DNA from: a virus
Length of the DNA stretch: 39,119 nt
Virus record (IMG/VR): IMGVR_UViG_3300042355_000402
Span: 1-39,119 of that record
Reading direction: 5' to 3' (one strand)
Under the pieces are notes generated by a model that saw only the letters and a program-made list of their open reading frames with translations, did not search any database and had not been told where the DNA came from. A program made the translations under genes and the position numbers. This document shows positions 1-39,119 of the stretch, one piece after another. Positions within the stretch are counted from its first letter, which is position 1; the number at the start of each line of letters is the position of its first letter.

Positions 1-127
1 CGTCTTCGAGCGGGTTCCAAAGACTGTCGCCACCTTTGTCATTCTCTATGCATAAACCGTGGGGGCCGTAGCTGTGCTGTGCAACATACTTGTCGGCTAG
101 TCCGTGCACCTTTATCCCTGCTGCTTT
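1..127. repeat. terminal direct repeat (assembly overlap), copy 1 of 3
   Basis: Bases 1-127 are identical to 38993-39119 and also to 36546-36672. A length of exactly 127 is a common k-mer size, so the terminal copy is most likely the overlap of a circular assembly graph and not a physical terminal repeat. The internal copy is a true paralogous repeat inside a related gene, so the contig was cut at a repeated sequence. Confidence 0.9.
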
Positions 128-160
128 TGCAGCCAGTTCCAGTAAGTCTCTATCTTCCAC
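1..160 (-). CDS. N-terminal part of junction-spanning cassette gene (paralog 2)
   Basis: This is the 5' part of a leftward gene that leaves the window at base 1 and continues at 38992 across the circular junction; the joined gene encodes 121 aa. The start is a GTG at 160-158. It is supported by an AAAGGA ribosome site 9 nt upstream and by its paralog at 36313-36705, which has an ATG at the equivalent place with the same upstream sequence. The product has an LAAKAAGIKVHGL-type N-terminus and, across the junction, a DALRLAVKL segment and a DPYAATRRAI C-terminal block. These recur in uncharacterised proteins of betaproteobacterial and gammaproteobacterial phages. Function is unknown. The gene overlaps the 3' end of the CDS at 150-599, and a degenerate attC-like site lies about 30 nt upstream. 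Confidence 0.85.
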   Translation of the reverse strand, partial: MEDRDLLELAAKAAGIKVHGLADKYVAQHSYGPHGLCIENDKGGDSLWNPLED

Positions 161-599
161 CGCAGTATCCTTTCCAATAGTTACGATCCGCCCAACCAGT
201 CAATCCAGCGGGAGCTACATTCAATCGCTGCGCTATCTCTTCCGCATATTTCCTGCGGTTTTCTTTTGAGCCAAAATCTCCACTCACTTCAAGAGCCGCA
301 TCGTGCGCAAAGTCTTCGCTCTGCAACACGATTCGATCGTTGGACCAGTCATCAACCACCCAAGGGCCATTTTCGTGCACCTCAAACGGATTGCATTTAC
401 CTACGTTAGGTCGCGCCATGATTTCTTCCGCGAAGCACTCGCCGACATCAACCTCCAGGGTTTTTCCAAACTCTCGGCAACGCGCCGCGCATGCTTTGCG
501 CTCTGCGGCAACGGCTGCGCACCATGCTTCCTCGAAATATGGCTTTAGTTCATCACATTCTGCTGGCTTCATTTGCTTCCACCATTGCTCAAAGGTCAT
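150..599 (-). CDS. hypothetical phage protein, probable fusion of two small genes
   Basis: Encodes 149 aa from ATG with a GGAGAG ribosome site. Residues 1-62 (TFEQWW start, Cys/Ala-rich middle, ends EEIMAR) look like a complete small phage protein on their own. Residues 67-125 (NPFEVHENGPW to EIAQRLN) resemble a second, separate phage domain. The two are joined by P-N-V at 64-66, the tripeptide that the attC core CCTAACGT encodes at the ends of neighbouring cassette genes. A further L-N-V occurs at 126-128. I infer a fusion of two former cassettes through a lost attC site. Function unknown; no catalytic motif seen. Confidence 0.75.
   Translation of the reverse strand: MTFEQWWKQMKPAECDELKPYFEEAWCAAVAAERKACAARCREFGKTLEVDVGECFAEEIMARPNVGKCNPFEVHENGPWVVDDWSNDRIVLQSEDFAHDAALEVSGDFGSKENRRKYAEEIAQRLNVAPAGLTGWADRNYWKGYCGGR
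190..225 (+). other. vestigial attC-like site
   Basis: On the plus strand GCCCAAC (190-196, fits RYYYAAC) is followed by GTCAATCCAGC and, at 215-225, CTACATTCAAT, a degenerate version of the CTACGTTAGAA end of the site at 35718-35773. The spacing to the start codon of the following leftward gene (30 nt) matches that of the complete attC at 36736 to its gene (31 nt). It lies inside the end of the CDS at 150-599. Probably a decayed site. Confidence 0.4.
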
Positions 600-619
600 T
601 TTTTGCTCTCCGTCAGAAG

Positions 620-826
620 TTAAAACTCATGCTCCGTAGTCCACTCGCTGTTTTTGCGCAGACTGCAGCTTGTGCAAATAAACTCGCCTTTCCGTAGCTT
701 CCTCACTTCTTCTGCAAGCAACAGGCACACCACCCGCCAGCCCTGCGATCCTTCGTGGAACGTGCAGCCTTTGGCCCACGTGTCCGCGAATTCCAGCGCT
801 TCTTCGATGCTCATGTTAATTTTCAT
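620..826 (-). CDS. small phage protein with CxxC pair
   Basis: Encodes 68 aa. I chose the ATG at 826 because it forms an ATGA overlap with the stop of the upstream gene; an in-frame ATG at 838 is the alternative. An N-terminal MSIEEALEFAD helix is followed by a GSQGWRVVCLLLAEEVRKLR helix and a C-terminal C-T-S-C motif, a layout common in small phage proteins of unknown function. The gene ends HEF-stop with GAGTTTTAAC, nearly the same as the end of the CDS at 35768-35986 (GAGTTCTAAC). The stop therefore lies in a decayed attC-like core at 619-625. Confidence 0.7.
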   Translation of the reverse strand: MKINMSIEEALEFADTWAKGCTFHEGSQGWRVVCLLLAEEVRKLRKGEFICTSCSLRKNSEWTTEHEF

Positions 827-1191
827 TTTCCGCACCACCGATATTGCAGCAGTTTTTTTCCATCAACCACCGTCACGCGGCGCTCAACGTGGCCGGTTGC
901 GTTCAAGCTGACCATTCGCCCTCGCACCGAATCCGAATTGACTCCGGATTTTGCGCTGATCTGCACAGGCGTCATCCATCCTCTCCCGATCATTGCGGGT
1001 CGGTAAATATTGACGCGCTTTTGCATCATATCGATATGCTCATAATCCGGCCTCGCGGCTTTGGCATACGCATCAGGCATGCAGACAACCAGCCGCCCGG
1101 CAGGCTGCTCAATCACGCCGCGCAGCAATTGCGACAGTGACGGGCCGGAGGTTAGCGGGCGCTCTGCGTGATAGGTGGCGTGTGGGGTCAT
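823..1191 (-). CDS. putative helix-turn-helix DNA-binding protein
   Basis: Encodes 122 aa. Start ATG at 1191 overlaps the stop of the Gp157-like gene (TAATG), indicating translational coupling. The C-terminal half (about residues 70-122) has the pattern of a winged-helix or replication-control domain: GWMTPVQISAKSGVNSDSVR helix pair, then a GHVERRVTVVDGKKLLQYRW wing-like tail. This is a common arrangement in small phage regulators. Target and partner are unknown. Member of the leftward early operon. Confidence 0.7.
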   Translation of the reverse strand: MTPHATYHAERPLTSGPSLSQLLRGVIEQPAGRLVVCMPDAYAKAARPDYEHIDMMQKRVNIYRPAMIGRGWMTPVQISAKSGVNSDSVRGRMVSLNATGHVERRVTVVDGKKLLQYRWCGK

Positions 1192-1682
1192 TAACGGATT
1201 TCCAGCCGTTTCCCGCGCTCAAGGTGGGCGCCTGGCACATCAAAGCCATCTTGCATTGCTGACTTCATCAGCGCCTTGTCAGGCGCGTAGCTGATCGTCT
1301 CCCGCATGTATTCCTTCGGCAGCGCTACAGCATCGTCAATCACAACTGACTCAGGATTGTTCTTGATGCTGATGCAGAACCACGGCGACTCGATCTTCGT
1401 GATGCCGGCCATGTCCATATTCGTCAGCAGGTACTGTTTAAGGCTGGCGGCACGTTTCTCGATGGCTTTGCGGCGCTCTGTCATCTGCTGTTCGGCCTGT
1501 TTGATCTGCTCGGCGAACGATTCGAGATTGCGGAGCACTTTGGCGACGTTCGTACCCTTCTCCATCAGATCGCCGGATTCCGCTTCGAGCGTATCGGCAA
1601 TGGTTTGATCATCAAGGTTGGTATCGCTCAGGCGATCAGCCAACTGGCGATGCTGTGCGGCAAGTTCGTATAAAGAGGTCAT
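1191..1682 (-). CDS. Gp157 family phage protein
   Basis: Encodes 163 aa from ATG at 1682. Residues 1-90 are a long amphipathic, probably coiled-coil region (QHRQLADRL through MTERRKAIEKRAASLKQYL). It is followed by the family signature: NMDMAGITKIESPWFCISIKNNPESVVI, then a PKEYMRE segment and a C-terminal lysine/arginine cluster. This matches the siphovirus Gp157 family, found next to single-strand-binding and recombination genes in many temperate and lytic phages; its biochemical role is not settled. It follows the SSB-like gene after a 70-nt gap holding a hairpin. Confidence 0.85.
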   Translation of the reverse strand: MTSLYELAAQHRQLADRLSDTNLDDQTIADTLEAESGDLMEKGTNVAKVLRNLESFAEQIKQAEQQMTERRKAIEKRAASLKQYLLTNMDMAGITKIESPWFCISIKNNPESVVIDDAVALPKEYMRETISYAPDKALMKSAMQDGFDVPGAHLERGKRLEIR

Positions 1683-1700
1683 GATAAATCTCAGAATTGG

Positions 1701-1744
1701 TGGGGCGACGTTGCATCGGCGTGTAGTCACACCGCGCCGCCCCA
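1701..1744. other. intergenic hairpin
   Basis: TGGGGC (1701-1706) pairs with GCCCCA (1739-1744), and an inner GTGT-AGTC-ACAC hairpin sits at 1721-1732. It lies between the SSB-like gene and the Gp157 gene. There is no U-tract on either strand, so I read it as a processing or translation-control structure, not a terminator. Confidence 0.35.
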
Positions 1745-1752
1745 TTGATCGG

Positions 1753-2403
1753 CTAGAATGGGATCGTCTCGTCATCAAACGTGTCATAAGGCGGCATGCC
1801 TTGCGCGCTATCGCTCGCTGCGTGACCATGCGCTTTAAATTCCGGTGCCTTTCTGATCGCTTCCTGCAATTTTTCGTGAAACGTGGCGAACAGGGCCATA
1901 TCCGGCGCATCCAGATCAAACGACACGTTGGCATGCACAGGGGCAGGCTTGCTGTCCTTGAAGACAGACGGCAGACGGGTAAGACCGGAAACGTTGCTGT
2001 AGGTCTTGCCGTTGTTCTCGCTGACAGTCACATTGACCATGCAATACTGACCAAGCAGCTTGGACACGTCGAACGCCTTCGCTTCTTCGTCGGTGAAATC
2101 CTTGCCGCGCCAGCTTGCCAAATCGCGGCGCAGGCCGGCTTTTTCGTGCAGACTGACCGTGTAGGATTTCTTGATGGTCATCGGCATCACGCCGCCATCA
2201 GTTTCAACGGTCAGCGGCTGGCCGTCGTCGTCTTCACCGAACAACTCCCATCCGATCTGTATTTTGTGCTGATCCTTGACGCCGTACTGGCCGTCTGTGC
2301 GCTGTGTGCCGAGGTCAATCAGCGAATAGCAGCGGCCAATAAACGCGCCGGAAGGAACGCGCTTGTAGTTGCCGCCGCCTGAGTCTTTAGCGATGAAGCC
2401 CAT
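1753..2403 (-). CDS. putative single-stranded DNA-binding protein
   Basis: Encodes 216 aa with a strong AAGGAG ribosome site before ATG at 2403. The N-terminal 150 residues (GFIAKDSGGGNYKRVPSGAF, then QYGVKDQHKIQIGWELF and KSYTVSLHEKAGLR) resemble the OB-fold region of phage proteins annotated as replication or ssDNA-binding proteins. The C-terminus ends D-D-E-T-I-P-F, an acidic tip with terminal I-P-F like that of bacterial SSB, through which SSBs recruit partner proteins. Its place beside Gp157 and small early genes fits a recombination/replication role. Family assignment is by pattern only. Confidence 0.7.
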   Translation of the reverse strand: MGFIAKDSGGGNYKRVPSGAFIGRCYSLIDLGTQRTDGQYGVKDQHKIQIGWELFGEDDDGQPLTVETDGGVMPMTIKKSYTVSLHEKAGLRRDLASWRGKDFTDEEAKAFDVSKLLGQYCMVNVTVSENNGKTYSNVSGLTRLPSVFKDSKPAPVHANVSFDLDAPDMALFATFHEKLQEAIRKAPEFKAHGHAASDSAQGMPPYDTFDDETIPF

Positions 2404-2468
2404 TTTGATTCTCCTTGTAAAACCGGACTTACCGGGGCCGGATTCCCGTTAATCAATTAGTTTTGAGG

Positions 2469-2801
2469 CTACGCAGCCCGTCTGTCGTCGGCCATTTCGG
2501 CCATGCGTTCGGCGTATCCGTCGCGCTGGTGCGCTGGCAGATCTGCCTGTTGGTTGTCGATAGCGATCTGCGCTTGATACATGGCGAACATGGATTCAAA
2601 CTCAGCCATGTCCGGCACAGGATCGTCGTTGGTGCCGTTCGCTGCCATCAGGTCAGCCTCGGCATTGCGCAGAGCAATCAGCGAGTGATGTATGCAGCAC
2701 TGCGCTATGTCCTTGTCGGCTCCATTTGCTTCCTGCAACATACGCATTGCCTTCTGGACTTCGGCAAGGGCGCTGTCGATCATTTCTAAAAGTTCGCTCA
2801 T
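2469..2801 (-). CDS. small early protein, helical
   Basis: Encodes 110 aa, starting 2 nt after the stop of the upstream gene. It is largely alpha-helical and acidic: MSELLEMIDSALAEVQKAM start, a CC pair near residue 35, then a Met-rich DMAEFESMFAMYQAQ helix. No recognisable domain. It is in the leftward early operon upstream of the SSB-like gene, so it probably takes part in early takeover or replication; function unknown. Confidence 0.7.
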   Translation of the reverse strand: MSELLEMIDSALAEVQKAMRMLQEANGADKDIAQCCIHHSLIALRNAEADLMAANGTNDDPVPDMAEFESMFAMYQAQIAIDNQQADLPAHQRDGYAERMAEMADDRRAA

Positions 2802-2803
2802 AG

Positions 2804-3121
2804 CTATTTGCTCTCAATGGCAAGAAGGCTTTGAATCTGGCCTTCGATCTGGTTCAATGCGACCTCGCAATCCGCTTGCACCTTGCGCTTTGCGGCCTTG
2901 AGTATGGCTATCTGACTGCCGGTGATCTGCTCTGGATCGTCAAAAGTGACCGTGATTTCAGCCATGCCGCACTTGGTCCACCGATCAGGGAAACTGTCTC
3001 CGTGCGGCTGGTAGTAGCACAGCGTACTTACGGCGCGCTCAGGCGTCTCTTCACTCAAACTCTTGAGCGTTACGTGGGGGGCGGTCAGAAACACCGGCAC
3101 GGTTGCGGTAATCGTTTTCAT
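2804..3121 (-). CDS. hypothetical early protein
   Basis: Encodes 105 aa. The chosen ATG at 3121 makes an ATGA overlap with the stop of the 29-aa membrane gene and has GGGAG seven nt upstream; an in-frame ATG six bases earlier is possible. The N-terminal half is beta-rich (TITATVPVFLTAPHVTLKSL, AEITVTFDDPEQ) and the C-terminal half is a helix rich in Lys and Gln, ending in SLLAIESK. I do not recognise the family. Confidence 0.65.
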   Translation of the reverse strand: MKTITATVPVFLTAPHVTLKSLSEETPERAVSTLCYYQPHGDSFPDRWTKCGMAEITVTFDDPEQITGSQIAILKAAKRKVQADCEVALNQIEGQIQSLLAIESK

Positions 3122-3207
3122 AGCCATGCTCCCAATGAATCCGTGAATAGCCATGCCAATACGATCACGGTCATGACTGCGTTTGTGTAATCGCCAAGTT
3201 CGCTCAT
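3118..3207 (-). CDS. 29-aa single-pass membrane peptide
   Basis: ATG at 3207 overlaps the upstream stop (ATGA), and its own stop overlaps the next start (ATGA). Residues 10-28 are a hydrophobic stretch (AVMTVIVLAWLFTDSLGAWL) long enough to span a membrane. Double coupling supports real translation. Role unknown; small membrane peptides in early phage operons can modulate host membrane proteins or exclusion. Confidence 0.55.
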   Translation of the reverse strand: MSELGDYTNAVMTVIVLAWLFTDSLGAWL

Positions 3208-3350
3208 TTGCAAAACACCCATACCCTTCCGGCCTTCACAGCGCGCCGAATCTGCTGCCCTTGCGCATGGCAGGTATTGGCCGGCACTTGGTAATGGTTG
3301 GCGAACGTCACGCCGGAAAAACTCAGGTAGATCACGATCAGCGTACTCAT
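3204..3350 (-). CDS. 48-aa small protein
   Basis: ATG at 3350 overlaps the stop of the upstream gene, and its stop overlaps the next start, in a chain of ATGA junctions. It begins with a hydrophobic segment (STLIVIYLSFSGVTFA) and ends in a basic part (QQIRRAVKAGRVWVFCK) with two Cys. The competing longer frame on this strand (3118-3366) fits the overlap chain less well, so I prefer this one. Function unknown. Confidence 0.5.
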   Translation of the reverse strand: MSTLIVIYLSFSGVTFANHYQVPANTCHAQGQQIRRAVKAGRVWVFCK

Positions 3351-3637
3351 GCATGAAATTCTCCAAGGTGCGCCGTGGCGCTGGTAAATTCGTAGCTGTC
3401 GAGAATTCCGAAGCGGCTATTCAGTTCTCTGCGACCGGCTGCGGCGCGCTCGTTCGTTTCATTGATCGCGGCGATTTCGTTAAACACGTCTTCAAGCACA
3501 GTCGGCAGCATTTCCAGCAGGTAAAGCGCCTTGCTCATTTGCTCCGGGTAGCCTGCGTGCATGCGCTTGATTTCCGGCAAAGTAACTGCGGTTAGCAGGG
3601 AAGCAAGCTGTAACTTTTCGCTGTGGCACATAGTCAT
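3347..3637 (-). CDS. hypothetical early protein
   Basis: Encodes 96 aa, ATG at 3637 overlapping the upstream stop (ATGA). Predicted helical: SEKLQLASLLTAVTLPEIK, a middle VLEDVFNEIAAINETNERAAAGRRE helix and a short C-terminal tail. No recognised domain. Member of the leftward early operon. Confidence 0.65.
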   Translation of the reverse strand: MTMCHSEKLQLASLLTAVTLPEIKRMHAGYPEQMSKALYLLEMLPTVLEDVFNEIAAINETNERAAAGRRELNSRFGILDSYEFTSATAHLGEFHA

Positions 3638-3930
3638 GCTGCCTCCCTGTCTTCGTCGAAGTCGTTGGCGGCTCGGTCGTCAAACTCTGCTTTGATCGCC
3701 TCGATAATCGCTTCCTCGGCATCGCCAAGCAGCGGCGTGATGTCAATGCAAGCAATCTTTGCCGACACGATCGACACTTCGCTGTCACAGCCGGGGTCGT
3801 AATCTTCCGGCCTGCCGAAACGCCCCGTCTCTGGACTGCCGGCCATGTAATGCACTTCAAATTCCACGTCGCGCTCGCCAAGTTCGCCCAGGTCAAGCGT
3901 CAGTGCGATGCTGGTTGTCGGTCTTTTCAT
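3634..3930 (-). CDS. acidic early protein, first clear gene of the leftward operon
   Basis: Encodes 98 aa. I chose the ATG at 3930 because AGGAG precedes it at good spacing; the frame stays open upstream to a TTG at 4125 with much weaker support. The protein opens with a beta-rich segment (TTSIALTLDLGELGERDVEFEVHYM), followed by an acidic helical C-terminus (DAEEAIIEAIKAEFDDR). The pattern is common in small phage proteins of unknown function. Confidence 0.65.
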   Translation of the reverse strand: MKRPTTSIALTLDLGELGERDVEFEVHYMAGSPETGRFGRPEDYDPGCDSEVSIVSAKIACIDITPLLGDAEEAIIEAIKAEFDDRAANDFDEDREAA

Positions 3931-4242
3931 GGCTATCTCCTGTTGTTGGTTCCGGCCTTCCAGCCGGTCGGCAGCGTCGTGGAAGGAGTTAGCCTGTGGC
4001 GTCCTATTCGTGCGCTGCTGTGGGTATCTGCCCACCTTCACGGTTCTTTCGTCTGTGTCCGTTACGCTGGCCGATTGCTGCGCCAGTCCAGCTTGTTTGC
4101 ATCGTTGATACGCGGTGATGCTCAATGACCGCTTGTTGCTCCTGCTCCGGTGGTTCTCCTAGCCCCTCACCGTGTCGCCGATGGCATTGACGTGTATCGG
4201 AACTACTTGATGCCATTGCGGGTTTTGCCGTTGCTTGTTCGA
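3931..4242 (-). other. long leader of the leftward operon, possible gene remnant
   Basis: About 310 nt lie between the leftward promoter and the first well-supported start codon. A frame open from TTG at 4125 begins with an S-I-T-A-Y-Q-R-C-K-Q-A-G-L-like stretch, which resembles the N-terminus of small phage HTH proteins. It then loses the resemblance and runs in frame into the next gene. It may be a decayed or frameshifted regulator; I do not call it as a gene. Confidence 0.35.
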
Positions 4243-4249
4243 TGTGTCA

Positions 4250-4278
4250 ATTATTACTAATGCGCTCCCGTTTGTCAA
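4250..4278 (-). promoter_or_regulatory. leftward early promoter (PL-like)
   Basis: On the minus strand a perfect TTGACA (4278-4273) is followed after 17 bp by AATAAT (4255-4250); shifting by one base gives TAATAA. Transcription would start near 4243 and run into the leftward operon. It faces away from the cro promoter, with an AT-rich repeat region between them. Confidence 0.65.
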
Positions 4279-4282
4279 GCGC

Positions 4283-4308
4283 AATCGTAATTTAAAAATT
4301 AATCGTAA
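4283..4308. promoter_or_regulatory. operator-like repeats between divergent promoters
   Basis: Two direct copies of AATCGTAA (4283-4290 and 4301-4308) are spaced 18 bp apart. Between them is a perfect inverted repeat, TAATTT-AA-AAATTA (4288-4301). The position between PL-like and PR-like promoters and next to a Cro-like gene makes this the likely binding site for that protein. Confidence 0.5.
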
Positions 4309-4312
4309 GGGC

Positions 4313-4341
4313 TTGCATTTGGATTGCTTTTGCGTTTAAAT
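4313..4341 (+). promoter_or_regulatory. rightward early promoter (PR-like)
   Basis: TTGCAT (4313-4318), a 17-bp spacer and TTAAAT (4336-4341). The predicted start of transcription falls at about 4347-4348, on or next to the cro start codon, so the message would be leaderless. Confidence 0.6.
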
Positions 4342-4347
4342 GTCGGC

Positions 4348-4542
4348 ATGGACTGGAAAACACTTATTCAAGACCTGATGAATGTTGGATTAACTCAGGC
4401 ATCTATTGCGGCATCTGTCGATTCTGGACAGAGTCATATCTCGTGCCTATATCGAGGCGACCGTAAAACGCCTAATTGGGATCTGGGGCAGCGGTTGCTG
4501 AAACTCCACGCCAAGCATTGCAAAGCAAAAAAAGCCGCATGA
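4348..4542 (+). CDS. Cro-like helix-turn-helix repressor
   Basis: Encodes 64 aa, starting ATGGACTGG at 4348. The HTH is at about residues 15-36: TQASIAASVDSGQSHISCLY, with the usual Q-A-S-I-A...S-Q-S-H-I-S pattern of XRE/Cro proteins; the C-terminus is a Lys-rich tail. It is likely to bind the repeats at 4283-4308 and repress one or both divergent promoters. There is no ribosome site upstream and the promoter places the RNA start at the ATG, so leaderless translation is likely, as for lambda cI from PRM. No partner CI repressor was found in the window. Confidence 0.8.
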   Translation: MDWKTLIQDLMNVGLTQASIAASVDSGQSHISCLYRGDRKTPNWDLGQRLLKLHAKHCKAKKAA

Positions 4543-4628
4543 TCGCCATTTACCTAATCGGCGGAATCGTGATCTATGCGTATGTGGTGATTGTCATTGC
4601 TCGGATTTGCGCGATGAACAGGAAGTAA
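4539..4628 (+). CDS. 29-aa single-pass membrane peptide
   Basis: ATG at 4539 overlaps the cro stop (ATGA). Apart from the last few residues (MNRK), the peptide is a hydrophobic helix (IAIYLIGGIVIYAYVVIVIA) with Arg at its end, giving one transmembrane segment with a short basic cytoplasmic tail. Too short for most gene callers. Function unknown. Confidence 0.5.
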   Translation: MIAIYLIGGIVIYAYVVIVIARICAMNRK

Positions 4629-4634
4629 ACGGGA

Positions 4635-4670
4635 AACGCCAGCGACCTTTAGACGGGGTGGGCTGGCGTT
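4635..4670 (+). terminator. hairpin after cro, possible early terminator
   Basis: AACGCCAGC (4635-4643) pairs perfectly with GCTGGCGTT (4662-4670) across an 18-nt loop, followed by ATTTGT. The stem is strong but the U-tract is poor, so it may be a weak, antiterminable site like lambda tR1. Confidence 0.4.
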
Positions 4671-4704
4671 ATTTGTAACTAGAGCAACGGGAGTGATTCT
4701 AATC

Positions 4705-4848
4705 GTGAATAAACCAAAAAACAAGGACTTTGAAGCCGCCACTCAACGCGCTGCGCAGCTTCAATACATCATGACCCGCGAAGCCAAGCACGCAAAGCAG
4801 CAGCAGATTTTACGGCTATTGCTGGCTGGTCTGAGGGGTGGTAAATAA
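4705..4848 (+). CDS. 47-aa early protein coupled to the replication initiator
   Basis: GTG start at 4705 with GGGAG 11 nt upstream; an in-frame GTG at 4693 is an alternative. The stop overlaps the next start as TAATG. The peptide is charged and helical (TREAKHAKQQQILRLLLAGL). Coupling to the initiator suggests a real gene; function unknown. Confidence 0.5.
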   Translation: MNKPKNKDFEAATQRAAQLQYIMTREAKHAKQQQILRLLLAGLRGGK

Positions 4849-5504
4849 TGGGCTGGCGAATCAAGAGCTGGGACAAGTTCCAGCATTTCAAAGATCGCCG
4901 CCCGCCGTGGGTGAAGCTGTACCGCGATATTCTCGATGATATCGAATGGCATGAACTTGATCCGAAAGCAGCAAAGGTTCTGGTCATGCTTTGGCTGATC
5001 GCCAGCGAGGATGACGGCAACATTCCAGATACTAAACAACTTGCTTTCAGACTGAGAATGTCATCAAACGAGACAAATCAGCTACTGAATAAGCTTAATC
5101 ACTGGTTGATACAGTCCGATATCAGCACGATATCAGATTGTCAGCAGTTTGATAGTCCAGAGACAGAGACAGAGACAGAGACAGACCTTTGCGCAGCGCA
5201 AGCGCTTCGCAGTTCGTTGATGGATCGCTTTGAACGGTTCTACGCGGTCTATCCGAAGAAGCGCAACCGTGGCGATGCCGAGAAGGCTTGGAAGGCGCTC
5301 AAGCCTGATGACGAACTGACGACAACCATCGTTGAAGCCGTAGAGGTCGCAAAGCACCGCGATGACTGGCGCAAGGATGGCGGTCAGTTCGTTCCGTATC
5401 CGTCTTCATGGCTGCGTGCTAAGGGATGGGAGGACGGGGTAAGCAACGTTCTGCCGATTAACGGCAAAGCAGCGTTGCCCGAATTCATGCGGGGGCTGAT
5501 ATGA
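4848..5504 (+). CDS. replication initiation protein, O/DnaT-like
   Basis: Encodes 218 aa. Residues 1-85 match the N-terminal winged-helix type domain of phage initiators (KSWDKFQHFKDRRPPWVKLYRDILDD, then AAKVLVMLWLIASEDDGNIPD and LAFRLRMSSNETNQLLNKL). A disordered acidic linker of Glu-Thr repeats follows at about 105-113. The C-terminal domain (RFERFYAVYPKKRNRGDAEKAW, YPSSWLRAKGWED) is the part usually held to contact the helicase loader or helicase. The gene lies four nt-overlapping genes upstream of a phage helicase, as in lambda O/P or P22 18/12 modules. Its own DNA may hold the origin; no clear iterons are seen. Confidence 0.8.
   Translation: MGWRIKSWDKFQHFKDRRPPWVKLYRDILDDIEWHELDPKAAKVLVMLWLIASEDDGNIPDTKQLAFRLRMSSNETNQLLNKLNHWLIQSDISTISDCQQFDSPETETETETDLCAAQALRSSLMDRFERFYAVYPKKRNRGDAEKAWKALKPDDELTTTIVEAVEVAKHRDDWRKDGGQFVPYPSSWLRAKGWEDGVSNVLPINGKAALPEFMRGLI
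5159..5186 (+). repeat. AGAGAC hexanucleotide tandem repeat
   Basis: About 4.7 copies of AGAGAC lie in the replication initiator gene and encode alternating Glu-Thr. Because the unit is six bases, changes in copy number keep the frame and only alter linker length. Confidence 0.8.
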
Positions 5505-5821
5505 AGGGCTTTGACTACTTCAACGCCCTTGAATCCTCTGGCGTTGAGCTACCAATCAGAATCTTCGTTGAGGGCGTTCATCCGAACCTTTACCGCCCGC
5601 ACAAGGTCGGTTTTTGCGACGTGACGGTAGAGGATGGCGACGAGATTACGCCGCGAACTTTCGAGCGTTTCGGCTGCTTTGACGTGTCGATCGTTGCCGG
5701 CGAAATGACCGAGCAGGTACGCGAACTAACTAAGTCGCTGCTGTCTGCGAGGCCGAAACACCTGTGCATTGCGGTCGGTGAGACGTTCGCATCATGGTCG
5801 CCAGATCGGGGCTGGAAATGA
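5501..5821 (+). CDS. hypothetical protein of the replication operon
   Basis: Encodes 106 aa; ATGA overlaps at both ends. It appears as a compact alpha/beta protein: PIRIFVEGVHPNLYRPHKVG, a CDVTVEDGDEI beta segment, then a helix EMTEQVRELTKSLLSARPKH. No recognised motif. Possibly a partner of the initiator or the methyltransferase, judged only by position. Confidence 0.65.
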   Translation: MKGFDYFNALESSGVELPIRIFVEGVHPNLYRPHKVGFCDVTVEDGDEITPRTFERFGCFDVSIVAGEMTEQVRELTKSLLSARPKHLCIAVGETFASWSPDRGWK

Positions 5822-6627
5822 ACCTATTTCACGACCATTTCCAGAACTTCAAGCGGTACAACATTCCACGCGCACAACTGATGATTGCAGATATTCCGTA
5901 CAACATCGGAATAAATGCCTACGGGTCAAATCCGTCATGGTATGTCGGTGGCGATAACGCGAATGGTGAAAGCGAACTTGCCGGTAAAGAGTTTTTCGAT
6001 ACCGACAAGGATTTCCGCGTGCCTGAATTCATGCATTTCTGTTCGACACTGATGATAAAGGAGCCGAAGGAAACAGGGCGCGCACCGGCAATGATTGTTT
6101 TTTGTGCTTTCGAGCAACAGTTTCAACTGATCGAAGAAGCAAAAAAACACGGATTGAACAAATACATCAATCTTGTTTTCCGTAAGAACTTTTCAGCGCA
6201 AGTCCTGAAAGCAAACATGCGCGTTGTTGGGAATTGCGAGTATGGATTGATTCTCTACCGCGACAAGCTGCCGAAATTCAACAATCACGGGAAGATGGTT
6301 TTTAACTGCATCGATTGGGAAAAAGACTCGTCTTCACCAAAGATTCACCCTACACAAAAGCCCGTAAATCTCATTGAGCGTCTGATTAGTATTTTCACGG
6401 ATGAGGGCGATGTCGTTATTGATCCATGTGCGGGTAGCGGATCAACGCTTATTGCTGCGCACAATATCGGACGCCGTGGGTACGGGTTCGAGATTAAGAA
6501 AGAGTTTTACCTTTCCGCAAGCCAATGGATTGAACAGAACCAGCAACAAGGATCAATTTTCCCATCGTTGCATCAGCGTGAGAATAAAGCGACTCGGCAG
6601 GCTTCGCTCATTGAGGTGGCGGCATGA
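5818..6627 (+). CDS. DNA methyltransferase, N6-adenine/N4-cytosine type (orphan)
   Basis: Encodes 269 aa; ATG at 5818 overlaps the upstream stop. The catalytic motif IV is D-I-P-Y at residues 25-28, a variant of DPPY. HPTQKP is at 177-182 and the SAM-binding motif I DPCAGSGST is at 202-210. The order (catalytic motif, target region, SAM motif) is that of beta-class amino methyltransferases. It methylates an exocyclic amino group in a short DNA target, probably to protect phage DNA from host restriction. No restriction gene is adjacent, so it is an orphan. Ile for the first Pro in motif IV is tolerated in known enzymes. Confidence 0.88.
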   Translation: MNLFHDHFQNFKRYNIPRAQLMIADIPYNIGINAYGSNPSWYVGGDNANGESELAGKEFFDTDKDFRVPEFMHFCSTLMIKEPKETGRAPAMIVFCAFEQQFQLIEEAKKHGLNKYINLVFRKNFSAQVLKANMRVVGNCEYGLILYRDKLPKFNNHGKMVFNCIDWEKDSSSPKIHPTQKPVNLIERLISIFTDEGDVVIDPCAGSGSTLIAAHNIGRRGYGFEIKKEFYLSASQWIEQNQQQGSIFPSLHQRENKATRQASLIEVAA

Positions 6628-7562
6628 ACCTTATCGACGCCTCAATCGACTTGTCGCAATTCACCGAGCCGGAAAACGTTCATCAGGTTCGAGACGCCAG
6701 CCGATTCAAGAAGCGCACGCTTGATGTACTCAACCACAAGGCCGGCGCTGTTGGTGTGCCGATGCCTTGGGAAAAGACCCGGGATCTTATCGAGCTTCGC
6801 CCGGGCGAGTTGTCGATTTGGTCTGGTTACAAGGGCCACGGCAAAAGCCAGCTTCTGTCGCAAGTCATGCTGCACTGCATGCGGCTGTGCAACAAAGTCC
6901 TAATCATCAGCCCGGAATTCAAGCCAGAGGAAGTGTTAGCCCGTAAGTGCCGGCAGGACTCAGGATCAAGCCGCCCGCCGAAGGGCTTTGTCGATGACTG
7001 GTTCGAGTACGCAAAGACGCGGCTGTGGCTGTTCGACCATCAAGGCGCACTAAAGCCCGACAACGTGGTTGCGCTATGCCGCTACGCCGTGGTGACGCAT
7101 GGCGTGCAGCACATCGTTATCGACTCACTGATGAAGTGCGGTATCGGTGTTGGGTCTGACGACTACAGCAAGCAGAAGCACTTTGTCGATAAGTTGCAGT
7201 CCGTCGCGCATCAGGCAGGGCCGCACATTCACCTGGTTGCTCACGCACGCAAGGGAAGCAGCGACGACACGCCACCGGGGCTGCACGACGTGAAAGGCAC
7301 GTCAGAGATAGGCGACATGGCCGAGAACGTTTTCACAGTCTGGCGCAACAAGCCGAAGCATAAGGCCATGAGCAGCGGCGATATGGGAAAGAGCCATGAG
7401 CCGGATGCAATCCTGACGTGCGAATCGCAGCGCAACGGTTCCGGCTGGAATGGCGCGTTGCAGTTCTGGTTCGATCCTCAGTCCGGCCAGTTTCTCGAAT
7501 CGCCAAACGATGCGCCGAAAAGCTATCAGCCAGTCAGCCTGAATACGGAGGTGGAATTTTGA
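6624..7562 (+). CDS. replicative DNA helicase, DnaB/RecA-like ATPase
   Basis: Encodes 312 aa. Walker A is GYKGHGKS at 68-75 and Walker B is HIVIDS at 163-168. An H-L-V-A-H-A-R-K segment around residue 210 fits the DnaB/gp4 H4-type motif, followed by a GTSEIGDMAENVFTVWRN sensor region. It is only the RecA-fold core, without a DnaB N-terminal domain or a primase domain, so primase must come from elsewhere. Next to an initiator gene it is the expected fork helicase. ATGA overlap upstream; the downstream gene starts on a TTG that overlaps its stop. Confidence 0.85.
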   Translation: MNLIDASIDLSQFTEPENVHQVRDASRFKKRTLDVLNHKAGAVGVPMPWEKTRDLIELRPGELSIWSGYKGHGKSQLLSQVMLHCMRLCNKVLIISPEFKPEEVLARKCRQDSGSSRPPKGFVDDWFEYAKTRLWLFDHQGALKPDNVVALCRYAVVTHGVQHIVIDSLMKCGIGVGSDDYSKQKHFVDKLQSVAHQAGPHIHLVAHARKGSSDDTPPGLHDVKGTSEIGDMAENVFTVWRNKPKHKAMSSGDMGKSHEPDAILTCESQRNGSGWNGALQFWFDPQSGQFLESPNDAPKSYQPVSLNTEVEF

Positions 7563-7885
7563 GCAAATTGACTGTGACGAGGCAATTCCGCGATGACTTC
7601 GAGATGTTCGCAGATGATCGGATTGCTACGGGGGTTTTCCTGCCGGAAGAAATCGAAGGTCTGCGAAAGTTGATCCGCATTGACCTGACACCGGGGCCGG
7701 ATCAGTTGCGCGGTGAATGCGAATACCTGAACAGCAAAGGCGTGGCGCAGCCGGCTGTGATTGATGACGAGGTGGAACGCTATCGACTGTGGGCGGCGTT
7801 CTTCGCTGACGAGTGCGAAAGCATCCGCAAGCAGCGGAGAAACAGCGCAGCCGGCATAAACGAGCGCATGAAGGTGGCAGCATGA
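7559..7885 (+). CDS. hypothetical protein of the replication operon
   Basis: Encodes 108 aa from TTG at 7559. The unusual start is supported by a strong GGAGGTG ribosome site five nt upstream and by the overlap with the helicase stop. The product is helical and acidic: VTRQFRDDFEMFADDRIATGVFLPEEIEGL, then a Trp-containing helix RYRLWAAFFADECESIRKQ. No recognised domain; possibly helicase-associated by position. Confidence 0.65.
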   Translation: MSKLTVTRQFRDDFEMFADDRIATGVFLPEEIEGLRKLIRIDLTPGPDQLRGECEYLNSKGVAQPAVIDDEVERYRLWAAFFADECESIRKQRRNSAAGINERMKVAA

Positions 7886-8136
7886 CCGAATCTGATATTG
7901 CGTGTTATCGGGTGAATTATGAGCAGGCAGCATGGGATCGGGCGGAAGCAGAGAAGGGGTTTTTTTGCGCACCGATTGGCGCTGTTCATGCGGTTAATGC
8001 GCTGTGCGATGAGGTAGAGCGGCTACGGGCGGCGATTATTCAGACGCTCAACGAAAACGGGCATCTTGCCGATGGCGACAACTGCACGCTGATTGCTCTG
8101 AAACGCGCAATGCCTGATTGGGAGTTGCCGGAATGA
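7882..8136 (+). CDS. small phage protein
   Basis: Encodes 84 aa with ATGA overlaps at both ends. A helical ACYRVNYEQAAWDRAEAEKGF segment is followed by a leucine-rich coiled region ALCDEVERLRAAIIQTLNENG, a pattern frequent in small phage proteins of nin-type regions. Function unknown. Confidence 0.65.
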   Translation: MTESDIACYRVNYEQAAWDRAEAEKGFFCAPIGAVHAVNALCDEVERLRAAIIQTLNENGHLADGDNCTLIALKRAMPDWELPE

Positions 8137-8603
8137 CCGACAAGCTAACAATTCGCCTATGGGAGCCGACACAAGCGCACGCCGCACTGGCCGAGGCTTG
8201 GCGGCACGTCAAGCAATGGATACTCGCCGGCCATCGCCTGATTCTGGAAATTCGCCCGGAGACGCGCAGCGACCGGCAGAACAAGCTGTTGCACGCGCTG
8301 TTTGGCGACGTCTCGAAGCAATCCGAGTGGATGGGCAAGCGGCGCACGCCGGCTGAGTGGAAGGTGCTATTCATCAGCGGCCATGCTGTCATCACGAAGT
8401 CTGGCGCCGAACTATTGCCGGGGCTGGAGGGCGAATTCGTCAATATCCGCGAGTCGTCGGCAAAGATGGGCATCAGGCGCATGAACAGCTTGATTGAGTA
8501 CGTGATGGCCTACGCGGTAAGCAATGGCGTCGAGTTGCGCGAGTCTAAGCAGTGGATGGAAGTCGATCAGGAAACCGGGGAAATTTTGGAGAGGGCGGCA
8601 TGA
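8133..8603 (+). CDS. ninB: NinB-like recombination protein
   Basis: Encodes 156 aa. The segments ILEIRPETRSDRQNKLLHALFGDVSKQ, TPAEWKVLFISGHAV and SLIEYVMAYAVSNGVEL are those of the NinB/Orf family (lambda Orf). Orf is a dimeric ssDNA-binding recombination mediator that helps load recombinases in place of host RecFOR. The length is close to the family norm (about 146-160 aa). It is directly followed by NinG, as in lambda. ATGA overlaps on both sides. Confidence 0.88.
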   Translation: MTDKLTIRLWEPTQAHAALAEAWRHVKQWILAGHRLILEIRPETRSDRQNKLLHALFGDVSKQSEWMGKRRTPAEWKVLFISGHAVITKSGAELLPGLEGEFVNIRESSAKMGIRRMNSLIEYVMAYAVSNGVELRESKQWMEVDQETGEILERAA

Positions 8604-9193
8604 TCATTCCGTCCGCCAAGACCAGAATCATCAAGGTCAAACGCTGCAAGGCGATGGGATGCGATAACGATTTTATGCCGTTGCGCCCGATGCAGCGTGC
8701 GTGCTGTCCGACTTGTGCGCTGGCAATCGTAGCCGCTGCGAACGCCAAGAAGGCGCTGGCCGCAGCCAAGCAGGACAGGAAAGAGACGAAGGCCAAACTG
8801 GAAAAGTTCAAGAGCCGCACCGACCACGCCAACGACACCCAAAAGGTGTTCAACGCTCTACGCCGCGAGCAGTGCCTGGCGCTCGGGATGGGCTGCATAT
8901 CATGCGATACGCACAAAGCGCTCCAGTTCCACGCAGGACACTACCAGAACGTCAAGACACACAAGGCGCTGCGCTTCCACCCGGAAAATGTTTGGCTTCA
9001 GTGTTCCCAGTGCAACAGCGACGAAGGCGGCAACAAGATCGAGTACCGCAAGCGGCTGGTCAATCTGATCGGCGTTGAAAAGGTCGAGTGGCTTGAGTCT
9101 GGTCATGAGGCCAAGCGATGGGAGATTGATGAGCTTAAGGCGTTGAAGTCTGAATTCGCAAAACAACTCAGGGAGCTACGCAATGGCAATTGA
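8600..9193 (+). CDS. ninG: NinG/Rap-like recombination nuclease
   Basis: Encodes 197 aa. An N-terminal zinc module has CKAMGC and CCPTC cysteines (residues 12-36). A basic coiled-coil helix of Lys/Ala follows, and then the C-terminal core with CISC, FHAGHYQN and WLQCSQCNSDEGGN. That core is the HNH-like zinc fold of NinG (lambda Rap), a structure-specific nuclease acting on recombination intermediates. Full family length. The start ATG overlaps the NinB stop. Confidence 0.9.
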   Translation: MIIPSAKTRIIKVKRCKAMGCDNDFMPLRPMQRACCPTCALAIVAAANAKKALAAAKQDRKETKAKLEKFKSRTDHANDTQKVFNALRREQCLALGMGCISCDTHKALQFHAGHYQNVKTHKALRFHPENVWLQCSQCNSDEGGNKIEYRKRLVNLIGVEKVEWLESGHEAKRWEIDELKALKSEFAKQLRELRNGN

Positions 9194-9419
9194 GCAATTC
9201 GGCATCGCCCTCTTTGGCGTCACAGCCATCTGGCTATCGCAGGACAGCCGGCCAGCTTATAGCCGATGGGCTTGCGTCTTCGGCTTGATCGGCCAGCCGT
9301 TCTGGTTCTACGCAACGTGGCAGGCAGAACAGTGGGGGATGTTTGCGCTGTGCTTACTGTACTCACTGGCGTGGGGTAAAGGATTCAAAACTAACTGGAT
9401 TGGGACAAGGCATGAGTGA
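9183..9419 (+). CDS. small integral membrane protein
   Basis: Encodes 78 aa. Start overlaps the NinG end by 11 nt. Two to three hydrophobic segments (IEQFGIALFGVTAIWL, WACVFGLIGQPFWFYATW, GMFALCLLYSLAWGKG) indicate an inner-membrane protein. Similar small membrane proteins sit in early regions of many proteobacterial phages. Function unknown. Confidence 0.7.
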   Translation: MAIEQFGIALFGVTAIWLSQDSRPAYSRWACVFGLIGQPFWFYATWQAEQWGMFALCLLYSLAWGKGFKTNWIGTRHE

Positions 9420-9642
9420 CGTAATAGACGACGGCTGCGACCGCGAGCAGCAAGACCGAGACACAGCCATTGCCGTAGCCCGGTTGCAGGCCGTGCCGGT
9501 AGCCGTTCATTTCACCCATTGCCAGTTCTGCGGCGATCCGACCGATGATGGCAAGAAATTCTGCAGCTACGGGCCGGAATCCTGCGCAACAGAGAGTAGC
9601 TGGTATCAGCGGATATTGCAGCGAACAGGGGTGGCGCGATAA
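9412..9642 (+). CDS. small zinc-finger-like protein
   Basis: Encodes 76 aa from ATG at 9412. C-terminal half has H-C-Q-F-C-G-D and K-F-C-S-Y-G-P-E-S-C: a four-cysteine treble-clef-like site as in DksA/TraR-type and related phage fingers, but the spacing is not the classic one. The N-terminal half is Asp/Glu-rich. It may bind RNA polymerase or nucleic acid; unproven. Confidence 0.65.
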   Translation: MSDVIDDGCDREQQDRDTAIAVARLQAVPVAVHFTHCQFCGDPTDDGKKFCSYGPESCATESSWYQRILQRTGVAR

Positions 9643-10121
9643 TGACCGATACCCCGCTGATTCGCCGACAAACGACCGTAGATCGCACAATCTACGTCTC
9701 GACGCGGGATGTGCTGCGACAAATACAAATCCTCGCGATCGACGAATTCACGACCAGAGAGATTGCCGAATCAATGCAATCTGCGCATCGCGGTATCGAC
9801 CCGGCGCGGCTGGAGTATGCGGTAAGAACAGCAGTAAAGTGGCTCGTGACGCGCGGAGATGTTCGCCCAGTCGGCGCGCGCAAGCACTACACGGTGACGC
9901 ATGGCGCTCAATATTGGGCAACGACTTATGGACACGTAGAGCGCGGCGCTGATTGGCTGCAAATCCAGAAAGGCGACCCACTGACCTACGTGCTGGAAAA
10001 GGAAGCGCGTTCGTGCAAGGGCTGCTATTACAAGTCGAGCCTATGGGGCGTATGGATTTGCACAAAGAAGAACAAGGTAGCGGAAAGTAAATGTAGTAAA
10101 TACCGGGAGGAAGTGGAATGA
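9642..10121 (+). CDS. HTH protein with C-terminal cysteine cluster
   Basis: Encodes 159 aa; TAATG overlap with the upstream stop. Residues 20-85 look like a winged helix (VSTRDVLRQIQILAIDEFTT, REIAESM, VRTAVKWLVTRGDVRPVG, KHYTVT). Residues 124-152 contain four cysteines (SCKGCYY...WICTKKN...KCSKY) that could bind zinc or an iron-sulfur cluster. Probably a DNA-binding regulator in the nin-like block. Confidence 0.7.
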   Translation: MTDTPLIRRQTTVDRTIYVSTRDVLRQIQILAIDEFTTREIAESMQSAHRGIDPARLEYAVRTAVKWLVTRGDVRPVGARKHYTVTHGAQYWATTYGHVERGADWLQIQKGDPLTYVLEKEARSCKGCYYKSSLWGVWICTKKNKVAESKCSKYREEVE

Positions 10122-10462
10122 ATCAAGACCTAGCCAGAGCTGAAGCTGTTGTTGGTATCCTGAAAGATTGGGCCGACTCGATGAAAGGCCGTGGTAATCG
10201 TCTCGGATACCCTGCCAAATCTTGCGGCTTTCAGTCTGGCTACGTCTCTGCGACGTTTGAAGATATGTGCAGAATGGCAGACATTGAACGCAACAGGATT
10301 GTCGATACCTGCATTGACGATATGGACAATCCGGCGCACAAAGCCGCGATTTACTCTAGATACCTCGCTGCTGTGTTCAGGATGCGCGATTACGAGAATG
10401 CTCTGGCAGAGGCTCATGTAACTCTGATGCAGGCATTCACGAAAAAGGGCATTTTGTGGTGA
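10118..10462 (+). CDS. putative late antiterminator, Q-like
   Basis: Encodes 114 aa. The pattern G-x-G-N-R-L-G-Y-P...FQSGYVSA...DIERNRIVDTCIDDMDNPAHKAAIYSRYL is that of short phage proteins placed just before terminase genes and often related to antitermination protein Q. In these, a D-x-x-I-x-x-M-P-x-x-x-K...I-x-x-R-Y helix pair resembles a sigma region 4 HTH. The location, last early gene, with a promoter, a structured leader and two terminators directly downstream, is exactly where Q sits in lambdoid phages. Sequence similarity alone is weak. Confidence 0.55.
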   Translation: MNQDLARAEAVVGILKDWADSMKGRGNRLGYPAKSCGFQSGYVSATFEDMCRMADIERNRIVDTCIDDMDNPAHKAAIYSRYLAAVFRMRDYENALAEAHVTLMQAFTKKGILW

Positions 10463-10491
10463 TTGACAAATAACCGATTTCGTGCCAATAT
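10463..10491 (+). promoter_or_regulatory. candidate late promoter (pR'-like)
   Basis: A perfect TTGACA at 10463-10468 begins right after the stop of the Q-like gene. Seventeen bp later is CAATAT (10486-10491), a weak -10. A strong -35 with a poor -10 is compatible with a factor-controlled late promoter. Predicted RNA start about 10498. Confidence 0.5.
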
Positions 10492-10567
10492 CCGCCTGTG
10501 TGGGGGAAAGTTGCCCCCAAAAATCAGCCTCTCCGAGAAATCCAAGGGGCTTTGTATCAAGACGCAT

Positions 10568-10641
10568 GGCGATTCAAATGGCCTAGCCTCGGCAACGGTT
10601 GCGCGTTGCAGTAAAGCGGGGTTCGCATCCCGGAGTTGCCA
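10568..10641 (+). other. tRNA-like fold inside the leader
   Basis: GGCGATT (10568-10574) pairs over seven positions, with two G-U, to AGTTGCC (10634-10640). GCAAC/GTTGC (10592-10596, 10605-10609) makes an anticodon-type stem with an 8-nt loop. The segment 10617-10633 forms a T-arm with a TTCGCAT loop and one G-G mismatch. Total length with discriminator is 74 nt. The D-arm is poor and no CCA is encoded, so it is a tRNA mimic or a decayed tRNA, not a normal tRNA. Confidence 0.3.
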
Positions 10642-10735
10642 GCCGTGTTGATGAATGCGCAGTCCCGTCCAATGGGGAGCCACGCTCGATCAGCCCCTAA
10701 TAAGGGTATCCGCAAGGATGTGGCAATTATTCTCA

Positions 10736-10758
10736 AGTCGCTTAGGCGGCTTTTTTTT
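10736..10758 (+). terminator. intrinsic terminator (tR'-like)
   Basis: AGTCGC-TTAG-GCGGCT stem (one G-U) followed by eight T. It lies between the putative late promoter and the late genes, so late expression would need read-through. Confidence 0.8.
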
Positions 10759-10774
10759 CGTCTATCGGAAAGCT

Positions 10775-10936
10775 ATGGATCGCCAGCCAATCGACTCGGA
10801 TCACTTCCGCAAGCTGGCGTCTATCGAGCTAGAGACGGATGAGCAGATAGCCGAATACGTCTCTGCCGTACTGAATGGCGAATTGATCCACGCAGATCAA
10901 CCAGAACCAACACACGAACTCCTCCGCTCCTCGTGA
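10775..10936 (+). CDS. 53-aa hypothetical protein between two terminators
   Basis: ATG at 10775 with GGAAAG just upstream. The product is acidic and helical (SDHFRKLASIELETDEQIAEYVSAVL), with a hydrophilic tail. Placed between the terminators at 10736 and 10941, so it would only be expressed well when transcription reads through. Function unknown. Confidence 0.5.
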   Translation: MDRQPIDSDHFRKLASIELETDEQIAEYVSAVLNGELIHADQPEPTHELLRSS

Positions 10937-10940
10937 GTTT

Positions 10941-10963
10941 GCCCGCTATGTGCGGGCTTTTTT
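10941..10963 (+). terminator. intrinsic terminator before terminase
   Basis: Perfect GCCCGC-TATGT-GCGGGC hairpin followed by TTTTTT (through 10963). Second strong terminator in the late leader, which strengthens the case for antitermination control. Confidence 0.85.
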
Positions 10964-10997
10964 ACATCCGCAGTACAAGCACTGTCGAAAGCCCTCT

Positions 10998-11195
10998 ATG
11001 CCGACACCAGAGATCAAAGCGGTGATCAATGCCGCTCGCCAGTACGAATCTGACGAGGCAAAGCTGACTTTGCTCAAAGCACAAAAGGCGCAATGTCAAT
11101 CGCAGATTTTCAGTATAAACACGCAAATCGCCGAAGTGGTCGATCTGGTCGCTATCAGCAAAGCAGCATTGAAGGCCGCAGCTAACGAAATCTAA
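10998..11195 (+). CDS. 65-aa coiled-coil protein upstream of terminase
   Basis: I chose ATG at 10998; an earlier in-frame start would lie in the terminator. The peptide is one long helix (IKAVINAARQYESDEAKLTLL then AQCQSQIFSINTQIAEVVDL) with heptad spacing of hydrophobic residues. Weak ribosome site. It may assist TerS, judged by position only. Confidence 0.5.
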   Translation: MPTPEIKAVINAARQYESDEAKLTLLKAQKAQCQSQIFSINTQIAEVVDLVAISKAALKAAANEI

Positions 11196-11234
11196 ACACG
11201 CATCAAGCGTGACTAACCCACGGGAGTCACCAGC

Positions 11235-11489
11235 ATGGCAGCACGAAAAAACAAACCGCTACACGACGACAAAACCAAAGAACGCATCAGGGCGAGTCAG
11301 CTGCTTAACCGGCTGAATTCCTTTGCTATTGGTGAAATCGAGATGACAGCCGCTCAAGTCAATGCCGCAAAGATCGTGATAGGCAAGGTTGTGCCGGATT
11401 TGAAGTCTGTCGAACTAGCAAACAGGGACGGCGAGGAACTAAAAACCGTTTCGCGCATCGTTAGAGAAATTGTCGATCCTGCGCATTGA
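11235..11489 (+). CDS. terS: terminase small subunit (putative)
   Basis: Encodes 84 aa with GGGAG before ATG. It has a basic N-terminus (AARKNKPLHDDKTKERIRASQLLNRL) that could bind DNA, then a MTAAQVNAAKIVIGKVVPDLKSVEL helix segment typical of short phage proteins annotated as small terminase subunits. The gene overlaps the large subunit by 20 nt. It should recognise the packaging site and recruit TerL. The length is short for a TerS, so the assignment rests largely on position and the helix signature. Confidence 0.65.
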   Translation: MAARKNKPLHDDKTKERIRASQLLNRLNSFAIGEIEMTAAQVNAAKIVIGKVVPDLKSVELANRDGEELKTVSRIVREIVDPAH

Positions 11490-12687
11490 GACGCCGCGCG
11501 CCTTTGTCCCGCTGCTGCAAGATGCGCGGTATAAGGGCGCACACGGCGGACGAGGTAGCGGCAAGTCACACTTTTTTGCTGAGGCCCTGGTAGAGCGCTG
11601 TCTGATCAATCCCGGAACGCGCTGGGCTTGTATTCGAGAGGTGCAGAAATCGCTTGAGCAGTCAGTTAAGCGGCTGCTGGAAGACAAGATTGAGTCGCTT
11701 GGTGTTGGCGCACAGTTCGTCGTCAAACAATTCGAGATTGAGACGCCAGGCGGTGGTCTGATCATCTTTCAGGGGATGCAGAACCACACGGCGGACAGTA
11801 TCAAGTCGCTCGAAGGCTTTGACGGCGCATGGGTAGAAGAAGCGCAGAGTTTGAGCCAGCGCAGCCTTGATCTGCTTAGACCGACGATCCGCAAAGAGAG
11901 TAGCGAATTGTGGTTTAGCTGGAACCCGTCGATGGATACTGATCCGGTAGATGTGCTGTTGCGCGGTGAGCAGTTGCCGCCCGGCGCCGTTGTCGTTCAG
12001 GCAAACTATCGTGACAATCCGTGGCTGCCTCAAGTGTTGCGCGATGAACTTGAATACGATCAGCGTCGCGACCCGGACAAGTTCGCGCACGTCTGGCTCG
12101 GAGAGTATCAGCGCAACAGTCAGTCGCGGGTGTTCCGCAACTGGATCATTGAGGACTTCGAGACACCGAAGGGCGCAACGCACTACCAAGGCGCGGATTG
12201 GGGCTTCTCGGTCGATCCTTCGTGCCTGATCCGTTGCCACATTGACGGCAGACGGCTGTATATCGACCATGAGGCGTATATGGTCGGCTGCGAGATTGAC
12301 AACCTGCCGCACCTGTTCCGGCAAGTGCCAGAGTCTGAAAAGTGGTGGATTACTGCCGACTCAGCCAGGCCTGAAACGATTGATTACATGCAGCGTCATG
12401 GCTACCCGCGCATTGTGCCGGCGACCAAGGGCGCGAAGTCAGTGGAAGAAGGCATTCAGTTCCTGCAGTCCTACGACATCGTTGTGCATCCGCGCTGTAA
12501 GCATGTGATCGACGAACTGACGCTGTACAGCTACAAGACTGACCCGCTGACCGGGCAGATACTGCCGATCCTGCAGGACAAGAATAACCACATGATCGAC
12601 AGCCTCCGTTATGCCTGCGAAGGCGTGCGCAAGGCTGGGCCGGCCAAGTGGGAACCGATCAAATATCAGAACGCAGGCATTGTATGA
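11470..12687 (+). CDS. terL: terminase large subunit
   Basis: Encodes 405 aa from TTG at 11470, the first possible start giving the conserved RYKGAHGGRGSGKS region. Walker A is GGRGSGKS at 26-33 and Walker B plus catalytic Glu is WVEEA at 121-125. The nuclease carboxylates are Asp243 (GADWGFSVDPS), Asp297 (ITADSARPE) and Asp377 (HMIDSLRYA). This is the two-domain motor-nuclease of the Terminase_3 type that cuts concatemers and drives DNA into the prohead. TTG start and TerS overlap suggest coupled translation. Stop overlaps the next ATG. Confidence 0.93.
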   Translation: MSILRIETPRAFVPLLQDARYKGAHGGRGSGKSHFFAEALVERCLINPGTRWACIREVQKSLEQSVKRLLEDKIESLGVGAQFVVKQFEIETPGGGLIIFQGMQNHTADSIKSLEGFDGAWVEEAQSLSQRSLDLLRPTIRKESSELWFSWNPSMDTDPVDVLLRGEQLPPGAVVVQANYRDNPWLPQVLRDELEYDQRRDPDKFAHVWLGEYQRNSQSRVFRNWIIEDFETPKGATHYQGADWGFSVDPSCLIRCHIDGRRLYIDHEAYMVGCEIDNLPHLFRQVPESEKWWITADSARPETIDYMQRHGYPRIVPATKGAKSVEEGIQFLQSYDIVVHPRCKHVIDELTLYSYKTDPLTGQILPILQDKNNHMIDSLRYACEGVRKAGPAKWEPIKYQNAGIV

Positions 12688-12866
12688 GCGATTCGTTAAT
12701 TGCTCGCGTCCGCAAGATGGAAGCGCGGATTGTTGAGCTTGAAAAGCAGTTCATCGAATTGCTATCAGACAAGAAAGAACCTCTCCATGGCACGATCAGA
12801 GTTAAGCGACGCGGAAATACTGGCGAAGATTCAAGCCGAGGAAACGCAAGCGTACGGCCTGAATGA
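12684..12866 (+). CDS. small coiled-coil protein overlapping the portal start
   Basis: ATG at 12684 overlaps the terL stop (ATGA). The first 32 residues (SLIARVRKMEARIVELEKQF) are a leucine-zipper-like helix, and the last 27 are encoded in the overlap with the portal gene in another frame. Small coiled-coil genes between terL and portal occur in related podoviruses. Moderately supported. Confidence 0.5.
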   Translation: MSDSLIARVRKMEARIVELEKQFIELLSDKKEPLHGTIRVKRRGNTGEDSSRGNASVRPE

Positions 12867-14997
12867 TTCGGAACTGTCCGGGGATCGCGCCAAGTCAATT
12901 GATTACTACCTCGGCAAGCCATTTGGTAACGAGGTCGATGGCCGCTCGCAGGTTGTCAGCACCGATGTAGCCGATACGATTGAATCGCTGCTACCGGCGC
13001 TGCTGAAAGTATTCGTTTCCGGTGATGAAGTCGTTAAGTTCGACCCGAAAGGACCGGAAGACATCGACAAGGCCGAGCAGGAAACGGCGGCGATCAATTA
13101 CCTCGTGATGGAGAAGAACAGCGGCTTTCAGATCTTTTACACTTGGTTCAAGGATGCGCTGCTTTCCAAGAATGGCTACATCAAGGTCTATTGGGAAGAG
13201 TACGAGAACATCGAGAAGGAAAGCTATCAAGGGCTGACCGACGACGAATTCGCCATGCTCATGCAGAACGACGTTGAACTGCTGGAGCACACCGAAACAC
13301 CGGACGAGATTGATCAGCAGCAGCGTATGCAGGCGATTGCGCAGAACCCGCAATCCGCGCAATATATCATGGGTCAGCCGCCGAAGATGCTGCACGACGT
13401 GAAGGTGCAGACTACCAAGACAGAAGGCCGCATCTGTATCGAGAACGTCGCACCAGAGTCGATCATGGTGTCAGTCGATACCAAGGCCGTCTCGCTGCAG
13501 CAGGCCCGCTTCGTGCAGCACCGCGAGATGACGACGGTTGCCGAGTTGGAAGATCGCGGCTTCGACGTACCGGAGAACATAGCCGACGACTACACGGATC
13601 AGTTCGAGCAAGAACAGATTGCCCGCGACCTGTACAACGAGCAGGACGACCGCAACGCAGGCTCAGGGATTGACCGGCGCATTCTGGTCAAGGACACCTA
13701 TTTGGTGTGCCACGGCCAATTAATGCGCTATGTGGTTGTCGGTCAGACGATCCTGCTGGCGGAAGAGGCTGAGATTATCCCGTTCGCTGCAATTACGCCG
13801 GTCATCATGCCGCATCGCCATGTGGGCCGCTCGGTGGCTGATCTGGTGATGGATATTCAACTGATCAAATCGACGTTGTTGCGCGGTCAGTTGGACGGGC
13901 TGTATTTGAGCCTGAATCCTCGCCACGGCATCACGGACAAAGTGAATCTTGACGATTTCCTTGTCTCGCGCCCGGGTGGTGTGGTTCGCGTCAATGGCTC
14001 GCCGCTGGAGAACATCATGCCGCTGATCACGCCGGACGTTTCCGGTACAGCGTTTCCCATGATGGAGTACATGGACGGCATCAAGGAAAACCGCACCGGC
14101 ATCACCAAATACAATCAAGGCATTGACGCCAACAGTCTGAACAAGACCGCCTCCGGTATCTCGCAGATCATGGGCGCGGCGCAGCAACGCACCGAGCTGA
14201 TTGCGCGCATCTTTGCTGAGGGTGGTGTAAAAGAATTGTTCATGCTGGTTCATCGCCTGATGCGCACGCACAGCCAGCGCGAACTGATCCTGCGCCTGCG
14301 TAACAAGTGGGTAGCGGTCGATCCTCGGCAGTGGAAAACACGCACTGACCTGTCCGTATCGGTCGGCCTCGGCACCGGCAACAAAGACCAGATGTTGGGG
14401 CACTTGATGACCATCCTGCAGGCGCAGAAGGAAGGCGTGCAGATAGGTTTGGCGACGCCGAAGAACATTTACAACGCACTCGCCAAACTGACGCAGAACG
14501 CCGGATTCAAGAACCCTGAGGAATTCTGGACTGACCCGGAAGGCGTCGAGCAGAAGCCGAAGGAAGAACCGCAGCCGACGCCGGATGCTGTCCTTTACTC
14601 GCAGACCGAACTGCAAAAGGCGCAGATCAAGGCCGCATCCGACGAGAAGATTGCTGCGCAGAAAGCGTCTTTCGACTACCAAACGAAGATCGAGATTGCC
14701 CAGCTCAATCAGCAGACCGAAGCGGCAAAGATGCACACGACAGACGTTGCAAAACAGCGCGACTACACAATGGACGGCATCAAGCTGCTGGCTGATCAAC
14801 TGACCGCCGAACGCACGCCTGAGCCGGTTGCCGAGGTGGTCGAAGAGCCGGTCGAGGAAAAACCCGATCAGATGCACATGGCAATGCTGCAGGCCATTGA
14901 AATGATGGCGCAGGCTATTTCGCGCATGAACGCGCCGAAGCAGATTGTCCGTGACCAGAGTGGGCGAGCAGTCGGCGTGCAATCGGTGGAATCGTAA
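12787..14997 (+). CDS. portal protein, P22-like
   Basis: Encodes 736 aa; I chose ATG at 12787 (MARSELSDAEILAKI), the start that fits family members. Features include EETQAYGLNDSEL, GRSQVVSTDVADTIESLLPALLKVF near the N-terminus, and the stem/wing part GISQIMGAAQQRTELIARIFAEGGVKELF around residues 455-485. A long Gln/Lys-rich helical barrel region runs at about 600-700. It forms the dodecameric ring at the unique vertex through which DNA passes. Length and the C-terminal barrel-like helix match P22-type portals. Stop overlaps the next start (TAATG). Confidence 0.9.
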   Translation: MARSELSDAEILAKIQAEETQAYGLNDSELSGDRAKSIDYYLGKPFGNEVDGRSQVVSTDVADTIESLLPALLKVFVSGDEVVKFDPKGPEDIDKAEQETAAINYLVMEKNSGFQIFYTWFKDALLSKNGYIKVYWEEYENIEKESYQGLTDDEFAMLMQNDVELLEHTETPDEIDQQQRMQAIAQNPQSAQYIMGQPPKMLHDVKVQTTKTEGRICIENVAPESIMVSVDTKAVSLQQARFVQHREMTTVAELEDRGFDVPENIADDYTDQFEQEQIARDLYNEQDDRNAGSGIDRRILVKDTYLVCHGQLMRYVVVGQTILLAEEAEIIPFAAITPVIMPHRHVGRSVADLVMDIQLIKSTLLRGQLDGLYLSLNPRHGITDKVNLDDFLVSRPGGVVRVNGSPLENIMPLITPDVSGTAFPMMEYMDGIKENRTGITKYNQGIDANSLNKTASGISQIMGAAQQRTELIARIFAEGGVKELFMLVHRLMRTHSQRELILRLRNKWVAVDPRQWKTRTDLSVSVGLGTGNKDQMLGHLMTILQAQKEGVQIGLATPKNIYNALAKLTQNAGFKNPEEFWTDPEGVEQKPKEEPQPTPDAVLYSQTELQKAQIKAASDEKIAAQKASFDYQTKIEIAQLNQQTEAAKMHTTDVAKQRDYTMDGIKLLADQLTAERTPEPVAEVVEEPVEEKPDQMHMAMLQAIEMMAQAISRMNAPKQIVRDQSGRAVGVQSVES

Positions 14998-15287
14998 TGG
15001 CGACCGGGCAAGGGATTGCAACGATTGATTTTGGGGCGTTTCCCGGAAGCAATGAGGCGTCAGTTGTTGTTAGTGGGCAATCGGAGATTACCGTCGATTG
15101 CAAAGCCGAGGCTTATGTAATGGCCGACGACACGACTACAGACCACACGGCAAATGATCACCGATATTTTGCAGCTTTGGTTGGATTGAGTTGCGGCACG
15201 CCCACTGGGTCAGAATTTACTATTTATGCGCGATGTGTCGAGAAGATTCAAGGCACGTTCCAGGTGCGTTTTGTCTGGGCAGATTGA
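14997..15287 (+). CDS. small virion-associated protein
   Basis: Encodes 96 aa. A repeat-free beta-rich protein: GIATIDFGAFPGSNEASVVVSGQ, EAYVMADDTTTDHTANDHRYFAALVG, FTIYARCVEK, GTFQVRFVW. This pattern recurs in small proteins of phage head or tail operons, of unknown role. Start overlaps the portal stop. Confidence 0.7.
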   Translation: MATGQGIATIDFGAFPGSNEASVVVSGQSEITVDCKAEAYVMADDTTTDHTANDHRYFAALVGLSCGTPTGSEFTIYARCVEKIQGTFQVRFVWAD

Positions 15288-15295
15288 TGTGCGAC

Positions 15296-15323
15296 ACGCC
15301 CGTATGGTGGGTGGGCGTTATTT
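15296..15323 (+). terminator. hairpin between portal block and structural gene
   Basis: ACGCCC (15296-15301) pairs with GGGCGT (15313-15318), followed by TATTT. The U-tract is short, so it may act as a partial terminator or mRNA stabiliser. A weak promoter-like TTGCAG ... TATAG lies downstream at about 15332-15368. Confidence 0.4.
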
Positions 15324-15390
15324 AAGCACTGCACCCCATTGCAGTTCTCGCACGTTTTTATTATAGCGCGTTTTACTAAGGGCAGAAATC

Positions 15391-16893
15391 ATGGCACTTG
15401 ATACTAAACTCGTAGGCACCACTTCCGGCACAGGCGTAGAGGTTGCTGGAACCAATCAACTCAAGGTAATTCCCGAGGTTGATACCATCACAAACCCCGC
15501 GAACGTCGGAGCAGTAAAGGCGTTCCAAGAGAATGATGGTGGTTACATCACGGGGACGTACGCTGTAGCCTCCGGTGAAGTGGATATTGATTACCGGCAA
15601 CGTGTGGCGCTGGACTTGCTGCTTGACGATGAAGTGTTCAACTACACCACGCAGAACTTCGGCAAGCATGCCACGTTGCTAACGACAATGACCTCTGCTT
15701 TCTCTGCGGGTCAATGGACTACCAACGCTGGCAACATCACAACCACTACCACTGCGGCGGCGCTCAAGACCTACGCGACTTTCCCGAACAACGGTACGCA
15801 GACGCTTTCGTACGATGCGGAGGTAGCATTCTCCGCACAACCTACCGCTAATACTTTCGTGGAGTTCGGTCTGGTTGGCCCAGCTTCGGTGCAAGGTGCA
15901 GCCCCTACGGATGGCGTGTTCTTCCGGCTGAACTCCGCCGGATTGCAGGGCATTGCAACCAACGCGGGTACGGAAACTAGCACGGGCGTTTTCCCCCTCT
16001 CAGGCGGGACAGGCACTTGGGCTTACACCAACGATCGGAAGTATCAATTCATCGTCTATGTTGGCGCAGTGTATGCCGCATTCTGGGTGAATGATGGAAC
16101 GGGGGCTGTGTTGCTGGGTTCGATCCAGAAGCCCGCAGCGCAGAACCGGATCTGTATGTCACAGGGTCTAGCCGCTTGGTTCAATCATCGCATTACGGGT
16201 GGCGCAGCGGGTTCAGTATTCCAAGCGAAACTTGGCGCTTACTCTGTGCGTCTTGGCGGCTCGAACATAATGACGAGCCTCAGCACACAGGGCAATCGTA
16301 TCTACGGCAGCTATCAAGGCGCAGCAGGCGGCACGATGGGTTCGCTTGCTAAGTACGGCACGATCACGACGGGCAACGAAGCTAACCCGACTGCAGCCGT
16401 GCCGACGACAACCACAGCAGCCCTTGGCTCAGGCCTTGGCGGTTCGTTTTGGGAAACGGTTACGCTGGCAGTCAATACGGACGGCATCATCATGTCGTAT
16501 CAGGTTCCTGCAGGAACTGTAAACTTGGCGGGCCGGCGTCTCGTGTTGCGAGGGCTGTACTTGAGCAGCTACGTTCAGACTGTTCTCGTCGGCGGCCCTT
16601 ACACCGTCGAATGGTTCCTTGCCTACGGCCATACATCGGTATCTCTGGCAACGGCTGACGGCGCAGCAACCAAAGCCCCAAGGCGCATTCCGCTACCGTT
16701 CATTCAGCAGGTTACAGCGGCTCAGGCGGTCAATACAACGCTGGCGCAGGTTACGACCTTCTGTGACTTTGGCGACGCACCTGTGTTCGTGAATCCGGGC
16801 GAGTTCGTTCAGGTTTGCGCAAGGCACCTCGGCACTGTCGGCACGTCAGGCACGGTGGTCAACAAGATCACGCCAATCTACGGCTGGGAATAA
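15391..16893 (+). CDS. large beta-rich virion protein, head decoration or fibre candidate
   Basis: Encodes 500 aa. Very rich in Thr, Ala, Gly and Asn with alternating beta pattern. The N-terminal part (ALDTKLVGTTSGTGVEVAGTN, VGAVKAFQENDGGYITG) is typical of phage structural proteins. The middle part (about 130-290) looks like a lectin- or jelly-roll-type module (FFRLNSAGLQGIATN, YQFIVYVGAVYAAFWVNDGT), and the C-terminal part resembles a capsid-spike tail. No catalytic motif. It lies between portal and scaffold, so a capsid decoration or head-fibre role is more likely than tail adhesion. Preceded by its own 100-nt gap. Confidence 0.6.
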   Translation: MALDTKLVGTTSGTGVEVAGTNQLKVIPEVDTITNPANVGAVKAFQENDGGYITGTYAVASGEVDIDYRQRVALDLLLDDEVFNYTTQNFGKHATLLTTMTSAFSAGQWTTNAGNITTTTTAAALKTYATFPNNGTQTLSYDAEVAFSAQPTANTFVEFGLVGPASVQGAAPTDGVFFRLNSAGLQGIATNAGTETSTGVFPLSGGTGTWAYTNDRKYQFIVYVGAVYAAFWVNDGTGAVLLGSIQKPAAQNRICMSQGLAAWFNHRITGGAAGSVFQAKLGAYSVRLGGSNIMTSLSTQGNRIYGSYQGAAGGTMGSLAKYGTITTGNEANPTAAVPTTTTAALGSGLGGSFWETVTLAVNTDGIIMSYQVPAGTVNLAGRRLVLRGLYLSSYVQTVLVGGPYTVEWFLAYGHTSVSLATADGAATKAPRRIPLPFIQQVTAAQAVNTTLAQVTTFCDFGDAPVFVNPGEFVQVCARHLGTVGTSGTVVNKITPIYGWE

Positions 16894-16897
16894 GTAA

Positions 16898-17323
16898 ATG
16901 TCGCTGCTGCTTGTATTAACGGGCAGCGTTGCGCCTCCGGTTCCCGTTGAGGTTATCGGCGGCGGGATAGGTCACGGTGGCCGGAAGAAGCCAGTTTTCA
17001 TAGAGCGCGATGGCAAGGTGCTGGTGTTTGCCAGCGCAGCCAAAGCGGCTAGCTATGTCGCCGCAGAGAAAGCGGTCGAGCCGGTTTTTGAGCCAGTTGC
17101 TGAACAACAGCCAGTCAGAGCAAAGCCAGCAGAAGTAGCCGCCCGCCCGGTCGAGACCATCGCCTTCGATGCGATTGCCGATCTGCTGCGCTCGTTTAAC
17201 CTAGCACCTGACATTACAGCACAGATTCAACGACACGAACTTGACGCAGTGATGGCGCTATATCAGCGCGCCCGCGATCTGCAGGACGAAGAAGACATTG
17301 AATTGCTGCTTCTCGCAGCTTAG
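16898..17323 (+). CDS. head-region hypothetical protein
   Basis: Encodes 141 aa, 4 nt after the previous stop. An N-terminal Gly-rich stretch (VIGGGIGHGGRKKPVFIERDGKVLVF) is followed by an Ala/Pro/Val linker and a C-terminal helix (ALYQRARDLQDEEDIELLLLAA). The pattern is frequent in small structural-operon proteins next to capsid genes. Function unknown. Confidence 0.65.
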   Translation: MSLLLVLTGSVAPPVPVEVIGGGIGHGGRKKPVFIERDGKVLVFASAAKAASYVAAEKAVEPVFEPVAEQQPVRAKPAEVAARPVETIAFDAIADLLRSFNLAPDITAQIQRHELDAVMALYQRARDLQDEEDIELLLLAA

Positions 17324-17330
17324 GAAAGCC

Positions 17331-17609
17331 ATGAACGCACAGGAAGAAATCGAGCGCGGCGGCAAGGCGCAACGCTTGATCGATGACGAAATGTACATCG
17401 AAAGCATGGCCGGCGTGCGTGAAGCCATCATCAAGCAATGGGAAGCCTGCCCGATCCGTGACAAGGAAGGCCAGCACGAACTGAAGCTGATGCTCAAACT
17501 GCTGTCCGACCTGCAAGCGAACATCAAGACCATTGCCGACACCGGCAAGCTGGCGCAGATCAACATCGAGCGCGAGAAATCTTTGCTGCGCCGTGTCACG
17601 GGATTCTAA
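17331..17609 (+). CDS. helical head-region protein
   Basis: Encodes 92 aa from ATG at 17331, with AGGAAAG upstream. Entirely helical: NAQEEIERGGKAQRLIDDEMY, then REAIIKQWEACPIRDKEGQH and LKLLSDLQANIKTIADTGKL. Proteins of this pattern often precede scaffold/capsid genes in podoviruses. Function unknown. Confidence 0.65.
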   Translation: MNAQEEIERGGKAQRLIDDEMYIESMAGVREAIIKQWEACPIRDKEGQHELKLMLKLLSDLQANIKTIADTGKLAQINIEREKSLLRRVTGF

Positions 17610-17633
17610 GTTTCAAAACCAAGGAGTACAGCA

Positions 17634-18572
17634 ATGAGCGACCAAGCCGGAATGGCAGTCGAAGCGGACGCAATCGGACAACTCGCAGCACTTCTCGGCC
17701 CGGATGACGGGGAACCGGAAGAAGCGCAGCAGACTGAGCCGGAAGCGACCGAGGACGAAACAGAAGCCGAATCCGAGGAATCGGAAGAAGCCGAAGAGGA
17801 AGCCGCACCGGATGAACCGCCGGAAGAAACCGAGATTCTGAGCTGGAATGGTGAAGACAAAAAAGTAACCAAGTCCGAGCTACGGGAACTCGCGCAAAAA
17901 GGGTTCGACTACACGCAGAAGACCCAGCAGCTCGCTGAAGAGCGCCGGCACGTCGAGGCGACTATCCAGCAGGCGCAGCAGTCCATTGCGTTGCAGAACC
18001 AGCAGATCGAGGTCATTGCCGAGGTCAAGGCGCTTGACGCGCAACTGGCGCACTTCAAAGGCGTCAATTGGCTACAGATGGCTGAATCCGATCCTGTTGA
18101 GTATCTGAAGCTCAACCAGTCCTACCGCGACCTGAAAGAAGCCCGCGACGGCAAGGTGCAGCACTGGCAACAGCAGGCAAGCTACCTGCAACAGATGCAC
18201 GCACACAATCAGCAGCAATTCCTTCAGAAGGAAGCCTCTGCACTCGCTGAGATGCCCGAGTTCAAGGGCGAACGCGCCGGCCAGACGAAAGCGCAGATCA
18301 AGTCGTACCTGAAAGAAGCTGGATTCAGTGACGAAGAAATCGCGCAAGTCGCCGACCATCGCCAGGTCAAGGTCGCACTGGAAGCAGCGCAGTGGCGCAA
18401 GTTGCAGGCATCTAAGTCGCAGCTTGCAAAAAAGGTGGTCAATGTGCCGAAGGTAGTCAAACCCGGCACGAACAAACCACAACCCAATCGCGCCGATGCG
18501 GATAACCGCTCCCGCCTGAAATCAACAGGCCGGGGTGAGTACGCAGCGGCATTGCTCGAAAAAATGCTTTAA
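17634..18572 (+). CDS. scaffolding protein (putative)
   Basis: Encodes 312 aa with a good AAGGAG site. The first 75 residues are highly acidic (Glu/Asp/Ala/Pro). An ILSWNGEDKKVTKSELRELAQ segment follows, then a long Gln-rich coiled coil (about 110-205), and finally a basic Lys-rich C-terminus. Acidic head, coiled-coil body and basic tail, directly upstream of the capsid gene, are the usual signs of a scaffold that directs prohead assembly and is lost or cleaved on maturation. Assigned on composition and position. Confidence 0.8.
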   Translation: MSDQAGMAVEADAIGQLAALLGPDDGEPEEAQQTEPEATEDETEAESEESEEAEEEAAPDEPPEETEILSWNGEDKKVTKSELRELAQKGFDYTQKTQQLAEERRHVEATIQQAQQSIALQNQQIEVIAEVKALDAQLAHFKGVNWLQMAESDPVEYLKLNQSYRDLKEARDGKVQHWQQQASYLQQMHAHNQQQFLQKEASALAEMPEFKGERAGQTKAQIKSYLKEAGFSDEEIAQVADHRQVKVALEAAQWRKLQASKSQLAKKVVNVPKVVKPGTNKPQPNRADADNRSRLKSTGRGEYAAALLEKML

Positions 18573-18584
18573 GGAGAATCAATC

Positions 18585-19535
18585 ATGGCTGTATCCGCAA
18601 CCAATACCTACACCGCCGCCGGCCTTGCCGAAGATTTTGAAGACATCATCAACAACGTCTCGCCGTCCGACACGCCGCTCTATACGCTCGCCAAGAAGAA
18701 GAAGGCAACCGGCAAATATCACCAATGGCAAGTCGAATCGCTGGCTGCTGCTGCTGCCAACAAGCAGCTTGAAGGTGACGACGCTTCATACGCGACGCTG
18801 ACCGCGACGACCGTACTCGGCAACTATTGCCAGATCGCTCGTAAGACGGTGCAGATTTCCGGCACTTACGATGCAGTCAAGAAGTATGGCCGCAAATCAG
18901 AACTTGCTCATCAACTGGTCAAGGTCGGCAAGGAACTGCGCCGCGATATTGAATACGCGCTGGTACGCAATGCCGCATCGGATGACGGATCGGCTGGCAC
19001 GGCTCGCGGTTCGGCTGGCTTTGAATCGTGGATCAAGGGCAACAACATCAAGTCGAACACTGGTCAAACGACTCCGGGATTCTCCGCCGGTATCGTCGCT
19101 GCCCCGACCGATGGCACGGCAACGACGTTCCTCGAAGCTGACCTGAAGCTGGCGCTGGCTGCTGCATGGGCTGATGGCGGAGACCCTTCTGTGATCATGA
19201 TGTCCACCACCAACAAAACCCGTTTCGACGCCTTCACCGGTATCGCGACCAAGTACAACGAGGTCAAAGGTTCGACGCAAGCCACTACCATTTCGGCGGC
19301 TGATGTCTATGTCTCCAGCTTCGGTAATCACAAGGTCGTGCTCAACCGCTACATGCGCGATAACGCCGTGTTGTGTATCGACCCGGATTACGTGTCGGTG
19401 GCATCGCTGCGCCCGATCCAGCAGGAGCCGCTTGCGAAGACCGGCGACAGTGAGAAACGCATGATGCTCGCAGAATTCTGCTTGGTTGTGGATAGCCTTG
19501 ATGCGCATGCCAAAATCTCGGGCATCGGGTCGTAG
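18585..19535 (+). CDS. major capsid protein, SU10-type (DUF5309)
   Basis: Encodes 316 aa with AAGGAG at ideal spacing. Signature segments are NTYTAAGLAEDFEDIINNVSP near the start, YCQIARKTVQISGTYDAVKKYG at about 80-105, LRRDIEYALVRNAASDDG and ADVYVSSFGNHKVVLNRYMRD near 230-255. These are the features of the SU10 major head protein family (HK97 fold). It forms the icosahedral shell. A terminator follows, as is common behind a highly expressed capsid gene. Confidence 0.92.
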   Translation: MAVSATNTYTAAGLAEDFEDIINNVSPSDTPLYTLAKKKKATGKYHQWQVESLAAAAANKQLEGDDASYATLTATTVLGNYCQIARKTVQISGTYDAVKKYGRKSELAHQLVKVGKELRRDIEYALVRNAASDDGSAGTARGSAGFESWIKGNNIKSNTGQTTPGFSAGIVAAPTDGTATTFLEADLKLALAAAWADGGDPSVIMMSTTNKTRFDAFTGIATKYNEVKGSTQATTISAADVYVSSFGNHKVVLNRYMRDNAVLCIDPDYVSVASLRPIQQEPLAKTGDSEKRMMLAEFCLVVDSLDAHAKISGIGS

Positions 19536-19556
19536 GCTGTAGTTTGATGTAAATGG

Positions 19557-19585
19557 CGGGGGGCTTCGGCTCCCCGTTTGCTTTT
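19557..19585 (+). terminator. intrinsic terminator after the capsid gene
   Basis: CGGGGGGC-TTCG-GCTCCCCG: an 8-bp stem with one G-U and a UUCG tetraloop, followed by TTTGCTTTT. Strong hairpin, interrupted U-tract. It probably reduces expression of downstream genes relative to capsid. Confidence 0.8.
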
Positions 19586-19594
19586 GGAGACACG

Positions 19595-19918
19595 ATGCGG
19601 CTACTCGATCAAAGCGGCGACACCAAAACGTTCATGGACGTTGATGAAGTGACCGGCGGCATTCGTCTGGTCACGGAACAGGATTTAAAGCCATTCCTTG
19701 AGCGCATGGCACAGATGCGCCGCGACTCGGCAGAACGCTGGAATAAGGGCGTCAAGGAAGAATGGCTGCACTATGCATCAATCCCGAACGTGCTGATTGT
19801 CGAACTGCGCAATAAGGGCATCGACATTTTCAACCCGGAAGACGAAAAGAAGCTGCTCGCTGAAATCAACAGCAATTACCCGTATCTCAAAACCGTGGAT
19901 CACAAGAACCATGCATGA
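19595..19918 (+). CDS. hypothetical protein downstream of capsid
   Basis: Encodes 107 aa. I chose ATG at 19595 with GGAGA five nt upstream; an earlier frame opening lies in the terminator. Content: MRLLDQSGDTKTFMDVDEVTGG, a helix FLERMAQMRRDSAERWNKGV, then IPNVLIVELRNKGIDIFNPEDEKKLLAEI, a pattern seen in phage proteins of unknown role between capsid and tail genes. Overlaps the TPR gene. Confidence 0.7.
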   Translation: MRLLDQSGDTKTFMDVDEVTGGIRLVTEQDLKPFLERMAQMRRDSAERWNKGVKEEWLHYASIPNVLIVELRNKGIDIFNPEDEKKLLAEINSNYPYLKTVDHKNHA

Positions 19919-21221
19919 CTACGCGCTGGTCAAGGAATTGCTCGATCAAGAGCGCATCAGCGACGCCATGCCGCACATCATCGGCATGATGGAAGACAAC
20001 CCGGACGATCCGTTAGCCCTGAACTATCGCGGTTATGCCCATTTGCTGCTTGATGACGACGCAACGGCTTACCAGTTCTTCCGACGCTCGGCTGACATTG
20101 CTCCAAATGTGAGCAACCTGACCAATCTAGGCAAGGCGCTGAACGAAATGGGCCGGCATGAAGCAGCAATCCAGTATTTCATGCAAGCCGCAGAGAAGAA
20201 CCCAGACAACGCCGGCACCTATGCCAACGCCTCGGCAACGCTGATTCAGATGAGCCAATGGCAGAGCGCCAAGGACACCGCATTGATGGCGCTGGAGTGC
20301 GACCCTGACAACATGCACGCCAAGATTAACCTTGCTCATGCGCAACTTGCACAGGGTGAGTGGAAAGAAGGATTTGCCAACTTTGATTTAGCCCTCGGTG
20401 GCAAGTTTCGCCGGGAATGGTCGTATGACGACAAAGGCCGATGGAACAAGGAAGACGGCACGGTTGTCGTCTATGGCGAGCAGGGCCTGGGCGATGAGAT
20501 TTTTTACGCGCAGGCAATCTTCGATGCTGCCGCTGATGCCCGACTGATTATCGACTGTGACCCGAAGCTGGCGAAACTGTTTTCCCGTTCGTTCAAGTTT
20601 GCAGAAGTGCATGGCACACGCCGCGACGATTCGCCGGCATGGCTGGCTGATGCAAACGTCGATTACCGCTGCGCTATGGGTTCGCTGTTCGGGCTGTACC
20701 GCAAGCAGGACAAGGATTTTGCACAAGAGCCGTGGCTAGTGGCCGACCCAGAGAAGCGCATGATGTGGCGCGCTCTGTTCGACAGCTACAAAAAGCCCGT
20801 TATCGGCATCGCGCTCAAGTCAGGCACGAAGAAGAATAACGCGACCGGACGGCAACTTGAGATTGAAGACTTTTACCCGCTGATGAGCACCGTTAATGCC
20901 GTCTATGTCTCGCTCGAATACAAAGGGGAAGACCCCGCGCAACTCAAGTCTTTCCCGTTTGCTACGCGCTCGGATGACTACGACGACACGGCGGCAATGA
21001 TTTCTGAGCTTGATGGCGTAGTCGGCATCTGCACCACGGCGCTGCACTGTGCTGATGCGCTTGGCGTGCCGACTTGGACACTGGTGCCAACGAAACACTC
21101 ATGGAAGTTCGCAGGGGCATTCCCCCTGCTTCCAAACCAAAAGTTTATTTACCAGTCCGGGAAGACTTGGTCTGACACGGTGGCAGAGTTAGCGCCTCTT
21201 GTGCGCTCCAGCCTAACCTAA
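19911..21221 (+). CDS. TPR-repeat protein with glycosyltransferase-9-like C-terminus
   Basis: Encodes 436 aa. Residues 1-150 hold about four tetratricopeptide units (for example AYQFFRRSADIAPNVSNLTNLG and AIQYFMQAAEKNPDNAGTYANAS). Residues 185-430 resemble the ADP-heptose transferase-like fold that often follows TPRs. Recognisable parts are VVVYGEQGLGDEIFYAQ (phosphate-binding-type loop), a central PVIGIALKSGTKKNN and GVVGICTTALHCADALGVPTWTL (donor-site-like). Such proteins occur in late regions of several podoviruses and may glycosylate virion proteins or modify host surface. Activity is unproven. Confidence 0.75.
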   Translation: MHDYALVKELLDQERISDAMPHIIGMMEDNPDDPLALNYRGYAHLLLDDDATAYQFFRRSADIAPNVSNLTNLGKALNEMGRHEAAIQYFMQAAEKNPDNAGTYANASATLIQMSQWQSAKDTALMALECDPDNMHAKINLAHAQLAQGEWKEGFANFDLALGGKFRREWSYDDKGRWNKEDGTVVVYGEQGLGDEIFYAQAIFDAAADARLIIDCDPKLAKLFSRSFKFAEVHGTRRDDSPAWLADANVDYRCAMGSLFGLYRKQDKDFAQEPWLVADPEKRMMWRALFDSYKKPVIGIALKSGTKKNNATGRQLEIEDFYPLMSTVNAVYVSLEYKGEDPAQLKSFPFATRSDDYDDTAAMISELDGVVGICTTALHCADALGVPTWTLVPTKHSWKFAGAFPLLPNQKFIYQSGKTWSDTVAELAPLVRSSLT

Positions 21222-21789
21222 CCCTGGATATTAGGGTTCCGTATTTCAATCCAGTTATTTCCGACCATTCGGCGATAGTTTTTGTTTGATTGTTATGCGC
21301 AAGAAGAAGGTTGTTTCTCTTGTTCCTCGCTTGTTGTTTTGGAGTAGCCCAACGGCAGTTGTCTTTGGAATAGCCTTTGTTGTTGTCGATCCTGTCTAGT
21401 GAAGTTCCTTCGGGCCTATCTCCAACATCGCGCCAAAAGTTGGCATATGACAGCCAAGATTCACAGATAAATATTCCGCGACCTTTGTAATTTATAAAGT
21501 CTTCGCCAGTTGCGTTAATGCATCTGCGTTTCATGGATGCCCATGCCTTGTATGTTGGCGACCAGATGTCGCCGTGGACAAACGCTCTTTTAGCTGACAG
21601 CTCGCTGCGCAAGCAACCGCAAGACTTAACAAACCCTGTGACGAGATGGCTTGCTCTGACTACAACAGACTTTCCGCAGGAACAAGAGCAATTCCAATAG
21701 GCATGTTTTTTGTCCGCCGTATGCGCTTTTGTAAGCACGGATAGATTGAAAAAACACTTCCCAGATAGATCGGGTGATTTTCTTGACAT
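21145..21789 (-). CDS. HNH homing-type endonuclease, antisense to the late operon
   Basis: Encodes 214 aa from ATG at 21789 with AGGAG six nt upstream. The N-terminus has a zinc-binding pattern (CSCSCGKS, KSCGCLRSE). The core holds SPTYKAWASMKRRC, NYKGRGIFICESW, TSLDRIDNNKGYSKDNCRWAT and QARNKRNN, the conserved parts of phage-borne HNH/AP2-linked homing endonucleases. The C-terminal EWSEITGLKYGTLISRVRLGW is a NUMOD-like DNA-binding helix. Its 3' end overlaps the TPR gene by 77 bp. It is the only gene reading against the late transcripts in this block, a sign of a mobile insert. Confidence 0.85.
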   Translation of the reverse strand: MSRKSPDLSGKCFFNLSVLTKAHTADKKHAYWNCSCSCGKSVVVRASHLVTGFVKSCGCLRSELSAKRAFVHGDIWSPTYKAWASMKRRCINATGEDFINYKGRGIFICESWLSYANFWRDVGDRPEGTSLDRIDNNKGYSKDNCRWATPKQQARNKRNNLLLAHNNQTKTIAEWSEITGLKYGTLISRVRLGWSAQEALTLPPCQTKSSRTGK

Positions 21790-21885
21790 TCTGCACTCCT
21801 GAATGTTGCACCAAAGGGGGTGTGGCAGGTGCCGGTGCAGGCACTTTTCGGGAGCTACCCTAGCCACTTTCGGAGTTTAGCATAA

Positions 21886-22401
21886 GTGTTTATAAGTGAA
21901 GAATACAAAGCGCAACTGGCGCAACTGCACGACGAAAAGGCAGATTTCGGCACCTCGTCACCAATGTACAAGGATTTGATTCACGGCATTATCAAGCGCT
22001 TCAAACCCGCCGATCTGCTCGACTACGGCGCAGGCAAGCAGGCGCTTAAAGCGGCGTTGGGAATCGTTGAGGGCTATCACGCTTACGACCCGTGTATTGA
22101 GGCAATCAGCGCCAAACCGGAGCCGCGTGATCTTGTCGTCTGCACCGATGTTCTGGAACACGTTGAACCGCATCATCTAGTCAGCGTTTTAGCAGACCTT
22201 GAGCGGGTGACGGCGAAGGTCGGCTTCTTCGCCATCCATACCGGCGCGGCGCTCAACTTCCTTCCCGATGGGCGCAACGCACACATTATCCAAGAACCGG
22301 CGCGCTGGTGGCTGCAGCACCTGATACGCCGCTGGCACGTCGAAGCATTCGAGCGCGGCCAGTACGGCTGCTGGGCAATCGTTACCCCTTTGAAGGACTA
22401 A
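21886..22401 (+). CDS. class I SAM-dependent methyltransferase
   Basis: Encodes 171 aa from GTG. LLDYGAGKQALK at about 44-55 is a motif I-like SAM loop, HAYDPCIEAIS provides the acidic motif II, and DLVVCTDVLEHVEP is motif IV of small-molecule/Rossmann methyltransferases (TDVLEHV). No DNA-methylase DPPY is present, so the target is probably a sugar, lipid or protein. It follows the TPR/glycosyltransferase-like gene, suggesting joint modification of a virion glycan or host surface. Confidence 0.8.
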   Translation: MFISEEYKAQLAQLHDEKADFGTSSPMYKDLIHGIIKRFKPADLLDYGAGKQALKAALGIVEGYHAYDPCIEAISAKPEPRDLVVCTDVLEHVEPHHLVSVLADLERVTAKVGFFAIHTGAALNFLPDGRNAHIIQEPARWWLQHLIRRWHVEAFERGQYGCWAIVTPLKD

Positions 22402-22402
22402 C

Positions 22403-24721
22403 ATGGCATACAGAATAACAGCCGGCGAGCAATGGTTGCGGGACGAAGTCACTAACGAGCTTGTCGGCATCAAGGATTCGGTCGATGGCGAAGAGCGGCT
22501 GTTGGCTTTTGTGGAAACCAATGCTCTCACCGGGAAGGTTAGATTTTCGGTCGCCGGGGAAGATAAATACCTGGAAGACATCGATTCACGCAACGACGAC
22601 TCGGTGCCAGAGCTGGAGCCACTGAACTGGTTCCCAGATCGCTATTTGAACGGTGACGGCACGCACCTCTACGGGCACAGTGCGACGGATGGGCGAGATT
22701 TTGTCCGCCTAAATCCTGTCTCCCGTGAAAAAACGACTGTGGTAAATCCGTTCGGTGTGTCCGCGCCGAGGGCGATACGCTCAGTGATGGTGACGAGCGC
22801 GCCGGGGGTGGTTCTGGTGTCTGTCGGGCAGGCGTCCGGGTCGAGCGCGGTTGCCTCGATGGAGATTTGGCGTTCAGCCGACTATGGTGCAACGTGGTCA
22901 AAAGTATTGACGCTAGGCAGCGCCAATGCAGGAACGATCAACGGCATCTGGACACTCTCTGACCGCAATTTTTGCGAGGGCACAGCCGGATGGTACATCG
23001 GCGAGTACAACGTCAACGATGCGCGGGTGGCAGGCGGCGCGAATGATGCGGTAACGCTGTGGAAATCCACCGACGATGGCGTTACCTGGACGGCCAATCA
23101 GGTTTGGAACACAGACGGCGCGCATCAGGTGCGCCATATCCATGCGCTGAAGCCCGTTCCTGGTGGGGTGTTGATTTGCACTGGTGACACGGACGCTGAA
23201 TCGGCACTAATCCTGTGGGACGAGCAGGCAGTTATCGGCAATGTCGCCTATGCCTCTCTGACTGTTCCGGTCCGTCACGGGAAGCAGCGGTATCGAATCG
23301 TCGATGCTGATTATTTCGATGATGGTTATCTGTATTTCATGGGCGACGGATCGACCGCAGCAGGCGACGCGGTTTCCGACATGGGGTGGTTTCGCATCCC
23401 GGCCGATCTCAGCGCGGACGTTCGCCGGCTCGACGGGAAAATCAGCGCATTTGCCAATAGGGCGGTTTATTACTCGGCGAAGTTTTCCAACGGCTGCGCG
23501 GCGTACATCGAGGAAATCGCTAGCACCGTCACCTCTGAATTCAACCTCGGGATTTGGGTAACGGACGCTCGGCGCCAACGAATTGAACGGGCTGGCTGCA
23601 TCAAGCTATCAGCAGCCACGACCGGGCAAGTGACGCCGTACATGTTCCAAGTCGGGGACACGGTCTATACGTCGTTTGCGTCGGCCGTGCTCGGAAAAGG
23701 AACAGCTACCGGCACGTCGGCATTTACTCTGTCTGATGACAAGGTGTGGAACGGCATCCATCCAGACACCGTGCATCCGGTGTATTGGGTCGATCAGACG
23801 AGTGGCGCGGACAACGCAGACGCCGGGCGCGGCTATTACCCGGGCCTGCCGTGGGCGTCGCTGAAGTACGCGTTGGAGAGCAATCGCGTCGTCCAGGGCG
23901 GGCGAGTGATTCTGCCTGCAGGAGACTTCGAGGAAGTGCCGGCGTCGGCGATTGCGATCAACACCGACCAGACGAACGCCGAAACGACCGACTACACCAC
24001 GGTCGAGGGCGCAGGTATGGACACTACAAAATGGTCTGTCGGCGCGGCGTACGGAGTTGGAAACACGTTTTCTCTGGGCGCAGAGCTGGTGCGCATCCGC
24101 GTCAAAGACATTTGGGTGTCAACCAAACGCGCCGTTTCGACCCAGGCAATTTTTAGCGGAGCGGGAGCGACTACGGCACAGAACATCGCCGCTGTACGGG
24201 CGCGGATCGGTGGGCGCGACATTGGCATCCTGATGAACCAGCCGATCCTGGCGAACATCGCCGCTGGCGGAAGCCTGACCGTGAAGGCGTACGACTCAGA
24301 ATTCGTCGCCGAGACGACGGGCGCTGCCTATCTTGTTTCCGGAGATACGGATGGTCCGGTGCATGTGACCGCCTACCGGAGCGTCTTCGATGGCGGTCGT
24401 GGGGCGATGAACCCAGCCAGCACGGAGGATATTTACGCTGAGGACTGCCTGTTCACCAATTACACCGTCGCGGCGATTCGAGCGGCAGCGACGGCTACGA
24501 AAGTTCCGGCGACGAAATTCTGCCGCTTCCATTCTTTCGTTGGCCTGCCGCAATGGATCGATGACGGCACGCTGACCGAAGCCGGCCAGTGGGTCAATGC
24601 GCGCTGCACAAGCCCGCTGTCGCCGTCTGCACTCTTCGATGCGACCAGCAAGCAGGACATGGGGGCAGCGCCGAAAGATCCGAGAGCATTCGACTACGAG
24701 CGGTCGTCGCCGGAACTCTAA
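22403..24721 (+). CDS. tailspike / receptor-binding protein with Asp-boxes and beta-helix
   Basis: Encodes 772 aa with AAGGA before ATG. A small N-terminal adaptor-like domain (1-60) comes first. Then a beta-propeller-like region carries two Asp-boxes, SADYGATW at 158-165 and STDDGVTW at 222-229, typical of sialidase/BNR folds. From about residue 463 (VDQTSGADNADAGRGYYPGLPW) it has the start of a right-handed beta-helix, with Asn/Gly-rich repeats to the end. This suggests binding, and perhaps cleavage, of a surface polysaccharide. No catalytic triad can be named from sequence alone. Confidence 0.75.
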   Translation: MAYRITAGEQWLRDEVTNELVGIKDSVDGEERLLAFVETNALTGKVRFSVAGEDKYLEDIDSRNDDSVPELEPLNWFPDRYLNGDGTHLYGHSATDGRDFVRLNPVSREKTTVVNPFGVSAPRAIRSVMVTSAPGVVLVSVGQASGSSAVASMEIWRSADYGATWSKVLTLGSANAGTINGIWTLSDRNFCEGTAGWYIGEYNVNDARVAGGANDAVTLWKSTDDGVTWTANQVWNTDGAHQVRHIHALKPVPGGVLICTGDTDAESALILWDEQAVIGNVAYASLTVPVRHGKQRYRIVDADYFDDGYLYFMGDGSTAAGDAVSDMGWFRIPADLSADVRRLDGKISAFANRAVYYSAKFSNGCAAYIEEIASTVTSEFNLGIWVTDARRQRIERAGCIKLSAATTGQVTPYMFQVGDTVYTSFASAVLGKGTATGTSAFTLSDDKVWNGIHPDTVHPVYWVDQTSGADNADAGRGYYPGLPWASLKYALESNRVVQGGRVILPAGDFEEVPASAIAINTDQTNAETTDYTTVEGAGMDTTKWSVGAAYGVGNTFSLGAELVRIRVKDIWVSTKRAVSTQAIFSGAGATTAQNIAAVRARIGGRDIGILMNQPILANIAAGGSLTVKAYDSEFVAETTGAAYLVSGDTDGPVHVTAYRSVFDGGRGAMNPASTEDIYAEDCLFTNYTVAAIRAAATATKVPATKFCRFHSFVGLPQWIDDGTLTEAGQWVNARCTSPLSPSALFDATSKQDMGAAPKDPRAFDYERSSPEL

Positions 24722-24744
24722 TCTTCTCTGCACAAGGATAAAAA

Positions 24745-25326
24745 ATGGCAACCTTCGCCACGCTGAAAGCCGATATTGCCGCATGGGCAAGACGCTCTGA
24801 CCTGACGGCGGTGATACCGTCGTTTGTCGCGCTGGCCGAGGTCGAGATATACCGCACGCACAATCCGCCGCTGCGGGTGCGGCAGATGGAGACGGAAGCC
24901 GATCTGACGGTTACGGCATTGGCTGCTACAGTTCCTGCGAACTACTTGGCGGCTCGGTACATCAAGCTAGACAACGCCGACCAGACGACCATCCTCTATG
25001 TCACGCCGGATAACTTCAACCCGTACAAGACCGGATTCTTTACGGTAGTTGGCGACGAGATCCGCCTGCCACAAGGCGTCTCCAGTCCGTTGAAGCTGGT
25101 CTATCTGGCACAGCCGGCGGCACTGTCAGGCGATGCTGACACAAACGATGTGCTGGATAATTACTACGGCATCTATCTCGCTGCATCGCTTAAGTTTGCT
25201 TCGTTCTACGTCAAGGATTTTGGCGCGGCGGATAACTTTCAAGCGCAGTTGAGTACCTTCATCATCGGCGCGGCGGCAAACAACAAGAGCGTCGCCGCAG
25301 GGCCGCTTACGGTGAAGACCGCATGA
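24745..25326 (+). CDS. head-to-tail adaptor, SU10/P22 gp4-like
   Basis: Encodes 193 aa with AAGGA upstream. FATLKADIAAWARRSDLTAVIPSFVALAEVEIYRT at the N-terminus, a beta-rich middle (ETEADLTVTALAATVPANYLAARYIKL) and a helical C-terminus (YYGIYLAASLKFASFYVKD, ADNFQAQLS) are the pattern of the phage adaptor family. The protein forms the ring under the portal that receives the tail hub. Stop overlaps the next start. Confidence 0.85.
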   Translation: MATFATLKADIAAWARRSDLTAVIPSFVALAEVEIYRTHNPPLRVRQMETEADLTVTALAATVPANYLAARYIKLDNADQTTILYVTPDNFNPYKTGFFTVVGDEIRLPQGVSSPLKLVYLAQPAALSGDADTNDVLDNYYGIYLAASLKFASFYVKDFGAADNFQAQLSTFIIGAAANNKSVAAGPLTVKTA

Positions 25327-26774
25327 TTCCGCTGATCGGCTTCGCGCCTGACCTGCCGCCAGAGACGCCGGGTGTCATTACCGACTGCTCGAGCATCCTG
25401 CCGGGGCTGGGCGAATTCGTCGCGGCACCGTCTGGCGTTGATGCAGGACTCGGCGCGCTGTCCGGTTCGGCCCGAGGGTTCGCCGTGGTGCGCAAGAACG
25501 ACAGTACCAACCGGGCATTTGCCGGGGCCAGCGACAAGCTCTATGAATCCGCTGCCGGCGCATGGGATGACAAATCCAAGGTCGGCGGCTACACGCTCGG
25601 CCCGGATAACCGCTGGCGCTTTGCGCAGTTTGGCAATACCACGCTGGCCGCAGCGAAGACCGAAACAATCCAGGCGATCACTTCCGGCGACTTCGCCAAC
25701 CTGTCAGCAAGCGCGCCTAAGGCCGCTATCGTCGAAACGGTCGGCAATCAGGTGTTCGCCTTCGATACCAACGACGCAACCTTTGGCGACGACCCGGAGC
25801 GCTGGTGGTGCTCGGCGCTTGGCGATGCAACCGACTGGACGCCGGCAGTGGCAACGCAATGCGTCTCCGGGCAATTGCTCGGCGCATCCGGGCCGATTAC
25901 CGCAGGGCGGCGGCTGGGTGATGTGATCGTTGCTTACAAAGAGCGGGCGATGTTTGTTGGCCAATACGTCGGCGCGCCAGCGGTATGGGATTTCCGCATG
26001 GTTCCAGGCAACATCGGCGCACCGTCGCACGAATGCGTCGTGACGACCGGCACCGCGCATTACTTCGTCGGCCCGGACGATTTCTACATGTTCGACGGTT
26101 CGCGCCCGGTGCCGCTCAATTCACCGCTGCGCGAATGGTTTTACGACACGCTCGACACGGCCTACGCCTATCGCATTTGCGGCAGCTATGACCAGAAGAA
26201 TCAGCGCGTCTTCTGGTGGTTCGCTTCAACGTCTTCCGGTGGCGTGCTCGACAAGTGCGTCGTCCTGAACATCAAAACCGGGCAATGGGGGCGGATGGAC
26301 GGAAATATCGAGATTGCCGCCGAGTATGTCACGCCGGGGATCAGTTACGACACGCTCGGCACGGAATGGACGAATTACGATGATCTACCGACCACGCTAT
26401 CGTATGACTCGCCTTTTTGGAACGCTTCGGGAAGCGTCCTTTCCGCTTTCCGAACCGATCACATTGCTTACACCTATTCCGGCACGCCGGGGGCTTCTGT
26501 CCTGGTTACGGGCCATCATGGCGACAATCAGGCGTTTTCGACCGTCTCAAGGCTGAAACCCCGATTCATTCTGTCGCCAATCACTTCACAACTGCTTTAC
26601 TCGCACTCAAACACCGACGCCAGCGCCTTTACACAGAACCTGACGAGTACATGGGCTTATGGCTGGTATGACGTGCTGTGGTCTGCGCAGTGGCATAAGT
26701 TCGAACTGCAATTCACTGGCAACATGAAAATATCCGGCTATGATCTGACGATTTCGCCGGATGGTCAGCAATGA
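25323..26774 (+). CDS. tail hub/nozzle protein, P22 gp10-like
   Basis: Encodes 483 aa. The N-terminal DLPPETPGVITDCSSILPGLGEF, the propeller blades (FGNTTLAAAKTETIQ, VGNQVFAFDTNDATFGDDPERWWCSALGDATDW) and the segment VWDFRMVPGNIGAPSHECVVTTG...YFVGPDDFYMFDGSRP are those of the gp10-like packaged-DNA stabilisation/hub family. In P22-like particles this hexamer closes the head and carries the fibres. ATGA overlaps at both ends. Confidence 0.82.
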   Translation: MIPLIGFAPDLPPETPGVITDCSSILPGLGEFVAAPSGVDAGLGALSGSARGFAVVRKNDSTNRAFAGASDKLYESAAGAWDDKSKVGGYTLGPDNRWRFAQFGNTTLAAAKTETIQAITSGDFANLSASAPKAAIVETVGNQVFAFDTNDATFGDDPERWWCSALGDATDWTPAVATQCVSGQLLGASGPITAGRRLGDVIVAYKERAMFVGQYVGAPAVWDFRMVPGNIGAPSHECVVTTGTAHYFVGPDDFYMFDGSRPVPLNSPLREWFYDTLDTAYAYRICGSYDQKNQRVFWWFASTSSGGVLDKCVVLNIKTGQWGRMDGNIEIAAEYVTPGISYDTLGTEWTNYDDLPTTLSYDSPFWNASGSVLSAFRTDHIAYTYSGTPGASVLVTGHHGDNQAFSTVSRLKPRFILSPITSQLLYSHSNTDASAFTQNLTSTWAYGWYDVLWSAQWHKFELQFTGNMKISGYDLTISPDGQQ

Positions 26775-27070
26775 GAATCCAGACCGATCCTCGACTCCCG
26801 GCCAGCAACGACAAGACCGGGCCGCTAACTGCCCGACTCTATGAACTGTGGCGCAACCTCGCTACCTCAATCAACGGTTCAGCGATGTGGAACGGCGAAG
26901 GCACCAGCGCGCCGACTACAGGGACGTGGGCGCAGGGCGATGTTTATCGCAACACGGCACCAGTCGAAGCTGGCTCGGCAAGCAGTAAATACGTCACGCT
27001 CGGATGGATTTGCACGGTTTCAGGCACGCCGGGAACATGGCTGCCAATGCGCGTCCTGACTGGCAACTGA
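26771..27070 (+). CDS. small tail-region protein
   Basis: Encodes 99 aa. The sequence IQTDPRLPASNDKTGPLTARLYELWRNLATSINGSAMWN, then WAQGDVYRNTAPVEAGSASSKYVTLGWIC, resembles short fibre-attachment or tail-tip pieces in phage operons (N-terminal helix plus beta-rich end). Start and stop overlap neighbours. Function is inferred only from context. Confidence 0.65.
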   Translation: MRIQTDPRLPASNDKTGPLTARLYELWRNLATSINGSAMWNGEGTSAPTTGTWAQGDVYRNTAPVEAGSASSKYVTLGWICTVSGTPGTWLPMRVLTGN

Positions 27071-27492
27071 TGAACACGCTCGACTACATCGCGCCGGATC
27101 GGATTCAATCCGTATGGCCGACGATCCGGCCCGGCCTTGAAAAGGTTTGCGCCAAGTCCTCGGATGGCTGGATACCCGAGGACGTGTATTTATCGCTGAA
27201 GACCGGCGCGGCAACGCTGCACATCGGCAAAGGCCCAGACGGTTATCAAGGCTTCTTGATCATGTCGCAGAACGCCGGGTTTTCCGGGCCGGTTCTGCAT
27301 ATCTGGGCGTGCTACTCGGAAGCGCACGATTTCAATCTGATGATCGAACACATGGCGTTCATCGAGGGATGCGCAAAGAACCTCGGCGCGAAAACCATCA
27401 CATTCACATCGGCGCGCAAGGGATGGGAAGTCCAAGGCGTGAAGATCGGATTCAAACCGCAGACAACCGTGTTTGCCAAGGAGTTAACATGA
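27070..27492 (+). CDS. GNAT-like acetyltransferase in the tail module
   Basis: Encodes 140 aa. I chose the ATG at 27070, which overlaps the previous stop (TGATG). The region GFSGPVLHIWACYSEAHDFNLMIEHMAFIEGCAKNLGAKTITFTSARKGWEVQGVKIGF has the beta4-alpha3-beta5 layout of GNAT folds and the A-R-K-G-W-E...G-F motif of phage members found beside hub and ejection genes. The usual R/Q-x-x-G-x-G/A loop for acetyl-CoA is not obvious, so it may be a structural paralog. Confidence 0.65.
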   Translation: MNTLDYIAPDRIQSVWPTIRPGLEKVCAKSSDGWIPEDVYLSLKTGAATLHIGKGPDGYQGFLIMSQNAGFSGPVLHIWACYSEAHDFNLMIEHMAFIEGCAKNLGAKTITFTSARKGWEVQGVKIGFKPQTTVFAKELT

Positions 27493-28403
27493 AATATGGA
27501 ATCATTGAAGGGGCCGACCGCTTGCCGTATCGTGCGTTTCAGCGGATTAATGGACGCATGACGCTAGAAGGGGGTGGCAGCAAACAATCATCGTCGCCAT
27601 CAACGACGACCAGCATTCAGAAGTCCGAGCCGCCTGCCTTTGTACGGCCGTACTCCACTGAGCTAATGGAGCGCGGCGCGGCGCTTTCGCAGACGCCTTA
27701 CTCGCCGTATCAAGGGCAGAAGATTGCTGATATCGCGCCGGAGACGCTTTACGGCCTGAACATGACCGCAGAACGCGCAGTCAATGGGTCGCCTGTAATG
27801 AACGCCACGCAGCAGAACATGGCGGCTACGATGAATGGCGATTACATGTCGCCGGACTCGAATCCGTACCTGAAAGCCAACGTCAATCAGGCATTGGGCG
27901 ACGTGCAGACGCGGGTGAATTCGCAGTTCAATAACGCCAACTACGGCACCACGGCGCATCAGGAAACGCTGGCGCGGTCGCTTGGCGATCAGGCCAATCA
28001 GCTTTACGGAGCGAACTACAGCAACGAGCGGACGAACCAGATGCGCGGGGCGATGTTCGCGCCGCAACTGGCACAGGCTGACTATGCCGACGCTTCCGCG
28101 CTGACTGGCGTGGGCGATGCGTACCGTTCGCTGGAGCAGGAATCGCTTAATCAATCGCTCGCAGACTGGACGGAAGCGCAGCAAGATCCGTATAAGAAGA
28201 TGGACACGTTGGCCTCTACGATTTCGACGGCATCGGGCGGCTATGCCAACTCGTCAAGCTCTGCACCGAACCCGTACCAAACGAGTCCGGTTGCAGGGAT
28301 GATCGGCGGCGGCATGGCTGGTTATGGACTCGGCCAGATGGCCGGGATGAATCCGTACATGAGCGCAGGCGGTGGCGCATTGATGGGGGGGCTGTTGGCA
28401 TGA
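27489..28403 (+). CDS. virion protein, internal or tail-associated
   Basis: Encodes 304 aa from ATG overlapping the previous stop. A Ser/Thr/Gln-rich N-terminus is followed by the segment PPAFVRPYSTELMERGAALSQTPYSPYQGQKIADIAPETLYGLN, a recurring start of phage internal/ejection proteins. A helical Asn/Gln/Ala-rich body follows, and a Gly-rich C-terminal GMIGGGMAGYGLGQMAG tail like a membrane-inserting helix. Such Gly/Met tails suggest a DNA-ejection conduit. Role inferred from context. Confidence 0.65.
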   Translation: MKYGIIEGADRLPYRAFQRINGRMTLEGGGSKQSSSPSTTTSIQKSEPPAFVRPYSTELMERGAALSQTPYSPYQGQKIADIAPETLYGLNMTAERAVNGSPVMNATQQNMAATMNGDYMSPDSNPYLKANVNQALGDVQTRVNSQFNNANYGTTAHQETLARSLGDQANQLYGANYSNERTNQMRGAMFAPQLAQADYADASALTGVGDAYRSLEQESLNQSLADWTEAQQDPYKKMDTLASTISTASGGYANSSSSAPNPYQTSPVAGMIGGGMAGYGLGQMAGMNPYMSAGGGALMGGLLA

Positions 28404-28738
28404 GTAACGCACAAATGGCAGGAATGCAGGTTCCGCAATACACGCGCTTTGGTCGGCCCTTGCCGCAACCCGGCGTGAATCAACAAGGCCCGCAGGTGCC
28501 GCATCAAACCAATCCGGGTATGTTCGTGCCACATCAATCGCTGGTCAATAACGCGGCGATGCTCGGCATGCGCAACCCGATCCAGTCGCTCGGGTTTGGG
28601 CAATACAACATCCCGCAACTCAATCCGGCGGCTATCGCACAGAAAGCGGCATCCCCGACGACCGTACCAACAGCGCCGGCTTACACGACGCCGCTTAACT
28701 GGCTCGGCCAGCCAATCGACAACCAGCCGCAAGGCTAA
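28400..28738 (+). CDS. proline/glutamine-rich virion protein
   Basis: Encodes 112 aa, ATGA overlap upstream. Low-complexity: rich in Pro, Gln, Asn and Met (MQVPQYTRFGRPLPQPGVNQ, LVNNAAMLGMRNPIQSLGF). Probably an internal virion or ejection-complex component, because it is coupled to neighbours of that type. No domain recognised. Confidence 0.6.
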   Translation: MSNAQMAGMQVPQYTRFGRPLPQPGVNQQGPQVPHQTNPGMFVPHQSLVNNAAMLGMRNPIQSLGFGQYNIPQLNPAAIAQKAASPTTVPTAPAYTTPLNWLGQPIDNQPQG

Positions 28739-28756
28739 AAACTCAGGGAGAACGAT

Positions 28757-29410
28757 ATGGCAGATGGCGGATTGATTTCGATGCCGGTAGGTATGGCGCT
28801 CGGTGGCGCGGTGCTTGGCGGCGCAATGGACAAGGATAACCCGATGCGCGGCGCAGCGCTGGGCGCTTTGGGCGGTTATGCCGGGGGCGGGGCGCTCGGT
28901 GCAATGGGCGCTGGATCAGGCACGGCGGCGGGCATGGGAGGGGCGCTCGGTAACGGCTTGACTGCTGGCACGGCTGGCGAAGCGGCAGGCATGGGATTGG
29001 GCGGCGGTCTATCGGCAGGCGGCGGCACGGGCATGGCTGGTGCTGGTGGCTTGCTTGGCGGTGCCGGTTCGGGCATGGCCGGCATGGGTGCGGGAATCTC
29101 TGCGCCGACCTCATTGCTCGGCATGAGCGCGGGCGAAGCGGCTCCAAGTCTTTCGCTGGCGGGTCATCTGGACAAGTTTGCCAACAATCCGGAGATGGGC
29201 GAAAAAGCGCTTTCGATGGGCGGCCAGATGCTCATGAAAGACCAGCAGGCCAAACAAGGCCAGCCGGTGATGCCTGGCGTTGCCCCGCCGATGATGCGCC
29301 CGCAGTTCGCTGCGCCATCGTTCATGTCGTCGGCTCCTTCGTTCAATCCGGCGATCAGCGGCTTGCGGATTCCGCAAAACGTCGCAGCTAATCCACGCAT
29401 GCGGGGTTAA
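28757..29410 (+). CDS. glycine/alanine-rich virion protein
   Basis: Encodes 217 aa with GGGAG upstream. Residues 10-130 are nearly all Gly, Ala, Met and Leu with GxxxG-type spacing (ALGGAVLGGAMDKDN, GGALGAMGAGSGTAAGMGGAL). Such segments in phage internal proteins insert in membranes during DNA ejection. The C-terminal third is ordinary, ending in a Pro-rich tail. The repetitive composition makes the reading frame certain but the homology uncertain. Confidence 0.65.
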   Translation: MADGGLISMPVGMALGGAVLGGAMDKDNPMRGAALGALGGYAGGGALGAMGAGSGTAAGMGGALGNGLTAGTAGEAAGMGLGGGLSAGGGTGMAGAGGLLGGAGSGMAGMGAGISAPTSLLGMSAGEAAPSLSLAGHLDKFANNPEMGEKALSMGGQMLMKDQQAKQGQPVMPGVAPPMMRPQFAAPSFMSSAPSFNPAISGLRIPQNVAANPRMRG

Positions 29411-29412
29411 TC

Positions 29413-30576
29413 ATGGGCGTCCTAGATATGTTCGATCCGGAAGTCGTCGCAGCAATGCAGGGCTTCGGCCCGTCCGAAGACGACCGGAAGAAAGCTATGA
29501 ACATGGGCCTACTGCAAGGCGGGCTGGGCATCCTTGCCAACAATCGCGGATTCGGTGGCCGGCAAGCGCTGTCGAACGCCATCGGGCAGGGCGGTATGCA
29601 CGGCGTTAATGCCTACGAGCGGCAATTGAACGATGTAGAAAAGGATCAGATGCGTCAGTTGCAGGTTGCGCAGATGGCGCAGTCAATGGTCAAGCAGCAG
29701 AAGCTTCAGCAGGCGCTGCAAGCGGCTAATGTTCCCGCCGAGGTCAAAGCGGGGCTGGTGCCGTTTGGCGATTACTGGAAGACGCAGAACGAGGGCTACT
29801 CGTTAGGCAAAGGACAGAAGCGCTTTCAGGGGGGGCAGGTTGTGGCGGAAGGTGCGCCGGATATTCAGTCAGTCAATCTTGGAAACCGTGTTGAGTTCAT
29901 TGATCCGGCGCAGATGGGCGGCAAGTCGCTTGGCGTTTCGATGAGTCCTGGCGACTCGGCCCGGCTGGCACAGTCAGACCGCCAGCATTCGCAAAGCCTA
30001 GGCGTGCAAATGATGGGCATGAACAAGCCCGTTTATCACGATGGCGCATGGGTAACGCCGCCATCAGCAGGCAATCCGGATGGCGGTATGGTAAAGACGC
30101 CAATGTATGCGCCGCCAAAGGGGTCGCCCGAGAACCTTACGCAATCCGCCAATAAGGCAATTGGTTTGGTCGATGAGGCAGACCGTCTGCTGAATGACGC
30201 AACCGGGAGTTACATCGGCGCTGGCGTGGATTTCGCCGGTCAAGCGGTCGGCAAATCAACAAAAGGCGCGCAGGCAACGGCAAAACTCAAGGCGTTGGAG
30301 GGTTCGTTGATGATGGCGCAGCCGAGAATGGAAGGCCCGCAATCAGACAAGGACGCGGCGCTTTACAAACAGATGGCCGGTCAGATTGGCGACCCGACAA
30401 TTCCTGTTGAAACCCGCCGAGCCGCATTGCAGACAATACGCCAACTGCATGGGCAATACGCCACGCCGGCCAAACAAGCTGATGCGCCGAAATCCGTACT
30501 AAAGGGGCAGGTGATGGACGGCTACCGATTTAAAGGCGGCAATCCGTCTGATCCGAACGCTTGGGAGCGACAATAA
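29413..30576 (+). CDS. internal virion/ejection protein candidate
   Basis: Encodes 387 aa, 2 nt after the previous stop. Segments: DMFDPEVVAAMQGFGPSEDDRKKAMNMGLLQGGLGILANNRG at the start (a phage structural motif), a helical Gln/Lys-rich stretch (about 75-110), a central region FQGGQVVAEGAPDIQSVNLGNRVEFIDPAQMG and a C-terminal helical part (NKAIGLVDEADRLLNDATGSYIGAG, LKALEGSLMMAQPRMEGPQSDKDAALYKQM). The last block resembles internal proteins of P22-type phages and relatives. TAATG coupling to the next gene. Confidence 0.65.
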   Translation: MGVLDMFDPEVVAAMQGFGPSEDDRKKAMNMGLLQGGLGILANNRGFGGRQALSNAIGQGGMHGVNAYERQLNDVEKDQMRQLQVAQMAQSMVKQQKLQQALQAANVPAEVKAGLVPFGDYWKTQNEGYSLGKGQKRFQGGQVVAEGAPDIQSVNLGNRVEFIDPAQMGGKSLGVSMSPGDSARLAQSDRQHSQSLGVQMMGMNKPVYHDGAWVTPPSAGNPDGGMVKTPMYAPPKGSPENLTQSANKAIGLVDEADRLLNDATGSYIGAGVDFAGQAVGKSTKGAQATAKLKALEGSLMMAQPRMEGPQSDKDAALYKQMAGQIGDPTIPVETRRAALQTIRQLHGQYATPAKQADAPKSVLKGQVMDGYRFKGGNPSDPNAWERQ

Positions 30577-32042
30577 TGGCCGGGCCGTGGGAGAAGTTCC
30601 AGAAGCCTGAGAACGGGCCTTGGAGCGCCTTTGCCAAGCCTGAGAAGTCCGACCCGTACGCCGAAACAGCCAAAGAGCAATCTACCGGGGAAAACTTCCT
30701 TGCCGGCGTCGGCGGATCAATGAAGGGGCTGTATCTTGGCGCAAAACAGATGCTGGGCGCAGCAGATCAGGGCGAAATCGACGACCACAAAGCCGCGATG
30801 AAGGGTCTTGGATCGACGACCAGCGGCACCGTCGGCCAGTTCGCCGGCATTGCCGTTCCTGCGGCTGCTACCGCCTTGATTCCGGGAGCCAATACCTTGA
30901 CCGGATCGGCGCTGATTGGTGTAGGCTTCGGCGCTCTGGAACCGACCGCCAAGGATGAATCCCGCCTGCAGAATGCGGCAATCGGCGGCATGGCTGGCGC
31001 AGCAGGGCAGAAGATCGCCGGGGCCATTGGTCGAATTAATAAGCCGGTGCAGTCCGTTCTGACGCCTGAGAAACAGATTCTTGCGCAGCGCGCTGAACAG
31101 ATGGGCATCCCGCTCAACATCGCGCAGCAAACCGGCTCGCGCCCGCTGCAGATCATTGATAGCGTACTCGACAACATGCCACTGACTGCGGATCGGCAGA
31201 TGGCCATGAAAGATGCAGCGAAGAAGAAATTCAACGCCGCAGTGGGGCAGACTTTCGGGGCTACTGATGAGCGACTGACGCCTGACGCAATCAAGGCATC
31301 ACGCGACCGGATCGGCCAGCAATTCACCGATCTTGCCGAACGCAATACGCTGAAATTCGATAATCAGGCAGTGCAACAGCTTACCGACCTGACCGAGAAT
31401 CTGAACAAGTTCGATACGCCGGAAGTTGCCAAGATCGCCAGCAACTACATCGATGACCTGATGAGCAAGACGCAGAACGGCGAAGTGGCCGGCGAAGCGT
31501 ACCGCAAGTTTGATTCTGCGCTTGGCAGGAAGATCAGATCAACTTCTAACGGCGACCTGCGCAACGCGCTCGGACAGATTCAGATGACCGTGCGAGAAAC
31601 AATGGACAGGTCGATCAGCGCAGGCGATGCCGAAGCGTGGAAACAAGCGCGTCGCCAGTACGCCAGCCTGATGGACGTTGCCCCGATTGCCGCCAAGGAC
31701 GTTGAGGGGAACGTATCCGCAAAGCTGCTGTGGAACAAGGTGAACGGCAAGAACACCAAACTGCGCGAGGTGGCCGAGGTCGGCAAGGCATTTGCCAACG
31801 ATATTCCAGACTCAGGAACAGCGCAGCGGGCGTTCTATCAGCGACTGATTGAGAACCCGTTGACGGCGCTCTGGCAGCAAGGGGTAGGCGGTCTGTCAAT
31901 GCCGTTGCAATCGTCACTGAACAGCAAGGCAGGGCAGCGCTACTTTACGCAGGGCTTGCTTGATGTTAGCCCGCAAGCGGCTCGGCTCGGAAAGTCAGGA
32001 GTAATCGCTACGCCTATCGGTCTTCTCCAGATCGCGGAGTAG
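30576..32042 (+). CDS. DNA ejection (injection) protein candidate
   Basis: Encodes 488 aa; I chose ATG at 30576 with GGGAG nine nt upstream. Two P-W-x-x-F repeats (GPWEKFQKP, GPWSAFAKP) at the N-terminus are a known signature of phage internal proteins. A Gly/Ala-rich hydrophobic segment (about 75-160) could insert in membrane, and a long helical domain (about 170-400) and a C-terminal NPLTALWQQGVGGLSMPLQSSLN end follow. By position and composition it is one of the proteins that leave the capsid to carry DNA across the envelope. Confidence 0.7.
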   Translation: MAGPWEKFQKPENGPWSAFAKPEKSDPYAETAKEQSTGENFLAGVGGSMKGLYLGAKQMLGAADQGEIDDHKAAMKGLGSTTSGTVGQFAGIAVPAAATALIPGANTLTGSALIGVGFGALEPTAKDESRLQNAAIGGMAGAAGQKIAGAIGRINKPVQSVLTPEKQILAQRAEQMGIPLNIAQQTGSRPLQIIDSVLDNMPLTADRQMAMKDAAKKKFNAAVGQTFGATDERLTPDAIKASRDRIGQQFTDLAERNTLKFDNQAVQQLTDLTENLNKFDTPEVAKIASNYIDDLMSKTQNGEVAGEAYRKFDSALGRKIRSTSNGDLRNALGQIQMTVRETMDRSISAGDAEAWKQARRQYASLMDVAPIAAKDVEGNVSAKLLWNKVNGKNTKLREVAEVGKAFANDIPDSGTAQRAFYQRLIENPLTALWQQGVGGLSMPLQSSLNSKAGQRYFTQGLLDVSPQAARLGKSGVIATPIGLLQIAE

Positions 32043-32162
32043 GAATGTCTTAACCTTCCCTTCGGGGAAGAAGCGAACGAAAAGCAGCTTGATCGGCAGG
32101 ACGATCAAACCGAGAAGCGCAGCCGCAATAAACGGCTTCAGAACAAGAGCAAGTGCAGTCAT
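31995..32162 (-). CDS. small membrane protein on the opposite strand (moron candidate)
   Basis: Encodes 55 aa from ATG at 32162. Residues 3-32 form one hydrophobic segment (ALALVLKPFIAAALLGLIVL, then PIKLLFVRF) and a charged tail follows (PEGKVKTFLLRDLEKTDRRSD). A TATAAA with an upstream TG (extended -10) sits just before the start, so the RNA would be nearly leaderless. It reads against the late operon, overlaps the end of the ejection gene by 48 bp and lies beside a terminator. This is the usual setting of a moron gene; superinfection exclusion is a guess. Confidence 0.5.
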   Translation of the reverse strand: MTALALVLKPFIAAALLGLIVLPIKLLFVRFFPEGKVKTFLLRDLEKTDRRSDYS

Positions 32163-32186
32163 TCCGCATTTATAGCACACAAACAA

Positions 32187-32208
32187 GCCGCATTCGTGCG
32201 GTTTTTTT
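32187..32208 (+). terminator. intrinsic terminator before the tail fibre gene
   Basis: GCCGCA-TTCG-TGCGGT stem with a UUCG loop followed by seven T. It ends the transcript of the ejection genes; the tail fibre gene starts 21 nt downstream. Confidence 0.85.
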
Positions 32209-32228
32209 ACGCCTAAACAGGGGAAGCC

Positions 32229-33626
32229 ATGCCCATACCAACATCCATCGCGGACATTTCGACGACCGCTGCCAGCAACTACCCGGCAGGCGGCGACGCC
32301 ATCGGCACCAGTCTTGACGACTACCTGCGCACAATTCAATCAATCATCAAGCAGCAGGACAGCAAAGGCTCGGACATTGCATCGAGTACAACGATCACTG
32401 TACCGAACGCCGGCAGCTACTTCGTCGTCACCGGCACGACGACAATCGCAACGATAGCCGACAACTGGAACGGTCGGCAGATCGCGCTGAAGTTCTCCGG
32501 CATCCTGCAACTGACGCACTCAAGCGGACTGATCCTGCCGGGGTCGGCAAACATCACGACGGCGGCGGGCGATTGCCTGCTGGCGGTGAATGAATCGACT
32601 GGCGTTTGGCGCATTGTCGCGTTTCAACCGGCGGCAGGATTTGCCAAGGCGGGAGCCAATGCCGACATCACCGGACTTTCAGCCATAGCAGCAGGCAGCG
32701 CAGCACTCCCGTCAATCACCCCTTCCGGCGACACAAATACCGGCGTCTGGTTCCCTGCTGCGGATACTTTTGCAGTGAGCACGGGCGGCGCTGAGAGGAT
32801 GCGGATTGGTGCGCAAGGTGACATAGCATCATCAATAAATAATGCAGTAACTACACAGCAAATAGCCCTACAAGTAACCAATACAAGCGCAGCAGCGTCT
32901 GGTACAGCAACACAGTATGGTTGTCTTGTCTCTTCATCCGCGACTACTGGGAATGGCGGCACCAACGGGCTTATTGCGGGTAGGTTTGCCTCCAGCCAAG
33001 GGGTTGCTGGTATTAATACAGCAAATCAAAACGCAATACAGGCGGTTGTGTCCTCCGCCGGTGCCGGAACCTTGGCGAGTTGCACAGGCCTTTCTATACA
33101 GGGAACGTTTAACGCGGCCTCCACAGTTACCTCATATAACGGGGTTGTGGTGAGCGCTGCAACAGGGGCAGTTCCTGCTAATAGTATCGCGTTTTACCAC
33201 AACATCAATTCTGGCAGCGGGCAGTATGGTTTCTATGGTGGTGGCACCGCACCAAACCTATTCAACGGGGATGTGCTTGTCATAGCTGGAACGGCGACCC
33301 TCGGCTACGGCACGGGCGCAGGCGGAACGGTTACGCAAGCGACGAGTAAGGCTACAGTGGTGACGCTGAATAAACCATGCGGTCAGATCACGATGAATAA
33401 CGCAGCGTTGGCTGCGGCAACAGCGGTGTCATTTCAGCTAACAAACTCCTTGTGTACACAGACCGACACGATGACGGTCGCTAATATTACCAATCAATCG
33501 TATCGCGTTGAACTTCTCAGAATAGGAACAGGGTTTGCAATCATTCAGGTGACAAATATAACCGGCGGTTCCCTCTCCGAGGCCATTGTTATTAACTTTA
33601 ACCTGCACAAAGGGGCGAATTCCTAA
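32229..33626 (+). CDS. tail fibre protein
   Basis: Encodes 465 aa with AGGGGAAG upstream. The N-terminus PIPTSIADISTTAASNYPAGGDAIGTSLDDYLRTIQSIIKQ is the virion-anchoring start shared by many podovirus and prophage tail fibres. The rest is beta-rich with Thr, Ser, Ala and Gly (TTITVPNAGSYFVVTGTTTIATIADNWNGRQIALKF, TGVWFPAADTFAVSTGGAERMRIGAQG), then a variable C-terminal domain. From about position 32,830 base composition changes to more A/T and rarer codons, a hint of a swapped receptor-binding tip. Followed by coupled small genes. Confidence 0.82.
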   Translation: MPIPTSIADISTTAASNYPAGGDAIGTSLDDYLRTIQSIIKQQDSKGSDIASSTTITVPNAGSYFVVTGTTTIATIADNWNGRQIALKFSGILQLTHSSGLILPGSANITTAAGDCLLAVNESTGVWRIVAFQPAAGFAKAGANADITGLSAIAAGSAALPSITPSGDTNTGVWFPAADTFAVSTGGAERMRIGAQGDIASSINNAVTTQQIALQVTNTSAAASGTATQYGCLVSSSATTGNGGTNGLIAGRFASSQGVAGINTANQNAIQAVVSSAGAGTLASCTGLSIQGTFNAASTVTSYNGVVVSAATGAVPANSIAFYHNINSGSGQYGFYGGGTAPNLFNGDVLVIAGTATLGYGTGAGGTVTQATSKATVVTLNKPCGQITMNNAALAAATAVSFQLTNSLCTQTDTMTVANITNQSYRVELLRIGTGFAIIQVTNITGGSLSEAIVINFNLHKGANS

Positions 33627-33688
33627 TGAAAACCTCAATCTGGAAATTCCGCGATATTTCTGAACGCATGTGGAGACAATATAAATGA
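33626..33688 (+). CDS. 20-aa coupled peptide after the tail fibre
   Basis: ATG at 33626 overlaps the fibre stop (TAATG), and its own stop overlaps the next ATG (ATGA). The peptide is basic and aromatic. It may serve only to re-initiate ribosomes for the next gene. Weakly supported. Confidence 0.3.
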   Translation: MKTSIWKFRDISERMWRQYK

Positions 33689-34161
33689 TTATCCTGAAAG
33701 AAGTTAAGCACGACACCCAATCAAATTCAGTCGAAGCTGCGTGGGTAGATGAAGATGGCGAACAGATCAAATGCCACAGCTACGCCGATGTGCAGATGAA
33801 TATGTTCCGCGCTGACCTTGGCGCTGATGCAGCGAGTTACGAAACACTGATTGCGCTGGTTGAAAGCAACATTCAACCGCCGCCATTGCCAACGCTTCAA
33901 GAGCGGCTTTCTCAACTTGAGGCGGCGCTTGATGAGCACCTAAACGCTGCTGCTCGTGCCAAACGCTACAACGATCGATTTACATTCGCTATCAGGGCGG
34001 GTTATGTCGGCCCGTACCAAGCAGAGGCTCAGATATTTGCATCGTGGATGGATGCTTGTAACTCCGCAGCTTATGTTGCTATGGGGGAGGTGATTGCAGG
34101 TACGCGCCCAGTTCCTCCCGTGTCTGAGCTGATTTCCAGCCTGCCAGAACTTGCCCTTTGA
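33685..34161 (+). CDS. tail fibre accessory protein candidate
   Basis: Encodes 158 aa. A beta-rich N-terminal half (IILKEVKHDTQSNSVEAAWVD) is followed by a coiled coil (LQERLSQLEAALDEHLNAAARAKRYND) and the segment FTFAIRAGYVGPYQAEAQIFASWMDACNSAAYV. This layout occurs in proteins encoded just after tail fibres, some of which act as assembly chaperones. Function is inferred from position. Confidence 0.6.
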   Translation: MIILKEVKHDTQSNSVEAAWVDEDGEQIKCHSYADVQMNMFRADLGADAASYETLIALVESNIQPPPLPTLQERLSQLEAALDEHLNAAARAKRYNDRFTFAIRAGYVGPYQAEAQIFASWMDACNSAAYVAMGEVIAGTRPVPPVSELISSLPELAL

Positions 34162-34170
34162 AAGTGACCC

Positions 34171-34419
34171 ATGAACGATCTTCGACGAGATGACAATTTT
34201 TCAACCAGGCTGGACATTCAGGATGATTTACTGCGCCAAATACTCGCGAAAATGGCAGAGCACAGAAAAGAACACGAGATTGTTGACCCGTCCATCGTGG
34301 AGCTTGTCGGCATCCTCAAGGGCGTAAAGTTCCTGAAAGGGTTTGTCATTCTGTGCGCCTCAATCGTCGGCTCGCTGTGGGTGGCGTGGCTGTGGGCCAA
34401 GGATCACATTAAATGGTAA
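34171..34419 (+). CDS. putative holin
   Basis: Encodes 82 aa. A charged helical N-terminus (residues 1-45) is followed by one strong transmembrane segment (FLKGFVILCASIVGSLWVAW) and a short tail WAKDHIKW. It lies directly upstream of an endolysin gene, with overlap, as holins do. One segment plus an N-terminal domain suggests a class III-like or antiholin type. The alternative is a small spanin-like protein. Confidence 0.65.
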   Translation: MNDLRRDDNFSTRLDIQDDLLRQILAKMAEHRKEHEIVDPSIVELVGILKGVKFLKGFVILCASIVGSLWVAWLWAKDHIKW

Positions 34420-34757
34420 CGCTCGGACAAAAGCAGCGCGCCTTTACATTGATGGTCGCCAAGCTTGTCATTTACGCCTACGAGCACGGATACGAACTGA
34501 CGTTCGGCGATGCGTACCGCGACCCGAGAGTTCACGGCTCTGTTGGGGTGGCGAAAGCCGGAGCATATGGCAGGCCGTGGTCTGTTCACAAAGAGCGGCT
34601 GGCGGTCGATTTCAACCTATTCAAAGACGGCCAGTATCTGACCGCATCCGAGGATTACACTCAGCTTGGCGAGTTTTGGGAATCCATCGGCGGCGCATGG
34701 GGTGGACGTTTCGGCGACGGAAATCATTTTTCTATAGAGCACGATGGGCGCAAATGA
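34413..34757 (+). CDS. endolysin, M15 family peptidase
   Basis: Encodes 114 aa with AAGGA eight nt upstream. The zinc site is visible: S-V-H-K-E-R-L-A-V-D (His59, Asp66) and G-D-G-N-H-F (His105), as in M15 L-alanyl-D-glutamate or D,D/D,L-peptidases; FTLMVAKLVIYAYEHGYELTFGDAYRDPRVHG is the usual N-terminal part. It cuts peptide bridges of peptidoglycan to release progeny. No signal peptide is seen, so it probably depends on the holin. Confidence 0.9.
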   Translation: MVTLGQKQRAFTLMVAKLVIYAYEHGYELTFGDAYRDPRVHGSVGVAKAGAYGRPWSVHKERLAVDFNLFKDGQYLTASEDYTQLGEFWESIGGAWGGRFGDGNHFSIEHDGRK

Positions 34758-35173
34758 ATTTCAACACCATCCCCGCAATGACTCCGATTGAGGACGGCGA
34801 ATGGCGTCTGGAATCCCCTGCGATCTACGCGACACGCGCCGGAGAAATCATCGTAGCGCCGGCTGGCTTCATCACCGACCTCGCGTCGATTCCGAGAATT
34901 TTTCACGCACTGATCCCGGTCAATGGCCGGCATCGTTTGGCAGCGATTGTGCATGATTACCTGTTCGTGATTCAAGACCGCCCACGGGCTGACGTCGACA
35001 ATATTTTCCTTGAGGCGATGGAGGATAGCGGGGTGGGCTGGGTGACGCGCTGGGCGATGTATCTCGCCGTGCGTGCCGGTGGTTGGCTGCCGTGGGGAAA
35101 AAACGAACGCGCCATCGCGGGAAACCGTGCGAAATACTTTGCAGAAAATGGGCTGGTGATTGAGAGGAAATAA
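34754..35173 (+). CDS. DUF1353 family protein
   Basis: Encodes 139 aa; ATG at 34754 overlaps the endolysin stop (ATGA). The motif F-I-T-D-L-A-S-I-P-R-I-F at about 39-50 and the histidine segment RLAAIVHDYLFVIQ...RADVDNIFLEAMEDSGVGW are diagnostic of DUF1353, common in phage lysis or tail ends. Function is unknown; conserved His/Asp residues suggest a metal-dependent enzyme. Confidence 0.88.
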   Translation: MNFNTIPAMTPIEDGEWRLESPAIYATRAGEIIVAPAGFITDLASIPRIFHALIPVNGRHRLAAIVHDYLFVIQDRPRADVDNIFLEAMEDSGVGWVTRWAMYLAVRAGGWLPWGKNERAIAGNRAKYFAENGLVIERK

Positions 35174-35223
35174 TGGGCTTACTTGATTTTCTACCCTACG
35201 CGGCAGAACATAAAACGCTATGA
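35173..35223 (+). pseudogene. truncated gene remnant after DUF1353
   Basis: ATG overlaps the DUF1353 stop (TAATG) and opens a frame beginning GLLDFLPYAAEHKTL, then stops after 16 residues. MGLLDFLP-type starts are found in phage lysis-region proteins, so this looks like the head of a gene cut off next to the accessory block. It may be what is left of a spanin or similar gene. Confidence 0.4.
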
Positions 35224-35228
35224 CTAAA

Positions 35229-35345
35229 CTATGACACGGGTTTTGCGTTGCCGGCATACTGCGCGACGTGACCGACTGATAGGTGGGAGCACACAGGCTC
35301 GAAGGCCAGCTTGACAGTGCGGTTGATCCTGTGGGATTGCATCAT
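35229..35345 (-). CDS. 38-aa small protein at the end of the leftward block
   Basis: Starts at tandem ATG-ATG (35345) with GAGAGAAG upstream and encodes a Lys/Arg-containing N-terminus then VKLAFEPVCSHLSVGHVAQY and a short basic tail. The frame and ribosome site look genuine but I do not recognise the family. An AT-rich sequence containing TATAAA lies upstream on the same strand, so it may have its own promoter. It is convergent with the late operon. Confidence 0.4.
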   Translation of the reverse strand: MMQSHRINRTVKLAFEPVCSHLSVGHVAQYAGNAKPVS

Positions 35346-35401
35346 TTCACTTCTCTCACTACTTACTACTAAAACGTTTATAAATTAGCACTTGTCGTAA
35401 T

Positions 35402-35452
35402 CCTGCCTTTGTAGGCAGGTTATCGGTCAGGCGGAATATTGGGTTATCCGCC
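35402..35452. other. two hairpins at the end of the accessory block
   Basis: CCTGCC-TTTGTA-GGCAGG (35402-35419) and GGCGGA/TCCGCC with an 11-nt loop (35430-35452). Neither has a U-tract. They lie between the last attC-like half-site (GTTAGGG at 35468-35474) and the small gene at 35229-35345. They may be transcript ends or an incomplete terminal attC. Confidence 0.4.
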
Positions 35453-35459
35453 GTGGGGT

Positions 35460-35711
35460 CTACACTACGTTAGGGGTTTCTGTTCGTGCTTCAAAAGTTG
35501 TTCGCCTCTGAATCGCCGCGTAACGCCGGAGTTCGTGGTACTCCTTGGTGCTTTCGCGCTTCGTTGGCTTCACATACCAAATCCCGCCGCCAGCCCAAAC
35601 CATGCACTCCCACACAGTCTCGTCGCGGTCAATCATGTAGTTGGTTCCAGCGCACAAACCGCCGTGCTTCAGCGCCGCGTTGAAATAGTCCAGTGCCTGT
35701 CCTTCGGTCAT
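35460..35711 (-). CDS. cassette gene 1, hypothetical
   Basis: Encodes 83 aa from ATG at 35711 with AGGGG upstream, immediately outside the attC-like site at 35718. Features GQALDYFNAALKHGGLCAGTNYMIDRDETVWECMVWAGGGIWYVKP, a compact alpha/beta protein with Cys residues that I do not recognise. It ends T-P-N-V-V, where P-N-V is encoded by the CCTAACGT core of an attC-like half-site (plus-strand GTTAGGG at 35468-35474). Confidence 0.65.
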   Translation of the reverse strand: MTEGQALDYFNAALKHGGLCAGTNYMIDRDETVWECMVWAGGGIWYVKPTKRESTKEYHELRRYAAIQRRTTFEARTETPNVV

Positions 35712-35717
35712 GGCAAC

Positions 35718-35773
35718 CCCTAACCCGTCAATCAACCCGGACAGCTTCGCTGCCGGTTATTTCTACGTTAGAA
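35718..35773 (+). other. attC-like site G (56 bp)
   Basis: Plus strand: CCCTAAC (35718-35724) at the left, GTTAGAA (35767-35773) at the right, and between them AATCAACCCGG-ACAGC-TTC-GCTG-CCGGTTATTTCTAC, a stem with one extra base on one arm. Arms, extrahelical base and cores match the secondary structure of integron attC sites. The minus-strand stop of the neighbouring gene falls in the right core. Confidence 0.75.
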
Positions 35774-35986
35774 CTCATGCTGATGTATCCAGTTCGCCAA
35801 AACATATCGTTGCTTGTCACTCAACTTTCCGCGCTCTGCAAAATACTTGCGGATGCTTTTGATAACTGCATGTCTTGCTCCTGCGGATCGCTTAAAAAGT
35901 TCCGCGTCTGTCTCGCTTAGCAGACAAAATATCTCGCCTTGTTCGCGCTCTACTTGGTCATAAGCCATGTCTGCTATGTCGCCCAT
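35768..35986 (-). CDS. cassette gene 2, small phage protein
   Basis: Encodes 72 aa from ATG at 35986 with GGAG upstream. Segments DIADMAYDQVEREQGEIFCLL, AELFKRSAGARHAVIKSIRKYFAE and LSDKQRYVLANWIHQHEF are helical and match small proteins found in many phage early regions. The function is unknown. Between two attC-like sites. Its end (CATGAGTTCTAAC) closely resembles that of the CDS at 620-826. Confidence 0.65.
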   Translation of the reverse strand: MGDIADMAYDQVEREQGEIFCLLSETDAELFKRSAGARHAVIKSIRKYFAERGKLSDKQRYVLANWIHQHEF

Positions 35987-35998
35987 ATCGTTCTCCAG

Positions 35999-36067
35999 TT
36001 CTAACCCGGCAGTCCACCTGACCTGCCGCGATAGTGCCGCGTCAGTCAGGTGACTTTTGCGTTCGGC
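35999..36067 (+). other. attC-like site F (69 bp, degenerate cores)
   Basis: TTCTAAC (35999-36005) at the left and GTTCGGC (36061-36067) at the right deviate by one base from RYYYAAC/GTTRRRY. The stem is good: CACCTGAC pairs with GTCAGGTG, with a CCGCGA/TGCCGCG inner part around a TAG loop. Likely a real but weaker or decayed site. Confidence 0.6.
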
Positions 36068-36249
36068 GTCAGTCTTGCTGTTCCCGGACGGTCTGCCGGG
36101 TACGTTCCCCATGCCGGTACAGACTGGGGCGCTTCTTTATGCATTCGATCAATTTCCACTTTCCGCCATTCGCAAACACACTTGGAGTTCTGCCAGGCTT
36201 CGCGCCTCATCGTTTCCGTGTTGTCACGCATCGTGGTTGTGATTGTCAT
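36046..36249 (-). CDS. cassette gene 3, hypothetical
   Basis: Encodes 67 aa from ATG at 36249 with GGAGAAAAGG upstream, just after attC-like site E in the direction of transcription. Begins TITTTMRDNTETMRREAWQNSKCVCEWRKVEIDRM; the last 20 residues (TYPADRPGTARLTPNAKVT) are coded by the next attC-like site, so the natural end of the protein may have been lost when joined. Unknown function. Confidence 0.55.
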   Translation of the reverse strand: MTITTTMRDNTETMRREAWQNSKCVCEWRKVEIDRMHKEAPQSVPAWGTYPADRPGTARLTPNAKVT

Positions 36250-36261
36250 GACCTTTTCTCC

Positions 36262-36355
36262 GTTTAACGTCGAACCCAGCATTCCAGCGGACGGGTTCAA
36301 GCGTGGTTTGTTTCAGCAGCCGTCTTCGCGCCCGCCTGTTAACTTCACGTTGGGC
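36262..36355 (+). other. attC-like site E (94 bp)
   Basis: GTTTAAC (36262-36268, fits RYYYAAC) at the left; GTTGGGC (36349-36355, fits GTTRRRY) at the right, preceded by CGCCTGTTAACTTCAC, the usual right arm of proteobacterial attC sites. The left arm carries GTCGAACCCAGC and GGGTTCAAG. The reverse complement encodes the end of the gene at 36313-36705 (P-N-V-K-L-T). Confidence 0.75.
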
Positions 36356-36705
36356 GTCTTGAGCAATCCGATTTCCGCAGCAGCGCGGGTGATTGCCCGA
36401 CGGGTCGCTGCGTAGGGGTCGGTGTAGTTGTCCTCGTAGTGTGTATACGTTCCATCCTTAGCCTGAGCAGAAATGTAGCTTTTGTATTCGCCTTCAACGT
36501 CTAGCATCATCCCTAGCTTCACAGCCAGCCGCAGCGCGTCACCATCGTCTTCGAGCGGGTTCCAAAGACTGTCGCCACCTTTGTCATTCTCTATGCATAA
36601 ACCGTGGGGGCCGTAGCTGTGCTGTGCAACATACTTGTCGGCTAGTCCGTGCACCTTTATCCCTGCTGCTTTCGCGGCCAGTTTAACCAGTTCTTTGTCG
36701 TTCAT
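36313..36705 (-). CDS. cassette gene 4, paralog of the junction gene
   Basis: Encodes 130 aa from ATG at 36705 with AAAGGAT upstream. Starts NDKELVKLAAKAAGIKVHGLADKY and contains DALRLAVKLGMML and the C-terminal DPYAATRRAITRAAAEIGLL, a pattern of widespread uncharacterised phage proteins. The last 15 residues (P-N-V-K-L-T-G and on) are coded by attC-like site E. Residues 11-68 are identical to the junction paralog because 156 bp of DNA are identical; the middle part (about residues 69-98) differs completely. Confidence 0.8.
   Translation of the reverse strand: MNDKELVKLAAKAAGIKVHGLADKYVAQHSYGPHGLCIENDKGGDSLWNPLEDDGDALRLAVKLGMMLDVEGEYKSYISAQAKDGTYTHYEDNYTDPYAATRRAITRAAAEIGLLKTPNVKLTGGREDGC
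36517..36672. repeat. 156-bp exact repeat, internal copy
   Basis: Identical to 38964-39119; the last 127 bases are also identical to 1-127. It encodes the conserved N-terminal half of two paralogous cassette genes. Recent duplication or gene conversion is indicated, since flanks diverge sharply (C versus T right after the repeat). Confidence 0.95.
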
Positions 36706-36726
36706 ATCAGCATCCTTTCTATGTAG

Positions 36727-37395
36727 TTACGAGCCGTCCAACCCGCCGCTCAACGCCGCTGCGCTGGACGCTGCGCGATAAAGCCGCGCAGCGCCGGTCA
36801 CCTCTACGTTAGGTGCCTTGCACTTCGCCGCCAGCGTTGCCAGCCATTTCGCCATTTCTGGCGGCGTGTGTTCTCTCTCTTCCGGCCCGAGCGGTTGCTT
36901 CCAATCCGGGTCGCCCTTGCGTATGTGCGTCCCGTCCGCCCGCCGCTTGTCCAGCCGTATCACGCAATCGCTCACGCCAAGCACCAAAGGCATGGGCGGT
37001 ATTTCTTTCGGTTCGCAGCCAACCACGTAGAGCATCGTCTTCTTCTGCGCTCTGTGGCCCCACCAAAACTGATGCACCGGCAATGTCCAGCCCCCAAATT
37101 CATCTCGCTCGCCAATCGCCGGCAGTCCTTGGTCCGGCCAAAGCTGCGAACTCTCCGGGTGTTCAAGAACCCCACCGAAGCGCCGCACCATCGCCACCGC
37201 AAACCGCGCCAGGTCTTTCTCATCGGCCCGTGGCTTCGCAAAATGCCGCAGCCTGCCCCATGCGCGGCACGGCGGGTGCGCCACTACTGGCAGTGGCCCG
37301 GCGTAGCGCCTAGCGTCCTTGGCTTCGTCCCATGGCTCAACGTTTGGCAGTCCAAAGTAGGCTCCACCGGTTTCAACGTACAGTGCTGCAAGCAT
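36727..37395 (-). CDS. cassette gene 5, phage protein of unknown function
   Basis: Encodes 222 aa with AAGGAGG upstream of ATG at 37395. The core (LAALYVETGGAYFGLPNVEPWDEAKDARRYAGPLPVVAHPPCRAWGRL, GGVLEHPESSQLWPDQGLP, GGWTLPVHQFWWGHRAQKKTMLYVVG) occurs in many phages and prophages without known function; its H-P-P-C and W-x-H motifs suggest an enzyme. Residues after about 190 (APNVEVTGAARLYRAAS and on) are coded by attC-like site D and are unlikely to be part of the original fold. Confidence 0.75.
   Translation of the reverse strand: MLAALYVETGGAYFGLPNVEPWDEAKDARRYAGPLPVVAHPPCRAWGRLRHFAKPRADEKDLARFAVAMVRRFGGVLEHPESSQLWPDQGLPAIGERDEFGGWTLPVHQFWWGHRAQKKTMLYVVGCEPKEIPPMPLVLGVSDCVIRLDKRRADGTHIRKGDPDWKQPLGPEEREHTPPEMAKWLATLAAKCKAPNVEVTGAARLYRAASSAAALSGGLDGS
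36736..36814 (+). other. attC-like site D (79 bp)
   Basis: GTCCAAC (36736-36742) at the left, GTTAGGT (36808-36814) at the right. The inner arms are GCTCAACGCCGCTGCGCTGGACG and CCGCGCAGCGCCGGTCACC, around GATAAAG. This is almost a textbook chromosomal-integron attC: both cores fit the consensus, the L boxes carry CTCAACG and GCCGGTCA, and the central stem is nearly perfect. Confidence 0.85.
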
Positions 37396-37416
37396 CTTCC
37401 CCTCCTTTCGTTAGCC

Positions 37417-37480
37417 GTCCAACTCTTCAGTCGAGCGCGACGTCCCGCAAGCGGGCCGCGCCTCACTTCGGGCGTTATGC
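37417..37480 (+). other. attC-like site C (64 bp)
   Basis: GTCCAAC (37417-37423) at the left, GTTATGC (37474-37480) at the right, central hairpin CCCGCAAGCGGG and outer arms GTCGAGCGCG/CGCGCCTCAC. The stop region of the RNA ligase gene falls in the right core (GATGCATAACG on the minus strand). Confidence 0.8.
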
Positions 37481-38110
37481 ATCGGCGAAGTCGCGGCATT
37501 TGATCTTTGCGATCAGCCGATGACCGGCGCGGGTTTTCAGTTCCGTCTTCGGGCGCGCGACGATGCCTTCCGCTTGGAAATTACCCCATGTCGAAGGAAT
37601 GCCAGCCTTGGCTCGTGCCACAGCGTCGTGCAGCGTGCCTTCTCCGATGATCGGCACAACGTCGACTCTGAGCTTTTGCGCCACGTCTTCCACGTCGACA
37701 CGCTGCAGCCACCAGTCGCCGCATTTCACGTCGAACAGTACGAAGTCTTGATCTGCCCGGTAATTGCCACCGCCTTTTTGAATCTTAGCTCCGTACCCCT
37801 CGCCGTAGAGCACAGCAGAGCCATCGGGGAAGACTTCCGCCAGCTTCGCAGCCAACGGCAGGAAACGCTCGTTCAGTCGCGTCACTAGTTGCGCAGGGAT
37901 TTGTGCGTCTTCGGTTCTGCCGCCGAAAGTCACCTTGCCCTCATTGAAGATAACTCTGATGTTGGTGCCGTCCACCTTCTCGGTAAAACCCCATTGATTG
38001 CCGGCTAGGTACTCGAATTCTGGCAGCGTCCAATCACCGACGATCAGCGTTTTGCGCTTGCTGGTCATGTCGCGCTTGAATATGCTTTGGATCTTGTGGT
38101 ATTCGCTCAC
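37475..38110 (-). CDS. cassette gene 6, Rnl2-like RNA ligase
   Basis: Encodes 211 aa from GTG at 38110 with GAGGAAG upstream. Nucleotidyltransferase motifs are in order: motif I K-V-D-G-T-N at 45-50 (Lys45 would be adenylated), YGEGYG at 102-107, FVLFDVK at 123-129 (motif IIIa-like), EGIVARP at 181-187 (motif IV) and LIAKIKCRDF at 199-208 (motif V). This is the core domain of the Rnl2/DRB0094-type RNA ligases, which seal nicks or repair cleaved RNA, for example tRNA cut by host defence nucleases. It lacks a separate C-terminal domain. Occupies one cassette between attC-like sites B and C. Confidence 0.85.
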   Translation of the reverse strand: MSEYHKIQSIFKRDMTSKRKTLIVGDWTLPEFEYLAGNQWGFTEKVDGTNIRVIFNEGKVTFGGRTEDAQIPAQLVTRLNERFLPLAAKLAEVFPDGSAVLYGEGYGAKIQKGGGNYRADQDFVLFDVKCGDWWLQRVDVEDVAQKLRVDVVPIIGEGTLHDAVARAKAGIPSTWGNFQAEGIVARPKTELKTRAGHRLIAKIKCRDFADA

Positions 38111-38131
38111 GTTGCTTCCTCTCTGTAAAAT

Positions 38132-38189
38132 GCATAACAAATCATTCAACCCGGACTGGCCGGCCAGCCGGTTAATTCAGACGTTATGT
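38132..38189 (+). other. attC-like site B (58 bp)
   Basis: GCATAAC (38132-38138) left, GTTATGT (38183-38189) right. The arms AAATCATTCAACCCGG-ACTGG and CCAG-CCGGTTAATTCAGAC enclose a CCGG loop. The arms are strikingly like those of the aadA-type attC (AATTC-N-TTCAAGCC / GGCTTAA-N-TCA). One extra A on one arm gives the polarity. Best candidate for a functional site. Confidence 0.85.
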
Positions 38190-38402
38190 TTCACGGGCCT
38201 TGTCTATCTTGGTCCGCACCCATTCAGCCCCGCCAAGCCGGGCTAGCTTCGCCCGTTGCTCTGGCGTCATCCGCAGGGAGACTGTTACCGTTTCCTCTCC
38301 CTGCTTCACGGGCTTTCGGCCTTGGCCGCGACCAGCCCCGCCACGGTTAGATTTTTGCTGTTCCGGCATGAGCCCTCCGGGGCCACCGCGCTTATTCGTC
38401 AT
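38184..38402 (-). CDS. cassette gene 7b, ribbon-helix-helix-like protein
   Basis: Encodes 72 aa. I chose ATG at 38402, overlapping the stop of the upstream gene; ATG at 38369 with GGAGGG just before it is possible. A Gly/Arg-rich linker (RGGPGG, GGAGRGQGRKPVKQ) leads to a T-V-T-V-S-L-R-M-T-P-E-Q-R-A-K-L strand-helix and a second helix (EWVRTKIDKA). This is the RHH/CopG-type DNA-binding fold. It could be the antitoxin-like repressor acting on the repeats at 38643-38703. The stop lies in attC-like site B. Confidence 0.7.
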   Translation of the reverse strand: MTNKRGGPGGLMPEQQKSNRGGAGRGQGRKPVKQGEETVTVSLRMTPEQRAKLARLGGAEWVRTKIDKARET

Positions 38403-38601
38403 CTTGTTGATAAATTCCGGCGAGGGTATCGGCAATTTCGTTGCGCGTTGCTTTGCGAGAAACGAATGTATTACCGTCGCGCACCCATGCATCACCGCGT
38501 TTTTCGTAGCGCACCCACTCACGGGCAGGCTCGTTGTTCCAATGAACATCGCTGCCTGGCGTGTATTTGAAATTACCGCGCTTAAATTCTTGACTGGCCA
38601 T
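38392..38601 (-). CDS. cassette gene 7a, partner of the RHH protein
   Basis: Encodes 69 aa with GAGGAGATTC upstream. Sequence SQEFKRGNFKYTPGSDVHWNNEPAREWVRYEKRGDAWVRDGNTFVSR is beta-rich and aromatic, then a helical ATRNEIADTLAGIYQQ tail. I do not recognise the family. Overlapping translation with an RHH protein and its own promoter suggest a toxin-antitoxin or autoregulated pair; which part would be toxic is not clear. Confidence 0.6.
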   Translation of the reverse strand: MASQEFKRGNFKYTPGSDVHWNNEPAREWVRYEKRGDAWVRDGNTFVSRKATRNEIADTLAGIYQQDDE

Positions 38602-38642
38602 TTTGAATCTCCTCGGGTTTTGGTTGGCACCGCGCCTTCCAT

Positions 38643-38703
38643 GTTTGTTATTGTAGCGCGTTATCAAACATAGTCAAGGTTTATTTTGTGGTGCGCTATC
38701 AAA
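38643..38703 (-). promoter_or_regulatory. cassette promoter with two operator repeats
   Basis: On the minus strand TTGACT (38677-38672), 16 bp, TACAAT (38655-38650): a good promoter, with start near 38643. Two imperfect direct repeats of about 25 bp, both containing GCG-C/T-TATCAAA on the plus strand, lie at 38643-38668 and 38679-38703, over and upstream of it. This is a typical autoregulatory operator layout. Confidence 0.65.
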
Positions 38704-38712
38704 TAAACAGGA

Positions 38713-38799
38713 GCCTAACCCGGCGTTCAACCCCGTTCGCTTCGCTCTCTGGACGCCCCGCGATAAAGCTGCGGGTCGCCGGTCAGCTACACGTTATGC
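38713..38799 (+). other. attC-like site A (87 bp)
   Basis: GCCTAAC (38713-38719) left, GTTATGC (38793-38799) right. Left arm CCGGCGTTCAACCCCG; right arm GCGGGTCGCCGGTCAG; central part has TTCGCTTCGCT and GATAAAGC. Same architecture as site D. The stop codon of the junction gene overlaps its right end. Confidence 0.82.
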
Positions 38800-39119
38800 G
38801 TCTTGAGCTTTCCCATAGCAGCCGCAGCGCGCACGATTGCTCGACGGGTGGCTGCGTAAGGGTCAAGCTGTGCCGCTTCTTCAACTTGCTCAGGACAGTC
38901 GTCACTGTTTGAAATACCTACAACCATGATGATGCCGTCAAACAAGTCCATGCTGAGGTTCAACTTCACAGCCAGCCGCAGCGCGTCACCATCGTCTTCG
39001 AGCGGGTTCCAAAGACTGTCGCCACCTTTGTCATTCTCTATGCATAAACCGTGGGGGCCGTAGCTGTGCTGTGCAACATACTTGTCGGCTAGTCCGTGCA
39101 CCTTTATCCCTGCTGCTTT
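38787..39119 (-). CDS. C-terminal part of junction-spanning cassette gene (paralog 2)
   Basis: This is the remaining part of the gene that starts at 160 on the left edge. The reading frame stays open through the end of the window and continues into 128-160 after removing the 127-base overlap, giving 121 aa. It carries DALRLAVKLNLSMDL, a Ser/Asp/Glu-rich insert unlike the paralog, and LDPYAATRRAIVRAAAAMGKL. It ends K-T-H-N-V, where H-N-V is coded by the right core of attC-like site A. Function unknown. Confidence 0.85.
   Translation of the reverse strand, partial: KAAGIKVHGLADKYVAQHSYGPHGLCIENDKGGDSLWNPLEDDGDALRLAVKLNLSMDLFDGIIMVVGISNSDDCPEQVEEAAQLDPYAATRRAIVRAAAAMGKLKTHNV
38964..39119. repeat. 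156-bp exact repeat, end copy (includes the 127-b terminal overlap)
   Basis: Identical to 36517-36672 and, from 38993, to bases 1-127. Recombination between this copy and the internal one would release a 2,447-bp circle with the four attC-like sites D, C, B and A. Confidence 0.95.

Follow-up and report, generated by a model that had tools for sequence, protein, structure and literature searches.

The question raised by this locus is whether seven palindromic sites that separate small genes in a phage genome are genuine attC sites and, if so, whether the genes between them are exchanged as cassettes by an integron integrase that the phage itself does not encode. The stretch of DNA analyzed, here called the window, is the whole IMG/VR virus record IMGVR_UViG_3300042355_000402 (39,119 bases, entered as linear). 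An exact direct repeat of 127 bp joins the ends of the record, and the reading frame of a phrog_5086 gene continues uninterrupted across the junction; because of both features, the genome is a circle. It is complete, with a size of ~38,992 bp, and is probably circularly permuted. The right edge of the array of sites is therefore not a contig break. In addition to the genes listed below, the genome encodes ejection genes, tail genes, a DnaB/primase-helicase-like gene, NinG, and an M15 peptidase, and the phage is probably virulent and podovirus-like.

1-127 with 38993-39119: exact direct terminal repeat, circular closure
11470-12687: large terminase
12700-14997: portal
18585-19535: major head protein

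Once the circle is closed, the genes running leftward at 34724-39119 and 150-4216 make up a single block, with the attC array at its downstream end. A 156-bp segment is present in two identical copies (36517-36672 and 38964-39119). No tyrosine recombinase (PF00589), intI included, was matched across the whole, circularly closed record, which agrees with the claim of an earlier note, made from the sequence alone, that the phage carries a cluster of attC sites but no integrase gene. A search against Rfam gave zero matches in the window, and a search of INPHARED turned up no phage record of near identity.

The sites were located with a scorer that measures both attC arms and their pairing; it was trained on 28 bacterial attCs (from Sulfuricella, Azoarcus, Accumulibacter, and class 1 plasmids), none of which came from the window, and is tuned to sites of the proteobacterial type. 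It replaced a scan for pairing alone, which was too unspecific. Exactly seven attCs were detected, all on the + strand between 35718 and 38799, with scores of 37.4–52.4 (training attCs, 30–65). No other position in the rest of the 39 kb, on either strand, exceeded an arm-based score of 14, and the top score among 150 dinucleotide shuffles, searched on both strands, was 22.8.

35469-35475, + strand: isolated R' half-site GTTAGGG, left boundary of the array
35718-35773, + strand: attC1 (score 46.1; covariance model E = 4e-7)
35999-36067, + strand: attC2 (score 38.5; covariance model E = 0.0016)
36269-36355, + strand: attC3 (score 45.7; R'' = GTCGAAC)
36736-36814, + strand: attC4 (score 44.9)
37417-37480, + strand: attC5 (score 37.4)
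38132-38189, + strand: attC6 (score 52.4; covariance model E = 8e-8), closely resembling the Sulfuricella chromosomal attC at L213:5085-5151
38713-38799, + strand: attC7 (score 51.6), closely resembling the Sulfuricella chromosomal attC at L212:17263-17349

Within 823 kb of terminase-related phage loci, matches of the scorer were confined to one locus (L008). The scorer also recovers the three attCs of Tetrasphaera phage TJE1, two of them tested experimentally by Qi et al., and misses the sites of Polaribacter P12002L, as might be expected from its tuning. A covariance model was built from attC arms lacking the central stem; because it fails on sites in which this stem is long, it was used only as support. 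It is clear on sites 1, 2, and 6, weak on site 5 (E = 0.34), and misses sites 3, 4, and 7, whose central stems are long. All seven sites lie where that note had placed them, except that site 3 starts at 36269 and not at 36262. The statement that both cores of five or six sites fit RYYYAAC and GTTRRRY was too generous: a strict fit is limited to site 4, and all seven sites conform when up to one mismatch is allowed in each core. The core variants GCATAAC and GTTATGC are found also among the bacterial training sites. The asymmetric extra base that had been remarked on in the arms is indeed present, and the window sites match bacterial attC arms without gaps, the extra L'' base included. The sites of the window are confirmed as genuine attCs.

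With seven attC sites (at least two are needed) and no integron integrase in the whole record, the array meets the criteria for a CALIN. Those for a complete integron are not met, as there is no intI and the only candidate for an attI is the R' half-site at 35469. Its role is inferred, and it is possibly an attI-like or attG-like insertion point.

Each cassette consists of one small phage-type gene or gene pair:

35460-35735, − strand: cassette 1 ORF, function unknown, no match in Pfam or PHROG; the listed TTG start lies inside attC1 and the true start is probably at ~35712; the ORF ends P-N-V-V across the half-site GTTAGGG
35768-35986, − strand: cassette 2 gene, 72 aa, function unknown; GGAG ribosome site
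36046-36249, − strand: cassette 3 gene, 67 aa, function unknown; the gene extends at its 3' end through R' of attC2
36313-36705, − strand: cassette 4 gene, 130 aa, phrog_5086 (E 6e-27); C-terminus ...TPNVKLTGG through R' of attC3
36727-37395, − strand: cassette 5 gene, 222 aa, phrog_12600 (E 4e-76); C-terminus ...APNVEVTG through attC4
37475-38110, − strand: cassette 6 gene, RNA ligase (PF09414, E 6e-21; phrog_548)
38184-38402, − strand: cassette 7 gene b, 72 aa, inferred by eye to look like a small protein of the ribbon-helix-helix type
38392-38601, − strand: cassette 7 gene a, 69 aa, function unknown
38650-38677, − strand: sigma70-like promoter inside cassette 7 (TTGACT, 16 bp, TACAAT), read by eye, activity untested
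38787-39119 and on across the circle junction to ~166, − strand: second phrog_5086 gene, flanking the array, without an attC on its far side

The P-N-V termini with which genes had been said to run into the sites are borne out by cassettes 1, 4, and 5. Homologs of the phrog_12600 gene adjoin an attC in three other loci (L081, L086, and L196), and homologs of the RNA ligase are followed by an attC in four (L097, L098, L103, and L107). No attC adjoins the phrog_12600 homologs of Xanthomonas phage fSU1 and Pseudomonas phage Doze or the RNA ligase homologs of two Manatee Spring phages; both families therefore exist also outside of cassettes. Near-identical copies of the cassettes of the window were not found elsewhere, and their nearest relatives among the sequences compared share 76–83% DNA identity.

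All seven sites carry the L'' box with the extra base (TTCAA type) at their left in + orientation, which means that the attCs point along the + strand. The phrog_5086, phrog_12600, and RNA ligase genes are recognized only on the − strand, and the genes of the window are therefore antisense to attC. Read along the direction of the genes, an attC precedes the start codon, and the 3' end of the gene enters the R' core of the next site. The array meets the criterion that cassettes are gene units bounded by G^TTRRRY cores, at which blocks of identity stop in its relatives, but not the usual one of a gene sense to attC with the site at its 3' side. Because the sense layout is usual but not obligatory for integron gene cassettes, the array is described here as an antisense variant. 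The orientation of the genes relative to attC had been overlooked in the earlier note.

The same layout is seen in dozens of further viral contigs. A scan of IMG/VR with an attC core motif that carries no gene information and favors proteobacterial-type attCs yielded at least 118 new loci, of which at least 84 have more than one site. Coding strands were called with a hexamer coding score (89% correct on test genes); the length of the longest ORF was discarded as a criterion because it left GC-rich cassettes undecided. Among the matches listed, 303 of the 307 classified viral cassettes are antisense and only 4 are sense, whereas the same method applied to chromosomal integrons of Beta- and Gammaproteobacteria gave 53 sense and 5 antisense cassettes (Fisher p ~6e-53 if cassettes are treated as independent samples, which they are not). 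Also among the matches listed, 145 antisense ORFs match 68 PHROG families, whereas no family is matched by the 145 ORFs read from these cassettes in sense orientation. Most of these contigs are taken as viral on the assignment in IMG/VR; a minority were examined for hallmark genes (14 of 50 have a phrog_2 terminase, and several contigs were inspected by hand). The contents recognized in viral arrays include DNA methyltransferases, Mom-like modification, RNA ligase, queuine tRNA-ribosyltransferase, restriction-alleviation Lar, and MazG, and many gene types in these arrays are inferred to act in DNA modification or against restriction.

Evidence for cassette exchange comes both from the closer relatives of the phage and from other viral contigs. 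Three of 37 terminase-related records contain attCs. Two relatives have arrays of eight (G007) and five (G009) attCs at the corresponding place upstream of the terminase. The orientation of these arrays is that of the window, but their cassettes are different and include a methyltransferase-like gene in G007; the cassette variation that the earlier note had proposed to look for in related phages is thus present. Since these phages have diverged (70–73% terminase identity), the differences represent variation between relatives and not within a strain. Single cassettes with 90–100% identity are found in viral contigs that are otherwise unrelated, and the identity stops at the R' cores. Alignments of two pairs of loci (L249/L321 and L237/L278) each show a single cassette that is nearly identical from core to core between unrelated flanks, and one of these two cases links an intI-bearing contig (G100) with a siphovirus-like one (G072), which has genes for terminase, portal, head, and tail but in which intI was not detected. 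When non-redundant array contigs are compared, 27 of the 90 ends of blocks with 85% identity or more lie within 10 bp of an R' core, compared with 4.3% expected (p ~6e-16 if ends are independent). Such exact-ended sharing of single cassettes is the footprint expected of IntI and the strongest evidence for live arrays, and it shows that cassettes of this type move as units.

Genes for IntI were detected above the cut-off in 7 of the 72 array-bearing viral records tested (G046, G053, G060, G100, G106, G107, and G108). The array and intI of G108 are the same as those of G107, so that it was not counted separately in the tree; the gene of G106 is cut by the contig end. The IntIs of the six viral contigs and of a Sulfuricella contig (L216/L441) group together in a single clade (support 90/99; recovered in 92% of bootstrap trees), separate from 41 other integron integrases. 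The unit of array and intI adjoins a phage-type tyrosine integrase in G046, G100, G107, and the Sulfuricella contig, which is probably the edge of a prophage because chromosomal genes follow this unit; G107 also carries portal, head, tape-measure, and tail-fiber genes. As in ordinary integrons, intI is directed away from the array (in L216, G046, G053, G060, and G107), and the cassette genes are directed toward intI.

Taken together, the array is a set of seven antisense cassettes, with attC sites but without intI, that are probably gained, lost, or reordered by an IntI acting in trans, even if neither excision nor insertion has been observed in this phage. It is best read as an outlying array, itself without intI, of an integron system that resides in phages and through which accessory genes, those against restriction among them, are swapped; the acting integrase is inferred. 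The shuffling by an integrase in trans that the earlier note had suggested is thus supported by the different cassettes at the same place in related phages and the movement of cassettes as units among other viral contigs, but the likeliest helper is the phage-type IntI lineage rather than a host integron only, although a helper has not been demonstrated for the phage of the window.

Three other explanations have to be weighed. That the palindromes are ordinary terminators or intergenic repeats resembling attC is hardly credible, even though each of them forms a stem-loop between small genes and weak terminator activity has been attributed to attC sites (PMC9892861). The sites align without gaps to the arms of bacterial attCs (extra L'' base included), null scores are far below those observed, the genes read into the cores, and in relatives cassettes have been exchanged at these cores. 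The contig ends fall in a repeat that is present also at 36517-36672, which would be compatible with an assembly artefact fusing a phage with a bacterial integron. However, two copies of one repeat permit only one circular order in which no segment is skipped or repeated, the reading frame of a gene runs on through the junction, G007 and G009 carry their arrays in the same position and orientation in other records, and many other viral contigs have such arrays, which makes a fusion very improbable.

It is also unlikely, but conceivable, that the array is a passive relic of a single capture, be it from another phage or from a bacterial integron, and that it now changes only by homologous or illegitimate recombination and not by IntI. 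The record lacks intI, its 156-bp identical segments could recombine homologously, and off-target homologous recombination has been proposed as a route of entry by Qi et al. (PMC9892861). Yet all seven sites are intact, single cassettes with R'-core ends are common to viral contigs without other notable homology, and the antisense layout is unlike that of bacterial chromosomal arrays, which argues against simple capture from a host.

If the array is mobilized in trans, IntI would be supplied by a temperate phage or prophage of the phage-type lineage or by a chromosomal integron of the host. It would fold the bottom strand of attC and cut at G^TTRRRY (recombination of the bottom strand is inferred for the sites of the window, without assay data), and cutting at the cores would cause cassettes to be gained, lost, or reordered. 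The genes would be expressed by early leftward transcription or from their own promoters; a sense cassette from a bacterial integron would be silent in the leftward transcription of the phage, so that the two cassette pools could stay apart. In Vibrio cholerae, excision is strongly raised when attC bottom strands are on the lagging template (PMC11023631). Antisense genes that are co-directional with the fork would place the bottom strands there, and such arrays may be poised for shuffling; for the phage of the window this placement is a prediction because its direction of replication is unknown.

More broadly, it appears reasonably likely that there is a distinct phage-resident integron system, in which a dedicated IntI clade of temperate phages, located beside the phage integrase, is associated with a large shared pool of antisense cassettes (mainly small phage genes for DNA methyltransferases, Mom-like and other modification, restriction alleviation, and RNA ligase). 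Many arrays without intI, including that of the window, would draw on this pool in trans, and the antisense layout would separate it from bacterial cassettes by the direction of expression and put the attC bottom strand on the lagging template wherever replication runs with the genes. If this is true, phages trade accessory and counter-defense genes cassette by cassette and site-specifically, in addition to homologous and illegitimate recombination, which would explain part of the mosaicism of phages in fast-changing anti-restriction regions. Integrons would gain a second, viral gene pool, and a natural array opposite to the bacterial rule would make ideas about sense cassettes and bottom strands on the leading template directly testable.

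Whether such arrays had been described before was left undecided in the earlier note. Clusters of attC sites without intI in phages, some of them virulent, were already reported in 2023 by Qi et al., together with the recombination of phage attCs with IntI1 (PMC9892861). In the open-access literature searched, no report was found of antisense arrays in phages, of an IntI clade specific to phages, or of cassettes exchanged between phages (preprints and most subscription journals were outside the scope of the search). The CALINs of the virulent Tetrasphaera phage TJE1, Polaribacter P12002L, and Pseudoalteromonas PH101 (PMC9892861) likewise lack intI, and their cassettes include DNA methyltransferases, but the genes of TJE1 are sense to attC, whereas those in the seven-site array of the window are antisense. 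Two further differences from the published phage CALINs are seen in relatives, namely IntIs of a phage-type clade and cassettes exchanged from phage to phage. The chromosomal integrons of Beta- and Gammaproteobacteria (Sulfuricella, Azoarcus, and Accumulibacter) share the sequence and structure of attC, but their genes are sense and they have their own intI of other clades.

In the reverse integrons of Treponema, intI is transcribed toward attI (PMC3607928, PMC7691350). As in the phage relatives, intI and the cassette genes are read in one direction, but in the relatives it is the cassette genes that are flipped with respect to attC, and intI points away from the array. The array of the window, which has no intI, was therefore not identified as a Treponema reverse integron. 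The temperate Vibrio phages (Va_90-11-286_p16, PMC9892861) resemble the relatives in carrying intI on a temperate phage, but the intI and cassettes of the Vibrio phages represent part of the host's chromosomal integron, whereas the phage IntIs found here form their own clade with antisense arrays. The antisense layout, the sharing of single cassettes with R'-core ends, and the IntI clade beside antisense arrays thus go further than the work of 2023.

The two phrog_5086 genes, that of cassette 4 and the one that flanks the array, share an identical segment of 156 bp (36517-36672 = 38964-39119), outside which they have diverged (78% identity in the 3' part). Judged from the sequence, this identity would reflect recent gene conversion or duplication adjoining the array. 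A 127-bp exact direct repeat is present at both termini of the window (1-127 = 38993-39119), and the record, listed as linear in IMG/VR, appears to be a closed circle.

Homologs of phrog_12600, the gene of cassette 5, are present also in very small genomes:
L356 (Xanthomonas phage fSU1), inovirus-like phage, 11 kb
MK765587, microvirus
PP754850, Rhodobacter phage record, 6.6 kb
A check of fSU1 for attC sites found none.

In the viral contig G107 (L364:12741-16217), a helicase-like and a methyltransferase-like gene are located between the cassette array and intI, in the same reading direction. The attC sites of L134, whose contig is G058 (L233/L234), form two separate groups (45-377 and 7615-8639), which suggests two arrays in one phage. 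The IntI of L421 (G255:C24), a chromosomal integron, does not belong to the phage clade. Two cassettes of this integron are called antisense and one sense; these mixed calls are probably noise, but the case remains unresolved.

Within cassette 7, the pair of small genes is preceded by a putative strong sigma70-like promoter (38640-38710), identified by eye and accompanied by a repeated TTTGATARCGC motif. The layout resembles that of a cassette in the Sulfuricella contig (L216:60-490); the small protein of that cassette is of the GAGRKP type.
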